Shown in pieces: positions 1-39,309 of a DNA stretch of 39,309 nt (position 1 is the first letter of the stretch; the number at the start of each line of letters is the position of its first letter). Position numbers and translations under genes: made by a program. The DNA is taken from NCBI GenBank assembly GCA_028288125.1, contig JAQBOH010000178.1, forward strand, positions 1-39,309, given 5' to 3'. The notes under the pieces were generated by a model. That model searched no databases. It was not told where the DNA came from and saw nothing but the letters and a program-made list of their open reading frames with translations. The DNA is from Mucilaginibacter sp. (GTDB lineage Bacteria; Bacteroidota; Bacteroidia; Sphingobacteriales; Sphingobacteriaceae).

Positions 1-297
1 GGCCTCGGCGCCCGAGTTGCAAAGAAACATCTGGTAATCTTCCTTACCCGAAATATGACCCAGTTTCTCGGCCAGTTGCTTTTGTAAAGGTATTTCAATC
101 GAGTTGGAATAAAACCCGATCTGGTGCAATTGATCTTCCAGTCGTTTAACATAATGAGGGTGGGTGTGCCCGATAGAAATAACCGCGTGGCCGCCATACA
201 GGTCGAGGTACTCTGTGCCTTTATCATCATACACTAAACTGCCCCGTCCCTTAACGATGTTGATGGGGTTGATGGGATATACGTCGAATAATTTCAT
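1..297 (-). CDS. argD: Acetylornithine (or succinylornithine) aminotransferase, N-terminal part
   Basis: PLP-dependent class III aminotransferase of arginine biosynthesis, converting N-acylglutamate semialdehyde to N-acylornithine. Only the first 99 codons are present, because the gene runs off the left edge. Visible family features are the N-terminal MKLFDVYPINPI, the GRGSLVYDDKGTEYLDLYGG stretch, the GHTHPHY motif and the start of the CNSGAEA segment that contacts PLP phosphate. It is the fourth gene of a minus-strand arginine operon, 101 bases downstream of argC, with an inverted repeat in the gap. Bacteroides is known to use N-succinyl rather than N-acetyl intermediates; this fragment cannot show which applies here. 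Confidence 0.93.
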   Translation of the reverse strand, partial: MKLFDVYPINPINIVKGRGSLVYDDKGTEYLDLYGGHAVISIGHTHPHYVKRLEDQLHQIGFYSNSIEIPLQKQLAEKLGHISGKEDYQMFLCNSGAEA

Positions 298-311
298 TTT
301 TTTTAGCTTAA

Positions 312-399
312 AGCGGAAAGCAAAAAGACCAAAGCTTTTTTTCTTTCCTGTTTATATATTAGTTATTTGCTTTCAGCTTTGGTCTTTCAGCTTTCCGCT
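312..399. repeat. Inverted word repeat between argC and argD
   Basis: The left arm (312-335, built on GGAAAGC and AAAAAGACCAAAGC) and the right arm (376-399, GCTTTGGTCTTT plus CAGCTTTCCGCT) are imperfect inverted copies around an AT-rich loop. The right arm starts inside the TGA stop codon of argC. The same GAAAGC-AAAAAGACCAAAGC word recurs at about 19032-19056, again abutting a stop codon. It could form a hairpin in the operon transcript and reduce argD expression, but that is inference. Confidence 0.75.
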
Positions 400-1394
400 C
401 AAAAACCCGTTGCTTTTAATCGTAGTCCTGCGTTTTCATCCAACCCAAACATTAGGTTCATATTCTGTACTGCCTGACCAGATGCGCCTTTAAGTAAGTT
501 ATCTAATATACTGATTATTAATAACTTATTCCCATGTTTTTTTATTTGCAAAAAACACTTGTTGGTATTCACTACCTGTTTCAGATCAATATTATGACTG
601 GTGACATGCGTAAACGGATGGCCTGCATAATACTGTTGGTAAAGCTTTAATACTTCTGCTTCGGTTAAGTCGCTATCGGTGTAAATAGATGCGATGATAC
701 CGCGTGTAAAATCACCACGGTATGGGATGAAATTGACTGCCTGATCAAACCCCGGCTGCAGTTGATGCAGGGATTGCCCCACTTCATTCAAATGCTGATG
801 CTCAAACGCCTTATAAACCGAAAGGTTATCATTGCGCCAGGTAAAATGCGTGGTAGCCGACAAGCTTTGCCCGGCCCCGGTTGACCCGGTGGTGGCTGTG
901 ATATGTACTTCGCTGTTCAATAATTTTTTATCAGCCAACGGCAGCAAGCCCAATTGCAAACACGTGGCAAAACAACCCGGATTAGCAATGTTCGCGGCCG
1001 TCTTTATAGCTTCCCGATCTAACTCGGGTAAACCATATATAAACTTTTTACTTTTGAATTTTGAATTTTGACTTAGTCTAAAGTCCTGGCTCAGGTCAAT
1101 GATCTTGATATGGTCGGGTATCACGTTCGCCTCTAAAAACTTCCTCGCATCGCCATGGCCCACACAAAGAAAAAGCACGTCGATATTGTATGATAACTCC
1201 GCTGCAAACTTCAGATCAGTATCGCCAAACAGGTCGGTATGAATGTCATACACATGTTTATTGGCGTTGCTGGTGCTATGAACAAAACCAATTTCAACAT
1301 TGGGATGGTTGATCAGGATACGCAGCATTTCGCCGCCGGTGTATCCCGCGCCGCCGACTATGCCGGCCAATATCTTATTGTTGTTTACGTTCAT
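399..1394 (-). CDS. argC: N-acetyl-gamma-glutamyl-phosphate reductase
   Basis: NADPH-dependent reductase making N-acylglutamate semialdehyde, the third step of arginine biosynthesis, in the cytoplasm. It has 331 residues with the N-terminal nucleotide-binding GAGYTG (15-20), the substrate segment IIDLSQDFR (98-106), GLPELDRE, and the catalytic cysteine in NPGCFATC (Cys141). A short Lys/Ser/Asn-rich insert at about residues 108-117 is encoded by an 8-base repeat word (1052-1076) and is not typical of the family. It lies 24 bases downstream of argG, so co-transcription is likely. The stop codon merges into an inverted repeat. Confidence 0.96.
   Translation of the reverse strand: MNVNNNKILAGIVGGAGYTGGEMLRILINHPNVEIGFVHSTSNANKHVYDIHTDLFGDTDLKFAAELSYNIDVLFLCVGHGDARKFLEANVIPDHIKIIDLSQDFRLSQNSKFKSKKFIYGLPELDREAIKTAANIANPGCFATCLQLGLLPLADKKLLNSEVHITATTGSTGAGQSLSATTHFTWRNDNLSVYKAFEHQHLNEVGQSLHQLQPGFDQAVNFIPYRGDFTRGIIASIYTDSDLTEAEVLKLYQQYYAGHPFTHVTSHNIDLKQVVNTNKCFLQIKKHGNKLLIISILDNLLKGASGQAVQNMNLMFGLDENAGLRLKATGF
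1052..1076. repeat. TTTTGAAT-type word repeat inside argC
   Basis: A degenerate 8-base tandem word (TTTTGAAT, TTTGAATT and so on) lies inside the argC reading frame and encodes roughly SQNSKFKSKK on the minus strand. It falls between the conserved DFR and YGLPEL motifs. It looks like one of the intergenic word repeats of this genome accommodated in frame in an essential biosynthetic gene. Confidence 0.6.
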
Positions 1395-1418
1395 CGCTTC
1401 AGCTCAAATAGGTTACGC

Positions 1419-2615
1419 TTATTCAGCAGTTGGGTTAACTTTATGATAGATCATTACCTGGTTGCCGAATATTTTCGAAAACCCTTTTACATCATCGCCG
1501 GTCCACGAATTATTCATTTCGCCATACGTGCCAAATTTATTCGACATCAGGTCGTGGTCAGATTCAATTCCTACAACCTGAAAACGGTACGGGTGCAGCT
1601 GAACAAACACTTTGCCGCTTACGGTTTTCTGTGTATCGGTTAAAAAAGCTTCTATATTGCGCATGATCGGGTCGTGAAACTGCCCTTCATGCAGCCAGTT
1701 ACCATAAAAGACGGATAACTGGTCTTTCCATGATAGCTGCCATTTGGTCAGCACGTGTTTTTCCAGAGTATGGTGCGCTTTGATGATGATCATCGGTGCG
1801 GCGGCCTCAAACCCTACACGGCCTTTAATACCTATAATGGTATCGCCAACATGTATATCCCGGCCTATACCGTAAGGCTGGGCAATGGCTTGTAATGCTT
1901 GTATAGCTTTGGTTGGATGGTCGAAAGTTTTACCGTCGATACCGATCAATTCACCTTTTTCAAATACCAGCTCCAGGTTTTTGACTTCTGATTCACTAAC
2001 CTGGGTTGGCCATGCTTCCTCGGGCAAACCTAAATTTGAAGTAAGAGTTTCCTTGCCGCCCACAGAAGTACCCCAAATGCCTTTGTTGATGGAATATTTT
2101 GCCTTCTCGAAATTCATTTCCACACCGTGATCTTTCAGGTATTGAATTTCTTCCTCACGGCTCAATTTAAGATCGCGGATAGGTGTAATGATCTGTACAT
2201 CAGGAACCAGGATATTGAAGATCATATCAAACCGCACCTGATCGTTACCGGCGCCGGTGCTGCCGTGCGCGACAAATTCAGCACCGATCTCTTTGGCATA
2301 ATTAGCTATAGCTGTTGCCTGGCTGACCCGCTCGGCGCTAACCGATAGGGGATAGGTGTTATTTTTCAGCACATTACCATATACCAGGAACCGCACACAG
2401 GTATTGTAAAAGTTTTTAGTTTCGTCGACTACATGGTGCGAGGTTACGCCCATCTTATAGGCACGTTCTTCAACGCCTTTAAGCTCTTCATCGCTAAAGC
2501 CTCCCGTATTTACAATTACAGAGTGGACCTCGTAACCCAAATCCTGTGTTAAATATATGCAGCAAAAGGACGTATCTAATCCACCGCTATATGCAAGAAC
2601 AACTTTTTTCTTCAT
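1419..2615 (-). CDS. argG: Argininosuccinate synthase
   Basis: Condenses citrulline and aspartate with ATP to argininosuccinate. The 398 residues match the family length. The N-terminal PP-loop SGGLDTS (10-16) binds ATP; further family segments are AHGSTGAGNDQVRFD and NKGIWGTSVGGKE. The ATG start follows MKKKVVLAYSGG exactly as in homologues. Order on the minus strand is acetyltransferase, argG, argC, argD, with an 80-base gap upstream that carries a palindromic repeat. The argininosuccinate lyase gene is not in the window. Confidence 0.97.
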   Translation of the reverse strand: MKKKVVLAYSGGLDTSFCCIYLTQDLGYEVHSVIVNTGGFSDEELKGVEERAYKMGVTSHHVVDETKNFYNTCVRFLVYGNVLKNNTYPLSVSAERVSQATAIANYAKEIGAEFVAHGSTGAGNDQVRFDMIFNILVPDVQIITPIRDLKLSREEEIQYLKDHGVEMNFEKAKYSINKGIWGTSVGGKETLTSNLGLPEEAWPTQVSESEVKNLELVFEKGELIGIDGKTFDHPTKAIQALQAIAQPYGIGRDIHVGDTIIGIKGRVGFEAAAPMIIIKAHHTLEKHVLTKWQLSWKDQLSVFYGNWLHEGQFHDPIMRNIEAFLTDTQKTVSGKVFVQLHPYRFQVVGIESDHDLMSNKFGTYGEMNNSWTGDDVKGFSKIFGNQVMIYHKVNPTAE

Positions 2616-2630
2616 TATTATCTGTTTGTA

Positions 2631-2656
2631 TAGAGACGCAATGCATTGGGTCTCTA
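2631..2656. repeat. TAGAGAC palindromic repeat (copy 1)
   Basis: TAGAGAC and GTCTCTA arms surround a CAATGCATTG core. Related copies lie at 3409-3433 and 25580-25605. This REP-like intergenic element sits in the gap between the acetyltransferase gene and argG and could form a small hairpin in the operon mRNA. Confidence 0.7.
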
Positions 2657-2695
2657 CAATGTGTTATTATTTAATCTTTCGCCTTTCACCTATAC

Positions 2696-3340
2696 TCAAT
2701 GGTCCTGACCGATCGTTCTTTTAATGGCGTTCTCAATTCTTTCAAGCAGAGTAGCCTTATGCGTTATCTTTTGTATCTTATCTTCCTCAAACTTCTGTTT
2801 TTCAGCCGGGTCAAACAACATGGCGGTGCACATGCAATTTTTGCGGCCCTTGCTGGTTAAGATATCAAAATTGACACAGCTTTTGCAGCCAGCCCAAAAA
2901 TCCTCGTCCTGGGTAAGTTCCGAATAGGTAACCGGTTCGTAGCCCAATTCCGAATTGATCTTCATTACAGCAAGCCCGGTGGTAAGACCGAATATTTTTG
3001 CCTCGGGGTATTTGGTTCGTGACAGTTCAAATATCCTGTTTTTTATCGCCTTTGCCAGGCCTATCTTTCGGAATTTAGGGTCGACCACTAGTCCTGAGTT
3101 GGCCACAAAATCCCCGTGGCTCCAGGTTTCGATATAGCAAAATCCCGCCCAGGTGCCGTCTTTATGTAAAGCGATAACCGCCTTGCCTTCCAGCATCTTA
3201 TCGGCTACATACTCCGGCGAACGCTGGGCAATACCCGTCCCGCGCGCCTTGGCCGACTCAGCCATTTCATCACAAATCAGGGGTGCAAAATCAACATCAG
3301 CGGCTGTTGCAACACGTATATCAAAATCTTGTAGGGTCAT
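2696..3340 (-). CDS. GNAT N-acyltransferase heading the arginine operon
   Basis: GNAT-fold acyltransferase of 214 residues. The acyl-CoA binding motif is visible as FRKIGLAKAI (90-99), preceded by the beta-strand segment NSGLVVDP. Position upstream of argG-argC-argD suggests it makes the N-acylglutamate that starts the pathway (N-acetyl- or N-succinylglutamate synthase role), as proposed for the equivalent gene of other Bacteroidota; this is inferred from context. Unusual for a GNAT is a four-cysteine pattern, GCKSC (152, 155) and NCMC (169, 171), which could bind zinc or act as a redox or feedback sensor. No classical ArgA amino-acid-kinase domain is present. Confidence 0.8.
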   Translation of the reverse strand: MTLQDFDIRVATAADVDFAPLICDEMAESAKARGTGIAQRSPEYVADKMLEGKAVIALHKDGTWAGFCYIETWSHGDFVANSGLVVDPKFRKIGLAKAIKNRIFELSRTKYPEAKIFGLTTGLAVMKINSELGYEPVTYSELTQDEDFWAGCKSCVNFDILTSKGRKNCMCTAMLFDPAEKQKFEEDKIQKITHKATLLERIENAIKRTIGQDH

Positions 3341-3408
3341 TGAAATAGAAAAATTACCGTTAAATTACTGGCTGACGCCTTAAAAAATCAGATGATCTTT
3401 AGTCAGGG

Positions 3409-3433
3409 TAGAGACGCAATATTTTGCGTCTTA
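3409..3433. repeat. TAGAGACGCAA palindromic repeat (copy 2)
   Basis: The arms TAGAGACGCAA and TTGCGTCTTA form a near-perfect palindrome. It is almost identical to the copy at 25580-25605 and related to 2631-2656. Confidence 0.75.
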
Positions 3434-3617
3434 CGTTGGGTTTTTAGATAGGATAATTCAAACCCGGGGCATATAAGGCCTTCGTCGTGAAGGAGAAAAT
3501 ACAAAAACGGCTGAAAGCAAAGCAGCGGCAACAGGAGCAAAAAATGCTCTTGTCGTGGGCTTAATTGAGCTTTGTTGTTTCATTTTACTGGTTGCTTTTG
3601 TTATTTTTTAATCAGGG

Positions 3618-3631
3618 TGCAAATTTTTGCA
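3618..3631. promoter_or_regulatory. Possible ArgR operator
   Basis: The 14-base palindrome TGCAAATTTTTGCA has the same length and the TGnA...TnCA edges of the core ARG box known from other bacteria. A second TGCA end follows at 3646-3649. The assignment rests on resemblance and position upstream of the arginine operon; the distance to the acetyltransferase start (about 280 bases) is large. Confidence 0.25.
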
Positions 3632-3670
3632 TTTTTTTTTGCTTATGCAAGTTATTTCTGAATTAGTTTA

Positions 3671-3739
3671 TGAGTTGATTAGGTGAATAGTTGATCGAGT
3701 ATATAGGTAACCACTCACTTAATCAACCCAATCAACCAC
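3671..3739. repeat. Inverted GATTAAG-type word repeat at the end of ypdA
   Basis: The left arm carries GTTGATTAGGTGAATAG and the right arm AACCACTCACTTAATCAACC followed by CAATCAACCACC. The right arm includes the TGA stop codon of the ypdA-like gene. The same word family recurs at 7331-7419, 19082-19116 and, in simplified form, 39074-39099. Confidence 0.75.
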
Positions 3740-4697
3740 CTACCGCTTTAGCAACAATATTCCCAATAATCATATCCGCGTGTACCCTCGAATTTTCAAT
3801 AAACCATAGATGCGTGTCTAAACCGCCGCAAACAACGCCGGCAAGGTAAAGGCCGGGTAAATTGGTTTCCATGGTCTCGGGGTTGTAATGCGGAATATAT
3901 TTATCATCTGTCAGTTTAATGCCGAGCTTTTTCAAGAACTCAAAATTGGGCCGGTAGCCGGTCATCGCCATTACAAAATCATTCGGGATAGTTATTATAC
4001 CTTCCGGGGTTTCGATATCCACATCCCGCTCGCGAACGGCTTTTAAATTTGAATTGAAATATGCTTTGATGCTGCCTTCCTTTATCCGGTTAAGGACATC
4101 CGGGCGCACCCAGTATTTTACCCGCTGGCTTATCTCGCTGCCACGGACAACCAACGTGACTTCAGCGCCCTTACGATAAGTTTCCAGCGCTACATCAATA
4201 GCGGAGTTGCTGGAACCTACGACAACTACCTTTTGCATCGCATAATAATGCGGGTCTTTGTAGTAATGTTGCACTTTAGGCAGGCCCTCGCCCGGGATGT
4301 CCAGTTTTACAGCTATGTCGTAAAAGCCGGTAGAAAGGATAACATGTTTAGCCTTGTAAGTGGCTTTGTTGGTGGTGATGGCAAAAATATCATTCTCCTT
4401 TCCGACCCCCGTTACTTCCTCAAAGAGATTAATGGGCAAATGGTTGGAGGTAGCTACCCTGCGGTAATATTCAAGCGCCTCGGCACGGGTAGGCTTGTTG
4501 CTGATGGTAACAAAGGGTATCCCGCCGATTTCCAGTTTTTCAGAAGTTGAGAAAAACGTCATAGTAGAGGGGTAATTGTATAAAGAATTGACCAGGCAGC
4601 CTTTTTCAACAATAACAAAGCTAAGGCCGGCCTTTTGAGCTTCGAGGCCGCAAGCTATTCCAATTGGGCCCCCGCCGATGATGAGAATGTCAAGCAT
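3732..4697 (-). CDS. ypdA: YpdA-family FAD/NADPH oxidoreductase (putative bacillithiol-disulfide reductase)
   Basis: Flavoprotein of 321 residues with an N-terminal FAD Rossmann motif GGGPIG (8-13), the family-specific YNYPSTMTFFST region, an NADPH motif GSSNSAID (161-168) and a C-terminal GYRPNFEFL-LAG segment. YpdA of Firmicutes reduces bacillithiol disulfide, and some Bacteroidota make bacillithiol. The cysteine that follows GGGP in Staphylococcus aureus YpdA (Cys14) is isoleucine here, with a cysteine four residues later (Cys16). The ATG overlaps the TAA of the upstream gene (TAATG), so translation is probably coupled. The stop lies inside a word repeat. Confidence 0.85.
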   Translation of the reverse strand: MLDILIIGGGPIGIACGLEAQKAGLSFVIVEKGCLVNSLYNYPSTMTFFSTSEKLEIGGIPFVTISNKPTRAEALEYYRRVATSNHLPINLFEEVTGVGKENDIFAITTNKATYKAKHVILSTGFYDIAVKLDIPGEGLPKVQHYYKDPHYYAMQKVVVVGSSNSAIDVALETYRKGAEVTLVVRGSEISQRVKYWVRPDVLNRIKEGSIKAYFNSNLKAVRERDVDIETPEGIITIPNDFVMAMTGYRPNFEFLKKLGIKLTDDKYIPHYNPETMETNLPGLYLAGVVCGGLDTHLWFIENSRVHADMIIGNIVAKAVGG

Positions 4698-5659
4698 TAC
4701 TTATGTCTCCAGTCAAATGAATAAAAAGTTAATAAACCGTCGCCAATTAATACAAAGCCGGTATTTTTATCATTTTTGTAGGTATAGATTGATTTTCCTG
4801 AACAATATCTATTTACCGGATAATTACCTTGAATATTCAAATTGGTTAAGTCATCTACTACAGTCAGCTTTTTATTGTTGATATAGTCGAGATATACGGC
4901 TCCATGTTTCTCAACCAAATAATAGATTTTAGAATTGTATTTAAAGCTAGCTAAGGTTTCGACTCCAACCGAATCAATGATTTGATTAGTTCCTTTCTTT
5001 GATCTGCTTTCATTGTCTCCGACATATCCAATTTTTTTGCGGTTTATATCTTCATGATGACGTACCAAAAGCATCGGATTTTCGACCTCGAAAATATTTG
5101 TAAATCCACTCATGTGGGCTAATGACGCTGTCACGTTATACTTGTTATTCTCCTTTATTACATTAACGGCACAGGTACATGCGCTTTTATAAATTTTTTT
5201 TGTTTTCTTATTTAGAAAATAAATTGTGCCACCCCATTCACCGCTGCAAGTTGAGGTAATAAAATATTCGTCATCTTCAAAAATTGGATAACCGGGATAA
5301 GCTTTGCGTCTTTCTTTTAGGAATATCCATTTGTGGTTTTTAGGCTCTAAATAATAAGTATTAAACCGACTTACTCCAATAAGTGAATCATTAACTAAAT
5401 AAAGCGACTCAAGTTTGACCTCTTTTGAATTATCTTTATAGGAATAGTCTACCTGATTTTTTGAGGTATTTATTACCAATACTTGGGAGTTAGATTCAAG
5501 ACAGTAAAAATTGTTTTTAAATAAAACAACTGCCTCGAATGTGGTGTCCGACTTGAACCTATGATATCCTTTTATAAATGACTGGGACGCAATATTTTGA
5601 GACATGCTATGCAAACATAGGAGGAAGCATAATAATGTTAATATGAAACTTTTGGTCAT
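4697..5659 (-). CDS. Secreted protein of unknown function
   Basis: 320 residues with a signal peptide (MTKSFILTLLCFLLCLHS, cleavage near SMSQ). The body is rich in Tyr, Asn and Lys with repeated beta-strand-like segments such as VLVINTSKN and YYLVEKHG, consistent with a beta-propeller or beta-sandwich, but no known family is recognised. Base composition is more AT-rich than the neighbours, possibly indicating transfer. It lies between the SRP RNA gene and ypdA and overlaps the latter by one base. A lone TATTTTTG box (minus strand, 5691-5698) precedes it without a clear upstream TTG. Confidence 0.75.
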   Translation of the reverse strand: MTKSFILTLLCFLLCLHSMSQNIASQSFIKGYHRFKSDTTFEAVVLFKNNFYCLESNSQVLVINTSKNQVDYSYKDNSKEVKLESLYLVNDSLIGVSRFNTYYLEPKNHKWIFLKERRKAYPGYPIFEDDEYFITSTCSGEWGGTIYFLNKKTKKIYKSACTCAVNVIKENNKYNVTASLAHMSGFTNIFEVENPMLLVRHHEDINRKKIGYVGDNESRSKKGTNQIIDSVGVETLASFKYNSKIYYLVEKHGAVYLDYINNKKLTVVDDLTNLNIQGNYPVNRYCSGKSIYTYKNDKNTGFVLIGDGLLTFYSFDWRHK

Positions 5660-5712
5660 GCTAAATTTCGGGACGATATCCCCCTAGTGACAAAAATAGC
5701 GAAAATAAAAAA

Positions 5713-5810
5713 AGGGTAAGCTACTTTTATCGCGCCGCTCAACTCTCTACCCTTGCTGCGTTCCCACCCTGGGGGAGTTCAAGAGGAGCTGGCCGTAAAA
5801 GACTTACCCC
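5713..5810 (-). ncRNA. ffs: Signal recognition particle RNA, small bacterial type
   Basis: On the minus strand the transcript begins GGGGTAAG and ends CTTACCC, so the ends pair. The middle has the diagnostic SRP helix-8 element: CCCCCAGGGTGGGAACGC followed by AGCAAGGG, with a GGAA tetraloop and the AGCA internal-loop strand. A run of seven U follows the terminal stem, serving as terminator. A strong Bacteroidota promoter lies just upstream. The RNA scaffolds Ffh for co-translational membrane targeting. The 5' and 3' ends are estimated from base-pairing. Confidence 0.88.
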
Positions 5811-5814
5811 GCCG

Positions 5815-5846
5815 CAAATATAGGAAAAGGTTTGTTTTGGGGTCAA
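5815..5846 (-). promoter_or_regulatory. Promoter of the SRP RNA gene
   Basis: On the minus strand TTGAC (5842-5846), 19 bases, then TATATTTG (5815-5822). This matches the Bacteroidota housekeeping consensus TTG-N19-21-TAnnTTTG. The predicted start falls at the GC-rich 5' end of the RNA. Confidence 0.85.
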
Positions 5847-6048
5847 TAAATTGTTAAAAACGTTGGAATGCTGTAAGGTAAAAAAGTTGAAATGTTGTAT
5901 TACAGGCTATTAACAGTGTTAATGATAATGGCATTTTCTTTTTAGTGATAATTTTAACGACACTATTGATAAATTTATAAATTAGCCAATTATTACAGGG
6001 CTTTCCAGCCCGGATGACCTGCTTTAAACCCATACACCAATAAGCCCA

Positions 6049-7326
6049 ATGAGAAAAATCACTTGTTTCTTATTTATCCTCCTCGTTTTTTCATTGCGCA
6101 CGTTTTCCCAGGGGCATATATTAATTCCCGGCGCGCCCGAAACTCAAAAGTTTTCAAGTGAAAGGCTACGCAGGATAGATAACCTGGTTAAACAATACAT
6201 CGATTCGGGCTGGATAAAAGGCGCCGACGCTTTTATCGCCCGTAACGGCGTGATCGTATACAATAAAGCTTTCGGCATCGCCGACGCGGAACAAAACGTC
6301 CCCATGAGAACGGATGCTATTTTCCGCATCGCGTCACAAACAAAAGCCATTACCAGCGTGGCTGTGATGATGTTGTACGAAGAAGGTAAATTTTTATTGG
6401 ACGATCCTATCTCGAAATATATTCCTTCGTTTGCCCACCCGCGGGTATTGGATAAATTCAATGAAAAGGACGCCACTTATACAACCATCCCCGCAAAAAG
6501 AGAGGTAACCATACGCGATTTGCTGACCCATACTGCCGGTATTGATTATGCGCAGATTGGGTCGGACAAGATGAAGGCAATTTATGCGAAAGCGGGAATA
6601 TATGCAGGTTTTGTCAGCGATAAATTATTGCTTGCAGATGCTATTAACAAGTTAGGCGTTTTACCTTTGGCTCATCAGCCGGGAGAGCGATTTACTTATG
6701 GCTTAAACATTGATGTGCTGGGCTATCTGATCGAAAAAATATCCGGCAAAAGCCTCGACCGGTTTCTAAAAGAGCGGTTATTTGCCCCGCTGGGAATGAA
6801 TGACACCTACTTTTATGTGCCGGGGGCAAAACAGGGCCGTTTGGTACAGGTTTACTCGCCTGATAAACACAGTCATTTACAAAAATGGAACGCCAACACA
6901 TTTCCCGGCGTATCGGCGGATTACCCTAAGGTTAACGGCACTTATTACTCCGGTGGTGCAGGTTTAAGTTCAACCACAAAGGATTATGCCGCCTTTTTAC
7001 AGATGATGTTAAATAACGGCGAATATAACGGCCACCGGATATTAGCCAGGCATACGGTAGAAATAATGACCATGAACCAAATCGGTGATCTGAACCTCGA
7101 CAGGGATAAGTTTGGACTTGGCTTTATGGTAACTACCAGGTTAGGTCAGGCCAGGCTTGGCCAAACAGAAGGCTCGTTTAGCTGGGGCGGATTTTTTGGC
7201 ACTGTTTACTGGGCCGACCCCAAAGAACACCTGGTTTGTTTATTTTTTGTACAGAACTGGCCGTTCCCGCATGGTGAACTGACGGATAAATTCAGGGTGC
7301 TGGTGTATTCGGCGTTGAACGATTAA
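6049..7326 (+). CDS. Secreted serine hydrolase, beta-lactamase/esterase class C family
   Basis: 425 residues with a signal peptide (MRKITCFLFILLVFSLRTFS). It is a PF00144-type hydrolase: the catalytic SxxK is SQTK (Ser96, Lys99), the second-motif tyrosine is in FTYGLN (Tyr217), and the C-terminal WGGFFGTVYW segment replaces the HxG strand. Such proteins are esterases, D-peptidases or carboxypeptidase-like enzymes as often as lactamases, so the substrate is unknown. The ATG start directly precedes the hydrophobic segment. The stop is followed after four bases by an inverted word repeat that spans the whole gap to the next gene. Confidence 0.9.
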   Translation: MRKITCFLFILLVFSLRTFSQGHILIPGAPETQKFSSERLRRIDNLVKQYIDSGWIKGADAFIARNGVIVYNKAFGIADAEQNVPMRTDAIFRIASQTKAITSVAVMMLYEEGKFLLDDPISKYIPSFAHPRVLDKFNEKDATYTTIPAKREVTIRDLLTHTAGIDYAQIGSDKMKAIYAKAGIYAGFVSDKLLLADAINKLGVLPLAHQPGERFTYGLNIDVLGYLIEKISGKSLDRFLKERLFAPLGMNDTYFYVPGAKQGRLVQVYSPDKHSHLQKWNANTFPGVSADYPKVNGTYYSGGAGLSSTTKDYAAFLQMMLNNGEYNGHRILARHTVEIMTMNQIGDLNLDRDKFGLGFMVTTRLGQARLGQTEGSFSWGGFFGTVYWADPKEHLVCLFFVQNWPFPHGELTDKFRVLVYSALND

Positions 7327-7330
7327 ATAA

Positions 7331-7419
7331 TTAGTTGATTAAGTGAGCCGTTGATTAGGTGAGTGGTTTAAATAACGTACTACATCAACTAACTTAATCA
7401 ACACAATCAACCACCAATT
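7331..7419. repeat. Inverted GATTAAG-type word repeat filling the gap
   Basis: The left half is two copies of a 16-base unit (TTGATTAAGTGAGCCG, TTGATTAGGTGAGTGG). The right half (7383-7419) is the inverted word ATCAACTAACTTAATCAAC plus CAATCAACCACC. It begins five bases after a stop codon and ends four bases before the next ATG, so it occupies essentially the entire intergenic region. Confidence 0.8.
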
Positions 7420-7423
7420 AAAA

Positions 7424-8755
7424 ATGATAAATCGTCGTAAGTTTCTTCAAACCACATCTGTAGCAGGCACAAGTTTCCTGCTGGCGCCGCATTTAGGTAA
7501 AGCGGCAGGATTTTTTAGCGGGTCGCCGAACGAAAAGGTGGTCATCGGTATGATGGGTACCCATAGCAGGGGCGCATACCTTGCTCAAAATTTTGCTAAA
7601 AATCCAAATGTCGAGATCGGCTATATATGTGATGTTGATTCACAGGTAGTGGATAAAACCGTAGCCGACATATATAAACGCACCGGCAAAAAACCACAGG
7701 GAGTAACCGATATCCGCAAGCTGCTCGAGAAAAAAGATGTGGACGCTATTGTGATAGCTGCCCCCGACCATTGGCACGCCCCGGCAACTATAATGGCTTG
7801 CCAGGCCGGTAAACACGTATATGTTGAAAAACCATGCAGCCATAACCCCCACGAGGGCGAAATGGCGGTAGCGGCTTCAAAAAAATATAACCGCCTGGTG
7901 CAGATGGGCAGCCAGCGCCGCTCATTCGCCAACGTACAGCGCATGGTGAAGGAACTGCACGACGGCGTTATTGGCCGTACTTACTACGCAAAAGGCTGGT
8001 ACACCAATCACCGCGCATCTATCGGTATTGGCAAGCCTGCGGCTGTACCCGCCAACCTGGATTACGAACTTTGGCAGGGCCCCGCGCCGCGTAAGCCTTA
8101 CCAGGACAATTTGATCCATTATAACTGGCACTGGTTCTGGAACTGGGGAACCGGCGAGGCATTAAATAACGGCACTCATGAGCTGGACGTCATCCGCTGG
8201 GGTTTGGGGGTTGATTTCCCAAGCAAGGTGGTTTCAACCGGCGGCCGGTTTCATTTTAAGGACGATTGGCAAACACCTGATACCCAAAATATACTCTATA
8301 ATTTCCCCAACGATACCGCAGCCGAATGGGAGGGAAGAAGCTGCAATGGGTTTAACATCGAAGGTTTGGGCCGCGGTGTTATCTTTTACGGCGACAAAGG
8401 AACCGTTTTTTATGAGGGCGGAAATGGTTACAAGGTTTACGACGGCGACAATAAATTCGTGAAAGAAATAAAAGACAACACCATTGTAGACGCCACAAAC
8501 AAGGTAAGCCCAACAGAAGCCTTAGATGGCATGCACATGAATAATTTTGTGGACTCGGTGCGCGGTGTAACAAAACTAAACTGCCCGATTGAAACAGGCT
8601 TCAAATCAACCCTGCTGCCGCAATTGGGCAACATATCCTACCGTGTTGACCGTGTGCTGCATATCGACACATCCAGCGGACATATTTTAAACGACCCCGA
8701 AGCGATGAAGCTTTGGAGCAGAACGTATGAAAAGGGGTGGGAAGTGAAGGTGTAA
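7424..8755 (+). CDS. Gfo/Idh/MocA-family oxidoreductase with Tat-type signal
   Basis: 443 residues. An N-terminal twin-arginine signal (NRRKFLQTTSVAG) predicts export in folded form with cofactor. A Rossmann NAD(P) fold follows, with GMMGTHSRG (42-50), the AAPDHWH segment (112-118) and the family lysine in EKPCSHN (135-141). The C-terminal half is the alpha/beta substrate domain rich in Trp and His (HYNWHWFWNWGTGE). Members oxidise or reduce sugars and cyclitols; some secreted Bacteroidota members act on glycosides at C3. The next gene is a DUF1080 protein, supporting a 3-keto-sugar role by context. Confidence 0.92.
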   Translation: MINRRKFLQTTSVAGTSFLLAPHLGKAAGFFSGSPNEKVVIGMMGTHSRGAYLAQNFAKNPNVEIGYICDVDSQVVDKTVADIYKRTGKKPQGVTDIRKLLEKKDVDAIVIAAPDHWHAPATIMACQAGKHVYVEKPCSHNPHEGEMAVAASKKYNRLVQMGSQRRSFANVQRMVKELHDGVIGRTYYAKGWYTNHRASIGIGKPAAVPANLDYELWQGPAPRKPYQDNLIHYNWHWFWNWGTGEALNNGTHELDVIRWGLGVDFPSKVVSTGGRFHFKDDWQTPDTQNILYNFPNDTAAEWEGRSCNGFNIEGLGRGVIFYGDKGTVFYEGGNGYKVYDGDNKFVKEIKDNTIVDATNKVSPTEALDGMHMNNFVDSVRGVTKLNCPIETGFKSTLLPQLGNISYRVDRVLHIDTSSGHILNDPEAMKLWSRTYEKGWEVKV

Positions 8756-8760
8756 AAAAA

Positions 8761-8834
8761 ACCTTTCCCCTCTTTTCGGCTTGCGGAAGAGAGGTGGTCC
8801 AGCGAAGCAAAGACCGGGTGAGTCAACTCTACGA
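8761..8834. repeat. GAGTCAACTCT-type intergenic repeat (copy 1)
   Basis: Contains CCTCTTTTCGGCTTGCGGAA, GAGAGGTGGTCCAGCGAAGC and GGGTGAGTCAACTCT. Related sequence lies at 37791-37857 and 38455-38505, with an overlapping GATAGCTATCGGG piece at 29281-29296. It is a dispersed noncoding element starting within ten bases of a stop codon. Confidence 0.65.
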
Positions 8835-8917
8835 GCGATAAGTAGAGATACACCATGCTGAGGTAGGAAAAAAACCAACAAGAAAATATCTAAACTAAAT
8901 AAACCGAATATAATACC

Positions 8918-10288
8918 ATGAAAAAGCTAAAAACTAATGCAATCATAATTCTGCTTGCTATTTTCATCTTACCATTAATAGCCAATGCTCAAAGCACACC
9001 CGGCCTGTTTGATGGCAAAACCCTTAAAGGCTGGAAACGCCTGGCCGGCAGGGCGGATTATAAAGTGGAAAACGGCGAAATAGTAGGCACAACCGTTTTA
9101 AATTCAGGAAATACCTTCCTGGTAACAGAAAAAGAATACGGCGATTTCATCCTTGAAATGGATACCAAAATCGAAAGCCCGCTAAGCAATTCGGGTGTAC
9201 AAACCCGCAGTCATTACAATCCGGCCGGACATGATGGAAAAGGAAAAGTTTATGGCAGGCAGTTTGAGATCGATCCTTCAGACCGTAGATGGTCGGGTGG
9301 TATTTATGATGAGGGCAGGAGGGAGTGGCTATACCCGGTTGATCTGAACCAAAAAGCGAAAGACGCCTTTAAAGTTGGGATTTATAACCATATCCGGATA
9401 GAATGTATCGGCAACGAAATGAAGACCTGGGTCAATGGCGTCGCTGTCGCGGATGTGGTAGATACGGTTGACAGTAGAGGTTTTATCGGCTTACAGGTGC
9501 ATGCGGTAACCAAACCGGAGCAAGCGGGCAAAAAAGTGTATTTTAAAAATATCCGTATTCAAACGGCTAATCTGGTACAAAAACCTTTTCCGAAAGACAT
9601 CTATGTGGTAAATTTTATGCCCAATAAACTTTCGGCGCATGAAAAGGAAAGTGGCTGGAAGCTGCTTTATGACGGACATACTGCAAGCGGCTGGCGCGGC
9701 GCCACGATGACCACGTTTCCTGCCAAGGGCTGGGAATACACCAATGGGGTGATGCACGTATTGCCATCCGCAGGTAAGGAGGAGTCAGGCGGCGGGGATA
9801 TTGTGACGACAGATATGTACGGTGCATTTGACTTGTCTTTTGAATTTAAACTGACGCCGGGGGCCAATAGCGGTGTAAAATATTTTGTCACCCTGTCAGA
9901 AGTTACAAAGGGATCGGCAATAGGCCTTGAATACCAGGTGCTGGATGATGAGCTTCATCCCGACGCCAAGCTGGGCCGCAACGGCGACCGGACGCTGGCA
10001 TCCGTATACGACCTGATCCCGTCAAATAAACCCAAGCGCTTTATCAGGCCCATTGGCGCCTGGAATACCGGGAGGATAGTCGTTTACCCCAATAATCACG
10101 TTGAGCATTACCTGAACGGCATTAAAGTGCTTGAATATGAAAGAGGCTCAAAGGAGTTCCGTGATTTAGTGGCCATGAGCAAATACACCATCTGGAAAAA
10201 CTTCGGCGAAGCAAAAGAAGGGCACTTGTTATTGCAGGATCATGGTAATGAGGTGTTTTTCAGAAGTATTAAAGTAAAAACATTATAA
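8918..10288 (+). CDS. Secreted double-DUF1080 protein (3-keto-disaccharide hydrolase type)
   Basis: 456 residues with a signal peptide (MKKLKTNAIIILLAIFILPLIANA). Two tandem DUF1080 (concanavalin-like, PF06439) domains are visible: one starting at LFDGKTLKGW with a late VYFKNIRI strand, the second starting at LLYDGHTASGWRG with VFFRSIKV at the end. Each has the NSGV segment (SNSGVQTRSHYN, ANSGVKYFV). The family includes 3-keto-disaccharide hydrolases and glycan-binding or hydrolysing proteins. It follows the Gfo/Idh/MocA gene on the same strand, so oxidation at C3 followed by cleavage is a reasonable joint role. Confidence 0.88.
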   Translation: MKKLKTNAIIILLAIFILPLIANAQSTPGLFDGKTLKGWKRLAGRADYKVENGEIVGTTVLNSGNTFLVTEKEYGDFILEMDTKIESPLSNSGVQTRSHYNPAGHDGKGKVYGRQFEIDPSDRRWSGGIYDEGRREWLYPVDLNQKAKDAFKVGIYNHIRIECIGNEMKTWVNGVAVADVVDTVDSRGFIGLQVHAVTKPEQAGKKVYFKNIRIQTANLVQKPFPKDIYVVNFMPNKLSAHEKESGWKLLYDGHTASGWRGATMTTFPAKGWEYTNGVMHVLPSAGKEESGGGDIVTTDMYGAFDLSFEFKLTPGANSGVKYFVTLSEVTKGSAIGLEYQVLDDELHPDAKLGRNGDRTLASVYDLIPSNKPKRFIRPIGAWNTGRIVVYPNNHVEHYLNGIKVLEYERGSKEFRDLVAMSKYTIWKNFGEAKEGHLLLQDHGNEVFFRSIKVKTL

Positions 10289-10291
10289 TCA

Positions 10292-10372
10292 GACACGATT
10301 TTTAGGATTTGAGGGATTTTAAGATTATTGCTAATTCATCATTTAAATCTCTCAAATCCTAAAAATCGTGTT
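10292..10372. terminator. Inverted repeat between convergent genes, probable bidirectional terminator
   Basis: The left arm (GACACGATTTTTAGGATTTG and on) and right arm (10345-10372, ending CTAAAAATCGTG) are nearly perfect inverted copies of about 27 bases around an AT-rich loop. The right arm ends exactly at the cydB stop and the left begins four bases after the DUF1080 stop. It also looks like one of the word-repeat families. Confidence 0.65.
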
Positions 10373-11385
10373 CAGACAAGCTCATTCTTTTTCTGAAAAC
10401 TATAAAACAGGTAAAATAGCGAAGGCAAGATCAGCACGCTGCCGATCAAAAGCCCTAAACCCAGATCCTCGATGGTTTTAGCCGGGGCATGATTGGCGAG
10501 CAGGGACAGGTTTTGCCCGCCTTTAACCATTATTAAATTGGGGAAATGGGTGTAACCAACTGACAACAGGATCATGGTTACCTGGAATGCTGCAAACACA
10601 CGGATGATTTTCTTCTTCCCATAATAGATAAATAACCACAGCACCAGTAATGAAATGGCTGCTGATATTACGGCTGTAAGGCTTATTGCATTGCCAAAAA
10701 TCCAATGCGCCAGGCGGATGTTCTCTATTTCGGCGGCTATAAATACCAATCCGCCAAAAATAACCACCAGGATGTTCATGATACGGGCTTTCCGGACAAA
10801 CCGCTGCCTTTCATTATCATCTTCGGTTTCGCCGATCAGGTATACCGCAGCAAGGTAGCCGCTTAGCGCGACGGTGAATAAACCTACTGTTACTGAAAAC
10901 CAGTTTAGCCAGCTATAAATATAAGCATCCATGAAAGATGTAGCCTGCAGATTGATTTGCCCTGATATAGCGCTACCGGCAATAATGCCCAGAAACAACG
11001 GGGTAACAAAGCTGGAATAAACGAAAATGCGGTTATAAAAGCCTTGAGTTTTATCATCCTTGATCGCGTCATAATTCCTGAAAGCGAAGGCAGTTCCGCG
11101 GGCAGTGATGCCAAGCAGCATAATAAGCAGCGGGATGTGCAGGTAGGTACACATATTGCTGTAGATATCGGGGAACCCCACAAATAATATCACAACTGTA
11201 ATGATAAGCCACATATGGTTTGCTTCCCAAATAGGGCCGATGGCATGGTACATGGTTTTGCGCGTCCGGTCTTTATTCCGGTCGGATGTAAAAAGCTCAA
11301 TAATACCTGCTCCAAAATCAGCCCCGCCAAGCAGAAAATAGAGCACGATAGCCAAAAACAGAAAAGCAATAACGATATACAGCAT
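10372..11385 (-). CDS. cydB: Cytochrome bd quinol oxidase subunit II
   Basis: 337 residues, polytopic inner-membrane protein. The N-terminal segment with FLLGGADFGAGIIELFT and GPIWEANHMWLI is diagnostic of CydB. About eight or nine hydrophobic helices follow. Together with CydA it forms the high-affinity, non-proton-pumping terminal oxidase for low oxygen. It starts four bases after the cydA stop, so the two are co-translated. Confidence 0.95.
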   Translation of the reverse strand: MLYIVIAFLFLAIVLYFLLGGADFGAGIIELFTSDRNKDRTRKTMYHAIGPIWEANHMWLIITVVILFVGFPDIYSNMCTYLHIPLLIMLLGITARGTAFAFRNYDAIKDDKTQGFYNRIFVYSSFVTPLFLGIIAGSAISGQINLQATSFMDAYIYSWLNWFSVTVGLFTVALSGYLAAVYLIGETEDDNERQRFVRKARIMNILVVIFGGLVFIAAEIENIRLAHWIFGNAISLTAVISAAISLLVLWLFIYYGKKKIIRVFAAFQVTMILLSVGYTHFPNLIMVKGGQNLSLLANHAPAKTIEDLGLGLLIGSVLILPSLFYLFYSFQKKNELV

Positions 11386-11389
11386 AAGC

Positions 11390-12703
11390 TTAATTTACTT
11401 TATCATATAACTGAGGCACCATTTTTATTTGCCTGCTTAATAGAAATATCACGGCAATGCTTAACGTAAAATAAATAACAGTAAACAGGTAAAATGAGTA
11501 ATGAATGCCTGGCATAGGCGTTACCGCCTCGCTGGTGCGCATCACGCCTTGTATGATCCATGGCTGCCGGCCTACTTCTGTTACCGTCCATCCGGCTTCC
11601 ACGGCTATAAATCCCAGCGGCGTCGACAGAATGAACAGGTTAAGAAACCATTTTTTTGAAAGCCAGCTTCGTTTTTTCCACAAGGCAACAAAATACAATA
11701 GCCCTATCAGCATTATAGCCGATCCAATCGTTATCATTAAATCAAAAGCCAGGTGGGTAATTGTAATGGGCGGCTGGTCTTTTACAGGAATTTTATCCAA
11801 TCCGTTAACCGGATTCTTAAAGTTATCGTTCACCAGGAAGCTTAACAAACCGGGTATTTCAATGCCATATTTTACCTTTTTATTGGCCGTATCGGCAACC
11901 CCGCCAAGAACCAGGGGCGCATACTGCCGGGTGTGAAAATAGGCCTCCATGGCGGCTAATTTGGCAGGCTGCCGTCTCGCCGCGTTCCTGGCAGACAGGT
12001 AGCCGCTGAAAGGTTGTATAATTGCTGCTGCCGCGCCGAAAACGACAGCTATTTTAAAGGCTTTGGTATGAAATTGAATATTTTTCTTTCGTGCGATCAT
12101 CAGCGCATGGATGCCGGCAACGGCAAAGCCTGTGGCTGCAAAAGCAGCTATGGTCATATGCAATGATTCTGAAAACCATGAGCCGTTGAACATGGCTTTG
12201 ACGGGATCGATGTTCAGGTATTGCCCGTTAACGTAATCGAAACCCGAGGGGCTGTTCATCCATGAGTTGGCGGACACCACCAAAATACCCGAAGCAATAC
12301 CACTTATGCCTACTATAATTCCGGTGCACCAATGGAACCAGTTATTGAACCTGTTCCATCCGTACAGGAAAAATCCGAGCGCTATGGCTTCTATAAAAAA
12401 TGCCACGCCTTCCAGTGAAAACGGCATTCCGAATATCGGCCCTGCATGTTCCATGAACTTTGGCCATAACAGCCCGAGTTCAAAAGACAATATAGTGCCC
12501 GATACGGCGCCGGTCGCAAAAAATATAGCTACGCCCTTGCTCCACGCCTGTGTAATATTTTTATAAACGGGATTGCCGGTTTTTATCCATTTATAATGGG
12601 ATATAGCCATAAAGACAGGCATAACCATGCCAATGCAGGAGTATACGATATGAAAACCCAGCGATATGGCCATTTGCGACCGTGCGGCAATAAAATCATT
12701 CAT
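11390..12703 (-). CDS. cydA: Cytochrome bd quinol oxidase subunit I, short Q-loop type
   Basis: 437 residues. Haem ligands and key residues align with Escherichia coli CydA: His18 in GFHIVYS, Glu98 in PFSLEGVAFF, His182 in SESLHMT, Met323 in FDLMITIG, the quinone-site Lys248/Glu253 in AKLAAMEAYF, and GRQPW (378-382). The loop after AMEAYF is short, so this is the short Q-loop class found in many Bacteroidota and Firmicutes. No cydX-like small subunit is seen downstream of cydB. A TATATTTG promoter box lies 27 bases upstream of the ATG. Confidence 0.95.
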   Translation of the reverse strand: MNDFIAARSQMAISLGFHIVYSCIGMVMPVFMAISHYKWIKTGNPVYKNITQAWSKGVAIFFATGAVSGTILSFELGLLWPKFMEHAGPIFGMPFSLEGVAFFIEAIALGFFLYGWNRFNNWFHWCTGIIVGISGIASGILVVSANSWMNSPSGFDYVNGQYLNIDPVKAMFNGSWFSESLHMTIAAFAATGFAVAGIHALMIARKKNIQFHTKAFKIAVVFGAAAAIIQPFSGYLSARNAARRQPAKLAAMEAYFHTRQYAPLVLGGVADTANKKVKYGIEIPGLLSFLVNDNFKNPVNGLDKIPVKDQPPITITHLAFDLMITIGSAIMLIGLLYFVALWKKRSWLSKKWFLNLFILSTPLGFIAVEAGWTVTEVGRQPWIIQGVMRTSEAVTPMPGIHYSFYLFTVIYFTLSIAVIFLLSRQIKMVPQLYDKVN

Positions 12704-12729
12704 ATCCTTTGTATAAAAAATGACTAGCG

Positions 12730-12737
12730 CAAATATA
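12730..12737 (-). promoter_or_regulatory. Candidate -7 box for cydAB
   Basis: A perfect TAnnTTTG (TATATTTG, minus strand) sits 26 bases before the cydA ATG. No TTG is found at the expected 19-21 base distance, so the site may need an activator, or may be chance. Confidence 0.4.
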
Positions 12738-12880
12738 CCCTTTACATCAATTAACCATCCCCGTTCAAAAAACCGGATGTTAAATAGAATTAATCTAAAA
12801 AGCAGAGGAATATTTCTTTTGTAACAAAAATATTATATACATTTACGATATTATATAACCTCATACCAATCCCTGGTTAA

Positions 12881-13435
12881 TTGAAACGGCTGTTTGCCAT
12901 TGTATTATTGAGTGTTCACCTGTTTAGTATAGGGGGGTATACTTTATTGTTTCAATATTATATCCACCAGTCCGATGTGCAGATGGTGAAGCAGATATTC
13001 GATAATAAAATTGATGAAACAAAGCTGCTCGAAATAAAAATCCCTGTTCATTTTCCTACCATGACAGACTGGACCGAATATGCGGTGGTTGAAGGTCAAA
13101 TCCAATTAAAAGATGCCTACTATAACTACGTCAGGCTTAAAATGACGCGGGATACCATGTTTTTCATCTGTATTCCCAATACAGCTAAAACACGCCTTGT
13201 ACAGGCTAACATTATTACCGCCAAAGAGATAAGTGATGTACCGCTTACTAAAAAAGGGCACGACGCCTCCTTTAAAAAGGTAAATACGCTTAGCGAATAT
13301 AATTTAAAGACTTTCCATTATAATTATTCAGGGATTGCAAAACTACTTGCCTCTGAAAGTACTCAATCTGCCTCGCTGAAACTCTGCAGGCCTTATATTG
13401 AATCCCCGGGTAAACCGCCCAATTTTATCAGTTAA
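12881..13435 (+). CDS. Small membrane-targeted or secreted protein of unknown function
   Basis: 184 residues starting with TTG (no in-frame ATG before the hydrophobic segment). MKRLFAIVLLSVHLFSIGGYTLLF is a signal peptide or membrane anchor. The remainder (LEIKIPVHFPTMTDWTEYAVVEGQIQ and onward) looks like a periplasmic beta-rich domain. It is divergent from cydA and precedes the barrel and haloperoxidase cluster by 233 bases. Proteins of this look occur beside outer-membrane transport genes in Bacteroidota, but no family name can be given. Confidence 0.7.
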   Translation: MKRLFAIVLLSVHLFSIGGYTLLFQYYIHQSDVQMVKQIFDNKIDETKLLEIKIPVHFPTMTDWTEYAVVEGQIQLKDAYYNYVRLKMTRDTMFFICIPNTAKTRLVQANIITAKEISDVPLTKKGHDASFKKVNTLSEYNLKTFHYNYSGIAKLLASESTQSASLKLCRPYIESPGKPPNFIS

Positions 13436-13668
13436 ACTGCTTTATAAACCATTTTGCTGTCTCATTTAATGAGGCCGTATATTCAATTTTGGTTATAGCC
13501 GGAATATCGCTTGCATTGTGTCATTGATGTTTCTCCCTATAATACGTTTTTGAAGGTTTAACGCAGTATCTCTATTGTTGATCATGCTCATTTGACGTTG
13601 TGTACATCATGTTGCAGCTAATCGTATCAACACCTTAACTGGTTTTTATTTACTTTTTATTTTTAAAG

Positions 13669-14604
13669 ATGATGAAATCATTACCATTATTTTTATACAG
13701 GTGCTGCCTGATATTTTGCTCGTGTCTGGCTTTTTCGGAAATAGCCAGTGCCCAAACAGATGCAGATGCATTGATGATACCCAAAAAATTTTATTGCGCC
13801 GGGGTTTTGTACACCAATAGTAGCTGGACAAATTATTGGGAGGGCGCTTATAAGCGCGACAACGGCAACATAGGTAAATTGTCGACCAATATATATACCC
13901 TTATAGGTAATTATGGCCTGACAAATAAACTGGATATTTTGTTTTCGGCGCCTTATGTTACAACTAATGCCTCCTCCGGCACCTTAGCTGGTCAGCACGG
14001 GTTGCAGGATATAACGCTTACACTAAAATGGCTTGCATTCCAAAGTCAAATAGGAAAGGGTATTATTAGTATGCATGCCATTGCCAGCGGATCGATACCG
14101 TTAAGTAACTACGAAGCCGATTTTGAACCTGTGTCAATAGGCTTGCATAGTAAATCGGTAGCTATTCGCGGGTTGGTCAATTACCAAACCGGGAGGTTTT
14201 TTATCGCCGGGGCAGGCCAATATGTGCGGCGTAATGATATAATCATTGACAGGAATTCTTATTACACCACGCAGCTTGTCTATAGCAACCAGGTTGATAT
14301 ACCCAATGCCAATAATTTTATTGTCAGCAGCGGTTACCGTAGCCTGAGATTTAATGCCGAGGCGATTTTTTCGCAAACTACAACGCTGGGCGGTTTTGAT
14401 ATCCGGAAAAATGATATGCCGTTCCCAAGCAACACCATGAATGCCACTACGGCCGGGGCGCTTTTCAAATACAGTTTTTCCAATTCGGGCCTTGAACTCA
14501 CCGGAGGCGGAAATTATGTGTTAAAAGGACGGAATGTTGGCCAGGCCGCCACTGTGTTTGGCGGTGTATTTTATTTATTTGATTTTAATAAAAAAACGAA
14601 ATAA
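13669..14604 (+). CDS. Outer-membrane beta-barrel protein, phenol-degradation MetA-like transporter family
   Basis: 311 residues with a signal peptide ending near ASAQTDAD. The body shows alternating hydrophobic beta strands with a NKLDILFSAPYVTTNASSG type early segment, GSIPLSNYE, and a terminal strand FGGVFYLFDF, typical of PF13557-like barrels that carry small organic compounds. The start is MM; the second ATG (13672) is equally possible. The stop is seven bases before the next ATG, so it is an operon with the haloperoxidase-like gene. Confidence 0.7.
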   Translation: MMKSLPLFLYRCCLIFCSCLAFSEIASAQTDADALMIPKKFYCAGVLYTNSSWTNYWEGAYKRDNGNIGKLSTNIYTLIGNYGLTNKLDILFSAPYVTTNASSGTLAGQHGLQDITLTLKWLAFQSQIGKGIISMHAIASGSIPLSNYEADFEPVSIGLHSKSVAIRGLVNYQTGRFFIAGAGQYVRRNDIIIDRNSYYTTQLVYSNQVDIPNANNFIVSSGYRSLRFNAEAIFSQTTTLGGFDIRKNDMPFPSNTMNATTAGALFKYSFSNSGLELTGGGNYVLKGRNVGQAATVFGGVFYLFDFNKKTK

Positions 14605-14611
14605 TACGACG

Positions 14612-16168
14612 ATGAAAAAACGAATACTTTATATGATGCCGCCGTTAGTAATAGCCGCATTAGTTTTTTTCGGGTCTTGTAAAAAAGGGGTGATTGACCG
14701 CACAACGCTTTACCCGGTGCTTAACCCCGCAAATATTGACCTGAATGCTGATACCTGGAAACCTATTTTAATTACCAATGCAAGTGCGTTTAACGTAGCC
14801 GCCCCCGACGCGATCGCATCACCGGCTTATGTAGCAGACCTGAACGAGATAAAGGCCCTGCAAAGTAATTTAAGCAGCGATCAAAAAGCGACTATTAAAT
14901 ACTGGAGTGCCGGCGCCGTGTTGCGCTGGAACGAAATTTTGCGCGACCTGATAGCGAAGCACAATTTGCCACCATATCAAAATGCAGACGGAAGCTATCC
15001 GGCGCCAAATTCGGCCAACCCTTTTGCATACCCGCAATTTCCATTTTCCAATCCGCCGTATGCTGCCCGCGCGTATGCCTACGTGAGCGCTGCTCAATAT
15101 GATGCCCTGGTTGCGGCTTACTATTTTAAAAAGCTGTATAACCGCACTGCACCGTATACAAATGACCCCGCAGTACAGGCGCTGGTGCCAAAATCAGCCT
15201 TGCCATCGTATCCCAGTGAAGATGCCGTGGTGGCCGGAGCCACTGTAGAGATGATGAAATTGTTATTCCCGACCGAAATTCCTTTTATTGAGCAGAAAGC
15301 TGCCGAGGAAATGCAGTACCGTTTAATGGCAGGTGCAAATGTTCGCGGCGAACTCAACGCCGGTCAATCGCTCGGCACCCAGGTTGCCGATGTTTTTGCC
15401 GCCCGCGCACGAGCCGACCGTGCTGGTAAAGCAATTGGGACATCTGCACAATGGGCGCTGTTACCTGCACATGCAACTACACGGGGCGACCAGGCCTGGA
15501 TAAGCCTCGAATCGCCGCAACGCCCCCCAATGCTGCCTTTGTTTAATAAGGTATTGCCGTTTTTATTTGATACGCTTACGGTAGTGAAATTACGTCCCGG
15601 GCCGCCAAATATGGCTGGTTCTGTCGCATTTAACCAGGAGGCGGCCGAAGTGCTGTCGTATAGTAAAAATTCGACTCGCGGGCAGCAGGCAATTGTTGAG
15701 TTTTGGGCTGACGGGGCTGGTACCTATACGCCGCCGGGGCATTGGAACGCCATTGCCGCCGATGAATTTGTAAAGCAAAATTACAGCGAGGTACGCTGGG
15801 CGCGCAACCTGGCTTTATTGAATATGGCCGAAATGGATGCAGCGATCGTCTGCTGGGATACTAAATACTTCTATTTTAACCAGCGCCCATCGCAGGCTAA
15901 CCCGAATATTAAAACATTAACCGGCATACCTAATTTTCCGTCATATTCTTCCGGGCATTCTAACTTTAGCGGAGCGGCATCAACCATATTAACTTACTTG
16001 CTTCCGGATAGAGGAACGAAGTTTACCGACATGGCCAACCAGGCAGCAATGTCAAGGCTGTATGGAGCTATTCATTACCGTAGCGATTGCGAAGTAGGTT
16101 TGGTCACCGGCAACGCCGTAGGGCAGTATGCTGTAAAAAGAGCGCAAACCGATGGAGCCGGGAATTGA
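14612..16168 (+). CDS. Vanadium-dependent haloperoxidase-like PAP2 lipoprotein
   Basis: 518 residues. The ATG at 14612 is chosen because it starts a lipoprotein signal (MKKRILYMMPPLVIAALVFF, lipobox FGSC, Cys23); the frame is open upstream but that part overlaps the previous gene. The C-terminal half carries all PAP2/vanadate-binding motifs: KYFYFNQRP, SYSSGHSNFSG and SRLYGAIHYRSD. The N-terminal half is the long helical part seen in bacterial vanadium haloperoxidase-like proteins. It may oxidise halides or act as a phosphatase; the sequence does not decide. It sits between two barrel proteins. Confidence 0.85.
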   Translation: MKKRILYMMPPLVIAALVFFGSCKKGVIDRTTLYPVLNPANIDLNADTWKPILITNASAFNVAAPDAIASPAYVADLNEIKALQSNLSSDQKATIKYWSAGAVLRWNEILRDLIAKHNLPPYQNADGSYPAPNSANPFAYPQFPFSNPPYAARAYAYVSAAQYDALVAAYYFKKLYNRTAPYTNDPAVQALVPKSALPSYPSEDAVVAGATVEMMKLLFPTEIPFIEQKAAEEMQYRLMAGANVRGELNAGQSLGTQVADVFAARARADRAGKAIGTSAQWALLPAHATTRGDQAWISLESPQRPPMLPLFNKVLPFLFDTLTVVKLRPGPPNMAGSVAFNQEAAEVLSYSKNSTRGQQAIVEFWADGAGTYTPPGHWNAIAADEFVKQNYSEVRWARNLALLNMAEMDAAIVCWDTKYFYFNQRPSQANPNIKTLTGIPNFPSYSSGHSNFSGAASTILTYLLPDRGTKFTDMANQAAMSRLYGAIHYRSDCEVGLVTGNAVGQYAVKRAQTDGAGN

Positions 16169-16216
16169 AAACAAAGAAATTAAAAATTACACACAACAAT
16201 TAAATCAATCAATACA

Positions 16217-17305
16217 ATGAAATCTATATTAAAAACCCTTTTAGGAATTTGCATATTTATACTATTTAATCACTTCGATATTTTCGCGCAAGGCTGCGTA
16301 GCCATCCGGAGCACCGGCGGTATTTGCGCTATGAATGAGCATCCCGACAGTACCGCTACATCGGCCGGATACTGGCTGTATAACAGCAACAACCGTTATT
16401 TTAAATCATTCAGGCACTTTGTGGGTAAGGCCGAACAGTATCAGCGATTTACCCTGCACAATAACGTTATCAATAAGGTGTTTACCCAGGACAACTCTTT
16501 CACCCGCATATTGAATAACCGTTGGTCGGTAACCCTGGATGTGCCGTTTGCAGATAACAGCCGGTCGCAGGTTAGCAGCGGCACCCGCTTTAGCACCCAC
16601 TCATTCGGTATAGGTGATATTAGTGTAACAGGCTTTTACTGGCTGTTTAATCCCGCGAAGGCGACAAAAGGCAATATCCAGGTTGGCCTGGGCGTAAAAT
16701 TCCCGACAGGGGAGTCAAACTACCAGGATTATTTCCTGAACGGCGCAACCGGGGCGAGAACCCTTGGGCCGGTTGACCAGTCGATACAACTGGGAGATGG
16801 CGGCACAGGCATTGAACTGAATGTAAACGCCTACTACAATTTTACCCATAGTTTCGGCTTCTACGGTAATTTCTTTTACCTCGCCAACCCGCGGGATGTC
16901 AACCCGACCCTCCGCTCACAAAATCCGCCAAGCGCCACAACAATAGCTGCCACAGGCGATGTTTTAAGTGTGCCCGATCAATACCTCATCAGGTTTGGCG
17001 CGGGCCTGGCTGTTAAGAAATTTGATTTTTCATTAGGGGTACGTGATGATTGCCTGCCGGTACATGATCTTGTTGGCGGCAGCGATGGGTTCAGAAGGCC
17101 TGGTTATATTATATCTGCCGAGCCCGGCGTATCTTATCGCATAAAAAATATTTCGCTTTACGCATATGTGCCAATAGCCATTATCCGCGACCGTACACAA
17201 AGCGTACCCGACATCAGGACTACGCAAATAACCGGCACTTACACGCATGGCGATGCCGCTTTTGCGGATTATGTTGTCAATGTTGGGGTGACTGTAAAAT
17301 TTTAA
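16217..17305 (+). CDS. Outer-membrane barrel protein, second of the haloperoxidase cluster
   Basis: 362 residues with signal peptide MKSILKTLLGICIFILFNHF ending near FAQG. Features include a Cys-containing N-terminus (GCVAIRSTGGIC), GLGVKFPTGESNYQD, which resembles the plug or early strand of phenol-MetA-like transporters, and a last strand ending VVNVGVTVKF with terminal Phe, the classical outer-membrane assembly signal. It follows the haloperoxidase-like gene by 48 bases and is closed by a strong intrinsic terminator. Confidence 0.75.
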   Translation: MKSILKTLLGICIFILFNHFDIFAQGCVAIRSTGGICAMNEHPDSTATSAGYWLYNSNNRYFKSFRHFVGKAEQYQRFTLHNNVINKVFTQDNSFTRILNNRWSVTLDVPFADNSRSQVSSGTRFSTHSFGIGDISVTGFYWLFNPAKATKGNIQVGLGVKFPTGESNYQDYFLNGATGARTLGPVDQSIQLGDGGTGIELNVNAYYNFTHSFGFYGNFFYLANPRDVNPTLRSQNPPSATTIAATGDVLSVPDQYLIRFGAGLAVKKFDFSLGVRDDCLPVHDLVGGSDGFRRPGYIISAEPGVSYRIKNISLYAYVPIAIIRDRTQSVPDIRTTQITGTYTHGDAAFADYVVNVGVTVKF

Positions 17306-17331
17306 GAGACGTTGATTTTTTGATTTGAATT

Positions 17332-17367
17332 AAAAGCCGGGTTTGAGATACCCGGCTTTTTATTTTT
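17332..17367 (+). terminator. Intrinsic terminator after the haloperoxidase cluster
   Basis: AAAAGCCGGGT, a short loop, ACCCGGCTTTT then TATTTTT. The -33 element of the next operon lies in its loop, so the terminator and the RidA promoter are nested. Confidence 0.85.
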
Positions 17368-17374
17368 ATGTTTG
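17342..17374 (+). promoter_or_regulatory. Promoter of the RidA operon
   Basis: TTTG (17342-17345), 21 bases, then TATGTTTG (17367-17374), matching the Bacteroidota consensus. The ATG follows 16 bases downstream, giving a very short leader. Confidence 0.6.
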
Positions 17375-17390
17375 TTTATATTATAATCAA

Positions 17391-17855
17391 ATGAACACTG
17401 CCGACCAAAATTTTGCTGAAACAGGGCTAACCCTGCCACCCGCGCCTAAACCATTGGGTGTTTATAAACCTTGCCTCATTGATGGCAAATATCTGTATAT
17501 CTCGGGACATGGAACCGTACAGGATGATGGGAGCTTAATCGTTGGCCGCATTGGCGACACCATGACCGCCGAGGAAGGCAAGCTGGCAGCCCGGCAGGTG
17601 GGCCTGGCTATATTATCGACAATAAAAACGAACCTGGGCAGCCTTGATAAAATCAAAAGAGTGATCAAGGTGTTGGGGATGGTCAATTGTACGCACGATT
17701 TTGAAAAACACCCGTTCATCATCAATGGCTGCAGCGAATTGTTTGCCAAAGTTTGGGGCGAAGACAATGGAGTAGGCGTGCGCAGCGCCGTGGGCATGGG
17801 CTCGTTGCCGGGCAATATCCCGGTGGAAATAGAGGCTTTATTTGACCTCTTTTGA
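17391..17855 (+). CDS. RidA/YjgF-family protein (imine/enamine deaminase family)
   Basis: 154 residues from the ATG at 17391; the frame is open 16 codons further but that would overlap promoter and terminator. Recognised by GKYLYISGHGTVQDDGS, the NLGSLDKIKRVIKVLGMVNC segment and the C-terminal VEIEALFDL. It is the longer RidA subgroup, in which the classical catalytic Arg is often absent; here the region reads GVGVRSAVGMGSLPGNIPVEIEA, so one Arg is present. RidA proteins hydrolyse reactive 2-imino acids released by PLP enzymes. The gene next to it encodes exactly such an enzyme, 32 bases downstream. Confidence 0.88.
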   Translation: MNTADQNFAETGLTLPPAPKPLGVYKPCLIDGKYLYISGHGTVQDDGSLIVGRIGDTMTAEEGKLAARQVGLAILSTIKTNLGSLDKIKRVIKVLGMVNCTHDFEKHPFIINGCSELFAKVWGEDNGVGVRSAVGMGSLPGNIPVEIEALFDLF

Positions 17856-17887
17856 GGATGACTTCACAGTCCTAAACTATAGATAAC

Positions 17888-19033
17888 ATGACTCAGGACT
17901 TAAAACTTAAGACTTCGGACTTAATAACAAACTGGTATCACATTAACAACGTTGATGAATTAGACACGCCCGTGCTGGTGGTTTATCCCGATAGGGTTAA
18001 AGCAAATATTGAGGCTGTAAAGGGTATGATAAGCGATGTGTCGCGATTGCGGCCGCATGTCAAAACAAATAAGAATAAAGAGGTTACCCGGTTGATGCTT
18101 GAAGCAGGTATCAGCAAATTTAAATGCGCCACCATCGCTGAAGCAGAAATGCTGGCTATGTGCGAAGCGCCCGACGTTTTGTTAGCCTATCAGCCTGCCG
18201 GGCCTAAACTGACCAGGTTTGTTAAACTGATTACATCTTATCCAAATACCAGGTTCGCCTGCCTCGTTGACAACTTCATTTCCGCTACCGAAATTTCAGC
18301 AGCCGCTGAAAAAGATAAAATTCAAATACCCGTCTATATCGACCTGAACGTAGGGCAAGACCGGACAGGGATAGCGCCAAGTGAAAAAGCTTTACAACTT
18401 TATGCAGATTGTGGCCGGTTACCCGGGATAAAGCCAATCGGGCTGCATGCCTATGACGGGCATCTTCATGATGCAGACATTGAAATCCTTACAAAAAAAT
18501 GCAATGCCGGTTTTGAACCGGTAGTAAAACTGAAGGCCAAAATAATAAAAGAAGGCTTCCCCGAGCCGCTTATCATTGCCGGCGGCTCGCCAACATTTCC
18601 CGTACACGCAAAAAGAGAAAATGTGGAATGCAGCCCGGGCACGTTTGTTTATTGGGACAGGGGTTATCAGCTCATTGCTAGTGAGCAGCCATTTATACCC
18701 GCCGCGCTGGTTGTTTCAAGGGTAATATCGTGGCCGTCTGAAACTAAAATTTGCCTTGACCTGGGGCATAAATCGGTCGCTGCTGAAAATGAGCTGCACA
18801 AACGGGTTTACTTTTTAAATGCGCCCGAGCTGGTCATGATCAGCCAAAGCGAGGAGCACCTGGTAGCAGATGCCGGCAAAGGCCATACATACAAGATTGG
18901 CGATGTGCTTTACGGCTTGCCCCATCACATTTGCCCGACGGTTGCCCTGTATGAACGGGCCATCACCATCGAAAATAATCAAACAACCGGCGAGTGGAAA
19001 AATATCGCCAGGGACCGTAAAATAACTATTTAA
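17888..19033 (+). CDS. D-serine dehydratase / D-threonine aldolase-like PLP enzyme
   Basis: 381 residues, alanine-racemase-fold PLP enzyme. The PLP lysine is in RPHVKTNK (Lys59). The C-terminal metal site reads HHICPT with His347 and Cys349, the His-x-Cys pair of zinc-dependent D-serine dehydratases (aldolases usually have His-x-Asp), so dehydration of D-serine or a related D-hydroxy amino acid is favoured. The first 14 or so residues (MTQDLKLKTSDLIT) are encoded by a word repeat and precede the usual start of the family (WYxI...DTP); no other in-frame start is available. It lies between RidA and an M19 dipeptidase. Confidence 0.88.
   Translation: MTQDLKLKTSDLITNWYHINNVDELDTPVLVVYPDRVKANIEAVKGMISDVSRLRPHVKTNKNKEVTRLMLEAGISKFKCATIAEAEMLAMCEAPDVLLAYQPAGPKLTRFVKLITSYPNTRFACLVDNFISATEISAAAEKDKIQIPVYIDLNVGQDRTGIAPSEKALQLYADCGRLPGIKPIGLHAYDGHLHDADIEILTKKCNAGFEPVVKLKAKIIKEGFPEPLIIAGGSPTFPVHAKRENVECSPGTFVYWDRGYQLIASEQPFIPAALVVSRVISWPSETKICLDLGHKSVAAENELHKRVYFLNAPELVMISQSEEHLVADAGKGHTYKIGDVLYGLPHHICPTVALYERAITIENNQTTGEWKNIARDRKITI
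17891..17928. repeat. ACTTAAGACT-type word repeat at a gene start
   Basis: Repeating GGACTTAAAACTTAAGACTT and CGGACTTAATAAC directly behind the ATG. The same word family occurs at 32482-32533 as four tandem units. Here it is translated as the N-terminus of the D-amino-acid enzyme. Confidence 0.75.
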
Positions 19034-19116
19034 GCTGAAAGCAAAAAGACCAAAGCAAAAAGCAATTTTTTGATAACTTATAGCTCAATCAACTTAATCC
19101 AACCTAATCAACCAAT
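19032..19116. repeat. Two word repeats between the D-amino-acid enzyme and the dipeptidase
   Basis: Immediately at the TAA stop comes AAGCTGAAAGCAAAAAGACC AAAGC (the word of 312-399). At 19082-19116 comes CTCAATCAACTTAATCC followed by AACCTAATCAACCAAT (the GATTAAG family in inverse orientation), ending four bases before the next ATG. Together they fill the 87-base gap. Confidence 0.75.
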
Positions 19117-19120
19117 ACTC

Positions 19121-20191
19121 ATGTTCACGATAGATGCCCACTTAGATCTCAGCATGAACGCCCTTGAATGGAACCGCGACCTGCGGAGGCCGGTTTTGGA
19201 AATTAACCGGCGTGAACAGGGTTTAAACGATAAACCGGATCGTGGCAAGGCAGTTGTTTCATTGCCCGAATTGCGAAAAGGTAATATTGGACTGGTGGTT
19301 GGCACGCAGATAGCACGTTATGTGGCTCCCGGAAACCCGTTGCCGGGCTGGCACTCGCCGGAGCAGGCTTGGGCGCAAACCCAGGGACAGCTGGCATGGT
19401 ACAAAGTCATGGAAGAAGATGGAGAAATGGTGCAGGTTAATAATTTGCAAAGCCTGGAAAAACATCTCAAATTTTGGAATGATGGAACACCCAATGACAG
19501 AAAACCCATCGGTTATATCTTAAGCCTGGAGGGAGCTGATTCAATAATTTCTATTGACTATTTGGAACGCGCTTACAATGATGGGCTGCGCGCCATTGGC
19601 CCCGCACATTACGGCCCCGGCCGTTATGCCAATGGTACCGATGCCACCGGAAAAATGGACAAGGAGGGACACGAATTACTAAGAGAAATGGAGCGCCTTA
19701 ATATCATTTTAGACGCCACCCACCTATGCGACGATGCCTTTTGGGACGCGCTGGATCATTTCAACGGGCATATATGGGCAAGTCATAATAATTGCAGGAC
19801 TTTGGTTAACCACAACAGGCAATACAGTGATGAGCAGATAAAAGAGCTGGTAAGCCGCGGCGCGGTAATCGGCGCGCCATTGGATGCCTGGATGATGGTG
19901 CCCGGATGGGTGCGTGGGAAATCAGACCCCAAAGAAATGAATTGCAGTCTCGGAGTAATGATTGACCATGTCGATCATATTTGCCGGATTGCGGGTGATA
20001 CCTTACACGTGGGGATAGGCTCAGACCTGGATGGTGCCTTTGGGCGCGAACAATGCCCTTACGACCTGGAAACAATCGCGGGCCTTCAAACTATTCCCGG
20101 ACTTTTAAAAAAACGGGGCTATTCTGACGAGGATGTTATGAATTTTATGCACGGCAACTGGCTCCGGTTTTTGAGAAACGCGTGGACTTAA
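19121..20191 (+). CDS. Membrane-dipeptidase family (M19) metallopeptidase
   Basis: 356 residues from the ATG at 19121, the start that gives the conserved MFTIDAHLDL with metal ligands His7 and Asp9. An upstream open stretch is repeat-derived and is excluded. Further M19 segments are YILSLEGADSI (bridging Glu), LDATHLCDDAFWDAL, WASHNNCRTL and HVGIGSDLDGAFG. No signal peptide, so cytoplasmic. M19 enzymes cleave dipeptides, including those with C-terminal D-residues, which would supply the D-amino-acid enzyme encoded just upstream. Confidence 0.92.
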   Translation: MFTIDAHLDLSMNALEWNRDLRRPVLEINRREQGLNDKPDRGKAVVSLPELRKGNIGLVVGTQIARYVAPGNPLPGWHSPEQAWAQTQGQLAWYKVMEEDGEMVQVNNLQSLEKHLKFWNDGTPNDRKPIGYILSLEGADSIISIDYLERAYNDGLRAIGPAHYGPGRYANGTDATGKMDKEGHELLREMERLNIILDATHLCDDAFWDALDHFNGHIWASHNNCRTLVNHNRQYSDEQIKELVSRGAVIGAPLDAWMMVPGWVRGKSDPKEMNCSLGVMIDHVDHICRIAGDTLHVGIGSDLDGAFGREQCPYDLETIAGLQTIPGLLKKRGYSDEDVMNFMHGNWLRFLRNAWT

Positions 20192-20683
20192 AAAGTGTCA
20201 ACTACCTCCAGGACGACACCCGCGACAAAAAGTGCAACAACATAGCCAGCTTTATATACCGGAGTCGCTACGGACACTGATTTTCTGATTAAGAAATTGT
20301 AAATTTTTGAACAAGTTTTTCAACTGATAGTAAATATTTCATTTTTCACTTGCAAATGTGATGAGAATTATTGAAATTTGTTACGTCAATCGAAATTGCT
20401 GTAGATTAACATTAATTATATGGCAAATTCAACGACCAGTAAGTTTATTTTAATAACAAATACTGATCGCCCTTTTAAGCCCTTTCCCCTTTTAATTGAT
20501 TTATAATTAGTAGTAGTTTCCTCCACAATTGGCATAACTGCCAAAGCCGGTCCCTCACCCTAAACTATTGAAATTTTAACTTAATCCATTAGTCAATATT
20601 TGACTTGGGTTCAGGAATTTTACCCTAAAACTTTTGCGGGCAATTTCTGTTGTTAATATTCTGTTGTTGTAATTTATCAGGCT
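20192..20683. other. Intergenic region upstream of the universal stress gene
   Basis: 492 bases with no convincing gene. Just after the dipeptidase stop is a TGTCAACTACCTCCAGGAC segment that resembles an insertion-sequence end, but no partner end was found. The middle is AT-rich. A 16-base palindrome lies at 20529-20544. A TTGAC at about 20600 and TAAAACTTTTG some 21 bases later resemble, but do not match, a promoter. Confidence 0.5.
20529..20544. promoter_or_regulatory. Palindromic candidate operator upstream of uspA-like gene
   Basis: TTGGCATAACTGCCAA is a perfect 6-4-6 palindrome about 140 bases before the start codon, with the size of a dimeric repressor or activator site. Confidence 0.3.
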
Positions 20684-21544
20684 ATGAGAAATATATTACT
20701 ATTTATCGATGATTCGACAAAGGCTGAGAGCTTGGCCAAGAAAGCCCTAAAGGTTGCCCGGCAGTGCAGGGCTAACCTGCAGCTATGCAGTGCTGTAAAA
20801 ACCAGGGTGCAGAAAAATTTACTTGTTCATCATTTTGATGATGAAGTATCATTCGAAGAAGCAGAAAGCTTCGACCTGCAGAAATTGGCGCTGAAATTAA
20901 AGCATATAGATTATCCCGAAGGCACTTACCACCCGGCGATCAACTGTGTGGAGATGCTTAATTTTAATCCTGCGACTGTTCGCGAGATGGTGATCCGGCA
21001 CAATGTGTGGATGGTAATAATGGGTGAACAAAACCTCGACCAGTTAAAAAACGCGGATACTTTCAATTTCGCCATTAAAATGATCAACAATATCAATTGC
21101 CCGGTTTTAGTGATGCCCGATAAATTTGATATGAGCTATTTCAGCAGGGTGGCTTATATAACCGACCTGCGTTATTGCGATATTGGGGTGATCAGGTTTT
21201 TAAAGGTTTTAAATGCACAATTATTTGTTACCCATATTTCGGCGCCGGGACTGCCCGACCTGGAAGAGCGTTACGCGCAGGATATTTTATCCGAAGAAAT
21301 ATCTGTAAAGGCCAATTATCAGAAAATATTTTTAAGGAATATAAAAAACAAAAATATCAAAGGCGCGATTGACTATGTTGTTGATACGGTTGATGTAAAG
21401 ATGCTGGCCCTGGTCAACAAAAAGCACCAAACCATTGAACGGCTATACGATAATTACGCTGAGAAGACCCAGATTTATCAGCAATTGCCGGCATTGATAT
21501 TTCCTTATTTGAACTGGTTTAACCAAGCCTCATTCTACGAATAG
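20684..21544 (+). CDS. Universal stress protein family, tandem-domain type
   Basis: 286 residues. The first Usp domain starts MRNILLFIDDSTKAESLAKKAL with VREMVIRHNVWMVIMGEQ as its penultimate strand and a CPVLVMPDKF end. The second half (MSYFSRVAYITDLRYCDIGVIRFLK and onward) is a degenerate second domain. Neither half has a clear GxxGxn(9)GS ATP-binding loop, so it is likely a non-ATP-binding Usp. Cytoplasmic; conditions of expression unknown. It is followed by an intrinsic terminator, so it is probably monocistronic. Confidence 0.75.
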   Translation: MRNILLFIDDSTKAESLAKKALKVARQCRANLQLCSAVKTRVQKNLLVHHFDDEVSFEEAESFDLQKLALKLKHIDYPEGTYHPAINCVEMLNFNPATVREMVIRHNVWMVIMGEQNLDQLKNADTFNFAIKMINNINCPVLVMPDKFDMSYFSRVAYITDLRYCDIGVIRFLKVLNAQLFVTHISAPGLPDLEERYAQDILSEEISVKANYQKIFLRNIKNKNIKGAIDYVVDTVDVKMLALVNKKHQTIERLYDNYAEKTQIYQQLPALIFPYLNWFNQASFYE

Positions 21545-21573
21545 AATAAGTTGTTAGTAGTTTTTCTCATATT

Positions 21574-21605
21574 GGCCCTGCGATTTTAATCGCGGGGCTT
21601 TTTTT
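21574..21605 (+). terminator. Intrinsic terminator after the universal stress gene
   Basis: GGCCCTGCGATTTTAATCGC then GGGGC and a run of T. The stem CCCTGCGATT/AATCGCGGGG is followed by seven T. Confidence 0.85.
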
Positions 21606-21629
21606 ATGCCGATACTTAATTATTACTTT

Positions 21630-21718
21630 GTCATTCTGAGCATCGCGAAGAATCTTCTCCACCTAATAAGTCTCCTGCGTGTCTGTTTTAGAAGATTCTT
21701 CGCGATGCTCAGAATGAC
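21630..21718. repeat. Large perfect inverted repeat (GTCATTCTGAGC family)
   Basis: Arms at 21630-21658 and 21690-21718 are 29-base perfect inverted copies beginning GTCATTCTGAGCATCGCGAA, with a 31-base loop. GTCATTCTGAG...GAAGAATC words are widespread intergenic repeats in Bacteroidota and other genomes. It lies between the Usp terminator and the glucosidase gene. Confidence 0.9.
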
Positions 21719-21859
21719 AAACGATAAGGTTATGGTTTTAAACATCTCTATATCTCCACGCAATTAACGATCAAACTTTGGTAAAATAATGGCAAAGATT
21801 ACTGAGATTTACCAGGCCTGATGTATTTGGAAATTCAGGATAACCTTCTATAATTTTAC

Positions 21860-24457
21860 ATGAACGCAGAACAAACCCGGTTAAAAGATACTGCATGGAA
21901 AAAATGGGGCCCGTATGTCAGCGACCGCCAATGGGGGACCGTCCGGGAAGACTACAGCGCCAATGGCGACGCCTGGGATTTCATTACCCACGATATGGCC
22001 CGCAGCAAAGCTTACCGCTGGGGCGAGGAGGGAATAGGCGGAATATGTGACAATGAACAGCTCCTCTGTTTTGCAGTGGCATTGTGGAATAAAAAGGATC
22101 CCATTATTAAAGAACGGTATTTTGGACTGAGCAACCCGGAGGGCAACCATGGTGAGGATGTAAAGGAATTATATTATTACCTGGATAACACCCCGACCCA
22201 TTCGTACCAAAAAATGCTGTATAAATATCCGCAGGCTGAGTACCCGTACGCGTGGCTTGTTGATGAAAATAAAAAAAGAACCCGTAACGATCCCGAATTT
22301 GAACTGATAGATACCGGCCTGTTTAACCGGGATGAATATTTTGATGTATTTATTGAATACGCCAAAAACGCTCCGGATGATATACTGATAAAGATCACTG
22401 TTCATAACCGTGGCGGCCGGGATGCCGCGTTAAACGTGTTGCCTACCCTGTGGTTCCGCAATACATGGGCATGGGGTTACGACGATTATACGCCGCAGCT
22501 ATCGGCTGGACCCCATGGCGATATCAACGCTTATCATAAAGACCTTGGCCAGCTTTGGCTATGCGCTGAAGGCTCATCTCAATTGCTATTCTGCGATAAC
22601 GAAACCAACGCCAGGCGTCTCAGCAACAACGATGACGGCAAACCCTTTCATAAAGATGGCATCAACGACTATATCGTGCATGGTGCTGATACCATTAACC
22701 CGAAACAAACAGGTACAAAGGCGGCAGTCAATTATGATATCACCGTTCCGGCAAAACAAAGCGTTACGCTGCGGCTAAGACTATCAGCCAACGCAAATAA
22801 CGGGTTTGGCGGTTTTGATAAGTTATTTGACGCACGAAGTGCCGAAGCTTCAAAATTCTATAATGAAATACAGAAAGGGAACGACAATGCCGACCGGCGC
22901 ATGGTACAGCGCCAGGCATTTGCGGGTATGCTATGGAGCAAGCAGTTTTATTATTATAATATTCATCAATGGCTGAATGGCGACCCCGCGGAGCCGGTAC
23001 CTCCGCCGCAGCGGCTAACCGCCCGTAACAGCAAATGGGAACACCTGAATACGCAGGATATTATTTCCATGCCGGACAAATGGGAGTATCCCTGGTTTGC
23101 GTCATGGGACCTGGCTTTTCATTGCCTGCCGCTGGCAACGGTTGATATGGCTTTCGCGAAAAACCAGCTGATGCTGCTTATACGCGATTGGTATATGCAT
23201 CCCAACGGCCAGCTGCCGGCTTATGAATGGGATTTTGCCGATGCTAACCCGCCGGTACACGCCATGATCACATGGAAAATTTACCAGCAGGACAAATCCG
23301 CTAACAAAGGCAGAGGCGATACTTTTTTCCTGGAGCGCGTATTTCATAAGCTTATGCTCAACTTTACCTGGTGGGTAAACCGCAAGGATGCATCCGGAAA
23401 TAATATTTTTGAAGGCGGGTTTTTAGGCCTCGATAACATTGGCGTATTTGACAGAGACGCGAAGCTGCCGATGGGCGAGTACCTCGAACAGTCAGACGGT
23501 ACGAGCTGGATGGCCGCATATTCGCTCAACCTTTTGCGTATCGCCACCGAGCTTGCTGTCACAAATAAGGCGTATAATGATATCGCCTCTAAATTTTTTG
23601 AGCATTTTATTTATATCGCCGGCGCCATGTCATGCCTTGGACCCAACAATGAAGGGCTTTGGGATGACGCGGATGGCTTTTTTTACGATCAGCTTCGTTT
23701 GCCCGATAACAGTACCCAGAAACTGCGGGTACGCAGTATCGTAGGACTGATACCCTTATTTGCCGCCGAAGTGCTAGATGAGACCGACATAACCGATAAC
23801 CCGATATTCAGCAACCGTATGAAATGGTTTGCCGAAAACCGGCCCGACCTGGCATCGCTGGTATCCCGATGGGCGGAAACAAAAGGCCCCGGCAAGCACC
23901 TGGTAAGCCTGTTGCGCGGGTACAGGATGAAATCGCTGCTGCGGTATATGCTTGACGAAAATGAGTTTTTGAGTCCCTATGGCATCCGGTCAGTTTCAAA
24001 ATATCACTTAGATAACCCATACCATGTCGCGGTTGACGGCATGGAGTTCAGCATCAAATATACTCCTGCCGAAAGCGAGAGCGGTTTATTCGGCGGAAAC
24101 AGCAACTGGCGCGGACCGGTATGGATGCCCATCAATTTTTTACTGATAGAGAGCTTACATAAATTTTACCTGTATTATGGCGACGAGTTTAAGATCGAAT
24201 GCCCCACCGGCTCCGGTAATTTTATGACCCTGCAACAGGTGGCCAATGAGTTATATAACCGGGTGTCCAACCTGTTTTTACGCGACGCGCAGGGCAAAAG
24301 GGCAGTCTTCGGCAATTACGATAAGCTGCAAACCGATTCCAATTTTAAAGATTACGTGCTGTTTTATGAATATTTCGATGGCGATAACGGCCGGGGAGCA
24401 GGTGCTTCGCACCAAACGGGATGGACGGGGTTGATCGCGAATTGTTTGCATCAATAG
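21860..24457 (+). CDS. MGH1/GH63-like glycoside hydrolase (glucosidase)
   Basis: 865 residues with no signal peptide, so cytoplasmic. The N-terminal part (KKWGPYVSDRQWGTVREDYS, GGICDNEQLLCFAVALWN) and the (alpha/alpha)6 barrel with PWFASWDLAFHCLPLA, GQLPAYEWDFADANPPVHA, GGFLGLDNIGVFDRD, EQSDGTSWMAAYSL and NSNWRGPVWMPIN match the proteins annotated as glucosidase or mannosylglycerate-hydrolase-like in Bacteroidota. Candidate acids are the Asp of SWDLAFH and the Glu of AYEWDFAD. Likely acts on compatible-solute or alpha-glucoside substrates; the exact substrate is not readable. Codon use is like its neighbours. Confidence 0.88.
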   Translation: MNAEQTRLKDTAWKKWGPYVSDRQWGTVREDYSANGDAWDFITHDMARSKAYRWGEEGIGGICDNEQLLCFAVALWNKKDPIIKERYFGLSNPEGNHGEDVKELYYYLDNTPTHSYQKMLYKYPQAEYPYAWLVDENKKRTRNDPEFELIDTGLFNRDEYFDVFIEYAKNAPDDILIKITVHNRGGRDAALNVLPTLWFRNTWAWGYDDYTPQLSAGPHGDINAYHKDLGQLWLCAEGSSQLLFCDNETNARRLSNNDDGKPFHKDGINDYIVHGADTINPKQTGTKAAVNYDITVPAKQSVTLRLRLSANANNGFGGFDKLFDARSAEASKFYNEIQKGNDNADRRMVQRQAFAGMLWSKQFYYYNIHQWLNGDPAEPVPPPQRLTARNSKWEHLNTQDIISMPDKWEYPWFASWDLAFHCLPLATVDMAFAKNQLMLLIRDWYMHPNGQLPAYEWDFADANPPVHAMITWKIYQQDKSANKGRGDTFFLERVFHKLMLNFTWWVNRKDASGNNIFEGGFLGLDNIGVFDRDAKLPMGEYLEQSDGTSWMAAYSLNLLRIATELAVTNKAYNDIASKFFEHFIYIAGAMSCLGPNNEGLWDDADGFFYDQLRLPDNSTQKLRVRSIVGLIPLFAAEVLDETDITDNPIFSNRMKWFAENRPDLASLVSRWAETKGPGKHLVSLLRGYRMKSLLRYMLDENEFLSPYGIRSVSKYHLDNPYHVAVDGMEFSIKYTPAESESGLFGGNSNWRGPVWMPINFLLIESLHKFYLYYGDEFKIECPTGSGNFMTLQQVANELYNRVSNLFLRDAQGKRAVFGNYDKLQTDSNFKDYVLFYEYFDGDNGRGAGASHQTGWTGLIANCLHQ

Positions 24458-24470
24458 CCTTCAGGACACA

Positions 24471-24501
24471 GACTTACAAAGTTTTAAAAACTTCGTAAGT
24501 C
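24471..24501. repeat. ACTTACAAAGTTTT inverted repeat
   Basis: GACTTACAAAGTTTT and AAACTTCGTAAGTC form a hairpin starting 13 bases after the glucosidase stop, with no T-run. It is a further word-repeat family; it may protect the mRNA 3' end. Confidence 0.7.
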
Positions 24502-24551
24502 CAATCATAGCTTCCTGTGCCTGTGTTATTACAAACAACCAGGCTGCTTTC

Positions 24552-24632
24552 TTATTGTGTTAAATTGACACAATAAAATTTCCTTTTCCCATTTTAATCA
24601 TTTAGTTTTACTTAAACCACGTAAACTAAATG
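24552..24632. promoter_or_regulatory. Two palindromes in the leader of the sugar isomerase gene
   Basis: TTATTGTGT and ACACAATAA (24552-24576) are perfect 9-base arms around seven bases. CATTTAGTTTTAC and GTAAACTAAATG (24599-24632) form a second stem that ends seven bases before the ATG. The first resembles an operator and the second could sequester the ribosome-binding region. No regulator gene is adjacent. Confidence 0.35.
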
Positions 24633-24639
24633 ACCAAAC

Positions 24640-25569
24640 ATGAATTTTAACAGGCGCAAATTTTTGCAGAGTGCGGGTACGCTGGCACTGGGCAGCATGG
24701 CTTTTTCGGGCAAAGCAGGCTCACTTTTTAACAATATGGCCCCGCACCCGGTGGGCTTGCAGCTTTTTACCTTTTTCGGGATAATTGACGATGATGTAAA
24801 AGGCACGTTAACCAAAATATCTGGCATAGGCTATAAGGAAATCGAATCGGCTTTCAGCAAAAAGGGCGGCTATTATGGTATGAAACCGAAGGAATTTAAG
24901 GCCATGGTGAATGACCTGGGCATGTCATGGAAATCGCACCACGTTATCGGCGCGCCGTTTAAAATGCCAAAGGGCTACAAGATGCCTGTCGGCGCCGACG
25001 GCAAACCGATGGTGATCCCGCCTATGCATAACCTGAGGGATAATATGCAGGAGATCGTAGATGAAGCTGCCGAAGGCGGTTTAAAATACCTTGTTTGCGC
25101 CAACGCGCCAACCGGGACTTTGGAAGAAATTAAATCCACCGTTGAGATATTAAATAAAACCGGCGAAGCGGCAAAAAAAGCGGGCGTTCAGTTTGCCTAT
25201 CATAACCACGATATGGAATTTCATGAAGTTGAAGGGGAAGTGCCCTATCATTTGCTGCTGAGTGAAACCGACCCGCACAATGTAAAAATGGAACTGGATT
25301 TGGCCTGGGCCGTTAAAGGCGGGCAGGACCCGGTAGATCTGTTTGCGCATCATCCCGGACGTTTCCCGCTATGGCACGTAAAAGATTTGGATGCAAGTCA
25401 TGTGAATATACTACCAGTGGGCAGCGGTACGATTGATTTTAAAAGAATATTTGCGCATAGATCGGCTGCGGGAATGCAGCATTTCTTTGTAGAGCACGAT
25501 ATGCCAAAGGATGCTTACGCGAGCATTAAAAGCAGTTATGAGTATATGACCGGAACGTTAAAGCCCTGA
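24640..25569 (+). CDS. Secreted sugar phosphate isomerase/epimerase-like TIM barrel (AP-endonuclease family 2)
   Basis: 309 residues. A Tat-type signal (NFNRRKFLQSAGTLALGSMA) predicts export. The TIM barrel has HPVGLQLFTFFGI, YKEIESAFSKKGGYYG, WKSHHVIGAPF, QFAYHNHDMEFHEVEG, MELDLAWAVKGGQDP, WHVKDLD and FVEHDMP, giving metal ligands Glu, Asp, His and Glu as in xylose-isomerase-like enzymes. Secreted members accompany Gfo/Idh/MocA and DUF1080 proteins in 3-keto-glycoside processing, so it may work with 7424-10288, although it is 14 kb away. Confidence 0.9.
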   Translation: MNFNRRKFLQSAGTLALGSMAFSGKAGSLFNNMAPHPVGLQLFTFFGIIDDDVKGTLTKISGIGYKEIESAFSKKGGYYGMKPKEFKAMVNDLGMSWKSHHVIGAPFKMPKGYKMPVGADGKPMVIPPMHNLRDNMQEIVDEAAEGGLKYLVCANAPTGTLEEIKSTVEILNKTGEAAKKAGVQFAYHNHDMEFHEVEGEVPYHLLLSETDPHNVKMELDLAWAVKGGQDPVDLFAHHPGRFPLWHVKDLDASHVNILPVGSGTIDFKRIFAHRSAAGMQHFFVEHDMPKDAYASIKSSYEYMTGTLKP

Positions 25570-25579
25570 GATATTTTTG

Positions 25580-25605
25580 TAGAGACGCAATATTTTGCGT
25601 CTCTA
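25580..25605. repeat. TAGAGACGCAA palindromic repeat (copy 3)
   Basis: Perfect 11-base arms TAGAGACGCAA and TTGCGTCTCTA around TATT, located between the convergent ends of the isomerase gene (ten bases after its stop) and the small paralog (eight bases from its stop). It may act as a hairpin for both transcripts but lacks a T-run. Confidence 0.85.
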
Positions 25606-25613
25606 TGGTAAAT

Positions 25614-25979
25614 TTACAAAGAACCAAGCGCGGATGGCTTGATCGCTTTCCTGAAGCTCTTCAGGCCATTTTTTATCCACGTATAAAGCGAAGAATATTC
25701 CACGTAGTTCCTGATGGTATCGTCGTTGCGTATTGAGGTAGCCAAATCCCTGATAATGCTCCTTATCGGCGATGTTTTGCTAACTGTAGCAACAATTTCC
25801 TCAAGCTGGTCGGCATAAACCACCGCTTCATATTCATTATCAAAAAGCAATACGGTGTTTTTATTTTTTCCTTTTGCCTTTGCTTTTACACCTTTAGACG
25901 GGATCGGCAAATGATACTTAATAAAATCGGCAAAGGTTAACGGAGACGGACCGGTAGGGGGAATGTTGATACGTAACAT
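25614..25979 (-). CDS. Small conserved protein of unknown function, paralog A
   Basis: 121 residues, no signal peptide. It begins MLRINIPPTGPSPLTFADF and is clearly homologous over about 95 residues to the protein encoded immediately upstream: shared LTF-F-KY-LP-P--GV, a VLLFDNEYEAVVYADQLE strand-helix and an IRNDD-I-NY end. Paralog A has an extra basic KAKAKGKNKN loop and a C-terminal tail (SLYTWIKNGLKSFRKAIKPSALGSL). The fold is probably a small alpha/beta domain. Function unknown. It starts 17 bases after paralog B, so they form one operon. Confidence 0.75.
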   Translation of the reverse strand: MLRINIPPTGPSPLTFADFIKYHLPIPSKGVKAKAKGKNKNTVLLFDNEYEAVVYADQLEEIVATVSKTSPIRSIIRDLATSIRNDDTIRNYVEYSSLYTWIKNGLKSFRKAIKPSALGSL

Positions 25980-25996
25980 GGCATTATTTTTTAGTA

Positions 25997-26278
25997 TTAA
26001 TTTTCTTCATTATAATTCACTACAAATTCATCATTTCGGATCGCCATGATCATATCGCCGATTGCCAGGTATTGCGGCGTCGATTTATCATTTAATCCGT
26101 TCGAAAGCATTTCCAGTTGTTCGGCGTATGTGACGGCTTCCTCCTCATCTTCAAACTTCAGCACCAAGTCGTCGTTAACCTCAGCATCAACCCCATTCAT
26201 CGGCGCAGGCAATCCATATTTTTCAAAGGTTGAAAATGTAAGATCTGAGCCGGATGACGGTACTGTTATGCGTAACAT
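25997..26278 (-). CDS. Small conserved protein of unknown function, paralog B
   Basis: 93 residues from the ATG at 26278, chosen because the N-terminus MLRITVPSSGSDLTFSTF then matches paralog A; the frame is open 38 codons further but that part is unlike coding sequence. It is acidic (VDAEVNDDLVLKFEDEEEAV) where A is basic, so the two may form a charge-complementary heteromer; this is inference. No family recognised. The leader carries three GTCACAAT-type sites. Confidence 0.75.
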   Translation of the reverse strand: MLRITVPSSGSDLTFSTFEKYGLPAPMNGVDAEVNDDLVLKFEDEEEAVTYAEQLEMLSNGLNDKSTPQYLAIGDMIMAIRNDEFVVNYNEEN

Positions 26279-26366
26279 TTTATTACCTTTTATACCGTCA
26301 AATGCAACGGCAATATAAGAACATAATAGAAGCAAAGGTGTTTTTAATAAATTTATTTTTAAGCAT

Positions 26367-26423
26367 GTCACAATCATTTGACATTCTTCCATTCAGTCAC
26401 AATTGACATTACGTTATTGTGAC
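26367..26423. promoter_or_regulatory. Cluster of GTCACAAT sites
   Basis: GTCACAATCATTTGACATT (26367-26385), GTCACAATTGACATT (26396-26410) and the inverted ATTGTGAC (26416-26423). Two direct copies 29 bases apart plus an inverted half make a plausible multi-site operator about 90-145 bases upstream of the paralog-pair start. Confidence 0.35.
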
Positions 26424-26430
26424 TCCGTTT

Positions 26431-26517
26431 GATACACCTGATACAGCAGATACAATAGATACAACAGATACGTCAGATACAACAGATACAACAGATACAA
26501 CAGATACGTCTGATACA
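26431..26517. repeat. 9-base tandem repeat GATACAACA
   Basis: About nine degenerate units of GATACAACA with variants GATACGTCA and GATACACCT. There are no spacers, so it is not a CRISPR array. It is the clearest simple tandem in the window and liable to slippage. Confidence 0.9.
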
Positions 26518-26535
26518 CTGACAATAGTGTCGCTA

Positions 26536-26572
26536 ACTTTGCGTTCTTAGTGCTCTCTGTGGTTAAAAATAA
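26536..26572. repeat. TTTGCGTTCTTAGTG word
   Basis: TTTGCGTTCTTAGTGCTCTC followed by TGTGGTTAAAAA. It resembles a noncoding word often seen in Bacteroidota genomes (from general familiarity, not searched). Single copy in this window. Confidence 0.45.
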
Positions 26573-26628
26573 CCCATGCGCTCCCACGAATAAGCTATTC
26601 TTGCCGAACCATCCGGTGCAGCTTCTTT

Positions 26629-26658
26629 CGACTTTACTGACTTTTCGGACTTCCCGAC
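26629..26658. repeat. GACTTT-type word repeat next to a stop codon
   Basis: GACTTTACT, GACTTTTCG and GACTTCCC tandem words, beginning within a few bases of the TGA stop of the DUF4251 gene (read on the minus strand). Confidence 0.7.
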
Positions 26659-26663
26659 TAACC

Positions 26664-27170
26664 TCACTTCTTTCGCTCCTCAATATATCCATCAAACGAA
26701 ATAGGATCACGGTTGATGCTGGTAACATTTAACGACGCGTACCCGTTTGTCGTAATGCTTAATCGTAACGACTGTACGTCGCGCATACCGGTAATATTCT
26801 TGTCCTTTGGCACAATAAGAATATCCCATCCGCCCTTTTTATTTGTTTTAGCCTTGTAATCAAAATGAGTTGTTTTGAATTTGATCCCTCCCTCAGTAGG
26901 ATCGGCCGGGGCCGCATAAGCGCGGCCAAAATAAGGCAGGTAAGCGATTATCGTATCTTTTGAAACCAGCAGGTCATAACCATAGTCAAGCGATCTGGCG
27001 CTGCCCCGCTGCGGGTTAACATAATTGGCCTGGAAAACAAAATTCATATTGTTGACTATATTTTTTACGGCCTGGGCTTTTGCAGCCTGTTTTGGGGTTT
27101 GTGCGCCGGCCCCGGATAAACAGGACACAGCCAGGGCCAATATCAGCAAGGATTTGAATAACGGTTTCAT
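26664..27170 (-). CDS. Secreted DUF4251 protein
   Basis: 168 residues from the ATG at 27170, which starts the signal peptide MKPLFKSLLILALAVSCLSG; the frame is open 18 codons further. Family features are FVFQANYVNPQRGSARSLDY, the SKDTIIAYLPYFGRAY segment and SIT-NGYASLNVTSINRDPI. DUF4251 proteins are Bacteroidota-specific periplasmic or outer-membrane-associated proteins of unknown role. The stop abuts a word repeat. Confidence 0.88.
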   Translation of the reverse strand: MKPLFKSLLILALAVSCLSGAGAQTPKQAAKAQAVKNIVNNMNFVFQANYVNPQRGSARSLDYGYDLLVSKDTIIAYLPYFGRAYAAPADPTEGGIKFKTTHFDYKAKTNKKGGWDILIVPKDKNITGMRDVQSLRLSITTNGYASLNVTSINRDPISFDGYIEERKK

Positions 27171-27240
27171 AATTAGCGCTTTGGTAAATGTATAACGATA
27201 AATACCTAAACAATATATAATCACATAAGTTTATTTAAAT

Positions 27241-27274
27241 AAAAAAGCCGCGCTCCGAAAAAAGTGCGGCTTTT
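27241..27274 (-). terminator. Intrinsic terminator of htpG
   Basis: On the minus strand the stem GCCGCACTTTTTTCGGAGCG closes with CGGC (GCCGC at one end, GCGGC at the other) and is followed by TTTTTT. It also carries T on the plus strand and may work in both directions. Confidence 0.85.
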
Positions 27275-27294
27275 GTGTGATTTATCTTTACGAT

Positions 27295-29178
27295 CTATAT
27301 CAGGTTAACACTGCGGTTTACAAACTCGGTCAGTTCGGCGCCGGTCAGCAAGCCTTGCGACAATAATGCCAGGTCAAATGCCTGCTTTGAAAGCTGGGCC
27401 TGTACATCTTCGTTCTCTTCTTGCAAAATACGGCTGATCAGTTTATGGTTGCCGTTTACTATTACTTTATAATTATCGGGCATGCTGCCATAAAAGCTCA
27501 TTCCGCCGCCCATGGCTGCCATTTCCTTCATCCGCCGCATAAACTCGTCCATCGTTACGGTTACGGGCAATTCCTCGGGATTTAAGCTTTCCAGCTCAAC
27601 CTTATAGGCTGGTTTGTTAATGGCCTTATCAAAAATCGCTTTTACTTTAGTTGATTGCTCTTCAGTCAATATGTGCTCAGGCGAGTCTTCTTTTTTGATG
27701 AGTTTGTCTGCAACATCAGCGTCAACGCGTTTAAAGGATGTTTTTTCGAGCTTTTGCTCCATGTGGCCGATAAAATGATTATCGATAGGTGAATTCATCA
27801 GCAGGATATTATAACCCTTTTTATTTGCCGATTGAATAAACGCGTCCTGTTTGGCCGGATCGTTGGTATAAATATAAACCAGCCGGTCATCTTTGTCGGT
27901 TTGTTCGGGCGCAACCTTATCCTTATATTCAGTTAAGGTAAAATTCTCCTTAATGGTATTGGTCAGCAGCACAAAATCTTTTGCCTTGTCATAAAATTTC
28001 TCATCGCTTATAATACCGTACTTTACAAATAAGCCGATATCACTCCATTTTTCTTCATAGGCTTTGCGGTCCTTTTTGAAAAGCTCTGCCAATTTATCAG
28101 CTACTTTTTTGCTGATGTAGCTGTTTATCTTTTTAACGTTGCTGTCGGCCTGCAAAAAGCTGCGCGATACATTCAGCGGAATATCAGGCGAATCAATAAC
28201 GCCATGCAGCAGCATCAAAAACTCGGGCACAATATCTTTAACCTCGTCGGTAATAAATACCTGGCGCGAAAAAAGCTTAATCTTATTGCGCTGAACCTCG
28301 AAATCGTTTTTCAGCTTAGGAAAATACAATACACCGGTTAAGTTGAACGGGTAATCAACATTCAAATGGATCCAGAACAGCGGGTCTTCCGAGAATGGGT
28401 AAAGCTGCTTGTAAAAATCCAGGTAATCCTCGTCCTTTAGTTCCGATGGGGCTTTTGTCCAGATGGGGTTGGTATCATTAATGATATTATCCTTTTCAAC
28501 CGATTTATATTTCGGCTTGCCTTCATCATCAACCCCGTCCTCTTCTTCCTGCGTTGTGGTACCGAATTTGATCGGCACAGGTAAAAACTTACAGTATTTA
28601 TCTAATATTTCCTGCAAGCGGTTTTTATTTAAAAACTCTTTCGATTCCTTATTGACGTGCAGGGTTATTTCAGTGCCTCTTTCAACCAGATCGCCCTCGC
28701 TTATTTCAAACTCCGTGCTGCCATCACATATCCAACGGGCGGCTTCGGCGCCTTCCTGGTACGACAGGGATTGTATTTCGACTTTATCGGCCACCATAAA
28801 CGCCGAGTAAAAGCCTAAGCCAAAACGGCCGATAATTTCATTTGCGTCTTTGGCTTCCTTAAACTTCTCCATAAACTCGGTAGCGCCCGAGAAAGCGATC
28901 TGGTTGATATATTTTTTAATTTCTTCGGCGGTCATTCCTATACCGTTATCAGAAATAGTGATCGTTTTTTTCTTTTCGTCAAAAGCTACTTCAACGCGCA
29001 GGTCGCCAAGCTCGCCTGTATATTGTCCCGAGAGGGCAAGGCGTTTAATTTTTTGCGTAGCATCAACCGCGTTGGATACCAGTTCCCGTAAAAATATCTC
29101 GTTATCGGAGTAGAGGAATTTTTTGATGATCGGGAAAATATTTTCGGTATGGATCGAAATGGTGCCTTTTTCTTGCAT
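27295..29178 (-). CDS. htpG: Molecular chaperone HtpG (Hsp90)
   Basis: 627 residues from the ATG at 29178, giving the canonical start MQEKGTISIHTENIFPIIKK; the open frame extends 48 codons upstream through a repeat and is excluded. The GHKL ATPase site is intact: LRELVSNAVDATQKI, DNGIGMTAEEI and GRFGLGFYSAFMVADKV; the middle domain has NVSRSFLQ. ATP-driven cytoplasmic chaperone. A possible sigma-54-like TTTGGAACAGCCATTGAT lies about 47 bases upstream, but the -12 GC is GA. Confidence 0.97.
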   Translation of the reverse strand: MQEKGTISIHTENIFPIIKKFLYSDNEIFLRELVSNAVDATQKIKRLALSGQYTGELGDLRVEVAFDEKKKTITISDNGIGMTAEEIKKYINQIAFSGATEFMEKFKEAKDANEIIGRFGLGFYSAFMVADKVEIQSLSYQEGAEAARWICDGSTEFEISEGDLVERGTEITLHVNKESKEFLNKNRLQEILDKYCKFLPVPIKFGTTTQEEEDGVDDEGKPKYKSVEKDNIINDTNPIWTKAPSELKDEDYLDFYKQLYPFSEDPLFWIHLNVDYPFNLTGVLYFPKLKNDFEVQRNKIKLFSRQVFITDEVKDIVPEFLMLLHGVIDSPDIPLNVSRSFLQADSNVKKINSYISKKVADKLAELFKKDRKAYEEKWSDIGLFVKYGIISDEKFYDKAKDFVLLTNTIKENFTLTEYKDKVAPEQTDKDDRLVYIYTNDPAKQDAFIQSANKKGYNILLMNSPIDNHFIGHMEQKLEKTSFKRVDADVADKLIKKEDSPEHILTEEQSTKVKAIFDKAINKPAYKVELESLNPEELPVTVTMDEFMRRMKEMAAMGGGMSFYGSMPDNYKVIVNGNHKLISRILQEENEDVQAQLSKQAFDLALLSQGLLTGAELTEFVNRSVNLI

Positions 29179-29268
29179 GGTTCGTTTTCTTTTTTGAATT
29201 AATGTTTCAGTGATACCAGCCTTTATCAATGGCTGTTCCAAACAGGGCGTGGTGGACAAATTGGCAGA

Positions 29269-29318
29269 TGCCCCCTCTAACCCGATAGCTATCGGGTCTC
29301 CCCCCGGCAGGGAGACCT
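29269..29318. repeat. GATAGCTATC and GGTCTCCC hairpin repeat
   Basis: The palindrome CCCGATAGCTATCGGG (29281-29296) overlaps a second stem GGTCTCCC/GGGAGACC. The GATAGCTAT(C/T)GGG word also occurs within 37791-37857. It lies between htpG and the FMN reductase gene. Confidence 0.75.
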
Positions 29319-29343
29319 TCAAATACCTTTGTTACTAAACAAA

Positions 29344-29880
29344 TTATAGCGAAGAAAAGAAAGCTTTAAATGCTTTCATCAATCCTTTAACGGTTTCCCC
29401 ATCGGTTATATCCCCATTCCCATCCATTTTTGATCGTATAAAAGAAATAAGCACCGTAGTGTCTTTAGCCACCTTTGCATTCAGGGCGGTTAAAATTAAT
29501 AACAAGGCAGCATGCGCATTTTCTCCGCCGGTCGAAGCGGTAATAAGCGCCAGCGGTTTTTCAGATAACGAGCCGCTTGATACAGTCCAATCGAGCGCGT
29601 TTTTTAAAGTGCCGGGTACGCCATAGGCGTATTCGGGCGTACAGATAATCAAACCGTCAGCCTCTGCGGTCAGTTTTCGGAAAGCCGTTACTGTTTCAGG
29701 CGGATTATCATTATCCAAACCGGGATCAAAGTGCGGGATCTGCGATAAACCATCGTAAATAGTATAACTTGTACCTGCAGGCGCTATTTTCCCCAAGTAA
29801 TTCAGTATTGCATGATTCGATGAACCAGCCCGTAAGCTGCCCGAAATGGCGAGGATATTTTTTGCGGACGAAGACTGCAC
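29344..29880 (-). CDS. NADPH-dependent FMN reductase family flavoprotein
   Basis: 178 residues, flavodoxin-like fold. FMN-binding ISGSLRAGSSN near the N-terminus, then TPEYAYGVPGTLKNALDW, typical of the chromate/azo/quinone reductase class. The start is GTG at 29880: there is no in-frame ATG before the first motif and a stop lies four codons upstream. An out-of-frame ATG overlaps it (ATGTG). Probably an electron-transfer or detoxifying reductase in the cytoplasm. Confidence 0.9.
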   Translation of the reverse strand: MQSSSAKNILAISGSLRAGSSNHAILNYLGKIAPAGTSYTIYDGLSQIPHFDPGLDNDNPPETVTAFRKLTAEADGLIICTPEYAYGVPGTLKNALDWTVSSGSLSEKPLALITASTGGENAHAALLLILTALNAKVAKDTTVLISFIRSKMDGNGDITDGETVKGLMKAFKAFFSSL

Positions 29881-29990
29881 ATTACAATATTAAAGGTTAA
29901 GCGCAAATTCACTGTGACCGCAAATAAATATGATAGTAAATTGACTTATGCAATAGCTATTTATTTAACAATTGACTTGATTTATCATCC

Positions 29991-30020
29991 GCACATCTGC
30001 ACATTTGCATATCTGCACAT
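29991..30020. repeat. CTGCACAT word repeat
   Basis: GCACATCTGC ACATTTGCAT ATCTGCACAT: degenerate nine-base words ending seven bases before the ATG of the oligopeptidase gene. Confidence 0.75.
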
Positions 30021-30027
30021 TAAAACC

Positions 30028-31728
30028 ATGATCCACAAAAAAACACGAACCTATATACCGGCCGACCTTGAAATTAAATGGGAAAACCTGGAACCGCTTT
30101 ATAAAGAACTTTTAGACCGCCCGGTAAATTCAGTTCAGGAACTGGAACAATGGCTGCGCGACCGCAGCGAGCTTGAGGCCGCGCTGGAAGAGGACTTTGC
30201 CTGGCGGTATATCCGCATGACCTGCGATACAACCAGCGAGGAACTGCTGCAAAGCTTCCAGTATTTTGCTACCGAAATTGAACCAAAGGTGGCGCCATAC
30301 AGCAACGAACTGAATAAAAAGCTGGTTAGCAACCCTTATGTTGATGCGCTTGATACTAAAAAATACTTCGTTTACCTGCGCGGGGTGAAAAAATCCCTTG
30401 AACTGTTCAGGGACGAAAATATTCCTTTGCTGACCGAGATACAAGTTGAACAACAAAAATACCAATCGATAACCGGCTCCATGTCGGTGCATATTGGCGA
30501 TAAGGAATATACTTTAGAGCAGGCCTCTGTTTTTCTGAAAGATACCGACCGCGCCAAACGGCAGGAGGTTTGGGAAAAGATCACCGCCCGCCGCCTGCAG
30601 GATAAGGACCAGCTCGACAAGCTTTTTGACCAACTGCGGGTGTTACGGCATAAAGTTGCCATAAATGCCGGGTTCGAAAACTTCAGGGATTATATGTTCC
30701 AGGCGTTAGGCCGTTTTGATTATACGCCGCAGGATTGCTACGCTTTTCATGAAGCTATCGAAAAAGAAATTGTACCGGTACTCCGCCAGGAGGCTGAAAA
30801 GCGTAAACAAGCTTTAAAGCTGGACAGTTTGAAGCCGTGGGACATGGACGTCGACCCATCGGGTAAACCGGCCTTACGGCCCTTTAAAAGCGGGGAGGAG
30901 CTGGTCGAAAAGTCCATCCAGTGTTTCAGTAATATCAACCGTTATTTAGGCGAACGGCTTGAGATCATGAAGGATAACAGCTTGTTTGATGTGGAAAGCC
31001 GGAAAGGGAAGGCCCCGGGCGGGTATAACTATCCGTTATCCGAAACCGGCGCGCCGTTTATTTTTATGAATTCGGCCAATACCTTCCGTGATCTCACTAC
31101 CATGGTCCACGAAGGCGGCCACGCGGTGCATACATTTCTTACTGCCGATCTTGAGTTAAACGATTTTAAACATTGCCCGTCGGAAGTAGCCGAATTAGCT
31201 TCTATGTCGATGGAACTGATCTCCATGGATAACTGGAATGTTTATTTCGATAACGATGAGGACCTGAAACGTGCTAAGCGCGATCAATTATTTGATGTTT
31301 TAAAAACGCTCCCATGGGTAGCTGTTGTCGACCAGTTTCAGCACTGGGTTTATACTAACCCCGACCATACTGATGCCGAAAGGACAACTGCATGGATACA
31401 AATATACGAGCCGTTCGGCGCGGGGTTTGTCGACTGGAACCAACATCAGGAAGCAGAAGCCAACCTGTGGCAAAAGCAGCTGCATATTTTCGAGGTGCCC
31501 TTTTATTATATCGAATATGGTATGGCGCAATTGGGCGCTATAGCGGTATGGAAAAACTATAAAGAAAACCCGGAAAAAGGCTTACAGCAATATCTTGATG
31601 CATTAAAATTAGGATACACCAAAACCATTAAAGAAATTTACGAAACTGCCGGCATCAAATTTGATTTCAGCGCCGGGTATGTAAAAGAGCTGGCTGAGTT
31701 TGTAAAAGGGGAGATGGAGAAGTTATAA
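30028..31728 (+). CDS. pepF: M3 family oligoendopeptidase
   Basis: 566 residues from the ATG at 30028; an open frame extends 38 codons upstream through the CTGCACAT repeat and is excluded. The zinc site HEGGH (His361-His365) lies in TTMVHEGGHAVHTFL, followed by CPSEVAELASMSMELIS with the third ligand Glu. It has the PepF N-terminal helical domain. No signal peptide, so cytoplasmic degradation of oligopeptides. Divergent from the FMN reductase, with 147 bases between the starts. Confidence 0.92.
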   Translation: MIHKKTRTYIPADLEIKWENLEPLYKELLDRPVNSVQELEQWLRDRSELEAALEEDFAWRYIRMTCDTTSEELLQSFQYFATEIEPKVAPYSNELNKKLVSNPYVDALDTKKYFVYLRGVKKSLELFRDENIPLLTEIQVEQQKYQSITGSMSVHIGDKEYTLEQASVFLKDTDRAKRQEVWEKITARRLQDKDQLDKLFDQLRVLRHKVAINAGFENFRDYMFQALGRFDYTPQDCYAFHEAIEKEIVPVLRQEAEKRKQALKLDSLKPWDMDVDPSGKPALRPFKSGEELVEKSIQCFSNINRYLGERLEIMKDNSLFDVESRKGKAPGGYNYPLSETGAPFIFMNSANTFRDLTTMVHEGGHAVHTFLTADLELNDFKHCPSEVAELASMSMELISMDNWNVYFDNDEDLKRAKRDQLFDVLKTLPWVAVVDQFQHWVYTNPDHTDAERTTAWIQIYEPFGAGFVDWNQHQEAEANLWQKQLHIFEVPFYYIEYGMAQLGAIAVWKNYKENPEKGLQQYLDALKLGYTKTIKEIYETAGIKFDFSAGYVKELAEFVKGEMEKL

Positions 31729-31806
31729 TTCAGAATATATCTCCTGTTATTCCTTCTTTATAGGGTATAACTAAAACTTATTTTTATCATAAGGGTTACA
31801 CTACTT

Positions 31807-32460
31807 ATGAAAGAGATATTTTTAAGTTTAGCCATCATATTATTCTCTGCCGCTGCGTTTTGCCAGCTGATCAAACCGGTTAAGATCGACAGCCTTGTTA
31901 CGGTTTCGTTGCCGCCGGGTTACCAGCATAAGGACACCTTAAGCCAGCAAGTTTTTACGGGAAACGGATTATATGGCTATACTGAGGTCATCAGGGCCGC
32001 CAACCCAAAAAATACAGCGCCCTTAAAGAAAGAAAAAGATCTGAATCAAGTATTAAAGGACTATGTAAAAGGCATACAGGGTGAATCAGGAGGAGGCAGT
32101 GCGCAAAATGTACGCGATACCACGATCGGCACGCTGAAGGCTAAAATTTTTACGTTAAAAACCGACGATGGCAGCGGTAATATTCTGTTCAGGAATTTTA
32201 TCCTTGTTTATACCACCGAGGCCACTTACACATTCGAATACGGATACCAGGATAACCGCAAGGATTTGATCAGGGATGAGTACAGGAGCTTCGTTAACTC
32301 GATCAGGCTGTCGCCCGAGCTTCAGCGTAACGATCAGTACTTGTCAAATTCAAAGACCATGTCATTAAATAAACAAATAGCTATTGCCTGCGGAGCTGCG
32401 TTAATAATTATTGTAGTAATTGTTTTAATTGTAAGGAGACGGCGGGCCAAACGTAGATAA
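31807..32460 (+). CDS. Secreted, C-terminally membrane-anchored protein of unknown function
   Basis: 217 residues. Signal peptide MKEIFLSLAIILFSAAAFCQ, a periplasmic domain (DSLVTVSLPPGYQHKDTLS, IGTLKAKIFTLKTDD, TYTFEYGYQDNRKD), then a C-terminal helix IAIACGAALIIIVVIVLIV with a RRRRAKRR tail. The charge pattern puts the C-terminus in the cytoplasm and the domain outside. No family recognised. It follows pepF by 78 bases. Confidence 0.75.
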   Translation: MKEIFLSLAIILFSAAAFCQLIKPVKIDSLVTVSLPPGYQHKDTLSQQVFTGNGLYGYTEVIRAANPKNTAPLKKEKDLNQVLKDYVKGIQGESGGGSAQNVRDTTIGTLKAKIFTLKTDDGSGNILFRNFILVYTTEATYTFEYGYQDNRKDLIRDEYRSFVNSIRLSPELQRNDQYLSNSKTMSLNKQIAIACGAALIIIVVIVLIVRRRRAKRR

Positions 32461-32481
32461 CTATATAGGCAACCCTACCAG

Positions 32482-32533
32482 AGACTTCAGGCTAAAGACT
32501 CCGGACTTAAGACTTAAGACTTAAGACTTAAGA
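32482..32533. repeat. GACTTAA tandem word repeat ending in a stop codon
   Basis: AGACTTCAGG, CTAAAGACTCCGGACTTAAG and then ACTTAAG units. The right end supplies the TAA stop of the minus-strand PAP2 gene. Same family as 17891-17928. Confidence 0.8.
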
Positions 32534-33190
32534 CCATCGGCTCAATAACCCCCGGTTCCATTCAGGAGTATTAATAAATTTCCTGCTGTCAATCCACCAA
32601 ATCCAGAGTACCGTTAACGAAACACCTAAAACCGAGCCTGCGACAACGTCCTCAAAAAAATGCTCGCTCAGGTACATACGCGAAAAGCCTACCATTGTGC
32701 CATAAAACAGCAGCAGGATGGCCCAGCGTTTGTTTTTTAGCAGGTAAGTGAATAAAACGCCCATAGCAAACGCGGTTAGTGTATGCCCAGAGGGAAAACT
32801 GTTATGGCTTAAAATTTCTATCCCTTTTACAAAATGCAGCTTACTAACCTGGTCTTTAAAATATAATTTTGGGCGCGGCGCGTCAAAAATGAATTTGGCC
32901 GCCTGAACAGCCAGGGATGTGATCACGAATGTTGTTGCTGCTAAAAATGCGATTCGGTAATTGTATAAGGCTAAAAGGGCGGCCAGGATGACAGCGGTCC
33001 AGCCATTGCCCAAATCGGTGATATACGGCTCAATGCTATCCAAAAAATCGGTATGCCTGCCGTTTACTGCAAAGTAAATTTGTTCCTTCGTAAAAATGAC
33101 TTTGATAACCAGGCAGCCGGCTAACAGGATGAGGTACAGGATAAAGAACAGCCTTATCTGCTGCAAAACCCCTTTAATGCCTATATTCAT
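32528..33190 (-). CDS. PAP2-family membrane phosphatase
   Basis: 220 residues from the ATG at 33190; the frame is open 36 codons further but that would run into the divergent permease gene. About six membrane helices and the three PAP2 motifs: KFIFDAPRP, SFPSGHT and SRMYLSEHFFEDV. Such enzymes dephosphorylate undecaprenyl pyrophosphate or phosphatidic acid at the inner membrane. The last residues (LLSRWS) and the stop codon come from the word repeat. Confidence 0.88.
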   Translation of the reverse strand: MNIGIKGVLQQIRLFFILYLILLAGCLVIKVIFTKEQIYFAVNGRHTDFLDSIEPYITDLGNGWTAVILAALLALYNYRIAFLAATTFVITSLAVQAAKFIFDAPRPKLYFKDQVSKLHFVKGIEILSHNSFPSGHTLTAFAMGVLFTYLLKNKRWAILLLFYGTMVGFSRMYLSEHFFEDVVAGSVLGVSLTVLWIWWIDSRKFINTPEWNRGLLSRWS

Positions 33191-33232
33191 TGCGCAAAAT
33201 AAGCATATCCTTATTGAATCCAAAAAAATGGT

Positions 33233-33240
33233 TATGTTTG
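33233..33240 (+). promoter_or_regulatory. Candidate -7 box for the amino-acid permease
   Basis: TATGTTTG, matching TAnnTTTG, 27 bases before the ATG. A TTG at 33214-33216 is only 16 bases away, shorter than usual. Confidence 0.45.
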
Positions 33241-33267
33241 AAATGGCAGTGAAAGCCTTTAAAATAG

Positions 33268-35004
33268 ATGTCGAATAGCTTATTCCGTAAAAAATCAATT
33301 GAAAAAATATTAGCCGACGCCGAAAAGGGCCACGGCGATCACGGCGGTTTGGGCCCTAAGCTCAACAGGGCGTTAAAAGTTAAGGACCTTACCTTTTTGG
33401 GTATTGCCGCTGTAATAGGCACCGGGGTGTTCACTGCGATTGGTTCGGCCAGCTACCATGGCGGCCCGGCCGTAATATTGCTTTTTACTTTTACGGCCAT
33501 TGCATGCGGGTTCGCGGCGTATTGTTATGCTGAATTTGCGTCGGCCGTACCGGTATCCGGCAGCGCCTATACCTATTCTTATATCGCTTTCGGCGAGATA
33601 TTCGCATGGATAATAGGATGGGACCTGTTAATGGAATATGCCATTGGCAATATTGCGGTGGCTATCTCATGGAGCCAGTATTTTGTGCGCGTCCTGGCCG
33701 GATTTAACATACACGTGCCCGAATGGATGACGATGGACTACATGTCGGCGCATAGTGGTTTTAATGACGCGACCGGCCAATTGACTCATGGCAAAACGTT
33801 AGCCGGCATGGATGAAAGCCTGAGAAATGCATACAACGCCTGGGCCCACGCGCCGGGGTTGGGAGATTTCAGGATCGTTATGAATATTCCGGCATTGCTT
33901 ATCGTGGTGCTCATTACCTATATCGTTTACATCGGGATCAAGGAATCCAAAAAAACGAATAATATACTGGTAATAACGAAATTGGGAATTATTTTGGTGG
34001 TGATTGTTGCCGGCGCGTTTTATGTTGACCCGGGTAACTGGCACCCGTTTATGCCCAACGGATTTGGTGGCGTGATGAAAGGCGTTTCGGCGGTGTTTTT
34101 TGCCTATATCGGTTTTGACGCTATATCTACAACGGCCGAGGAATGCGAAAAACCACAGCGCGATCTGCCACGGGCCATGTTTAATACATTGATCATTTGT
34201 ACCGTACTATATATTGTCCTGGTGCTGGTATTAACCGGCATGACCAACTTTACCAGGCTCAATGTTGCCGATCCGCTGGCCTTCGTTTTCCAGGATCAGC
34301 ATTCAAAAGTAACCAACTGGATTTCGGGTATTATTTCGGTTAGCGCAATTGTTGTTATTGCTTCGGTATTATTGGTATATCAATTGGGCCAGCCGCGTAT
34401 TTGGATGAGCATGAGCCGGGACGGTTTGCTTCCGAAAGTATTTTCGCGTATCCATCCAAAATATCATACGCCTTCATTTTCAACTATTGTAACCGGGTTT
34501 GTTGTGGCTGTACCCGCCCTGTTTCTTAATCTTGATGTAGTGCTGGCTTTAACGAGCATAGGGACGCTTTTCGCGTTTGTATTGGTATGCGGTGGCGTAC
34601 TGATGCTGAACAGCCAGCCTCATAATAAGCTTTACTCGAAGTTTAAAGTGCCTTATTTGAACGGAAAATATATTGTGCCGGGGCTGTTTGTGGCCTGCCT
34701 GGGTTCGGTTTTATACTGGGCCCCTGAATACTTCAGGCAGCTAATGAATACAGAGGGTGTGCCAATGATCATATTCTTTATTGTTGCCGCGATTGTGATG
34801 GTGTTCACGTATATCCGTAATTATTCTCTGATACCGGTGCTTGGACTGCTAAGCTGTTTTTATTTAATGGCACAGGAAAGTTTTACCAACTGGGCAAGGT
34901 TCGTTATCTGGCTGGTGATTGGCCTGGTGATCTACTTCACTTACGGCTATAAGAACAGCGTCATCGCAAAAGAGCGGCGGGCCGCCAAATTGACTGGCCG
35001 GTAG
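33268..35004 (+). CDS. APC-family amino-acid permease
   Basis: 578 residues, about twelve to fourteen membrane helices. The first helix carries the APC motif GIAAVIGTGVFTAIGSA, then YAEFASAVPVSGSAYTYSY. GFDAISTTAEECEKPQRDLP marks helix 6-7 as in the cationic amino-acid (YfnA/CAT) subgroup. A soluble insert between helices 4 and 5 (MDYMSAHSGFNDATGQLTHG onwards) is longer than in most bacterial members. Inner-membrane uptake of amino acids; substrate unknown. Divergent from the PAP2 gene. Confidence 0.92.
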   Translation: MSNSLFRKKSIEKILADAEKGHGDHGGLGPKLNRALKVKDLTFLGIAAVIGTGVFTAIGSASYHGGPAVILLFTFTAIACGFAAYCYAEFASAVPVSGSAYTYSYIAFGEIFAWIIGWDLLMEYAIGNIAVAISWSQYFVRVLAGFNIHVPEWMTMDYMSAHSGFNDATGQLTHGKTLAGMDESLRNAYNAWAHAPGLGDFRIVMNIPALLIVVLITYIVYIGIKESKKTNNILVITKLGIILVVIVAGAFYVDPGNWHPFMPNGFGGVMKGVSAVFFAYIGFDAISTTAEECEKPQRDLPRAMFNTLIICTVLYIVLVLVLTGMTNFTRLNVADPLAFVFQDQHSKVTNWISGIISVSAIVVIASVLLVYQLGQPRIWMSMSRDGLLPKVFSRIHPKYHTPSFSTIVTGFVVAVPALFLNLDVVLALTSIGTLFAFVLVCGGVLMLNSQPHNKLYSKFKVPYLNGKYIVPGLFVACLGSVLYWAPEYFRQLMNTEGVPMIIFFIVAAIVMVFTYIRNYSLIPVLGLLSCFYLMAQESFTNWARFVIWLVIGLVIYFTYGYKNSVIAKERRAAKLTGR

Positions 35005-35112
35005 TTGAGGTGGAATGTTGTAATGTAACATTGCGATGAGCGAAACATGATTTAATAGACAAAATAGTTGGTAAGACCTTTGTAATAAACTGTGTTACAA
35101 TCAGATATAAGG

Positions 35113-35145
35113 AACAAATTGAAATCGATTTCAATTTGTTTTTTT
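35113..35145 (+). terminator. Terminator-like palindrome after the permease
   Basis: AACAAATTGAAATC and GATTTCAATTTGTT are a perfect 28-base palindrome followed by TTTTT. It suits termination of the permease transcript; it also marks the left edge of the transposase remnant, which starts six bases later. Confidence 0.75.
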
Positions 35146-35150
35146 GTTTT

Positions 35151-35870
35151 ATGAAATCATCAAAAAAAAGGCGTGTTTAAACTGTAAAAGCACCGCAGTT
35201 ATTAGATGGGGCAAGCAGAATAATAAGCAACGTTATAAGTGTAAAGCCTGTGGTTTATTGTTTATACGCCAGCATGCGGGAGTAAAGGATAAGAAACAGG
35301 TTTGTGTGGTTTGAGGATTGGGTAATTGGCCGTCAAACATTCAACCAGATTAGTGAAGAAAGTGGCTATACCACCAGGACGTTAAGCCGATATTTCATGC
35401 GTATCTATCCAAATCACCGGTCTTTAGCGTTTATCCTTCAGAACGTGTTAACTTGTTAATAGATGGCACGTATTTCACTAATGATCTATGCCTGATCCTC
35501 TACCGGGACAACACGATAAAGTTCACCCAGTTGTATAGGCTAACTAATGGTGAATGGTATAAAGAACTTAAAGAGGATCTGGAAAATCTGCTTAAGCTCG
35601 GTGTGCAATTGAAAGCATAACCTGTGATGGACACAAGGCGCTGCTTAAGGCGGTCCGTAAAGTGTAAGCAGGCGATTGTCCATCGCTGCCTGGTATACAT
35701 ACAGCGATGTGCAGGATATGGCTTACTTCCCGGCCACAAAGCCAGCCTGGGATTGAATTAAGGCGTATTATTTCTAAGTTTCACCTGATCAAAACAATAA
35801 CAGACTGGGACTATTGGATTAATGCAGGCGCATTGTTAATATATTCCCGACAAACAAACGTTGGCACGTA
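35151..35870 (+). pseudogene. Decayed transposase, IS256-like variant with N-terminal zinc ribbon
   Basis: Reading across frames gives ATG KSSKKRR, then CLNCKSTAVIRWGKQN with KCKACG (zinc ribbon), WFEDWVIGRQTFNQISEESG, LLIDGTYFTNDLC (first catalytic Asp), ITCDGHKALLKAVRK (second Asp), CKQAIVHRCLVYIQRCAGYG and ELRRIISKFHLIKTIT. At least five frame changes separate these blocks, and the C-terminal third with the catalytic Glu is absent. No terminal inverted repeats or target duplication were identified. The right edge touches the stop codon of the DUF885 gene. Family name from recognition only. Confidence 0.8.
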
Positions 35871-35884
35871 CTTCCAACATCCGA

Positions 35885-37675
35885 TCACTGCTTCGCCGCC
35901 CAGGCATCCATCTTGCTCTCCAGCACGCTCAGCGGCATCGAACCGTCTTTCAGCAATTGCTCGTGGAAAGCGGCTATATCAAACTTGCCGCCCAGTTGTT
36001 TCTCGTAACGGCTGCGTAACTCACGTATTTTAAGCGCGCCTATCTTGTAGCCCAGCGCTTGGCCCGGGTTGGTCATGTAACGCTCAATTTCGGCAGTGGC
36101 GCCCTGCTCGTCGATGGCTTCATGGTCCATCATGTATTTAATGGCTTGCTCGCGGGTCATGTTTTTGGTGTGGATGGCCACGTCAACCACCAAACGGACG
36201 GCGCGGTGCATCTCGTCGCCCAGCGCGCCCATGTGCTGGTACGGGTCGTTGTAAAGGCCCAGCTCTTTACCTAACGACTCGCAATACAACGCATAGCCCT
36301 CCGCGTAAGCGTTATCACTCTCAAAACGGCGGAATTTCGGCAGCGAAGTATTTTCCTGCGCCAGGGAAACCTGGTAATGATGGCCCGGAATAGCCTCGTG
36401 CAAAAACAGCGATTCCATGCCCGATGTGGTATTAAATTTGGTGGCATCAAGTATCGGCACATAAAAAATACCGGGGCGGCTGCCGTCGGCGCTGCCGTTG
36501 TTGTATTCGGCGCTGGCCGATGCCGCACGGAACGCTTCCGTTTGCCGTATCTCGAAGGGCGTTTTTGGCACTTTGCTATAAAGCTTTTTTAAGTTAGGCT
36601 GCATACGCTGGTGGATGTTCTCAAACGCGTCGAGCACCTCTTTCGGGGTTTTATAGGGCATAAACCTGGGGTCGTTTTTCATGTATTCAAAAAACGCCGG
36701 CATATCGCCCTTAAAGCCAACCTTGTTTTTAATACTGTCCATCAGCAAGGTAATGCGTGCCACTTCGCGCAAACCCAGTTGATAAATCTCTTCCGGCGTT
36801 TTATCGGTGGTGGTGTTCTGTTTCACCATAAACCGGTACATATCATCCCCGCCCGGCAAAGCCGACATGCCCGAGGTAGACCGCGCATGCGGCAGGTAAT
36901 CACTTTTAAGGTAATCACCCAGTTTTTTGTAGGTGGGCACCACAACGGTCATGATGGCTTTTTTGTAATCATCCGTCAGCCGTTTTTTATCCGCTTCCGG
37001 AAAATCTTTCGGAAAGCTGTTCACAGGGCCGTAAAACAAGCTTTTTTCAGGTGATGCCACCACCATATCCTTCATTTCGGGTATCATTTTTACCACGATA
37101 GACTTTGGCAGCACAATCCCGGTTTTAATACCCTTATTCATATTCCCGATAGCCGTATCGGCCCATAACCGGAACGCTGATAAGCGTTTAAGCCAGTTAT
37201 CATAGTCGGCCACGGTTTTAAACGGCTGCGCGCCCGTGCCCGAACCCCACTGGCCGAGTATAAGCGGTAAGGCAACCATTTGGTTAAAAGGGATATAATG
37301 CGGATGCGCAAAATTCATACCGTCATAATAAATATGCTTATCGAAGCCTTCCAGCACGGTATTCAGCTTATATAATAAAATATCGTATGATAGCTTATCC
37401 TCCTCATCGAGGCCATCGCGGTTAAAAGTTTTCAGTTTATCCAGGTACCCGGCATAAAAATCATGCGCCTGTTTAATAAACACTTCCGAGCCGTCGTTCT
37501 GCAGCAGGGCGTTATAACGGTTATCGCCAATAGAAGTAGCTTCAAGCGGGTAAAGCTTTAGTTTGTCTTCGTAATAATTGTCAAACAGCTTAGCCAGTTC
37601 CTTATTCGGTTCATTCTTTTGCTTGCAGGCCGAAAAAGCTGCAGCCAGGCATAGCAGCATAAATATTTTTTTCAT
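35885..37675 (-). CDS. DUF885 lipoprotein, metallopeptidase-like
   Basis: 596 residues from the ATG at 37675, which starts the lipoprotein signal MKKIFMLLCLAAAFSAC (Cys17); the frame is open 38 codons further but contains no signal. The core motif HEAIPGHHYQ in LFLHEAIPGHHYQVSLAQEN is an HExxxHH-type zinc site, followed by the glutamate of NAYAEGYALYCESLGKELG. DUF885 proteins are probable carboxypeptidase-like M32-clan peptidases on the cell envelope. A transposase remnant ends at its stop codon and no terminator is visible after it. Confidence 0.9.
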   Translation of the reverse strand: MKKIFMLLCLAAAFSACKQKNEPNKELAKLFDNYYEDKLKLYPLEATSIGDNRYNALLQNDGSEVFIKQAHDFYAGYLDKLKTFNRDGLDEEDKLSYDILLYKLNTVLEGFDKHIYYDGMNFAHPHYIPFNQMVALPLILGQWGSGTGAQPFKTVADYDNWLKRLSAFRLWADTAIGNMNKGIKTGIVLPKSIVVKMIPEMKDMVVASPEKSLFYGPVNSFPKDFPEADKKRLTDDYKKAIMTVVVPTYKKLGDYLKSDYLPHARSTSGMSALPGGDDMYRFMVKQNTTTDKTPEEIYQLGLREVARITLLMDSIKNKVGFKGDMPAFFEYMKNDPRFMPYKTPKEVLDAFENIHQRMQPNLKKLYSKVPKTPFEIRQTEAFRAASASAEYNNGSADGSRPGIFYVPILDATKFNTTSGMESLFLHEAIPGHHYQVSLAQENTSLPKFRRFESDNAYAEGYALYCESLGKELGLYNDPYQHMGALGDEMHRAVRLVVDVAIHTKNMTREQAIKYMMDHEAIDEQGATAEIERYMTNPGQALGYKIGALKIRELRSRYEKQLGGKFDIAAFHEQLLKDGSMPLSVLESKMDAWAAKQ

Positions 37676-37751
37676 GTGACGGGTTATATTAAGCTTTAAA
37701 GCTAAGAGATTTTTCGGAAATGGAAAATATAACTGTGCGCCATTCCCGCAC

Positions 37752-37780
37752 GTCATGCCGTAATCGGCATGACTTTTTTT
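37752..37780 (+). terminator. Terminator-like hairpin GTCATGCCG
   Basis: GTCATGCCG, TAAT, CGGCATGAC then seven T on the plus strand. No plus-strand gene precedes it, so it may be a repeat element rather than a working terminator; on the minus strand it lacks a T-run. Confidence 0.5.
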
Positions 37781-37790
37781 GCATTCCAAC

Positions 37791-37857
37791 CTCTCTTTGC
37801 GACCTGCCGTAGAGAAGTCGACGAATCCCGATAGCTATTGGGAGGGTGAGTCAACTC
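37791..37857. repeat. GAGTCAACTCT-type intergenic repeat (copy 2)
   Basis: CCTCTCTTTGCGACCTGCCG, GATAGCTATTGGGAGGG and TGAGTCAACTCTGC. It shares words with 8761-8834, 29281-29296 and 38455-38505, and ends five bases from the stop of the toxin reading frame. Confidence 0.7.
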
Positions 37858-37861
37858 TGCA

Positions 37862-38177
37862 TCATACAAATCCAACCATATTTGATTTAAAAAACCAAAT
37901 CAACAAATCGGCATGCGTACCGGTGCGTACAAGTTCTAACAGATTTATTTGTTCATTTTCATCCCAAATAAGCAGTAGATCTGGTTTTACGTGGCATTCC
38001 CAATAGTCTTTATAATCGCCGCTAAGTTTGTGGGGCCTGTGCTTTAGAAAGCCCTTTATGGCCATTTTCAGCCAGAGTAGTAATTAGTTGCTGTAGTAAT
38101 TGAAAATCTTTAACTGAACGCTTTTTAAGAAGTTTTAAATCTTTCAGAAATTTGGTTGAGGTAACGATTTCGAACAT
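37862..38177 (-). pseudogene. YafQ/RelE-type toxin interrupted by a frameshift
   Basis: Frame 1 from the ATG at 38177 reads MFEIVTSTKFLKDLKLLKKR ending GLSKAQAPQT and a stop. Frame 2 continues with RPHKLSGDYKDYWECHVKPD, LLLIWDENEQINLLELVRTGTH. Joined, these give a typical YafQ mRNA interferase including the HKLSG and ECHV-PD-LLIW motifs and the C-terminal GTH. One extra base within about 38035-38050 (near GGCCCC) would explain the shift. The C-terminus also runs about 12 residues past the usual end. The toxin follows its antitoxin by eight bases. It may be inactive, or a sequencing error may be present. Confidence 0.8.
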
Positions 38178-38185
38178 ACTTAAGC

Positions 38186-38383
38186 CTATATGCTATTAAA
38201 AAGGTCCTCAACGTTTTGGAATTTTTTACCCTTACCTGCTTTTAATTCATTCATTGCCGCTTTGGTGTCGGCATTGGGCATACTGTTTTCTTTTTTCACC
38301 TTAACGGCTACGCCCAACTCTTTTAAAAATTCTTTCACCTGGTGCGTTTTATTATCAGGTACTTTTATCTCAAGTGTTTGCAT
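38186..38383 (-). CDS. Antitoxin of a YafQ-type toxin-antitoxin pair
   Basis: 65 residues from the ATG at 38383 (MQTLEIKVPDNKTHQVKEFL); a TTG two codons earlier is unlikely because it lies in the promoter box. The N-terminal strand and helix resemble small Bacteroidota antitoxins paired with YafQ, and the tail (NELKAGKGKKFQNVEDLFNS) is the flexible toxin-binding part. It would neutralise the toxin and bind its own promoter. Intact, while the toxin is frameshifted. Confidence 0.75.
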   Translation of the reverse strand: MQTLEIKVPDNKTHQVKEFLKELGVAVKVKKENSMPNADTKAAMNELKAGKGKKFQNVEDLFNSI

Positions 38384-38386
38384 ACA

Positions 38387-38417
38387 CAAAAATAAATATT
38401 AATTATTCAATCCGCAA
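38387..38417 (-). promoter_or_regulatory. Promoter of the toxin-antitoxin operon
   Basis: On the minus strand TTG (38415-38417), 20 bases, TATTTTTG (38387-38394). The ATG of the antitoxin follows three bases after the -7 box, so the transcript would be leaderless or nearly so. Confidence 0.55.
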
Positions 38418-38454
38418 TCACAAATCTCAAACCCATTTACGGTCTGCCCCAGAG

Positions 38455-38505
38455 AGAGTTGACCAGCGTAGTCCAAAATGGCTATCGGAATGATGAGTCA
38501 ACTCT
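38455..38505. repeat. AGAGTTGAC/GTCAACTCT inverted repeat (copy 3)
   Basis: Arms AGAGTTGAC (38455-38463) and GTCAACTCT (38497-38505) with GGCTATCGGAATGATGA between. Related to 8761-8834 and 37791-37857, so it brackets the toxin-antitoxin operon with the latter. Confidence 0.75.
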
Positions 38506-38641
38506 GCGCAATACATCTTGGCTCTTGCTTCCTCTCTCGTTCCCAAAACTTTTTTAAAATAGGGTGAAAACACGGTATTTTTTACCATTTCAACACCCTA
38601 CATTTACACCCAGGGTCCTAAACCTTATCACAATTAATAGC

Positions 38642-38950
38642 ATGGAACATTTCACCGTACGAGTAGAATTTCAGGAAGCGCACAACCAATTGGATTATAC
38701 CCGGCTTCACCACGAGATGGAAAACGAGGGTTTCTACAGGCCTTTATTGGCTCATGAAGAAGAAACCGTTTACCACCTGCCCGCGCCGAAACACAATTTG
38801 TACGACGAAGACGACGACGATGCCACCATCCGGGTGTTAGAAGCCGCGCAGAAAGCCGCCGCCGGCACCGGAAAAAAATTCAGCGTGCTGGTAACCAAAG
38901 GAGAAGGCAAGCGCGAATGGTACAGTATTTTAGATATGGTAAAAAAGTGA
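38642..38950 (+). CDS. Small GhoS/DUF2622-like protein
   Basis: 102 residues from the ATG at 38642 (MEHFTVRVEFQEAHNQLDYT); the open frame extends 26 codons further but resembles noncoding sequence. The pattern TVRVEF-RLHHEMENEGFYR, VYHLPAPKHNLY, VLEAAQKAAAGTGKKFSVLV and WYSI matches the small ferredoxin-fold proteins labelled GhoS-like or DUF2622. GhoS of Escherichia coli is an antitoxin that cleaves ghoT mRNA; no ghoT-like gene is adjacent, so that role is not implied. An acidic DEDDDD loop is unusual. Confidence 0.6.
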   Translation: MEHFTVRVEFQEAHNQLDYTRLHHEMENEGFYRPLLAHEEETVYHLPAPKHNLYDEDDDDATIRVLEAAQKAAAGTGKKFSVLVTKGEGKREWYSILDMVKK

Positions 38951-39073
38951 TTTTTCATTTCCGCAGGGCGGCTCAATGAATATCCGTTTTACCGTTCTCG
39001 CAGGGCCGCTCGCAAAAGAGGACCCTGCGTTGAATTAGCTACAGTTGCCCTGAATTTAAAGACCTTTTTGGTT

Positions 39074-39099
39074 TAGTTAGTTAGTTAATTAGTTAGTAT
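39074..39099. repeat. TTAG tandem repeat
   Basis: TAGTTAGTTAGTTAATTAG then TTAGTAT, about six TTAG/TTAA units. A simple-sequence version of the GATTAAG word style, directly next to a long inverted repeat. Confidence 0.8.
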
Positions 39100-39142
39100 G
39101 GATCTGCAGTCCGCAACCGTGATGGTTGCGGATTTGCGATCC
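39100..39142. repeat. Inverted repeat GGATCTGCAGTCCGCAACC
   Basis: GGATCTGCAGTCCGCAACC (39100-39118) and GGTTGCGGATTTGCGATCC (39124-39142) form a long stem with a five-base loop. No T-run follows. Confidence 0.85.
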
Positions 39143-39205
39143 ATTGAATGACTTGGAAGCCGGGTTATATTCAAAATTTTGTAGCTTTATCTTTTAAGAA
39201 TATCA

Positions 39206-39309
39206 ATGGTAGATATAGAAAAATTTGCAAATATCTTAGGTGCGGATACTGTTAAAAGGATCTACGACGACGGGGTATCACAACCTGTACAAGAAACTGG
39301 TAAAATAGC
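39206..39309 (+). CDS. N-terminal fragment, DUF4393-like protein
   Basis: 34 complete codons before the window ends: MVDIEKFANILGADTVKRIY then DDGVSQPVQETGKI. The LYxDG/AxxPxxQETGK pattern resembles the start of DUF4393 proteins, which are of unknown function and often found in accessory regions. Too short for certainty. Confidence 0.5.
   Translation, partial: MVDIEKFANILGADTVKRIYDDGVSQPVQETGKI

Follow-up and report, generated by a model that had tools for sequence, protein, structure and literature searches.

A predicted COG4313-type channel paired with a putative vanadium-haloperoxidase-family lipoprotein in Bacteroidota

The window, the whole 39,309-nucleotide stretch of DNA from a soil Mucilaginibacter sp. 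analysed here, contains four genes on the forward strand in the order S, B1, V1, and B2, as a sequence-only reading of this DNA had described. S (12881–13435) begins at TTG; its product, 184 aa long, has a single membrane helix at the N-terminus and a small beta domain. B1 (13669–14604) encodes a 311-aa protein predicted to be a 12-stranded outer-membrane channel of the COG4313/Phenol_MetA_deg fold. V1 (14612–16168) starts 7 nt after B1 and encodes a putative 518-aa vanadium-haloperoxidase-family lipoprotein. B2 (16217–17305) encodes a second outer-membrane barrel, 362 aa long and PF13557/FapF-like. A terminator-like hairpin with 11 pairs and a T-rich tail lies 3' of B2 on the same strand (17332–17360) and has the longest stem among those listed. 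The region has ten terminator-like sites, close to the shuffled mean of 7.0 (sd 2.4), and its count of promoter-like sites is not above shuffles. Alignment of 44 S–B1 gaps, the window's being 233 nt long, revealed no well-conserved block. The longest open reading frame of V1 begins at 14534, but we place the true start 78 nt inside it at ATG 14612, because the aligned position is ATG in 90/90 V1 genes. Neither barrel gene is usable as a start-codon control: B1 starts with ATG in 9/10 cases but the alignment reaches position 1 in few of its genes, and B2 has mixed codons (ATG in 17/58) and a model that begins off the start codon.

By its sequence, V1 is a vanadium-haloperoxidase-family lipoprotein with an apparently intact vanadate pocket. 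The earlier claim of a lipoprotein with full vanadate/phosphate motifs holds on both counts. V1 has a signal peptide and a cysteine at position 23 (14678–14680), which is Cys in 40/41 aligned relatives, and K-x6-RP, SGH, and SR-x5-H-x3-D are all present. We take these to be the vanadate-binding motif and pocket residues, a motif also found in phosphatases. The pocket residues are invariant across the 41 aligned relatives, one of which is a truncated row. K418-x6-R425-P426, within CWDTKYFYFNQRP (15863–15889), keeps its K, R, and P in 41/41; S447-G448-H449 (15950–15958) is likewise invariant in 41/41; and R482-x5-H488-x3-D492 (16055–16087) is found in 40/41, the remaining row being the truncated one. 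C-x-[KR] fits 79 of 81 V1 proteins, the window's included; K stands at +3 in 75/81, and position +4 or +5 is acidic in 40/81; none of the 78 motifs listed out of 79 has an acidic pair. The surface-lipoprotein export signal C-X-K-(D/E)2-X is absent in the window V1 (CKKGV), although this consensus was defined for Capnocytophaga (PMC5080379), so that proteins of the V1 family may still be surface-exposed.

Among proteins of solved structure, V1 is closest to 4cit, the vanadium iodoperoxidase of Zobellia (E 1.6e-20). V1 residues 147–467 align with 4cit 58–386, suggesting that V1 has another helical bundle N-terminal to its PAP2 core. Like Zobellia galactanivorans VIPO1 (PDB 4cit/4usz), V1 has the vanadate-pocket residues, a CWDxKY motif, and an alignment that extends into the N-terminal part. 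It differs in being longer (518 vs 458 aa) and in having Asp (D492) after the catalytic His where 4cit has Ala. We do not place V1 in the VIPO1 subfamily: its profile matches 4cit at 94.1 bits versus 547.8 for V2, a VIPO1-type paralogue that is VIPO1's close relative (E 1.8e-163, compared with 8.2e-26 for V1). V1 and V2 align over 327 columns from V1 residue 148 onward, and some cassettes hold both. In a search of 72,556 plasmid records V1 gave 31 matches, all below 60% identity; the best of the ten listed has 92% coverage and 29.8% identity.

The relation to an iodoperoxidase raises the possibility of a halide system, in which B1 and B2 would admit iodide, bromide, or hypohalous acid and V1 would oxidise it, serving to take up iodine or to act against neighbours. 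We find this unlikely. Ordinary porins should already pass halides, V1 is far from VIPO1, and its named hosts are mostly Mucilaginibacter and Chitinophagaceae, for which halide-poor habitats are inferred from names only. The idea draws on analogy with Zobellia and Arenibacter. Arenibacter C-21, which accumulates iodine, carries at least five PAP2 homologues of the Zobellia iodoperoxidase (PMC5064120), and expression of one iodoperoxidase, vIPO3, rises when Zobellia is on a brown alga (PMC9296495).

The tripartite motif is common to haloperoxidases and phosphatases, and phosphatases match the V1 profile at up to 46.4 bits. V1 could be an acid phosphatase in a haloperoxidase-like body. At the outer membrane it would dephosphorylate a small or lipid-like molecule, such as a sphingoid or polyprenyl phosphate, with B1 passing the substrate or product. 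PAP2 is the sole Pfam family past its cut-off for V1 (2.6e-14); VCPO_2nd reaches 21.1 bits against a cut-off of 27, which one V2 protein (L066) passes with 28.9 bits. The aspartate of H-x3-D, kept in 40/41 relatives, is found in the aligned phosphatase as well. PAP2 acid phosphatases (7f17, 1d2t, PhoN) carry the tripartite motif in their C-terminal part, as V1 does, and SphA, a COG4313 relative, is a sphingosine uptake channel according to the excerpted text of PMC4493636. However, these phosphatases are shorter, their matches (217–261 aa) align only from V1 residue 323 onward, and 4cit scores twice as high as the best of them. CWDxKY is not in the one aligned phosphatase, and S adjoins AhpD-like peroxidase-related genes, a redox context, albeit in three places only (L127, L128, and L186). 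On balance, the phosphatase is a minority reading that we consider rather doubtful.

The window B1 and B2 proteins have no Pfam match at E ≤ 1; the window S likewise has none, and none of the three matches any NCBIfam family. That the barrels are phenol-MetA-like, as first proposed, is nevertheless correct by way of their relatives and, for B1, of predicted structure. PF13557 is found at E ≤ 0.1 in 11/52 aligned B1 proteins (best 1.7e-10) and 3/25 aligned B2 proteins (best 4.8e-7). The predicted B1 model (pLDDT 81.6) finds the COG4313 crystal structure 4rl8 (Pput2725) with a Foldseek E of 4.0e-11 and superposes on it with Z 24.9 and rmsd 2.3 over 246 residues. In this model B1 is a COG4313-type 12-stranded channel of similar length, in the range of about 270–320 residues, although its identity to 4rl8 is 15%. 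The count of 12 strands is our reading of the listed elements, with the last long element taken as two. The alignment opens at model residue 31 and chain residue 2, which bears on whether B1 has the barrel-inserted, lumen-narrowing N-terminus of COG4313 channels. COG4313 channels are implicated in the uptake of hydrophobic molecules, TcpY (trichlorophenol) and SphA being examples; in the excerpt of PMC4493636 drawn on here, they lie beside aromatic-degradation genes or take up sphingosine, and no haloperoxidase neighbour appears.

B2 is a second barrel of the same broad kind as B1 that is gained and lost separately. Its mature N-terminus carries QGCVAI, conserved at 90% or more. The B1 and B2 profiles align with an hhalign probability of 8%, so that a sister relation is unsupported by sequence. 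B2 finds FapF, an exporter of amyloid (5o65, 5o67, 5o68), at E 2.3e-5 by profile, consistent with a COG4313/FapF-type family, and among structures matching the B1 model FapF ranks second (Z 23.8, 13% identity). This likeness speaks for an export device, whose FapF-like barrels would secrete either a peptide or something that V1 makes. Yet the uptake-type channel 4rl8 ranks first for B1, no recurrent cassette gene was recognised as a secreted substrate in the subset of neighbours scanned, and these general scans recognised no amyloid subunit gene near the cassette. Moreover, import is favoured over export because a TonB-receptor gene follows S in 27 of the 44 places surveyed across the class. 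Export thus appears improbable.

B1 and V1 form a conserved, tight pair, while B2 is looser. B1 lies directly upstream of V1 in 79/79 testable close relatives (80 kept) and at 24/24 V1 loci in later stretches, some of which come from genomes that are also in the phylum sample. In that sample of 148 genomes, 14 have V1 (>400 bits), the same 14 have B1 (>100 bits), and the two are adjacent in all of them (Fisher p 4.6e-17 for co-occurrence); three weak B1-like genes occur in genomes without V1. The sequence-only reading was to be refuted if barrel and haloperoxidase genes did not co-occur elsewhere; B1 and V1 do co-occur. Its grouping of all four genes into one set survives in part: B1–V1 is a tight unit, but B2 comes and goes and S is common to TonB-receptor loci. 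B2 is near V1 in 5 of 15 genomes holding both (one family) and in 3 of the 10 B2 genomes of the phylum sample, and 21/36 fetched B2 stretches have neither V1 nor V2. Of the 14 genomes with V1 in the phylum sample, only 8 have S close to it. The site between infB and cstA swaps among S-B1-V1 (L143), S-B2 (L125, L161, and L167), and S-B1-V1-B2 (L170, L180, and, with one extra ORF, L169), indicating that B1 and V1 are gained or lost together there. The occurrence of B2-only cassettes at this B1–V1 site also means that the barrels rather than the chemistry could be the point.

One could argue that these are chance neighbours in a common operon with no functional link, given how loosely B2 and S are attached. 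For B1–V1 this is contradicted, since the pairing is complete in the samples and spans several families and different genomic sites, and the gene order is above chance because it recurs in dozens of genomes. We regard mere neighbourhood as scarcely credible. The component families are already known. The pairing of channel and haloperoxidase was not found described in the papers that we surveyed. As a separate observation, GH65, trehalase, and other sugar genes surround the cassette in Chitinophagaceae, which might hint that the substrate is a sugar. Sugar genes are also found around V2 genes away from V1, and none were seen directly around the Mucilaginibacter cassettes compared.

S is a membrane-anchored leader common to TonB-receptor loci, with a conserved non-ATG start. 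The TTG start proposed from the sequence is upheld: an in-frame TAA immediately precedes it, so that no start lies farther upstream, and the start codon is TTG or GTG in 100 of 134 genes. The S model (pLDDT 74.6) has a helix at residues 2–40, four strands, and a helix at 101–118. The tail of S is disordered and carries a Pro-Pro motif close to the C-terminus; PP occurs within the last 12 residues in 47/47 members. Foldseek gave no relative of the model at E ≤ 0.001 and the best VIA Z is 5.7, so that we name no fold relative; Pfam on the 47 S proteins gave scattered weak matches only, with at most two members per family. We had considered S to be specific to the haloperoxidase set, an idea disproved by the wider survey, in which S mostly precedes TonB receptors. 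One of these receptors, from an S locus, had no PDB match at E ≤ 0.001; another matches heme, colicin I, and B12 receptors in the plug region.

How might these parts work together? The reading we tentatively prefer, at somewhat short of even confidence, is an uptake cassette that imports and modifies, in which small hydrophobic molecules enter through the B1 channel and reach V1, a haloperoxidase anchored in the outer membrane. The molecule that crosses the outer membrane by way of B1 would be small and either hydrophobic or aromatic. V1, held next to the pore by its tether and carrying vanadate, would use H2O2 and halide to oxidise or halogenate the entering molecule in the periplasm; action on the cell surface is less likely. 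B2 would offer a further pore, in place of B1 or besides it, for the same substrate or a related one, and S, at low copy number, would assist or limit the pore from the inner membrane. The original proposal of an envelope system moving a small aromatic molecule stands insofar as the COG4313 fold suits a channel that carries small hydrophobic or aromatic molecules, but the four genes are no fixed unit.

What is known of vanadium haloperoxidases in bacteria comes largely from marine halogen chemistry and from pathways to natural products. The sequences analysed here suggest that small molecules may be chemically altered while crossing the outer wall. The work also singles out S, a small leader protein of wide occurrence whose gene stands ahead of genes for several kinds of outer-membrane protein. 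A bolder version, which we consider possible but on the whole unlikely, is that B1–V1 is a dedicated 'oxidising gate' of the Bacteroidota outer membrane. Molecules entering through the COG4313-type pore would meet a tethered vanadium haloperoxidase, and there, in the periplasm, small compounds of aromatic or hydrophobic character would be halogenated or detoxified. Exchangeable barrels, B1–V1 or B2, would be set on a common S, shared with TonB receptors and kept low by its non-ATG start. If true, the oxidising gate would be a widespread and previously overlooked means of halogenation or detoxification in soil Bacteroidota.

The cassette lies on the forward strand and comprises S (12881-13435), a membrane-anchored protein; B1 (13669-14604), a predicted outer-membrane barrel; V1 (14612-16168), a lipoprotein of the vanadium-haloperoxidase family; and B2 (16217-17305), a second predicted barrel. 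The intergenic gaps are 233, 7, and 48 nt, respectively. An 11-pair hairpin with a T-rich tail lies 3' of B2 (17332-17360); hairpin sites in the region number about the shuffled mean, and this one stands out by stem length only. The longest ORF covering V1 opens at 14534, within B1. Alignment of relatives sets the start at ATG 14612, and all 90 V1 genes aligning from model position 1 or 2 begin with ATG. The signal peptide and Cys23 of V1 follow from this start, and the equivalent residue is Cys in 40 of 41 aligned relatives. The host most closely resembles Mucilaginibacter: L006, the nearest named relative, has a V1 94% identical to that of the window, whose own genome assembly (3.42 Mb, 206 contigs) is about 80% complete.

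Divergent from S are cytochrome bd oxidase subunits II and I (10372-12703); in some Mucilaginibacter loci, e.g. L007, L011, and L019, a Sulf_transp (YeeE/YedE-type) pair sits between these genes and S. At 7424-10288, a GFO/IDH/MocA oxidoreductase gene precedes one whose product has two 3-keto-disaccharide hydrolase stretches; the two may form a 3-keto-glycoside unit. RidA-like, D-threonine-aldolase/BhcC-like, M19 dipeptidase, and GH63/MGH1-like genes lie downstream of the cassette (17343-24457), and members of each of these four clusters recur near V1 in 31 to 34 of the 81 loci, counting the window. The longest ORF of an HSP90-family gene on the minus strand (27295-29322) starts with TTG.

The sequence-only reading had named conservation of the four-gene order as a check. 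What holds is the pairing of B1 with V1. Among 80 named-genome loci retained out of 116 relatives, B1 is immediately upstream of V1 in all 79 that reach upstream of V1, with a median gap of 4 nt for ORFs as called, V1 ORFs often being over-extended into B1. In an evenly drawn phylum sample of 148 genomes (V1 > 400 bits, B1 > 100 bits), V1 is found in 14 and B1 in the identical 14, all adjacent by coordinates (Fisher p 4.6e-17); three B1-like genes with lower scores (55 to 90 bits) are found in sampled genomes without V1. S and B2 are attached more loosely. Where a locus extends over 6 kb upstream, S is at most five genes ahead of V1 in 52 of 57 cases; in the phylum sample, 8 of the 14 V1 genomes have S near V1. 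B2 lies no more than four genes before V1 or three after it in 50 of the 80 loci, short contigs counted; it occurs in 10 of the 148 phylum-sample genomes, near V1 in 3. Of 98 genomes in one family, 29 have V1, 31 have B2, and 15 have both (Fisher p 0.0085), with the two close together in only 5 of those 15. The typical Mucilaginibacter order is S-B1-V1-(DoxX-like)-B2, the DoxX match being below its cut-off, and the Chitinophagaceae-type order is S-V2-(B2)-B1-V1, where V2 is a paralogue of the Zobellia VIPO1 type (profile against 4cit, the Zobellia iodoperoxidase structure, 1.8e-163).

The set is modular. The site between infB and cstA holds S-B1-V1 in L143, S-B2 in L125, L161, and L167, and S-B1-V1-B2 in L170 and L180, as well as in L169 with one extra ORF. 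In another family, an aldehyde-dehydrogenase gene (n7) and a second neighbour, n19, flank B1-V1 in L145 and L147 and B2 in L124. The same n7 adjoins B2 in L122 and L123, with n15 on the opposite side of B2; beyond n15, L122 joins the same block n11, n12, and n16. These swaps at shared sites indicate that B1 and V1 are gained and lost together there, with B2 as an alternative or an addition. L168, ordered S-B1-V1-x-S-B2, has one S per barrel. On the fetched stretches, B1 is directly upstream of all 24 V1 genes and S is within six genes of 18. For 36 B2 genes, S is directly upstream of 15 and within six genes of 27, and V1 or V2 is in the stretch for 15.

V2 also occurs away from V1 (L129-L138, L166). 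At 10 of these 11 loci, all but L134, the stretch holds one or more VCBS/FG-GAP, GH65, or sugar-transporter-like genes; transporter and fructokinase names near V2 are our own reading rather than the result of a scan. L137 and L138 come from the window's own genome. Of 20 aligned V2 sequences (L066:4278-5603 and others), 14 carry cysteine in place of the serine of the SGH vanadate motif, a change that might alter or abolish activity.

A Pfam scan of V1 returned PAP2 (2.6e-14), with VCPO_2nd below threshold, and 4cit was the top solved structure (E 1.6e-20, two stretches, residues 147 to 510). All 41 V1 sequences share K418, R425, P426, S447, G448, and H449, and 40 keep R482, H488, and D492, the remaining row being truncated; we take these to be the vanadate-binding residues of the family. 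The strongest rival to a peroxidase is that V1 is a phosphatase: the tripartite motif is common to both and alone cannot separate them, and V1 retains the H-x3-D aspartate that 4cit is missing. However, the 41-sequence V1 profile scores 94.1 bits for 4cit versus 46.4 for the best acid phosphatase, and the CWDxKY ahead of motif 1 is also in 4cit but absent from the phosphatase aligned. A P-[PG]-[GA]-H-W element, outside the part aligned with that phosphatase, is common to V1, V2, and 4cit. Because of this score and the two shared elements, V1 falls, by sequence, on the haloperoxidase side of the superfamily.

For Capnocytophaga, the lipoprotein export signal is given as C-X-K-(D/E)2-X (PMC5080379). 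Among 79 V1 proteins fitting C-x-[KR], 75 have K at +3 and only 40 are acidic at +4 or +5; the acidic pair is found in none of the 78 V1 motifs listed, and the window's V1 reads CKKGV. By this Capnocytophaga standard, V1, probably an outer-membrane lipoprotein, is more likely oriented towards the periplasm than towards the surface.

Phenol_MetA_deg matches 11 of 52 aligned B1 proteins (best 1.7e-10) and 3 of 25 aligned B2 proteins; closeness between the two barrels was not found on direct comparison. The AlphaFold2 model of B1 (52-row alignment, pLDDT 81.6, pTM 0.76) matches 4rl8, a COG4313 channel (Foldseek 4.0e-11; VIA Z 24.9, rmsd 2.3, 246 residues, 15% identity), and the amyloid exporter FapF nearly equally (Z 23.8). 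FapF is also matched by the B2 profile (2.3e-5). The COG4313 structure is described as a 12-stranded barrel with its N-terminus inserted, and the family as one linked to the uptake of hydrophobic molecules, e.g. TcpY (trichlorophenol) and SphA (sphingosine) (PMC4493636).

S is modelled (pLDDT 74.6) as 184 residues with a single membrane helix at the extreme N-terminus, four strands, one helix, and a low-confidence tail. Structure searches found no fold relative, and all 47 aligned members have Pro-Pro within their final 12 residues. At model position 1, 134 S genes from loci that overlap in sampling have TTG (68), GTG (32), ATG (25), or another codon (9). TTG or GTG thus starts 100 of 134, phylum-wide and irrespective of the downstream gene, and an in-frame ATG lies within six codons in only 4 of 103 with TTG, GTG, or CTG. 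NTG codons stand nearly alone in this column and other leucine codons are rare, so we take the position to be the start and not an internal residue. V1, treated identically as a control, gave ATG in 90 of 90; B1 (10 rows) and B2 (58 rows) were unsuited. The conserved non-ATG start may affect S dose.

S is present at E <= 1e-10 in 43 of 395 genomes of the class. The next gene 3' of 44 S genes (>= 30 bits, 40 fetched stretches) is a TonB receptor in 27, B1 in 6, B2, V2, and VCBS in 1 each, another gene in 5, and none or one on the opposite strand in 3. We scanned five receptors, four from S loci and one after V1 at L073. For four, the nearest model was a heme/hemoglobin or siderophore receptor, and for the L185 receptor it was PqqU, with every match below the curated cut-off; the genes downstream of the L185 receptor have heme- or B12-type ABC transporters as their nearest matches, again below cut-off. 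AhpD-like peroxidase-related genes adjoin S at L127, L128, and L186, and the one scanned with NCBIfam fell just under the cut-off of a peroxidase-related model. S therefore marks outer-membrane import loci generally, and mainly because of this we prefer import over export for the cassette.

The component families are already known; what is new, as far as the literature matches listed go, is that B1 is joined with V1 and that this pair is exchanged with B2. In the proposed mechanism, a small hydrophobic or aromatic molecule would enter through B1, and the tethered V1 would oxidise or halogenate it with H2O2, vanadate, and halide.
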